This document shows positions 1 through 23,222 of a stretch of 23,222 bases of DNA, in pieces. The stretch is taken from IMG/VR virus record IMGVR_UViG_3300009593_000128, positions 1 through 23,222 of that record; one strand, given 5' to 3'. This stretch comes from a virus. The translations under genes were made by a program, and so were the position numbers. How positions within the stretch are numbered: position 1 is the stretch's first letter; every line of letters starts with the position of its first letter. The notes under the pieces were generated by a model. It was not told where the DNA came from. It did no database searches and saw nothing but the letters and a program-made list of their open reading frames with translations.

Positions 1-432
1 GCTGAAAAGGTTGTTGATGTAAGTGGTGTTTCAACTGTTGGAGTTACTATTGGATCAGGTGGATCTGGTACTTATTATTCAGGTAGATCTGGAGCAGGTA
101 CTTCAACTTCATTTGGTGCTTTTTGTTCTGCTACTGGTGGAGATGGTGCTAACCAAAGCTTCCAACATGGTGGTGGCATAAGTGGTACTGGTTCAGGTGG
201 TGATGTAAATATGTACGGTGGTGGCGGTACATGTCACGGTCGTATAAATGGTACTGGAGGATATTCATTCTTCGGTGGTTCTGCTGCTAGGGGTCATCCC
301 CGTGGTGGTGATTATTCCAGAAACCATCAGAGCCGTTGTGCTCCTGGATCTGGAGGTGCTAACGGGTGGTTCCGATCATACCTCGGTCCCGAAGGAAAAC
401 ATGGTATGGTAGTAGTCTGGGAATTTAAATAA
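1..432 (+). CDS. Glycine-rich tail-fibre/adhesin protein, 5' truncated
   Basis: The frame is open from the window edge, so this is the C-terminal 143 residues of a longer protein; the internal ATG at 211 is not the true start. It is very rich in Gly, Ser and Thr and shares landmarks with the next two genes: a GTYYSG motif, a TSFG motif, a GANQSFQH stretch, a GSGGDVNMYGGGG stretch and an SFFGG motif, ending in a hydrophobic strand (MVVVWEF). This pattern fits the glycine-rich receptor-binding domains found at the tips of phage tail fibres. It has diverged at a position where both paralogues keep a Cys (QHGGG here against QHCGG). The role in host attachment is inferred from the family pattern and from the tandem paralogues. 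Confidence 0.8.
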   Translation, partial: AEKVVDVSGVSTVGVTIGSGGSGTYYSGRSGAGTSTSFGAFCSATGGDGANQSFQHGGGISGTGSGGDVNMYGGGGTCHGRINGTGGYSFFGGSAARGHPRGGDYSRNHQSRCAPGSGGANGWFRSYLGPEGKHGMVVVWEFK

Positions 433-435
433 GAG

Positions 436-1197
436 ATGTCTCTACTAAAAGTCAATGAATTGAGACCCCAGTCAGGGTCAAACGTTACCATTCAAAGTGG
501 TTATACGTTACGTTTAGGTTCTAAGAACCTAGATGCTAGTAGTGTCATGCCATCTCCTAGTGGGCAGAATGGTAAGATACTTGTAAGTAATGGATCATCT
601 CGTAACTGGGAAGATCATGGTGCTGTCTCTATGTCGGTATGGACATCTAATGGTACATGGTCAAGACCTACTGGAGTAAAAAGAATTCTTGTTAGAATAT
701 GTGGTGCTGGTGGAGCAGGATCAGGTGTAGGAGAAGCTGGCGGTGCTGGTGGATACGCAGAAGAACTGATTGATGTCACTGGTGTTTCATCTATATCTGT
801 TACAGTAGGACAGCCTGGATCATGGGGTGGTACCTATTATTCTGGTGGTGCTGCTAACGGTAACTCAACATCCTTTGGTAACTATATGTCTGCCAGTGGT
901 GGAAATGGTGCCAATCGTAATTATCAACACTGTGGTGGACTTCCTGGGAGTGGCTCAGGGGGTAACCTAAATATCTACGGTGGTGGTGGATCAGGTCATG
1001 AATATTGGTCTGGTAACCTAGGTGGTGGTTCATTCTTCGGTGGATCAGGTGCTAGTGGACACCCTCGTGGAGGACACTATGCTTATAACTACCAATACAG
1101 GGCTGCTCAAGGCTCTGGTGGATCTCCTGGATACCACACTTCTAGACGAGGTGCTAGAGGAATGCAAGGTATCGTATGTGTCTGGAACTTTAGATAA
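436..1197 (+). CDS. Glycine-rich tail-fibre/adhesin protein, paralogue 2
   Basis: This 253-residue protein has a short N-terminal module (about residues 1-62) of the kind seen in small marine-phage fibre proteins, with SGYTLRLG and GKILVSNGSS motifs. Residues 68-92 form a beta segment (WTSNGTWSRPTGVKRILVRI) that leads into glycine-rich sequence as in glycine-rich fibre-tip domains. Residues about 93-235 contain the GTYYSG, TSFGNY, YQHCGG, GGNLNIYGGGG and SFFGG landmarks shared with its two neighbours. It starts three bases after the upstream stop and ends three bases before the next ATG, so the three are probably co-transcribed. The likely role is receptor recognition as part of a fibre tip. 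No chaperone domain or enzymatic motif is visible. Confidence 0.85.
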   Translation: MSLLKVNELRPQSGSNVTIQSGYTLRLGSKNLDASSVMPSPSGQNGKILVSNGSSRNWEDHGAVSMSVWTSNGTWSRPTGVKRILVRICGAGGAGSGVGEAGGAGGYAEELIDVTGVSSISVTVGQPGSWGGTYYSGGAANGNSTSFGNYMSASGGNGANRNYQHCGGLPGSGSGGNLNIYGGGGSGHEYWSGNLGGGSFFGGSGASGHPRGGHYAYNYQYRAAQGSGGSPGYHTSRRGARGMQGIVCVWNFR

Positions 1198-1199
1198 CT

Positions 1200-1955
1200 A
1201 TGTCAAACGTATACTGTAACGAACTCGACGCAGCGTCGGGAAATGCGATTTTAATACCCGATGGATATAATCTATCATTGGGTGGTACAACTCTGAATAG
1301 TAGTTCTATCCCACCTTCTCCCCTCAATCAAGGAGGTAAGTTTCTAGTAAGTAATAATTCAACAGCGGAGTTCCAATATCTTGGACCTTCGAGTATACAG
1401 ACTTTCTATAGTAGTGGATATTGGTACAGACCTACTGGCGTTAATAGAGTAATCGTTCGTGTCGTAGGTGGCGGTGGCGGTGGATCAGGTCATGCTGAGG
1501 CTGCTGGTGCTGGTGGTTATTCAGAAGAGGTTCTTGACGTACGTGGTATATCAAGTGTATACTGTACTGTCGGATCAGGTTCTGGAAGTGGTACATACTA
1601 TTCTGGAAATGGTGGCGGGGGTAATACGTCGTCCTTCGGGAACTACTTGTCTGCCTCTGGTGGACTAGGTGCTAACCAAACATACCAGCACTGTGGTGGA
1701 CTTGGAGGAGTAGGTTCAGGTGGTAACCTAAATATATACGGTGGTGGTGGAACAGGACATATTAACTATGTTGGTTTCGCTGGTGCTTCCTTCTTTGGTG
1801 GAGGAACGCTCAGTACACACGGTAACTGGGCACAGGGTGCAAGAAGCAATCAGCTTAAAGGTGCTAGAGGTGCGGGAGGTAACTGCGGTTATCAAAGATC
1901 GTATCAAGGTGCTAATGGTATGGCTGGTGCGGTTATCATTATGGAATTTATCTAA
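1200..1955 (+). CDS. Glycine-rich tail-fibre/adhesin protein, paralogue 3
   Basis: This 251-residue protein lines up almost without gaps with the preceding gene. Shared landmarks are the N-terminal GGKFLVSN motif near residue 45, a YWYRPTGVNRVIVRV strand at about 75-89, a GTYYSG motif near 131, the TYQHCGG and GGNLNIYGGGG motifs at about 161-184, and a final hydrophobic strand (AVIIMEF). The C-terminal 60 residues differ most, which is what one expects if the exposed tip is under selection for host range. It begins directly behind the upstream stop. The stop codon TAA at 1953-1955 lies inside a CTAAATA late-promoter-like motif that could serve the next gene. Function as an adhesin is inferred from the pattern; no enzymatic motif is visible. 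Confidence 0.85.
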   Translation: MSNVYCNELDAASGNAILIPDGYNLSLGGTTLNSSSIPPSPLNQGGKFLVSNNSTAEFQYLGPSSIQTFYSSGYWYRPTGVNRVIVRVVGGGGGGSGHAEAAGAGGYSEEVLDVRGISSVYCTVGSGSGSGTYYSGNGGGGNTSSFGNYLSASGGLGANQTYQHCGGLGGVGSGGNLNIYGGGGTGHINYVGFAGASFFGGGTLSTHGNWAQGARSNQLKGARGAGGNCGYQRSYQGANGMAGAVIIMEFI

Positions 1956-1958
1956 ATA
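1952..1958 (+). promoter_or_regulatory. Late-promoter-like motif CTAAATA
   Basis: CTAAATA lies 22 bases upstream of the ATG at 1980 and overlaps the TAA stop of the preceding gene. Motifs of this type (NATAAATA or CTAAATA) are described as late promoters in T4-like cyanophages. The same seven bases also occur inside genes, for example near 966, 1727 and 18344, so the intergenic position is the main support. Confidence 0.4.
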
Positions 1959-1979
1959 GAGTTAGGATTTATTAGTAAC

Positions 1980-2495
1980 ATGGCTAAAAGTTGTCTAGTA
2001 GACTACCGAGGCTTCATCACAGATATCAGAGATGTAGGTGATGAGTTCGAGGTATATCAGGGAGATGATGCTCCTATTAAATGGGTCACATGCGATGACG
2101 ACAATGTGACAAATCTCTGGGTGCTTTATAATGGAGAGTTCTTCAATAGCGAGGATCGCTTAGAACGTAACCAAGATATGAAGCGCAAGGTTGAGTATGG
2201 TCAGATCGAGGATCAACTCGATATGATGTATTGGGACCAAATGAATGGTACTTCTACATGGAAGGATCATATTACAGCTACCAAAGCTAACATAGTTAAG
2301 CAGTCGGCTGCTGATGCTGATGCTACTTTCTATGCCGCTAAGAAAGAATTTGAGATGGGTACTGAAGAAGCACCGTGCTGGAATAGTCTTCCTGCCAACA
2401 AGCGTCAGAAGGTAACTGTCTTTAAGAACGCTACGACTTATGACCCAGGTTGGGGACCAGATCCCGTAACAGGTAGACCCGTATACACTGGATAG
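1980..2495 (+). CDS. Fibre-associated phage protein, possible fibre-assembly type
   Basis: This 171-residue protein is unidentified, but residues 73-90 carry a motif (YGQIEDQLDMMYWDQMNG) that resembles the YxxIxDQLDxxY segment found near the end of many small phage tail proteins and fibre-assembly proteins, followed by a helix (about 93-125). The N-terminal part (1-60) is short, acidic and probably beta-rich (VDYRGFITDIRDVG). The C-terminus is Gly/Pro-rich. It lies right after the fibre genes and before the halogenases, which suits a role as a fibre accessory or assembly factor. It ends with TAG followed directly by an in-frame TAA. The specific function is not established from sequence. Confidence 0.75.
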   Translation: MAKSCLVDYRGFITDIRDVGDEFEVYQGDDAPIKWVTCDDDNVTNLWVLYNGEFFNSEDRLERNQDMKRKVEYGQIEDQLDMMYWDQMNGTSTWKDHITATKANIVKQSAADADATFYAAKKEFEMGTEEAPCWNSLPANKRQKVTVFKNATTYDPGWGPDPVTGRPVYTG

Positions 2496-2510
2496 TAATT
2501 AACCTTTATC

Positions 2511-4073
2511 ATGAAAGTTGAAAAAATTTGTATTGTAGGTGGTGGCACCGCTGGTTGGATGACAGCAGCTACTCTTTGTAAGTTTCATCCAGAACTAGAT
2601 ATTACTTTAATTGAGTCAGAAGATATCCCACCTATAGGGGTAGGGGAATCTACTACTCAATTTTTTAAAGATTGGACTCGTGAATTAGGTCTTGCTGATC
2701 ACTGGATGGATGAGTGTGAAGCAACGTATAAGTATAGTGTAAAATTTGAGAACTTCAGTGAGTATGGTGATTTCCACTATCCTTTCTATGATGGTGGTGC
2801 CCCTGAGAACTCCAACTCAGACATACTAGAATGGTTCTTCCACGACTATGTGACAGGTCATAAACCTGACAAGTCATTTGCTGAGTGGATGGTACCTTAC
2901 TGGAGAGTCATTGAGGAGAACTTAGTTGTACCTGATGATTTCCCAAGCTTTGATTACAAAGCAAACGCAGGGTATCACTTGGATGCTAGTAAGTTTGCCA
3001 CGTATCTTAAGAGAGAATTTTGTCTTCCTCGTGGTGTCAAGCATATTTACGACACCATTACAGACGTAGAAAAGAATGAACATGGTGAGATCTCAAGACT
3101 TAATATGAAGTATGAGGCTGACCTATTCATCGATTGTACAGGTTTTAGATCTCTCCTATTAGGAGAGCATATGGGTGTTGAATGGGAAGAGTTCCCATTC
3201 CTTATTAACGATCGTGCTTGGGCTTGTAGAGTTAAGTATCAAGATAGATCTAAGGAGATGCTAAACCATACTAGGTGTACAGCACTTGATAATGGTTGGG
3301 TATGGCATGTACCATTGACATCTAGATTAGGTGTTGGGTATAACTTTGCTAGTTCCTTTACATCTGATGAAGATGCTTTAGAAGAACTGAAAGCACACCT
3401 AGGTGATCATGAGATCATAGGTGAACCACGTTTGATTACGTGGAAAAACGGTATGTCTAAAGAGATTTGGCATAAGAACGTTGTAGGTATTGGACTCTCT
3501 GGTGGGTTCATAGAACCATTAGAATCTAATGGACTACTGAGTGTACATAACTTTGCTATCTTCTTGGCAGATGCTCTGTCAATGCATGAGAATCGTAAGG
3601 TTAATAGTTTAATCAGGTCACAGTATAACTTCCGTTGTCGTAAGCACTTCGGTAACTTTGCTCACTTTGTGGGTAATCATTTCTTCATGACCACTAAAGA
3701 TGATACACCATACTGGGATTACATTAGTAGCAAGTGTGAGTACCTTGATGGTATGGCAAGACATGAGCACAAACCTTTCCCAGGTGATGAGTTCCCATTG
3801 AGGACTGATGAGATTAACAATTGGAAATTTGATAAGCTAGCTGGTAATTCTTATATTGCTGCTGGTCACAGGCACAGTCCATGTACGGGGTGGACAACTG
3901 ATTACCTTGAGAGAAGGAATCAACTTGACGTAACTTCCTTCAAGAAGTTAGAATCAGGATATGATTTACATGCCGATATCCATCGTGAGATCGACAAGTT
4001 CCCAACTCCTGAAGAATTTTATTATTGCGATGCCATAGCTGGTATCGATCACCCATACTATGAACACGCGTAA
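2511..4073 (+). CDS. Flavin-dependent tryptophan halogenase family protein (variant halide motif)
   Basis: This 520-residue protein matches the tryptophan halogenase family in length and layout. Residues 8-16 hold the FAD-binding GxGxxG-type loop (VGGGTAGWM). Residues 43-49 hold GVGESTT. Lys74, in an ATYKYSVKF context, corresponds to the catalytic lysine (Lys79 in PrnA). Residues 263-268 (WVWHVP) are the WxWxIP-type motif that blocks the monooxygenase reaction, with Val for Ile. Residues 335-341 (EPLESNG) contain the catalytic Glu338, but the family usually reads EPLESTG, so the halide-contacting Thr is Asn340. Known members use FADH2, O2 and halide to chlorinate or brominate tryptophan, free or in peptides. 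No flavin reductase is visible nearby, so reduced flavin would come from the host. The substrate is unknown. Confidence 0.9.
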   Translation: MKVEKICIVGGGTAGWMTAATLCKFHPELDITLIESEDIPPIGVGESTTQFFKDWTRELGLADHWMDECEATYKYSVKFENFSEYGDFHYPFYDGGAPENSNSDILEWFFHDYVTGHKPDKSFAEWMVPYWRVIEENLVVPDDFPSFDYKANAGYHLDASKFATYLKREFCLPRGVKHIYDTITDVEKNEHGEISRLNMKYEADLFIDCTGFRSLLLGEHMGVEWEEFPFLINDRAWACRVKYQDRSKEMLNHTRCTALDNGWVWHVPLTSRLGVGYNFASSFTSDEDALEELKAHLGDHEIIGEPRLITWKNGMSKEIWHKNVVGIGLSGGFIEPLESNGLLSVHNFAIFLADALSMHENRKVNSLIRSQYNFRCRKHFGNFAHFVGNHFFMTTKDDTPYWDYISSKCEYLDGMARHEHKPFPGDEFPLRTDEINNWKFDKLAGNSYIAAGHRHSPCTGWTTDYLERRNQLDVTSFKKLESGYDLHADIHREIDKFPTPEEFYYCDAIAGIDHPYYEHA

Positions 4074-5592
4074 AATATGTATTGTTGGTGGTGGTTCGTC
4101 TGGATGGATGACTGCTGCTGCTTTTGCTAAAAGATTTCCACACTATAAAATACAATTAATAGAGCACCCCTTCAAGAAACCCTTGAGTGTGGGTGAGTCT
4201 ACTCTTGGACATTTTAATCGTTATCTAGATTGTCTTGGCATTGATGATCGGGACTGGATGCCTGAGTGTAATGCCACTTATAAGCTATCAATTCAATTCA
4301 CCAACTGGAAAGGTCAGGGTGATGTCTTCCAATACCCATTCGGAGACACTGACTATACAGATGGTGATTTTTTAATGTGGTATTATCTACATCATCTGAT
4401 GCCAGATATATTTCCAGATACTACATTCTGTGAGTTCTATAATCCTATTAGTTACCTAGCACAGACTAATACAATTGTAGATCGTGATGACTATATTCGT
4501 AACTTTAAAAGAAGATGGGATACCTCTTACCACTTTGATGCTACTAAGTTTGGTGGTTGGTTGAGAGATAATATATGTCAGAATGTTGAACATACATATG
4601 CTGAGATCGTTGACTGTAAAAGAGATTTAAATAAGCTAACTGCTATAGTTGATAAGCAGGGTGATCAGTACGAAGCTGATTACTTTATTGATTGTACAGG
4701 TTTCAATTCTCTCCTATTGGGTAAGTTCTTAGGTACACCATTCTACGAGTTTAGTGATCTACCTAACAACAGTGCTGTTGCTGCTCATGTCCCTTACAAG
4801 GACAAGAGAGAGGAGATGAAGAACTATACTGATGGTAAAGCATTGAAGTATGGGTGGCTGTGGACTATTCCTTTATGGGATAGTATTGGTAAAGGATTCG
4901 TATACTCTGATAAGTTTTGTAATAAGGAATATGCTGAAAGTTTATTCAGAGAAGAGACTGGATGGTATGGTGAGGTAGATCATATTAAATTCCCACATGG
5001 TAAGAGACATTTGGGTTGGGTACAAAATGTTATTGGTATTGGTTTGTCATATGGTTTCTTGGAACCATTAGAATCTACTGGGCTCTTTACTACACATGAG
5101 AATATACTTAGACTGGTAGATGCGTTTGAACGTAGAGATGGACATATCACCCAGGTAGATGTTGATGGGTTTAATCATGCTGTAAGCTATGAGCTTGAGG
5201 CTATGAAAGAGTTTGTAGCATTACACTATACTCTGTCACCCAGGAACGACAGTGACTACTGGAGGTTCTATACTGAGAACAGTCCAGTCTCATATGAACA
5301 GATGTTTGACAAAATTGTAAGATCACCTAGAATGTATCAGGAGGTTCTACATTGCTTTAACATATCAAATGCTCCTAAAGACTTAGGAGGTCTCATCTAC
5401 ATAGCAGCAGGGTTGGGTTACCACCCTCTATCCCCTACTGATGTACAGTATAAAATAGCTAGAGGAGAGATCTCTATTGCTGAAGCACAGCACGCTAGAG
5501 ATAGGTATTTGAAATATAAGAAGAGTGTGCTAAAATACCTTAAGGAACAGCCAGTTCATTATGACTACCTAAAGAACAATATCTATGTTTAA
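4060..5592 (+). CDS. Flavin-dependent tryptophan halogenase family protein (canonical motifs)
   Basis: This 510-residue protein is a paralogue of the preceding one and overlaps its end by 14 bases, which indicates translational coupling. All hallmark motifs are intact: the FAD loop at 8-17 (VGGGSSGWM), SVGEST at 43-48, the catalytic lysine Lys75 in ATYKLSIQF, an exact WxWxIP motif at 266-271 (WLWTIP), and EPLESTG at 335-341 with catalytic Glu338 and halide-contacting Thr340. It is therefore likely to be active as an FADH2-dependent halogenase, given reduced flavin from the host. The substrate could be free tryptophan or a tryptophan or other aromatic residue in a protein; peptide-level halogenation is known in lanthipeptide pathways (MibH). 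The position among fibre and oxygenase genes makes a protein substrate an attractive but unproven idea. Confidence 0.92.
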   Translation: MNTRKICIVGGGSSGWMTAAAFAKRFPHYKIQLIEHPFKKPLSVGESTLGHFNRYLDCLGIDDRDWMPECNATYKLSIQFTNWKGQGDVFQYPFGDTDYTDGDFLMWYYLHHLMPDIFPDTTFCEFYNPISYLAQTNTIVDRDDYIRNFKRRWDTSYHFDATKFGGWLRDNICQNVEHTYAEIVDCKRDLNKLTAIVDKQGDQYEADYFIDCTGFNSLLLGKFLGTPFYEFSDLPNNSAVAAHVPYKDKREEMKNYTDGKALKYGWLWTIPLWDSIGKGFVYSDKFCNKEYAESLFREETGWYGEVDHIKFPHGKRHLGWVQNVIGIGLSYGFLEPLESTGLFTTHENILRLVDAFERRDGHITQVDVDGFNHAVSYELEAMKEFVALHYTLSPRNDSDYWRFYTENSPVSYEQMFDKIVRSPRMYQEVLHCFNISNAPKDLGGLIYIAAGLGYHPLSPTDVQYKIARGEISIAEAQHARDRYLKYKKSVLKYLKEQPVHYDYLKNNIYV

Positions 5593-6385
5593 CAGAAAGA
5601 AACCAAAAGCAAGATTCTTTAGTCTAGCATCAGGTGTCCATACATTGTACCCTGTAACTAAAGCTAGTGAGATGACACGAGCTTGGACAAAGGAAGAGAA
5701 GAGGGACTTTAAGGAAAGAGAAAATAAGTGTCCTTTTAATAAACTGATCATGGGTCAGCATCAGTTCCCTAGTTCTATTGGGAAGTGTCCTGCTATCAAT
5801 CAGATCATGAGGACTGGATACATAGTTCATGCTCCTGCTGACTTCAAGGTACATACCAATGGAGATGGTCATAGTATACTATTCACTACTACTCCATTCG
5901 CACCACCTGGATCAGACTATGTTGTACTCCATGATGAGAATGTATCCAAGTGGTTGATGGATTCTAGTAAGGATCAGACAATAGATCAGGTCATAAAGAT
6001 CAATACAACTTGGCGTGTACAGGCAGACGATGACATCGTATTCCTCCAAACAAAAGTACCATTCGTTAATGAGACTCGCTTCACAGCAATATCTGGTATT
6101 CTCGATCCACGTTCTGCTTATGAAGTCAATGTCCAACTCCACTGGCACGTGATGGAAGGAGATGAATGTATTAAAGCAGGTACTCCACTTGCTTGTTATA
6201 TCCCTATGTCTAGAAAGATGCTAGAGGGTGGTATTGATATGAGTATTGACTGTGCTACCCAAGAGGATTATAGATTGGAAGAGGAGTTCATGTATACAGC
6301 TTATAATGAGTTCCCTGAGAATGTCAATGTAACTGGTAGACAGTTGAAGACTAATAAGATATTGAGGAAGTTTTGGAATGGATAA
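5585..6385 (+). CDS. DUF6065-like protein of the tailoring cluster
   Basis: This 266-residue protein overlaps the upstream halogenase by 8 bases and the downstream oxygenase by 8 bases. It resembles the DUF6065 type seen in phages and in biosynthetic clusters: a CPAI motif at 68-71, a GYIVHAPADF segment at 78-87, a central Trp (143), and a probable beta-strand core (about 150-205) containing a LHWHV segment with His186 and His188. No known catalytic triad or nucleotide-binding site is visible. The fold is probably beta-rich. Location inside the halogenase/oxygenase run suggests it belongs to the same pathway, perhaps as a partner or substrate-handling protein. The family call is from memory of the motif pattern and is tentative. 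Confidence 0.7.
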   Translation: MFNRKKPKARFFSLASGVHTLYPVTKASEMTRAWTKEEKRDFKERENKCPFNKLIMGQHQFPSSIGKCPAINQIMRTGYIVHAPADFKVHTNGDGHSILFTTTPFAPPGSDYVVLHDENVSKWLMDSSKDQTIDQVIKINTTWRVQADDDIVFLQTKVPFVNETRFTAISGILDPRSAYEVNVQLHWHVMEGDECIKAGTPLACYIPMSRKMLEGGIDMSIDCATQEDYRLEEEFMYTAYNEFPENVNVTGRQLKTNKILRKFWNG

Positions 6386-6986
6386 TATAGTTCCTTTATT
6401 TTCTACTCCCTTCGCTAAGGGAAGGATCATACCTTCCGAATATGATGAAGCAGCGACTGAAGATTTGTTGAATAGATTATTTCTTGATAAGAAGTTAGGA
6501 GAGTTTGAAGGAGAAACAGGACTATCTACAGGACCACAGGATCTAACTCTACATGAAAAAGAACAGATGCAATGGTTGATGAAACCATTGACATATGCTG
6601 CTAGAGATTACTGGGTTAATATCTTAGGGTATAAAAAGATGATGACTATTGACTGTCATGATGGTTGGGCTAATAAGCATTTCGCTGGTGACTCAACTGT
6701 AGAGCACAGTCATAATGATGGATGGTGGGGTAAGTGTCAGGTATCCTGTGTATACTATTTCAAGAAACCATCTGGTTCATCTAACATTAGATTCTGTAAT
6801 CCATTAGATTATATCTTAAGGATGCAACCCTATGGTGGTATGAAAGGTACCTCTACCATATCAACTGAGTTCCCTGCTGAAGAGTATGAATATATACTGT
6901 TCCCCTCATGGGTTAGACACAGAGTAGAACCTAGTAGGGTAGGTCCACGTATTGCTATGTCATTTAATTACTATGGCCACGATTGA
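6378..6986 (+). CDS. Fe(II)/2OG oxygenase, Oxy_5 type (1 of 6 in cluster)
   Basis: This 202-residue protein has the layout of the 2OG-FeII_Oxy_5 family (PF13759): an N-terminal PLFSTPF segment (6-12), the metal-binding stretch EHSHNDG around His110/His112 (Asp114 is also close), a CVYYFKKPSGS strand and turn (124-134), and the C-terminal FPSWVRHRV motif with distal His181, followed by Arg191 in RIAMSFN, which would bind the 2-oxoglutarate carboxylate. Such enzymes hydroxylate or otherwise oxidise C-H bonds using Fe(II), O2 and 2-oxoglutarate. The substrate is unknown. It overlaps both neighbours, so it is co-translated with the DUF6065-like protein and the next oxygenase. Confidence 0.85.
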   Translation: MDNIVPLFSTPFAKGRIIPSEYDEAATEDLLNRLFLDKKLGEFEGETGLSTGPQDLTLHEKEQMQWLMKPLTYAARDYWVNILGYKKMMTIDCHDGWANKHFAGDSTVEHSHNDGWWGKCQVSCVYYFKKPSGSSNIRFCNPLDYILRMQPYGGMKGTSTISTEFPAEEYEYILFPSWVRHRVEPSRVGPRIAMSFNYYGHD

Positions 6987-7806
6987 TTGCTTTAATGTTC
7001 TTCCTATATCAAGAGAAGAATATTTAGAAAACCATCCTATCTTCAAACCTGCTGAAGAATGGAAATTTAAGTTCCACAGTTGGTTCTGGGAGGTATATGA
7101 TATATTCCAACCTGGTGGGTTAGATCTGTTTAAGAATATTGCTTACTGTTATCCTATAGAAGATGTTAACAATCAGGATAAAGCTCATGATCACAATCCT
7201 TTCCAGGTACATCACTTACCTTTCTGGATAACACAACCGTTATGTGAAGAGGTTAGAGCATTTGTAATTAAGGAACACTTTAAACAGGGAAGAGATTTAG
7301 AGTTCATTGATGAACGTTTATCAGAGTGGGGCAATATATACTGGAAGGATGACTGTCGTCCAGTATGTCATTCAAGAATACCCCATGTAGATTTCCCAGT
7401 GGATGAGGGGTGGATCGGTAATCTATGGTTGTCTAAACATGACGAAGGAGAAACAGCAACAAATCTCTACCAGTTTCAAGGAGCGATTGAAGAAGGAAGG
7501 TTTGATTTCCAACTCGATCAACGTCACCACAGGTATAAAGAATGGCACGAGTGGGTTGGAGACGGAAGAAATCACATCAAGCAGTGGGAAAATCTATCAA
7601 CTAAAGAAGCGATCCATTGGGGATTCATAAAGAAATCTAGTGCTCCCTGTGAGTATGGTACCATGACAATCTATAATGGTAACGTACCCCATTGCCCTTA
7701 TATCGCTGATAGTGTAAAATGGAGATGGAGTCATTGCTTTGGATTCAAATATAAGTCCCTAGCAAGAGTCTTTAAATCACCACTTGTAGGACAGCAACCT
7801 TATTAA
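6973..7806 (+). CDS. Fe(II)/2OG oxygenase-like protein (2 of 6)
   Basis: This 277-residue protein is assigned from motif geometry. HVD at 138-140 supplies a His-x-Asp pair, a GTMTIYNGNVPH segment ends in the candidate distal His240, and Arg251 sits in WRWSHCFGF where the 2-oxoglutarate-binding Arg is expected. The N-terminal 100 residues are rich in Trp, Phe and His and belong to no domain I can name. I chose the ATG at 6973, which overlaps the upstream gene by 14 bases as the two halogenases do; an in-frame ATG at 6952 would add seven residues. The downstream gene begins in a TAATG overlap. It could belong to a prolyl-hydroxylase-like or DUF family; the double-stranded beta-helix fold is inferred. 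Confidence 0.72.
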   Translation: MATIDCFNVLPISREEYLENHPIFKPAEEWKFKFHSWFWEVYDIFQPGGLDLFKNIAYCYPIEDVNNQDKAHDHNPFQVHHLPFWITQPLCEEVRAFVIKEHFKQGRDLEFIDERLSEWGNIYWKDDCRPVCHSRIPHVDFPVDEGWIGNLWLSKHDEGETATNLYQFQGAIEEGRFDFQLDQRHHRYKEWHEWVGDGRNHIKQWENLSTKEAIHWGFIKKSSAPCEYGTMTIYNGNVPHCPYIADSVKWRWSHCFGFKYKSLARVFKSPLVGQQPY

Positions 7807-8363
7807 TGTTCGTAGACGAAATATTCCCAACACCAGTATGGGGGTTTGATTTAGATTTCAATCTCTCTGATATAGAATACTGGTGTTACAGACAGAAGGA
7901 TGATTCTAATGGTAGAGTTATATCAAACGTTGGTGGATGGCAATCCGATGACATCAATGAGTTTGATGATACACCTTTAACACCTTTAATAGACTGGATC
8001 AATAAAGAAGCAACTCACTGGGCTAAGGATCTAGGTATACCATGTGACCCTAAGGTTTTCAATCTATGGGTTAATATAAATCCTAAGTTTTCTTACAACT
8101 CAGTACATGTTCACCCAGAAGCAAGGCTGTCAGGGTCTTTCTATGTACGAGCTCCTAAGGATTCAGGTGCTTTATGCTTTACTAGAGATAATGATTATGC
8201 TCTAGGAACGGTTGCTCCCAATGAGACTAGATATAGTAGTGCTGAGTGGATGTATGAACCTAAGGAGAATCGTGCTATAATATTTCCAGCATGGGTTAAG
8301 CACCACGTTAAAGCAAACCTATCCGAGAAGGATAGAATATCATTAGCATTTAATTTAAGATGA
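7806..8363 (+). CDS. Fe(II)/2OG oxygenase, Oxy_5 type (3 of 6)
   Basis: This 185-residue protein is a clear 2OG-FeII_Oxy_5 member (PF13759). It opens with IFPTPVW (6-12), the usual start of the family. Residues 98-104 (NSVHVHP) give the metal pair His101 and His103, followed by an LSGSFYVRAPKDSG strand and turn. The C-terminal motif FPAWVKHHV places the distal ligand at His166, and Arg177 in DRISLAFN is the likely 2-oxoglutarate contact. It starts inside the stop of the preceding gene (TAATG) and ends in an ATGA overlap with the next, so it is translationally coupled to both. It is a paralogue of the oxygenase at 6378. The substrate is unknown; related phage genes are often called putative prolyl 4-hydroxylases without biochemical proof. 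Confidence 0.87.
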   Translation: MFVDEIFPTPVWGFDLDFNLSDIEYWCYRQKDDSNGRVISNVGGWQSDDINEFDDTPLTPLIDWINKEATHWAKDLGIPCDPKVFNLWVNINPKFSYNSVHVHPEARLSGSFYVRAPKDSGALCFTRDNDYALGTVAPNETRYSSAEWMYEPKENRAIIFPAWVKHHVKANLSEKDRISLAFNLR

Positions 8364-8992
8364 TAGCTGACTTAAAGATAAAAGAAGTAAAGAACTTCCT
8401 ACCTGATTCTTTAGCAAATGAACTTCATGACATCATGACTAGCAGCCAGTTCCCTTGGTACTGGTTAGATGATGTTACTGCTGCTCCTTATGATAGGAAG
8501 GAAGTACCTGAGACTTATCATAGTCAACCAGGTATGCACCATACCCCTTGGGTAGATGGTAACGCTAGTGAATGGTTTCCTCACTTCTCTTTCATGTATC
8601 ATTACATAAGAGAGCAACTAGGTTTAGATCAACATATGTGGTACCTTGCTAGGATCAGATGTGGATTGAACTTTGCTACGTTTAGACCAGATCATAACTT
8701 ACATAACAGTCCACATGTTGACTACCCAGAGACTGCCTCTGGTAATCACTATACATGTCTGTATTATGTGAATGACTCTGATGGACCTACTGTAGTATTC
8801 CATGAGACTAAGCAATCAGAAGAGTATAATATTGCTTATCAATGCCATCCAGAAAAGAATAAGCTATTCATCTTTAATGGCAAACACTATCATGCCAGTT
8901 CATGTCCTAAGAATCATGATGCTAGAATAGCTCTCACTATAAACCTTGTTGAAAGAAAACCTAATGTGGAACGACTTCTTCGCGCAGCGTGA
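8360..8992 (+). CDS. Fe(II)/2OG oxygenase, prolyl-4-hydroxylase-like (4 of 6)
   Basis: This 210-residue protein shows the classical P4H-like motif set: His119-Val-Asp121 in an NSPHVDYPE context, a YTCLYYVNDSDGPTVVF segment typical of the jelly-roll core (131-147), a LFIFNGKHYHASS segment with distal His176 or His178, and Arg189 in ARIALTINL for 2-oxoglutarate. The N-terminus (VKNFLPDSLANELHDIM) is the helix that usually precedes the core in this family. It overlaps the upstream gene by 4 bases (ATGA) and the downstream gene by about 29 bases. It differs from the Oxy_5 members by having HxD rather than HxH, so the cluster mixes subfamilies rather than being a simple tandem duplication. The substrate is unknown. 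Confidence 0.85.
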   Translation: MIADLKIKEVKNFLPDSLANELHDIMTSSQFPWYWLDDVTAAPYDRKEVPETYHSQPGMHHTPWVDGNASEWFPHFSFMYHYIREQLGLDQHMWYLARIRCGLNFATFRPDHNLHNSPHVDYPETASGNHYTCLYYVNDSDGPTVVFHETKQSEEYNIAYQCHPEKNKLFIFNGKHYHASSCPKNHDARIALTINLVERKPNVERLLRAA

Positions 8993-9686
8993 TCTGTTTA
9001 ACAATGATGGATGTATTCATGTTGAGGGATTCCTAAAGGCATCTGAATCATATTGTGCCTGGAAGGATGTAGAGAACTCCATACATCGTGATGATGTGTT
9101 CTGGGAGTTGATAGCAGAGGATGGTAATAAGAAACAACTTGGCATGTACAAACCATACTGGTCACCAGTACCATGTCAAGAGAAGGAAGTTATATATGAA
9201 CACGTCAGAGATGGTGGTGGATTTGTTATCACTGGTTATAGTAGGGTTAATAGGAAAGCCAAGACACTATGCTCTGAAATAGAAAGACACTTTAATGTCA
9301 ATTGTGATATTCATTGCTATGGTACTAGAGGTAATGGTAGATCATTCAAAGCACATTACGATAACTTTTCCAATTTTATAATACAGACAGTTGGTGAGAC
9401 TAAGTGGACTGTATATAAGAACAGAGCAACTTCATTGTTTCGTGTACAACATGACAAACTCCAAGAGGATAAGTTAGAGGTTGAATGGGAAGGTATACTT
9501 AAGCCAGGAGATCTCATCTATATACCTGACAGAGCATATCACAAAGCAGAACCAAGTACTCAGAGATTGTCTATGAGTATCCCTTGCTTACCTACTATTA
9601 TGGAGAGTGAGTTTTATGACAGACGTTACTACGAGATCCCCAGTCTTGAAAGTCTGGAAAAACGCTATAAGCAAACCTCAGATTGA
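8964..9686 (+). CDS. JmjC/cupin-type Fe(II)/2OG oxygenase (5 of 6)
   Basis: This 240-residue protein resembles the JmjC/Cupin_4 ribosomal-oxygenase type. GRSFKAHYDNFSNFIIQTVG contains the metal pair His131 and Asp133, then GETKWTVYK carries Lys147 in the position that contacts 2-oxoglutarate in JmjC enzymes, and LKPGDLIYIPDRAYHKAEP gives the distal His193. RLSMSIPCLP follows as the last core strand. The best-known relatives (MINA53, NO66, YcfD) hydroxylate His or Arg residues in ribosomal proteins, so a protein substrate is more plausible here than for most of the cluster. I chose the ATG at 8964; an in-frame TTG at 8946 would add six residues. It overlaps its upstream neighbour by 29 bases and its downstream neighbour by about 71. 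Confidence 0.83.
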   Translation: MWNDFFAQRDLFNNDGCIHVEGFLKASESYCAWKDVENSIHRDDVFWELIAEDGNKKQLGMYKPYWSPVPCQEKEVIYEHVRDGGGFVITGYSRVNRKAKTLCSEIERHFNVNCDIHCYGTRGNGRSFKAHYDNFSNFIIQTVGETKWTVYKNRATSLFRVQHDKLQEDKLEVEWEGILKPGDLIYIPDRAYHKAEPSTQRLSMSIPCLPTIMESEFYDRRYYEIPSLESLEKRYKQTSD

Positions 9687-10230
9687 ACTCTTATACACAG
9701 AGTTTAGACTGATGAGAGATGCGTTACTTGCTATGGGAAGTAACGAAGGGTATAATGATCCTACAGTACCAGGATGTTTCTCTTGGTATTCTCCTCTATG
9801 TTTTGAGGCATTGAGCTTGTACTTAAAACCGTACATAGAGAAGCAATTATCGACGAATCTCCATCCGACCTACTCTTATGGTCGCATATATACTGAGGGA
9901 AGTGAGTTGGTTAAACACACTGACAGAAGGTCTTCAGAGATAGCAGTCAATCTATCAATCTCTAGGGATACCAGATGGGATCTCTTATTTGAATGGAAGG
10001 GGCAGACCCTACATATTGACTTACACCCTGGAGATGTGGTAATATATACAGGTCAGATCCCTCACTGGAGGGAGAAGTATACGGGCAAAGAGCACATCAA
10101 TGCTTTTATGCAATACGTATATGCTGATGGTCCTCACAAGGATCTTAAGTATGACACACGTCCCTATCTTGCTACTCCATATGCGTTAACCGAACAACAC
10201 ATCAAAGACGAAGTAAAAAATTATGTCTGA
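9616..10230 (+). CDS. Fe(II)/2OG oxygenase (6 of 6)
   Basis: This 204-residue protein has a compact 2OG-oxygenase core: YSYGRIYTEGSELVKHTD with His101 and Asp103, a SEIAVNLSIS strand, then a HPGDVVIYTGQIPHW segment with distal His150 and Arg152 close behind. These are strong hallmarks of the double-stranded beta-helix fold. I chose the ATG at 9616 because GGAGAG at 9602-9607 lies at normal ribosome-binding distance; an in-frame GTG at 9607 is the alternative. The unusually long overlap (71 bases) with the JmjC gene suggests strong compaction or a start moved upstream. The last residues overlap the next gene by 8 bases. The substrate is unknown. Confidence 0.82.
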   Translation: MTDVTTRSPVLKVWKNAISKPQIELLYTEFRLMRDALLAMGSNEGYNDPTVPGCFSWYSPLCFEALSLYLKPYIEKQLSTNLHPTYSYGRIYTEGSELVKHTDRRSSEIAVNLSISRDTRWDLLFEWKGQTLHIDLHPGDVVIYTGQIPHWREKYTGKEHINAFMQYVYADGPHKDLKYDTRPYLATPYALTEQHIKDEVKNYV

Positions 10231-10516
10231 AACACCTACTGCTCCACCAGCAGCTGCTGAAAATAAAAATGAATGGACCTTTGATAACGTCTGGGATGAC
10301 TTTGTTAACCAGTTACTGAAAGCTCGTTCTGAACTGAAGACAGCAGAAGATGAACTAGATAAGAACTCCAGTCTCATGACTAGGATTGATCTTACCGAAA
10401 TTAATGATGCACGTAATAAAGTGTTGAAATTAGAAGGTGCTTGCGAAGCACTTGACCTTGTACGCACCTCAGTTATTGGTGCTGAATCTCGTATTACCAG
10501 AGGCGAAAACTTATGA
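10223..10516 (+). CDS. Small coiled-coil phage protein
   Basis: This 97-residue protein is unidentified. The first 15 residues are Pro/Ala-rich and probably disordered. Residues 24-85 are strongly helical and charged, with a heptad-like pattern (QLLKARSELKTAEDELDK, then ARNKVLKLEGACEALDLV), so a coiled coil or helical hairpin is likely. It overlaps the preceding oxygenase by 8 bases and the next small gene by 4 bases. The segment KLEGACEALDLV resembles RLSGAIEGLRLA in that next protein, so the two may be partners or diverged duplicates. A structural or scaffold-like role is possible but unproven. Confidence 0.7.
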   Translation: MSETPTAPPAAAENKNEWTFDNVWDDFVNQLLKARSELKTAEDELDKNSSLMTRIDLTEINDARNKVLKLEGACEALDLVRTSVIGAESRITRGENL

Positions 10517-10710
10517 CCATCGATGAAATGATTACCGACTTTACTGAACAGCAAAGTAAAGTTAAAGCAGAAGTAGCTGAACTTAAAGACGCTTTAAAGA
10601 CACGCGAAGAACAAATCCTTCGACTGTCAGGAGCAATCGAAGGACTTAGATTAGCTTCTCAGAATGATGAGAAGGAAGAAGGTAATAAGAAAGAACCGAA
10701 AGTTAAGTAA
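10513..10710 (+). CDS. Small coiled-coil phage protein, partner of the previous gene
   Basis: This 65-residue protein has no recognisable family. Residues 10-48 form one long amphipathic helix (EQQSKVKAEVAELKDALKT, then RLSGAIEGLRLAS), and the tail is Lys/Glu-rich and probably disordered. Its ATG overlaps the upstream stop (ATGA), which indicates coupled translation and perhaps complex formation with the 97-residue neighbour. It is the last gene of the rightward run before a convergent minus-strand gene, with which it overlaps by 8 bases at the 3' ends. Confidence 0.65.
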   Translation: MTIDEMITDFTEQQSKVKAEVAELKDALKTREEQILRLSGAIEGLRLASQNDEKEEGNKKEPKVK

Positions 10711-10996
10711 CTTCCATACCTAAAAACTTTGATGAGATCAAATCATGCTTCTCATCAAATTCATACCTTTGACGGGAATGGGTCTTATCTCCTTGTACTA
10801 TGAGATAATACCTCTTCCCGTAAATATTTTTTGTGGTACCTATCGCCATGATGGGTCTGTCTTCATACTTTTTACCAACCTCATGTGGAATTGTCTCTGG
10901 GGTTCCATCAAAAGGGGCATCCATTCTAGACCATAGATGCTCTCTAGTTCTGTACTCACCTATCGGTGCGTTTCTATCTCGGATTGTTCCAGGCAT
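10703..10996 (-). CDS. Hypothetical protein on the minus strand
   Basis: This is the only credible minus-strand gene. It fills an otherwise gene-free interval (10711-11039). Its 97-residue product looks like a genuine soluble protein: charged, with no stretches of low complexity, and with a probable beta-strand segment (GKRYYLIVQGDKTHSRQRYEF, residues 60-80) after a polar N-terminus. The plus-strand frames across the same bases are rich in Cys, Ile and Pro without domain-like patterns. There is no clear ribosome-binding site before its ATG, which weakens the call. It is convergent with the coiled-coil pair and divergent from the giant virion protein. Function is unknown. Confidence 0.55.
   Translation of the reverse strand: MPGTIRDRNAPIGEYRTREHLWSRMDAPFDGTPETIPHEVGKKYEDRPIMAIGTTKNIYGKRYYLIVQGDKTHSRQRYEFDEKHDLISSKFLGMEVT
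10728..10759. terminator. Inverted repeat near the convergent gene ends
   Basis: TTTGATGAGA at 10728-10737 pairs perfectly with TCTCATCAAA at 10750-10759 across a 12-base loop. It lies just past the stop of the rightward run and inside the 3' end of the minus-strand gene, where a bidirectional terminator or RNA-end stabiliser would sit. There is no T-run on either side and the stem is AT-rich, so it is not a standard intrinsic terminator and may simply be a chance palindrome in coding DNA. Confidence 0.25.
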
Positions 10997-11002
10997 TTGT
11001 TC

Positions 11003-11010
11003 TATAAATA
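11003..11010 (+). promoter_or_regulatory. T4-type late promoter TATAAATA
   Basis: This is an exact match to the T4 late promoter -10 box, 29 bases before the ATG at 11040. In T4 the box is read by RNA polymerase carrying gp55, helped by gp33 and the gp45 clamp. A transcript would start near 11016-11018 and would include an AGAGGA stretch at 11015-11020 close to its 5' end. It likely drives the giant virion protein and the neck/terminase genes behind it. Confidence 0.7.
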
Positions 11011-11039
11011 CAAAAGAGGATAATACTGACCCAATATAG

Positions 11040-14000
11040 ATGGCATCCCTTTTAGTAAAGGTAGCAGACTCAACAACTTTGGATGGTGCTCAGAATGCCA
11101 TCATCAGCCAGCATAGTTATTTAGAGTTTGTACGTTCCTTTAGAACATTTAAAACCATACAGTTCACGGCTCCCAGTGAGGACCAGGACTCTATAGATAG
11201 TATTCGCAGATTGCCATACGTAGTTGGTGCTACTTATGATAAGCCATTTGAGGTAGATCCTGTAGCTGAACCAGCAGTAGAGAATTTTGTATCTGGTGAT
11301 GGAGAGTTTAATGTCATCAATGATACTAATTCAGAAGTAGATACAGATAATAAATCGACAAGAATAGTAACAACTACAGGTGGCGGTACCATCTATGTAA
11401 AGGTAGCCAACTATAGTGGTAACTATCGTTTCCAATTCGCAAGCTCTCAGGGTGGTGTATACAATAGGATATCAACATACACAGGATTCGCTGAAGGTGG
11501 TACATATACATTCGACCAATCAGATTCATCAAACGCTGGTCATAGAATATTATTCTCATTAACTCCAGACGGTATCCATGCTGGTGGTTCTGAATGGACA
11601 ACTGGTATCAGCACTGCTGGTACTCCAGGATCTTCTGGTGCTTATACACGTATAACAGTTGGTGCTACAACACCGTCTGTGTTATACTGGTATAACGGAA
11701 GTAACTCTGACTACGGTTGTTATGACGATAGTCCTCTAAGATATGGTTGTCTTTGTATACATGACTTCTGGCATCTTGATAGAATCACTAAACAGAATAG
11801 GAGTTATCTGAATGGAAATTACTACTCTACAGAAGAGGCTGATGGTGTTGACCTGTACGTTCTTGATACTGGTGTTAGAGGAGCGTCGCGCCCGACTGGG
11901 ACCAATGTCGGACTCCATCCAGAGCTCTTCGATGTAACTAATAATTCAGACCTTAATGGTTTATCAGAACAACAGTCATACCGAGTGTATGAAGTAACAG
12001 GTTTTAGTTCAGGGTATACAGTCAATGGTACGGCCAACTCCAATGATGATGATAATGGGCACGGGACTTATTGTGCTGTGTTCGCTGGTGGTATTAAGGC
12101 AGGTGTCGCAAGAAAGATCAAAGTATATGCTCTGAAATGTTTTAGCTCAGTAGGTAGTGGAAACCTAACTGACATAATGAATGCTTATCAAGCTGTTATA
12201 GATCACAATGACTCAGGACACGCCAACTACAAAGGAAATACTCGTCCAGCAGTTATTAATGCTTCATTTGGTCCTACGACTCCTAGTGGTTCATTCCCGT
12301 ACATAGAGTTAAACGAATCAGGAACTGACGCAGGGTTTGACATCGAACTATATGACGAGACAGAGAAACAAGTAGTAGATAATAATATAGTTCTCGTTAG
12401 ATCTGCTGGTAATGGTTTCAAAGACTCTGGTGATAACTTCGCTGGACCTTTACAGACAAGATTTAAAGCTGGTGCTAGATCATCAGGTTATCAGGATGGT
12501 GACGTAAACATCTTTGATGTAAACATAGCATCCATATCTGTAGGTGCTACAGATTATAATGACAACTGGGCAGACTTCTCTAACTATGGATCAGGTTGTA
12601 CAACCACTGCTCCAGGTCAACACTTAACAGTCCCAGGATATAACTGGACTACCAATACTCCATACAGTAGTTCTGGTAACTACACCAACATTGGTGGTAC
12701 TTCATTCTCAGGTCCAATTACTGCTGGTATTGTATGTCAATTCATAGCAGATAAGAGTTATACTTTAAGTACAAGTACTTTACCTGCTTTATGTAAATCT
12801 TATGTCAGATCAACTGGTGGTATTGGTAGATACAGTGCTGTAAGTAGTGCAGCATATCCAGTTAACAGTTGTAGAGAAATTAAACTACCAAACAATCCAT
12901 TTGAAGTTTCTAATGGTAGTAATCAAGTAAAGGTATCATATAACCCTTCCGACTCTAGTGAGTTCCTGAATAAAATTGGTCAGAAGATTCAGTTAAGAAC
13001 TCCTACTATGCCTACTGTTGGTGGTATAAACATCGGAGATGCTTCTAGAAATTGGCATGGGATTATAGCACAGGATCCTACTAATAATAATATAACAATT
13101 CAATTAACCAACTCTGGTACATCAGACGAAACTGCTGGTGGAGCTGGTAACTACATGGCAGTCATGACTGGCACCCATGAGATAACAGATGGTCCTACAT
13201 TTGCTAACGTAGCTTTATATGCTGAACTTGACAGTGAAGAGTCAGGTCACACAGGTCGTACCGTTAATCAACTTCCAGTTGATTCAGGTGCTGACTTTGA
13301 TTTCCAATCAACTGATGATCTCTTAACCAGAGTAAGAGGGATGTTCAGTAAGTACATCCGTCTATCTAAGACTTGGTCCACATCTAGAGGTGACATCGTT
13401 TCTAATGCTGATGGACAAGGAACAGAGAGTGGACTGTTATGGATTGATACAGGACATTTTCCTTCTAACCAAACACCTTATTACATACAGTGTCAGTACC
13501 ATACAGAGATGTATGCTACTGTCAATCTAACAGGTAGTGGTGGTACTGCTATTAGAACATGGGATGTAACTGATGCTGGAAATGGTGCTTATCACTTCCT
13601 TGAGAAGGGAGTACCTATAGCATCTCAAACTATCACAGTAACTAATAGTGGTAGTACTGATTATGTTATAAGTGGTACTGATAGAACTACAACTCATAGT
13701 ACTGCTAATGATCCTACGGTAACAACGTGGGTCGGGGATACAATAACTTTCCAAGTTAACGCAAGTGGTCATCCATTCCTTATCAAAACAACTGCTGGTA
13801 CTGGTACTGGAGATCAAGTTTCTACTGGTGTAACAGGTCAAGGTGCTGAGACTGGAAACGTAGTATGGAATACAACTGGAGTAACACCAGGAACATATTA
13901 CTATCAGTGTCAACATCATGCTGATATGTACGGTTCGATCATTGTTGCTGAGCCAGGTGAGAGTGGTGATGATCCAACTATTAACGCAACTGTTGGTGAT

Positions 14001-16895
14001 GTATTAGCATTTAATGTTAATGCTTCTGGTCATCCAGCACATTGGTTAAACGGTAGACCATATGGATCTGCTGGTTCTAGCATGCAACCATTCAACGTTG
14101 CTGGTACAGGATATGCTAATGGCGCAAGTGTAAACGCATCTCTTGGCATAAGTTCTCTAACAGGAACTGATACTAGCGAACCATTTACTGATAGATCATA
14201 TACCTTATCTGGAGACAGTTTAAGTGGTACAGGACTTTCTTTTAACAGTACAACTGGTGTTCTTAGTGGTACTGTAACTTCAAGCTATCAGAATTCATAC
14301 TTCTGGATAACTGTAACCGAAGATACTACAGGTGACAGTCAAGAGTATGTCTTCTCAACTCAAGGAACTGGTGTTCTTATTACCGTTGGTAGCCAACCAG
14401 CATCTACTCAGATAGAGGCAGGAGCTGGAACCAATGCTCAGTTTGGTCCTTTAAATGCTTCATCTTCTGATGGATCTACAGTCACGTATCAGTGGCAGTA
14501 TAGTACAGGAAGTGGATGGGGTAATATATCAAGTCTTGGTGGACACAGTGGTGAGACAACAGATACATTAACTGTTGATGATGACTACGCATACAACGGA
14601 TGGCAGTACAGATGTATTTGTAATTCCAATACAGCAGCAAGTACTACAACTACCTCTGCTGCTACATTAACAGTCATCAGAGTAATCACAGTTGACACTC
14701 AACCTCAACCTGCTTCTACAGTTGCCCCTGCTGCTGCTAACTTTACAGTTGCTGCTAGCACTGCTGATACTGCTGCTGTTACATATCAGTGGGATAAGTC
14801 AGAAGATAATACCACTTGGCATGTAATATCAGGATCAACAGCAACTTCATATACTACTACAGCTACAACATATGATCAAGGTGGAACTCCACCAGCGTCA
14901 TTTGATGCTGATAATGGAGACTATTTCAGAGTACGTGCTAATGCTACTGGTGCTGCTGAAGTAATATCCAACTCCGTCCAACTGACGGTTACAAGAACTA
15001 TAACCATTACAGATCAACCTGATAATGAAACAGGATCTATAGGTGGTACAAGAGACTTTACTGTTGCTGCTACTTTATCTGATGCAGATAATAGTGACGT
15101 TCAATTCCAATGGCAGTTATCAATTGATGATGGTAATAACTGGAGTAATATAGGTGGTGCTACAAGTGCTACATATACCACTCCTACGTTAACTAATCAG
15201 TTTGATGAATATCAGTATCGTTGCTTCCTATCTGCGGCTGGTGCTACTAATGTAATATCATCTGCTGCTGTACTACAAGTAGAAACTGTACAGGTAACAG
15301 TAACATCTCATCCAGCTGATACTTCAACTAATGAGACAGGTACTGCTAACTTTACTTGTGCTGGTACTGTAGCCAACAGTGCTATAACCGCACTATTAAA
15401 TTCTTCCTTCGGGGTAGGAAACTGGGAAACACCTTCAGGTGGTGGTAACCAAGCTCATGCTGAGACTGCTGCTAATCCTGAATTATATAACTCTATCTGG
15501 AGTGATCATACTCCAACACTAACTTATCAGTGGCAGAAATCTGATGACTCTGGTAGTAACTGGTCTGACGTAGGAGGAGCAACCGCTGCTTCATACACCA
15601 CAGGTACCTGTACTTATGCTGAGGATCATGATGATCAGTATCGTTGTAAGTTAGATGCTATAGGTGCTGATGCCATAGCATATACTGACGCTGCTACTCT
15701 AACAGTATACAGAACACATAGTGTCAGCTCTGAACCAGTTAACGCAACTGGTAATGAAGGTGGAACAGCAAGCTTTACAGTTGCTGGTACTACATCCAGT
15801 GGAGCACATACCTATCAGTGGCAGAAGTCTGATGATTCTGTAAGTTATACTAATATACCTGGAGCAACTGCTGCTACATATCAAACTCCTTCCCTTGTAT
15901 TTGCTGATGACAATGACGATCGCTTTAAGTGTATACTAAGTTTGGTAGGTGCTCAGGCTGATATTGAATCAACCTACGCTGTACTAACAGTCTTACGTGT
16001 CATTACTATTCAGACACAACCTCAGGCTGCTACTATCGTTGAGGGTAACACAGCCACATATACTATTGCTGCTAGCATAACAAGTGGAGCACTTAATTAT
16101 CAGTGGCAGAAGTCAACAGATAGTGGTGCTAACTGGTCAAACATTGTTGGTGCTGTTAACCCAAGTTACACTACAGCAACACAACCATTCCCAACGGTTA
16201 ATAACGAATACCGTTGTGCCCTGTCTAACAGTAATGCTATATCAGTAACATCTGATTCTGCTACTCTGACTGTTAATGAGTCTGAGTTTGTATCAGCACC
16301 TACTAGCATGTCGGTTAATGAGGATACTGATACTAATCTTACATACAACAGACAGCCAACATTTACATCTAGTGCGTTTGATTCTCAGTATGCTGGATCA
16401 ACACATCAAGCTACTTACTGGTTGATTAAGAGAGTATCAGATAACTTCGTTGTATATGATACATCACAGATTACTGTACCTGATCTATCAGGTGGTGATA
16501 CTATCAACCTAACAACCTTTACTGTACCTGCTGCTACATTAGACTTTAATGTAACCTATCAAGTACAATCCAAGTATAAGGACAACGCAGGATTGGTAAG
16601 TAACTACTCAACTCCAATTCAATTCTCAACACCAGTTGTGGATCAACCTGAAGTTCAGACTATTACTCCAGCGTTTAACCCAACCATTAATGTACTATCT
16701 CCAAGTATTAAATCTGGATATGGTCATAACTCTACTGACTGGCAGTTCTCTCAAGCAGAAACCTTCTTGAATATTGAACATCAATCATTAGGAAACTCAA
16801 CTAACTTACTACAGTATACTCTCCCTGGAGACGTAACTCTGTTACCTACAACTACATATTATGTACGAGTGAGATTCAACGTCGATACAGTTTAA
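11040..16895 (+). CDS. Giant virion-type protein: subtilisin-like protease, cupredoxin-like and Ig-like repeats
   Basis: This 1951-residue protein has several regions. Residues 1-75 resemble a short protease propeptide. Residues about 265-600 are a peptidase S8 domain with all catalytic elements: Asp276 (LYVLDTGV), His341 (NGHGTYCA), oxyanion Asn407 (VINASFG) and Ser555 (GGTSFSGP). Residues about 784-1003 hold cupredoxin-like segments, one complete with His911, Cys957, His960 and Met963 (the C-x2-H-x2-M spacing of amicyanin and pseudoazurin). Residues 1050-1110 are cadherin/Ig-like, and 1115-1745 hold six Ig-like repeats with YQWQ-type cores. The rest is fibronectin-like. No signal peptide or membrane segment is visible. 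It follows a late promoter and overlaps gp13 by one base, so it is probably a virion protein exposed at the neck, tail or fibre. Whether the protease matures the protein itself or cuts host surface polymers is unknown. Confidence 0.85.
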   Translation: MASLLVKVADSTTLDGAQNAIISQHSYLEFVRSFRTFKTIQFTAPSEDQDSIDSIRRLPYVVGATYDKPFEVDPVAEPAVENFVSGDGEFNVINDTNSEVDTDNKSTRIVTTTGGGTIYVKVANYSGNYRFQFASSQGGVYNRISTYTGFAEGGTYTFDQSDSSNAGHRILFSLTPDGIHAGGSEWTTGISTAGTPGSSGAYTRITVGATTPSVLYWYNGSNSDYGCYDDSPLRYGCLCIHDFWHLDRITKQNRSYLNGNYYSTEEADGVDLYVLDTGVRGASRPTGTNVGLHPELFDVTNNSDLNGLSEQQSYRVYEVTGFSSGYTVNGTANSNDDDNGHGTYCAVFAGGIKAGVARKIKVYALKCFSSVGSGNLTDIMNAYQAVIDHNDSGHANYKGNTRPAVINASFGPTTPSGSFPYIELNESGTDAGFDIELYDETEKQVVDNNIVLVRSAGNGFKDSGDNFAGPLQTRFKAGARSSGYQDGDVNIFDVNIASISVGATDYNDNWADFSNYGSGCTTTAPGQHLTVPGYNWTTNTPYSSSGNYTNIGGTSFSGPITAGIVCQFIADKSYTLSTSTLPALCKSYVRSTGGIGRYSAVSSAAYPVNSCREIKLPNNPFEVSNGSNQVKVSYNPSDSSEFLNKIGQKIQLRTPTMPTVGGINIGDASRNWHGIIAQDPTNNNITIQLTNSGTSDETAGGAGNYMAVMTGTHEITDGPTFANVALYAELDSEESGHTGRTVNQLPVDSGADFDFQSTDDLLTRVRGMFSKYIRLSKTWSTSRGDIVSNADGQGTESGLLWIDTGHFPSNQTPYYIQCQYHTEMYATVNLTGSGGTAIRTWDVTDAGNGAYHFLEKGVPIASQTITVTNSGSTDYVISGTDRTTTHSTANDPTVTTWVGDTITFQVNASGHPFLIKTTAGTGTGDQVSTGVTGQGAETGNVVWNTTGVTPGTYYYQCQHHADMYGSIIVAEPGESGDDPTINATVGDVLAFNVNASGHPAHWLNGRPYGSAGSSMQPFNVAGTGYANGASVNASLGISSLTGTDTSEPFTDRSYTLSGDSLSGTGLSFNSTTGVLSGTVTSSYQNSYFWITVTEDTTGDSQEYVFSTQGTGVLITVGSQPASTQIEAGAGTNAQFGPLNASSSDGSTVTYQWQYSTGSGWGNISSLGGHSGETTDTLTVDDDYAYNGWQYRCICNSNTAASTTTTSAATLTVIRVITVDTQPQPASTVAPAAANFTVAASTADTAAVTYQWDKSEDNTTWHVISGSTATSYTTTATTYDQGGTPPASFDADNGDYFRVRANATGAAEVISNSVQLTVTRTITITDQPDNETGSIGGTRDFTVAATLSDADNSDVQFQWQLSIDDGNNWSNIGGATSATYTTPTLTNQFDEYQYRCFLSAAGATNVISSAAVLQVETVQVTVTSHPADTSTNETGTANFTCAGTVANSAITALLNSSFGVGNWETPSGGGNQAHAETAANPELYNSIWSDHTPTLTYQWQKSDDSGSNWSDVGGATAASYTTGTCTYAEDHDDQYRCKLDAIGADAIAYTDAATLTVYRTHSVSSEPVNATGNEGGTASFTVAGTTSSGAHTYQWQKSDDSVSYTNIPGATAATYQTPSLVFADDNDDRFKCILSLVGAQADIESTYAVLTVLRVITIQTQPQAATIVEGNTATYTIAASITSGALNYQWQKSTDSGANWSNIVGAVNPSYTTATQPFPTVNNEYRCALSNSNAISVTSDSATLTVNESEFVSAPTSMSVNEDTDTNLTYNRQPTFTSSAFDSQYAGSTHQATYWLIKRVSDNFVVYDTSQITVPDLSGGDTINLTTFTVPAATLDFNVTYQVQSKYKDNAGLVSNYSTPIQFSTPVVDQPEVQTITPAFNPTINVLSPSIKSGYGHNSTDWQFSQAETFLNIEHQSLGNSTNLLQYTLPGDVTLLPTTTYYVRVRFNVDTV
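13377..14048 (+). other. Cupredoxin-like region: C-half, complete copy, N-half
   Basis: Residues 784-832 resemble only the C-terminal half of the complete copy, ending in Cys818, His821 and Met824 (CQYHTEM). Residues 890-970 are a complete copy, with ASGHPF (His911) and CQHHADM (Cys957, His960, Met963). Residues 978-1003 repeat only its N-terminal half (TVGDVLAFNVNASGHP, His998). Metal binding is inferred from the ligand spacing. Confidence 0.6.
14382..16274 (+). repeat. Six Ig-like repeats in the giant virion protein
   Basis: Repeats of roughly 95-140 residues begin near residues 1115, 1213, 1319, 1415, 1557 and 1652. Most share a TYQWQ/S-type strand, a Trp-containing turn (NWSNI or similar), an ATSATYTT-like segment and a YRC strand, as in Ig-superfamily domains. 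The fourth has about 40 extra residues before its YQWQ core (1449-1488). Ig-like domains on phage virions are thought to give weak contact with host surface sugars. Confidence 0.75.
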
Positions 16896-17704
16896 TGGCA
16901 AAACCAGCAACTAGGAGTGCTCTTATAGAGTATTCCCTCAGAAAACTGGGAGCACCAGTTTTAGAAGTTAACGTAGATGATGATCAGATAGATGATCTCG
17001 TAGATGACGCTGTTCAATTCTTCAATGAGAGAAACAGTGATGGATACATTAGAACATTCTTGAAGTATAAGTTTGATCAAGCTACAGTAGATCTGATGAC
17101 TACAGATACTACAGAAACTATTACACAGGTAGGTGCTAGGGCAACAGATTTCCTCACACAGAATAATTTTATTAAGATGCCTGATCATGTGACTCAGGTG
17201 GTTAAGATATTTGATTTCACTTCAAAGAATACTACTAACATGTTTGATGTTAGGTATCAGTGGAGATTGAATGACCTATGGGATCTGACACAGACAGAGA
17301 TCCTAACATATGAGATGGTCAATAGAAGAATGGAAGATATATATTGGTTACTAGAAGGACAGAAACAGATTAGATTCCAGATGAGAGGAGATAAACTCTT
17401 TATGGATCTAGACTTTAAGACTGATGTTAACGACGGAGACTTCCTAGTATTTGACTGCTGGAGAGCATTAGATCCTACAGCAGACACTGACTTATACAAT
17501 GATATCTTCCTCAAGAGATATCTTACTGCTCTCATTAAGAGACAGTGGGGTCAGAACTTAAGTAAGTTTAAGGGTGCTCAGTTGCCTGGTGGTATTACTA
17601 TGAATGGTGAAGAGATACGTCTTGAAGGTCAGAGAGAAGTCGATGAGCTTGAAGATAAGATGATCAGCACATATGAAATTCCACCTATGGATATGATTGG
17701 ATGA
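16895..17704 (+). CDS. 13: Neck protein gp13 (head completion)
   Basis: This 269-residue protein matches the T4-like gp13 type: the N-terminal helix ALIEYSLRKLGAPVLEVNVDDDQ (residues 9-31) with IDDLVDDAVQFFNERNSDGY following, and a later segment with VFDCWRALDP and YLTALIKRQWGQNL. T4 gp13 is about 309 residues. With gp14 it closes the filled head at the portal vertex so that the tail can join. Its ATG overlaps the stop of the giant protein (TAATG) and its stop overlaps gp14 (ATGA), the standard T4-like order. Confidence is high from the motifs and from the following gp14-gp15-gp16. Confidence 0.92.
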   Translation: MAKPATRSALIEYSLRKLGAPVLEVNVDDDQIDDLVDDAVQFFNERNSDGYIRTFLKYKFDQATVDLMTTDTTETITQVGARATDFLTQNNFIKMPDHVTQVVKIFDFTSKNTTNMFDVRYQWRLNDLWDLTQTEILTYEMVNRRMEDIYWLLEGQKQIRFQMRGDKLFMDLDFKTDVNDGDFLVFDCWRALDPTADTDLYNDIFLKRYLTALIKRQWGQNLSKFKGAQLPGGITMNGEEIRLEGQREVDELEDKMISTYEIPPMDMIG

Positions 17705-19032
17705 GAAATACTTTCTTCACACACGGTACTCGTAACGAACAGTTCCTACAACAGGATCTTACGGAAGAGTTTCTTAAGATGTTTGGGATGGATGTACTAT
17801 ACATCCCCAGACAGCTCGTACGGAAAGATGGTGTCTTCAATGAAGAGGTCATCTCACAGTTTGATGACTCATATATTATTGAGGCATACCTAGAGAACTT
17901 TGATGGGTTCCAAGGTGGTGGAGATTTACTTACTAAGTTTGGTATCAGACAGACTGATGAGATAACTATGGTTATTTCTCAGGAAAGATTTTCAAATCTC
18001 ATCTCACAGTTTCTATTGTTAGATGATGATATAGAAGTAGGAGAGAGACCTGAAGAAGGAGCATTGATATACTTCCCACTATCATCTAATTACTTTGAGA
18101 TCAAATTTGTAGAACACGAAGAACCTTTCTACCAGCTTGGTAAGAACTACGTTTACAAACTTAAGGCAGAACTCTTCGATTACAGCGACGAAGGTGGAGA
18201 GTTCTTTGCTGGAGACGAGGAGCTTATCGATACTGGATACACAGTACAGTACTACTATTTGGTTAACCCAGGTACATCATGTGCTGGTACTCCTATTATT
18301 ACAAACGGAGCTATATCACAAGCTGTAGTTACAACCAATGGATCTAAATACAATTTCACTCCTACAGTCACAGTGACTGGAGATGGTACTAACGCAACAG
18401 TTCATGCTGAAATGATTGTTGCTAATGTAGCAGGGAGTAATCCTACCAGAGCTGCTGTACTTGATCCTACTGTAGTTAATGGTAAGATGACCGCATTAAC
18501 TATACTAGATCCTGGAGCTGGTTATGATATATCTCGATCTTTTGTCGATTTTACTACTCCTCCTAGTGTTGGATCAAAACCCGTTGTGGTTCCTACTTTC
18601 GACTCGGCTGGTGGACTCACTAAAGTTGAGATAACTAATGAAGGAAGTGGATATGATTCTGTAGAAAGAATAGTAATTGACTCTGCTGGTAGTGGATATA
18701 CTACTGCTGCTTTTACGATACAGACTGTACCTAGTGGGCTAACTGGTAACTTCACTGATGGTGAGACAATTACTGGTGGTAATACAGGTGGTACGGCTAT
18801 GGTTGCTGACTGGGATAAGAGTGATGGATGGCTTAAACTCAAGTCACCAACAGATGACTTTGAGATAGGAGAATTGCTTGTAGGTAATACTTCTGGAGCG
18901 TCTGTCACTATACATAGTTTTGACGCAATGAAAACAACAGATACTAAGTTCTCTGATAGTGCTCTATTCGAGACAGAAGCTGATGATATCGTTAACTTCA
19001 GTGAAGGAAACCCATTTGGAATAGCTACTTGA
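17701..19032 (+). CDS. 14: Neck protein gp14 with large beta-rich insertion
   Basis: Residues 1-186 are the gp14 core, with TFFTHGTRNEQFLQQDLTEE at the start, DVLYIPRQLV at 31-40 and YFEIKFVEHEEPFYQLGKN at about 131-149. Residues about 406-443 look like the family's C-terminal tail (ADDIVNFSEGNPFG). Between them lies an insertion of about 220 residues that T4 gp14 (about 256 residues) lacks. It contains GxGY-type repeats (DPGAGYD, NEGSGYDS, SAGSGYT, about 265-335) and a GETITGG module (about 350-405) common in marine-phage structural proteins. The insertion is probably an exposed beta-rich decoration on the neck. The core role, joining the head to the tail together with gp13, is inferred from the family. 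Confidence 0.9.
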   Translation: MRNTFFTHGTRNEQFLQQDLTEEFLKMFGMDVLYIPRQLVRKDGVFNEEVISQFDDSYIIEAYLENFDGFQGGGDLLTKFGIRQTDEITMVISQERFSNLISQFLLLDDDIEVGERPEEGALIYFPLSSNYFEIKFVEHEEPFYQLGKNYVYKLKAELFDYSDEGGEFFAGDEELIDTGYTVQYYYLVNPGTSCAGTPIITNGAISQAVVTTNGSKYNFTPTVTVTGDGTNATVHAEMIVANVAGSNPTRAAVLDPTVVNGKMTALTILDPGAGYDISRSFVDFTTPPSVGSKPVVVPTFDSAGGLTKVEITNEGSGYDSVERIVIDSAGSGYTTAAFTIQTVPSGLTGNFTDGETITGGNTGGTAMVADWDKSDGWLKLKSPTDDFEIGELLVGNTSGASVTIHSFDAMKTTDTKFSDSALFETEADDIVNFSEGNPFGIAT

Positions 19033-19033
19033 T

Positions 19034-20041
19034 ATGTTAGGTTCATACACATACAACAAAGTAATCCGTAAGTGCGTTGTTGCTTTCGGTACACTTTTTA
19101 ATAATATTGAAGTCCGTAAGGAGACTGGTTCTGGTTCGGTATACCAGAAGATGAAAGTTCCTCTTGCTTATGGACCAAGACAAAAATTCTTAGCGAGGTT
19201 AGAACAGCAACCAGATTTGAATAGAAAGGTTGCTATTACTCTACCACGTATATCCTTTGAGATGACTGGACTTACCTATGATGGGTCTAGGAAACTCAGT
19301 CCTATTAATGTAGATTATAAGAAGGATGGTTCTAATGCCATCAGGAAGATGTATACTCCTGTACCATATAATCTAGACTTTAATCTGTCTATACTTTCTA
19401 AAACTAATGATGAAGCTTTGGAGATTGTAGAGCAGATTGCTCCTGTCTTCCAGCCATCATATAATGTTACCATTAAAATTATTGATGATGTCAATGAGTA
19501 TCGTGATATACCTATTGTCCTCAATAATATGTCATACTCAGATGAGTATGAAGGTAACTTTGATCAGAGGAAATTGACTACCATTGATATGAACTTCACT
19601 ATGAAGGCATATATCTTTGGTCCTACTCAGACTGGCAAGCCAATCAAGAAAGCAAAAGTCGATTACAAGACTGGTACCGATGTGGTCACTTCACCACGAC
19701 GTGTATCATATACAGTCGAACCAAAAGCATTGCGTGACAAGGATAGTGATGGAGCAGGTTTAACATTAACCTCTAATGCTACTAATAAGATTAGTACACT
19801 TCAAGTCACAGACTCTAGTCTCTTCAGCATTGGTGATTACATTGAAATCAACAATGAAGTTATGAAGGTTAAGACCAAGCCTGATGGTACAAGTATTACT
19901 GTCACACGTGGACAGAATGCTACTACACAAGCGGCTCATTCTACTGGTTCTGTGATAGATATTATTACCACTGCCGACACTGCTCTACTAGACAGTGACG
20001 ATGACTTTGGATTCAATGAGATGACTTCTTTCTATGGATAA
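19034..20041 (+). CDS. 15: Tail sheath stabiliser and completion protein gp15
   Basis: This 335-residue protein follows the T4 gp15 pattern: LGSYTYNKVIRKCVVAFGTL at the start, FNNIEVRKETGSG, then KVAITLPRISFEMTGLTYDG, and a long central domain with IVEQIAPVFQPSYNVTIKII. T4 gp15 is about 272 residues and forms the ring at the top of the tail that accepts the head. The extra length is mainly C-terminal: residues about 235-310 form a beta-rich module (IGDYIEINNEVMKVKT, VTRGQNATTQAAHS) that is common as an insert in marine-phage virion proteins. It starts just past the gp14 stop and overlaps gp16 by 8 bases. Confidence 0.9.
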   Translation: MLGSYTYNKVIRKCVVAFGTLFNNIEVRKETGSGSVYQKMKVPLAYGPRQKFLARLEQQPDLNRKVAITLPRISFEMTGLTYDGSRKLSPINVDYKKDGSNAIRKMYTPVPYNLDFNLSILSKTNDEALEIVEQIAPVFQPSYNVTIKIIDDVNEYRDIPIVLNNMSYSDEYEGNFDQRKLTTIDMNFTMKAYIFGPTQTGKPIKKAKVDYKTGTDVVTSPRRVSYTVEPKALRDKDSDGAGLTLTSNATNKISTLQVTDSSLFSIGDYIEINNEVMKVKTKPDGTSITVTRGQNATTQAAHSTGSVIDIITTADTALLDSDDDFGFNEMTSFYG

Positions 20042-20444
20042 TGACAACTATGGGGGTTTGGATAAAGCATTCAATACTGTTGAAGCTCTAAACAATCCAA
20101 CTCCAAAAAAGAAACCTGCTAAAAAGATCTCTGAAGATCAAGTGGGAGATGACCATGAGTATGCGAGAGCAAACTTATATTCTCTTATAGAGAAAGGTCA
20201 AGAGGCAGTCGATGGTGCTTTAGATGTAGCACAAGGTAGTGACCATCCCAGAGCATATGAAGTTGCTGGACAATTAATTAAGCATGTAGGTGATGTTGCT
20301 GACAAACTTATGACTCTCCAAAAGATGACTAAGGATGTCAAAGAAGAAGCTAAGAGAGGACCATCAACTGTGAACAATGCCCTATTCGTAGGGAGCACAG
20401 CGGATCTCCAGAAGATGTTAAAGAATGCTTCCAAAGATAAATAA
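20034..20444 (+). CDS. 16: Small terminase subunit gp16
   Basis: This 136-residue protein has the small-terminase layout of T4-like phages: a short variable N-terminus with a Lys-rich stretch, a helical core (YARANLYSLIEKGQEAVDGA, then HPRAYEVAGQLIKHVGDVADKLMTLQKMTKD), and the C-terminal VNNALFVGSTADLQKML motif, which corresponds to the NATVFMGSPTEL segment of T4 gp16. It binds DNA and regulates the gp17 nuclease/ATPase during packaging. gp17 does not follow directly; several small genes and a fibre gene come first, so it must lie outside the window. The gene overlaps gp15 by 8 bases. Confidence 0.88.
   Translation: MDNDNYGGLDKAFNTVEALNNPTPKKKPAKKISEDQVGDDHEYARANLYSLIEKGQEAVDGALDVAQGSDHPRAYEVAGQLIKHVGDVADKLMTLQKMTKDVKEEAKRGPSTVNNALFVGSTADLQKMLKNASKDK
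20436..20443 (+). promoter_or_regulatory. Late-promoter-like motif GATAAATA
   Basis: GATAAATA matches the NATAAATA late consensus and lies 23 bases before the ATG at 20467. It overlaps the last codons and stop of gp16. It probably drives the structural protein gene that follows. Confidence 0.5.
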
Positions 20445-20466
20445 CTCAGGAACCAACTAAAAAATC

Positions 20467-21006
20467 ATGACCGTATTAAAAGTAGTACAGGACGGACCTA
20501 CGACTGACGTGGGTAGTGCTGCTAACACACAAAGCGCAGCGTTATCAGTTAAGACAGGAATCTACCGTTTCGCAGTGGACATCGCCAAGGGTGGATGTGC
20601 TATTGCTTTAGGTGGCAATGCTAATGCTACCAACTCAACACTCTATGTTGAGAAAGGAGAGTCAGTTGTATTGAAAGGAGATAGTCCCATAAGAGTGGGT
20701 ATCACTGGATGTACTGCTGCTAACCCAACAGTTTTTACAATCGAAAGATCAGGTGGAAATCATAACCAATTCAAGGTAGGTGATTATGTCACAACAACTG
20801 GTTCCTCTGTAGGTGATTATAATGTATCCCACCAAGCAATCACTGCTGTAACTCCCACAACGTTCACAGTTGCTGTGGATGGTTCAGGGTTCAGTGCTTT
20901 CTCAGGTACTGCTGAAGCTAGACTTTCTCAAAAGTATGCTATAATGCCTAAGACAGGATCAGGTTCTACTGTATACTGTACAGAAGTTCAGGTAATTAAT
21001 AACTAA
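20467..21006 (+). CDS. Beta-rich putative virion structural protein
   Basis: This 179-residue protein is unidentified but is probably structural. It is rich in Thr, Ser, Gly and Val, with no enzymatic motif. Residues 27-84 form a beta domain (GIYRFAVDIA, VEKGESVVLKG), and residues about 88-152 look like an inserted module (FKVGDYVTTTGSSVGDYN, TPTTFTVAV) of a kind that recurs in marine-phage virion proteins. The last strand (VYCTEVQVIN) returns to the first domain. A late-promoter-like motif lies just upstream. Its ends abut the next gene in a TAATG overlap. A head-decoration or tail-tip role is possible; nothing in the sequence decides it. Confidence 0.75.
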   Translation: MTVLKVVQDGPTTDVGSAANTQSAALSVKTGIYRFAVDIAKGGCAIALGGNANATNSTLYVEKGESVVLKGDSPIRVGITGCTAANPTVFTIERSGGNHNQFKVGDYVTTTGSSVGDYNVSHQAITAVTPTTFTVAVDGSGFSAFSGTAEARLSQKYAIMPKTGSGSTVYCTEVQVINN

Positions 21007-21230
21007 TGACAGCGGCACGTTTGAATGAGTACGGGAAGTACTATTACGTCGAGTTGGTTTGGCGTGGCAGAATGTATCGCGTCCAGATATTCTTTCCCAG
21101 TCTTCAGAAGCCACAACGTCTTGAAATACAGAAACAAGCAAATAAAATATATCCAGGTGCTAGAGTACTCTCATACGTAGAGGCTGCTAGAACTCCAGAT
21201 CTACCAATGTTATATGCTCTTGATACATAA
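21006..21230 (+). CDS. Small conserved-looking phage protein between gp16 and gp17 region
   Basis: This 74-residue protein begins inside the stop of the preceding gene (TAATG). It contains a YYYVELVWRGRMYRVQIFF strand pair (about 12-30), then a helical QKPQRLEIQKQANKIYPGAR segment. The product resembles small proteins that I recall next to terminase genes in T4-like cyanophages, but I cannot name a function. It could be a small packaging or virion protein. Confidence 0.7.
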   Translation: MTAARLNEYGKYYYVELVWRGRMYRVQIFFPSLQKPQRLEIQKQANKIYPGARVLSYVEAARTPDLPMLYALDT

Positions 21231-21412
21231 TGCAATTTCATGAACAAGATGTAGCACACCTACTCCAAGCCTGTGACTACTACAAGTCTGCTCACCCAGT
21301 AGTAGGAACTGAATATGATAGATTGATCCATAAGGTCGAGAGTTATCGATCCGAAATGGAATGTGCAGACTGTAATTATGTAAAATGTGAAATACATGGT
21401 AGCGTATCGTGA
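21230..21412 (+). CDS. Small Cys-rich protein with a possible zinc site
   Basis: This 60-residue protein starts in a TAATG overlap with its upstream neighbour. The N-terminal two thirds is helical (HEQDVAHLLQACDYY, then EYDRLIHKVESYRSEME). The C-terminus carries CADCNYVKCEIH, a compact C-x2-C-x4-C-x2-H pattern that could bind zinc. It overlaps the next gene by 17 bases. The function is unknown. Confidence 0.6.
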   Translation: MQFHEQDVAHLLQACDYYKSAHPVVGTEYDRLIHKVESYRSEMECADCNYVKCEIHGSVS

Positions 21413-21764
21413 ACAATTACCTAATAATATTTTTGAGTCATTAGAGAAAGCCTGTAGAGAGCGTAGACTTGAAGAGAATTGGAATTATAATGAGAGATTA
21501 GTTGGTGCTTTAGACCAACAGTCTTCACTAGATCCTCCTGCGGAGCTAGAAGGTTACTTAGCATCATCTGCTTCTCAGTTATGGGAACATGTATATACTA
21601 CATGTCCTTGGGACGGAGGGTATCACTCACAGTATTTTGAATTACGTAATCTATGGGTAAACTTCCAGAAACCTGGACAGTATAATCCATATCATTGCCA
21701 TCATGGTATCATTAGCTTTGTTATATTTGTGGATATACCATATGGTCCAGAGGAAAGACAATAG
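21396..21764 (+). CDS. Fe(II)/2OG oxygenase N-terminal part, ended by in-frame amber
   Basis: This 122-residue frame resembles the 2OG oxygenases found next to terminase genes in cyanomyoviruses. It begins VAYREQLPNNIFESLEKAC and contains WVNFQKPGQYNPYHCHHG (87-104) with the candidate metal pair His100 and His102, then the strand SFVIFVDIPYGPEE. The frame ends at TAG (21762-21764, codon 123) after GPEERQ. The rest of the domain continues in the same frame without any shift to 21959, so the product as read lacks the distal His and the 2-oxoglutarate Arg. I chose the ATG at 21396; an in-frame GTG at 21387 adds three residues. It is either a broken gene, a sequencing or assembly error, or a case of amber readthrough. 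Confidence 0.75.
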   Translation: MVAYREQLPNNIFESLEKACRERRLEENWNYNERLVGALDQQSSLDPPAELEGYLASSASQLWEHVYTTCPWDGGYHSQYFELRNLWVNFQKPGQYNPYHCHHGIISFVIFVDIPYGPEERQ

Positions 21765-21959
21765 AATAGTAGCGATGGATCATTTCAATTAGAGACGGAA
21801 CTGATCCCAGTAGATCGCTCATGGAATGGGTACTTACTCATGTTCCCATCACATACAAATCATGCTGTATATCCTTATCGATCAACAGATAAGGAACGTA
21901 TTACCGTAGCAGGTAATTTGTTCTGGAATGTTGAAGGAACTGGTGAAGAACACTACTAA
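21765..21959 (+). pseudogene. C-terminal half of the amber-interrupted Fe(II)/2OG oxygenase
   Basis: Directly after the TAG and in the same frame, 64 codons encode the missing half of the domain: DGSFQLETELIPVD, then YLLMFPSHTNHAVYPY with the distal ligand His156, and DKERITVAGNLFWN with Arg168 (numbering from the ATG at 21396, counting the amber as 123). It ends in TAA at 21957-21959. No start codon suits independent expression. Its conserved motifs show that the break is recent, artefactual or tolerated by readthrough. Confidence 0.75.
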
Positions 21960-21962
21960 ATA
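21956..21962 (+). promoter_or_regulatory. Late-promoter-like motif CTAAATA
   Basis: CTAAATA lies 25 bases before the ATG at 21988 and contains the TAA stop of the interrupted oxygenase. The spacing is what a T4-like late promoter needs for the next small gene. The motif is short, so chance is possible. Confidence 0.42.
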
Positions 21963-21987
21963 TATTAGTTGTTGTTATAGTACAGTT

Positions 21988-22227
21988 ATGAGCGAAATAC
22001 CAGAAGATCGTCTCACAGCACAGCTCGACTTTGAGGACGATATGAAAGAGAACCCAGAGTTCTACCGTAAGTACCTCACAGAACACCACGAGGAATTCCC
22101 AGAAGATGTACATTGGGATCACCTAATGGACAAGTGGGTAGTCTACTATGATAACACCACGCTATTCTTCAATGACGAAGAATCAGCGCGGGAATGGTAC
22201 AGGCTAAATACCCTTAGAACTCAGTAG
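21988..22227 (+). CDS. Small acidic hypothetical protein
   Basis: This 79-residue protein is rich in Asp, Glu, Trp and Tyr (DRLTAQLDFEDDMKENPEFY, then MDKWVVYYDNTTLFFNDEES) and has no family I recognise. I chose the ATG at 21988 because an in-frame ATG at 21928 would run into the preceding gene and across the promoter-like motif at 21956. It ends in TAG. The long acidic helix followed by an aromatic beta hairpin suggests a small folded domain; a regulatory or DNA-mimic role can only be guessed. Confidence 0.65.
   Translation: MSEIPEDRLTAQLDFEDDMKENPEFYRKYLTEHHEEFPEDVHWDHLMDKWVVYYDNTTLFFNDEESAREWYRLNTLRTQ
22204..22210 (+). promoter_or_regulatory. Late-promoter-like motif CTAAATA
   Basis: CTAAATA lies 33 bases before the ATG at 22244 and inside the 3' end of the preceding gene. 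It could provide late transcription of the large fibre gene that follows. Confidence 0.45.
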
Positions 22228-22243
22228 TCAATCATTGTAGATA

Positions 22244-23222
22244 ATGTCCCTGACGATTAGAAGATTACCTGAACAGGACCATAACCTGCTCAGACCCCCA
22301 ACAAGTTTAACCCCTGCTCAGAACGGAGACGTGGTATTGGAAGCTACTTCCAACACAGTCCTCACTATGAAGTTGAAGGGTACTGACGGTGTTGTCAGGA
22401 ACTTTGACGTAGGTGGTGGTGGATCTACCATTGGTACTGAATATGATATTCGTGCGATTGCTGATACTTCACCTGCTTGTATCTTTAGACTGACATCATC
22501 TTATTCAGTTATAGATGATATCAAATTCTCTGGTACTTCTAATCAGATTATTGCGTCTCGTGTAAATGATAACGAGATGAATTGGGCATTCCCAACTGAT
22601 GTTACTTTCCCTAATGACGTTACAGTCACGGGTGACCTCACAGTTAATGGAACCCAGACTACAGTTAATTCTACCACCGTTCAGGTGGATGACAAAAATA
22701 TAGAACTTGGTACTGTTGCCACTCCTAGTGATGCTACTGGAGATGGTGGTGGTATTATTCTTAAAGCTGCTGCGGATAGATCAATCCTTTGGTCTAATAC
22801 AAACGATGCATGGACATTCAACCAGCACGTTTTCCCTGACAGTGACTCTACTTATGACATAGGTAGCAACCTTATACGTTGGCAGAACATCTATGCGGAT
22901 GCTGCTAACATCACATCAATTACAGGAGCACTGACTGGCAATGCGGACACTGCAACTACTTTGGCTACTGCTCGCAACATTTCGGGCGTTAGCTTCGATG
23001 GGTCACAGAATATCGACCTGGTTACTGACAACGTTCAGGAGTCAGGAACACCAACCAATATCTACTTCACCAACACTAGAGCGAGATCTGCGGTTTCTGT
23101 CACTGACGCTGGAGGCGATGGTTCCCTCGCTTACGCCTCAGGCACAGGCATATTTACATATACTGGTCCTAGCTCCGCAGAAGTTAGAGCACATTTTTCG
23201 GCAGGGACGGGAGTTGGAATCA
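22244..23222 (+). CDS. Large tail-fibre protein, 3' truncated by window
   Basis: The frame is open from ATG 22244 to the window end (326 codons seen). Residues 1-20 are short and charged. From about residue 120 the sequence follows the modular marine-phage fibre pattern: VTVTGDLTVNGTQTTVNSTT, then DDKNIELGTVATPSDATGDG, then YDIGSNLIRWQNIYADAANI (204-223), then GNADTATTLATARNISGVSFDG (232-253), and a YFTNTRARSAVSV segment (274-286). These are beta-solenoid repeats of trimeric fibres. The protein probably continues for many hundred residues. A late-promoter-like motif lies upstream. It is a good candidate for a host-range determinant, distinct from the glycine-rich array at the left edge. Confidence 0.85.
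   Translation, partial: MSLTIRRLPEQDHNLLRPPTSLTPAQNGDVVLEATSNTVLTMKLKGTDGVVRNFDVGGGGSTIGTEYDIRAIADTSPACIFRLTSSYSVIDDIKFSGTSNQIIASRVNDNEMNWAFPTDVTFPNDVTVTGDLTVNGTQTTVNSTTVQVDDKNIELGTVATPSDATGDGGGIILKAAADRSILWSNTNDAWTFNQHVFPDSDSTYDIGSNLIRWQNIYADAANITSITGALTGNADTATTLATARNISGVSFDGSQNIDLVTDNVQESGTPTNIYFTNTRARSAVSVTDAGGDGSLAYASGTGIFTYTGPSSAEVRAHFSAGTGVGI

Follow-up and report, generated by a model that had tools for sequence, protein, structure and literature searches.

A set of flavin-dependent halogenase and 2OG-oxygenase genes follows one type of glycine-rich adhesin in phage genomes and viral contigs, and the tightness of this association is what is new here. We consider it probable that the adhesin and the enzymes form a mobile module, the enzymes serving to halogenate and hydroxylate the tip of the fibre, a substrate and a chemistry that we infer. 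In the window, by which we mean the whole 23,222-nucleotide stretch of viral DNA that was analysed, positions 2511-10230 encode, with end-to-end overlaps, two intact halogenases, one phrog_7084 protein and a run of six 2OG-oxygenase-like proteins. Three glycine-rich fibre genes and then a small phrog_1787 protein lie immediately 5' of this set (Table 1). The nine ORFs overlap or abut and are all on the plus strand. Three of them extend upstream as open frames (6952-7806, ATG at 6973; 8946-9686, ATG at 8964; 9607-10230, ATG at 9616), and their ATG starts were checked. The ORFs, the PF04820 matches and the phrog families confirm the two paralogous halogenases and six overlapping oxygenases described in a first-pass annotation of this DNA.

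Table 1. Genes of the fibre and enzyme region of the window.
Feature	Position	Strand	Evidence
First glycine-rich fibre paralogue, 3' part, cut by contig start	1..432	+	FIB profile 166 bits
Glycine-rich adhesin, phrog_863, PF21722	436..1197	+	Signature E100, Y135, Q164, H165, H188, H209; AlphaFold and Foldseek
Second glycine-rich adhesin	1200..1955	+	53% identity to 436..1197 adhesin across 251 aligned residues
phrog_1787-type small protein, between adhesins and halogenase	1980..2495	+	Candidate chaperone or docking factor of the fibre
Flavin-dependent halogenase 1	2511..4073	+	PF04820 1.4e-92; VirX1 310.7 bits; catalytic Lys and Glu present
Flavin-dependent halogenase 2	4060..5592	+	PF04820 2.6e-95; VirX1/6QGM E 2e-129, 436 bits; catalytic Lys and Glu present
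phrog_7084 protein, predicted dUTPase-like fold	5585..6385	+	
2OG-Fe(II) oxygenase, Oxy_5 type (OXA)	6378..6986	+	PF13759 5e-11; H110-x-H-x-D114
Putative 2OG oxygenase, phrog_1644 ('minor coat protein' label)	6973..7806	+	Conserved HxD, distal His, Arg
2OG-oxygenase-like, Oxy_5 type (OXB)	7806..8363	+	PF13759 4e-22; HxH; tracks adhesin Gln164
Putative 2OG oxygenase, phrog_274 ('endonuclease V' label)	8360..8992	+	
JmjC_2 oxygenase	8964..9686	+	PF08007 6.5e-19; NO66 3.6e-15; nearest solved are histidyl hydroxylases NO66, MINA
P4H-like putative 2OG oxygenase, phrog_2954 ('ferrochelatase' label)	9616..10230	+	HTD...H

The fibre is a reliable predictor of the enzymes. Viral contigs contain 61 fibre loci with at least 3 kb of downstream sequence; the fibre is followed by phrog_1787 and then a halogenase in all 61, and by phrog_7084 as well in 59, these loci not being phylogenetically independent. 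In GenBank phages the fibre type is accompanied by phrog_1787 and a halogenase in 20 of 20 records, and of about 463 cyanophage records only some 56 have any halogenase match. The same gene order is present in S-RIM44, with variants in Syn9, P-TIM40 and S-CREM1, and its recurrence in dozens of contigs is far beyond chance. The module lies upstream of gp13 at 36 loci and has no gp13 nearby in the Syn9, P-TIM40, S-WAM1 and P-RSM6 types; the order of fibre and cassette is conserved in at least two genomic contexts.

The block is also exchanged as a unit. The cassette-bearing S-RIM44 isolate Np_42 is about 95-97% identical to Np_05/Syn1 around gp13-gp16 and differs from it in the entire fibre-to-cassette block. 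P-HM2, the nearest core relative of the window that was seen (gp13 68%), has neither the cassette nor the fibre. It does encode a homologue of the giant protein at 11040-16895, and this protein, which had been offered as a target of the enzymes, was therefore set aside as a substrate. Since the fibre predicts the cassette in both collections and in several contexts, and the two are exchanged jointly, a dedicated pathway for tailoring the adhesin is supported. The first-pass annotation had named sets lying consistently away from fibre genes, or in phages without such fibres, as a refutation; the neighbourhood search gave the opposite outcome. The joint gain and loss of fibre and enzymes suggests chemical finishing of the protein by which these marine cyanobacterial viruses grip their host. 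The set is not unique, and multi-halogenase sets are already visible in public cyanophage genomes.

Both halogenases belong to PF04820 and phrog_2928. Their mutual identity of 35% indicates paralogues whose duplication is not recent. Each has the GxGxxG and WxWxxP motifs and the catalytic lysine and glutamate (PrnA K79 and E346), which are kept in 239 of 239 and 238 of 239 halogenases in the family alignment. A scan of viral contigs with halogenase 2 as a single-protein query gave no matches, and alignment queries were used for these contigs. Among solved structures, halogenase 2 is closest to VirX1 (PDB 6QGM), an iodinating viral halogenase from cyanophage Syn10, a phage whose genome has the same fibre with phrog_1787 and phrog_7084 as neighbours. 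VirX1 is the one member of this class for which an assay is known (PMC8407142). The available part of the VirX1 report describes activity in vitro on free aromatics and does not state a native substrate (PMC8407142); the genomic partnership with an adhesin is added here. Sf-CH11 and several contigs have halogenases of the VirX1 class but not this fibre, so the enzyme family is not confined to fibre tailoring. The S-B64 halogenase is unlinked to the divergent glycine-rich fibre of that phage, and a search for S-B64-like glycine-rich fibres found one locus only.

The six oxygenases are of several types. Compared pairs are 19-30% identical, so they are not a tandem duplication, in agreement with the first-pass annotation. 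For the proteins at 6973, 8360 and 9616 Pfam gave no significant match, and they were assigned to phrog_1644, phrog_274 and phrog_2954. They keep HxD...H in family alignments, and the facial triad HxD/E...H is invariant or conserved in the alignments of these three families and of the JmjC protein. Of the two Oxy_5 proteins, OXB has HxH in all aligned members and no HxD conserved among its relatives, and OXA carries HxHxD. The JmjC_2 protein has H132, D134 and H194 invariant in its alignment. Its nearest solved relatives (3.6e-15) are the NO66/MINA/YcfD ribosomal oxygenases, which hydroxylate histidine or arginine in proteins. The cassette protein differs from these in being short (240 aa) and phage-encoded, and the resemblance suggests a histidine or arginine target.

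In PDB profile searches the adhesin, phrog_7084, phrog_2954 and phrog_1787 all lacked a meaningful match, and the first two were examined by predicted fold. The AlphaFold model of the adhesin (pLDDT 87.6) contains a glycine-rich layered distal domain and resembles the Pam3 fibre in Foldseek searches (7ypx, E 4e-8, TM 0.54; 7yfw was also matched). The distal loops of the Pam3 glycine-rich fibre have been proposed to bind the receptor (PMC9608196). The predicted fold, a glycine-rich stem with distal loops, is shared with adhesins of the Pam3 gp24 and S16 gp38 type. Hypervariability is described for the Pam3-type tip, whereas the tips linked to the cassette keep E100, Y135, H165 and H188 and have a halogenase gene downstream. 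Tryptophan, which had been suggested as the target, is not among these conserved residues and is unsupported. In a scan of glycine-rich fibres, picked by a pattern independent of the E100/Y135 signature, a halogenase was present at 14 of 14 loci with the signature and at 0 of 53 without it; the signature is found only in halogenase-linked fibres. Gln164 is the best fibre column for predicting the presence of OXB (78/82 versus 1/20), although on the phrog_7084 tree this association reduces to two independent pairs (2-3 independent events), is not significant, and is therefore a lead only. JmjC was set aside for OXB as the correlate of Gln164, because the L046/L127/L128 lineage has lost JmjC and retains OXB and Gln164.

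We therefore propose a module made up of glycine-rich receptor-binding tips (two or three paralogues), a phrog_1787-type partner and enzymes that would finish the tips after translation. One or two VirX1-class halogenases may place a halogen on an electron-rich side chain of the tip, either the invariant Tyr135 or an invariant histidine, and a variable set of 2OG oxygenases may hydroxylate residues near the halogenated one; the modified tip would then bind a cyanobacterial receptor. We infer that the fibre is the substrate, and likewise which residues are modified and what the effect on binding is. The large open active site of VirX1 counts for the fibre as substrate (PMC8407142). Against the proposal, the available parts of the published virion mass spectrometry texts on S-SZBM1 and S-CREM1 describe no modification of this kind, and a search of the available S-SZBM1 text did not turn up its glycine-rich fibres gp48/gp49. 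More tentatively, and with somewhat less confidence than in the general proposal, we suggest that the virus halogenates and multiply hydroxylates its own receptor-binding tip by a pathway exchanged as one cassette, that the residues at the tip are dictated by the enzymes present (OXB with Gln164, JmjC with a tip His) and that host recognition is set by side-chain chemistry along with sequence.

The main rival is modification of a small molecule. The enzymes may make or modify a halogenated, hydroxylated indole, phenol or other metabolite in the infected cell, with shared host specificity accounting for the linkage to the adhesin. VirX1 halogenates many free heterocycles (PMC8407142), and phage prnA has been read as protecting against antibiotics or stabilising a metabolite (PMC2984593, PMC10452541, PMC9964418). 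In several phages, lower-scoring halogenases have psbA and other auxiliary metabolic genes close by, and bacterial relatives adjoin TonB receptors at four of the five loci checked, which is compatible with imported aromatics. We regard this reading as rather unlikely, since the cassette has no gene for building a scaffold, its strict order is exchanged as one block with a single adhesin type across several genera, and the halogenase is tracked by the signature residues of the fibre. Linkage within a host-range island could also mean co-transfer without any substrate relation, the cassette being a passenger beside the adhesins. The interval from the giant fibre to gp13 is indeed hypervariable (Syn1, S-H9-2, P-HM2 and Sf-CH11 all differ), and marine metaviromic islands are rich in both Fe(II) oxygenases and recognition genes (PMC3909814). 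If the genes were random passengers, counts of 61/61 and 0/53, a constant order and recurrence of the set away from gp13 in the Syn9-type context would not be expected, and this explanation seems improbable.

Two further explanations are very improbable. In one, the halogenases, oxygenases and dUTPase-like protein would make or protect a modified base. The predicted fold of phrog_7084 matches dUTPases (E 6e-4, with TM against the target reaching 0.64), which is an odd fit for a protein-tailoring set and counts against tailoring, and a role in DNA repair has been proposed for cyanophage 2OG oxygenases (PMC3037559, PMC2984593). Against it, phrog_7084 is absent from several fibre-halogenase cassettes (S-WAM1, P-RSM6 and minimal loci), the cassette is located with fibres, and the proteins labelled 'endonuclease V' are HxD...H proteins. 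In the other, the tip Glu, Tyr and His would be an unmodified metal site or structural core, and the substrate of the enzymes would be a different virion protein, for example the giant fibre, possibly tipped by the adhesins. By sequence E100, H165 and H188 resemble a 2-His-1-carboxylate set, and the distal part of the giant fibre varies with the module. Against this account, different long fibres lie beside the Syn9-, S-WAM1- and P-TIM40-type modules, and the signature is absent from other glycine-rich fibres.

Tailoring of the adhesin has partial parallels. In RiPP tailoring sets a halogenase and oxygenases are likewise encoded next to the polypeptide they may modify. One such halogenase is 5UAO, which we take to be MibH, the NAI-107 halogenase that acts on tryptophan at the peptide level. 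The putative substrate in the cassette differs in being a folded structural adhesin, and the match to 5uao is only 139-143 bits; no small precursor carrying a leader was noticed. The proteobacterial halogenase clusters linked to TonB receptors, often tandem, also adjoin a cell-surface protein, but share no more than 36% identity with the phage enzyme, and no such order of fibre and oxygenases was seen there. Phage halogenases and the many cyanophage 2OG oxygenases have been catalogued among auxiliary metabolic or DNA-repair genes. The data point to one particular candidate substrate, and the S-RIM44 isolates with and without the block form a natural control pair; a long-open question can therefore be reduced to one mass spectrometry experiment. 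If the proposal is true, phage host recognition would be set by side-chain chemistry besides sequence variation, and halogenases acting on folded protein would be gained as tools.

The protein at 5585-6385 had been called DUF6065-like. It has no match to PF19541 itself, two of 50 family members match below threshold (best E 0.019), and this identity was rejected; its GILDP resembles dUTPase motif 3 by eye. The phrog_1787-type protein is perhaps a chaperone or docking factor for the fibre. Three fibre genes also occur in tandem in S-RIM44 and Sf-FP1.

The window, a 23,222-base virus record, belongs to a T4-like cyanomyovirus, and the nearest match seen to its gp13 comes from Prochlorococcus phage P-HM2 (68%). 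Its genes overlap or abut from the first halogenase to the last of the putative oxygenases.

Features of the window
Positions	Feature
1-432	Glycine-rich fibre, cut at left edge
436-1197	Glycine-rich fibre, complete
1200-1955	Second complete glycine-rich fibre
1980-2495	phrog_1787 protein
starting 2511 and 4060	Two halogenases
starting 5585	phrog_7084 protein
ending 10230	Six putative oxygenases
10703-10996	97-aa minus-strand ORF
11040-16895	1951-aa protein
16895-20444	Head-tail adaptor, neck, sheath stabiliser, small terminase
21387-21927	Seventh Oxy_5-type oxygenase gene (phrog_81)

The 97-aa ORF occupies a gap between plus-strand genes and has no Pfam match. The 1951-aa protein carries a Peptidase_S8 (subtilase) domain (5e-25, stretch scanned by itself) with repetitive domains after it; a homologue occupies the same place in P-HM2, which has neither the cassette nor glycine-rich fibres.

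The glycine-rich adhesin upstream of the cassette (phrog_863, PF21722) was used as a query against GenBank phages and viral contigs. It matches 20 GenBank phage records, and the phrog_1787 protein matches the same 20, with an adjacent halogenase match in every one. Of the 61 viral-contig adhesin loci that extend 3 kb or more downstream, all have phrog_1787 and a halogenase, 60 have oxygenases and 59 have phrog_7084. The order is constant in 36 loci that have gp13 a short way downstream, and it is the same in Syn9-type genomes, which lack gp13 there. Minimal loci hold fibres, phrog_1787 and a halogenase, with few or no other cassette families detected, making the halogenase the most constant enzyme. 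Across 22 records searched whole, every one with the adhesin also has a halogenase match of the high-scoring ("fibre-class") kind or the cut remnant of one; the adhesin was not found where halogenases were all low-scoring or absent. Phages also have a second, lower-scoring class of halogenase that is not accompanied by the adhesin and is located close to psbA, talC and hli genes or at other sites (loci L009, L012 and similar).

The first-pass annotation had singled out a contiguous set this large beside adhesin genes; the set is real, but it recurs in cyanophages and is not unique to the window. S-RIM44 has the identical gene order, Sf-FP1 has the same order but a single halogenase, and variants are found in Syn9, P-TIM40, S-WAM1 and P-RSM6. 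Of the annotated loci read, S-CREM1 (locus L377, 14291-19781) has the largest version, in which fibre, phrog_1787, halogenase and phrog_7084 precede nine consecutive 2OG/JmjC genes. Pelagibacter phage HTVC008M contains scattered pieces. Many marine contigs (L085, L096, L162, L171 and others) carry one or two extra halogenases on the opposite strand past the cassette end.

The cassette and its fibres are exchanged as one block. S-RIM44 Np_05 is 99.9% identical to Syn1 over the compared region. Np_42 is 95-97% identical to Np_05 from just before gp13 onward, but the whole stretch between the giant fibre's distal portion and that point differs: three glycine-rich fibres and the whole cassette versus a phrog_2415 protein and one Oxy_5. 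P-HM2 shares the window's flanks (65-aa ORF, giant protein, gp13-gp16) with different genes between them, and none of nine cassette and fibre families was found in it. At the same location Sf-CH11 has other putative adhesins, together with a halogenase and oxygenases of its own.

The enzymes appear intact. The catalytic Lys is present in 239/239 and the Glu in 238/239 distinct halogenase sequences from the loci fetched by that stage. VirX1 of cyanophage Syn10 (PDB 6QGM) is nearest to halogenase 2 (436 bits) and scores 311 bits with halogenase 1. The two Oxy_5 proteins are unlike, with HxHxD in OXA and HxH alone in OXB, and among solved proteins the JmjC member is closest to NO66 and MINA, two histidyl hydroxylases. 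Family alignments keep HxD...H in oxygenase families labelled minor coat protein, endonuclease V or ferrochelatase, so these labels are misleading; "DNA endonuclease V", "minor coat protein" and "ferrochelatase" on phrog_274, phrog_1644 and phrog_2954 members in cyanophage records look wrongly propagated. The phrog_81 gene is broken by a single in-frame TAG (21762-21764), past which the frame stays open and includes the distal His/Arg part; this may reflect a pseudogene, a sequencing error or stop read-through.

Residues E100, Y135, F147, H165 and H188 are nearly invariant across 309 distinct adhesins, minimal loci included. To ask whether the fold needs this signature, a DNA pattern describing how glycine-rich domains in general begin was run against viral contigs. 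Among loci with enough sequence, a halogenase is present in 14/14 with E100/Y135 and 0/53 without (Fisher 1e-14, not corrected for descent). S-B64 has a divergent glycine-rich fibre lacking E100, Y135 and H165 and unlinked to its halogenase. The best fold match of the adhesin is the Pam3 fibre (E 4e-8), in which the receptor is proposed to bind at such distal loops (PMC9608196). The signature residues follow the glycine strands in sequence, and from this position they probably sit in similar loops.

Enzyme content may also vary with the tip. Gln164, directly before His165, is the fibre column best predicting OXB (78/82 OXB contigs versus 1/20 others). OXB-less lineages have Arg, or Ser/Ala/Gly, and one lineage without JmjC but with OXB retains Gln. 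The phrog_7084 tree reduces this to two independent pairs, each of which agrees in most draws, so the link is a lead and not proof. An OXB- and JmjC-less lineage (L118-L126, L132, L138, L139, L144, L154) has Trp209, and mostly Trp181 too, replacing His/Tyr in the tip, which may be a different halogenase target set.

We consider the adhesin the most likely substrate of the enzymes, which would halogenate an exposed side chain (aromatic or imidazole) and hydroxylate neighbouring residues. The active site of VirX1 is wide and open (PMC8407142), which fits a bulky substrate. A host metabolite, the published reading of prnA (PMC2984593, PMC9964418, PMC10452541), is a less likely substrate. DNA chemistry, to which the predicted dUTPase fold of phrog_7084 might point, is also less likely. 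We likewise rank lower a metal site in the fibre tip, and the reading that a host-range island carries the cassette as a passenger (cf. PMC3909814).

Lists of single halogenases and oxygenases date back to 2010 (PMC3037559, PMC2984593), and such genes are also listed for S-CREM1 and S-SZBM1; in the open-access literature searched, we found no paper tying the enzyme set to a specific adhesin. The best halogenase relatives in bacterial genomes share no more than 36% identity; TonB receptors adjoin them in four of five loci checked, a loosely comparable case of halogenases neighbouring surface proteins. In L415, L449, L386 and L438 bacterial flavin halogenases lie near TonB-dependent outer-membrane receptors, in tandem in two of the four.
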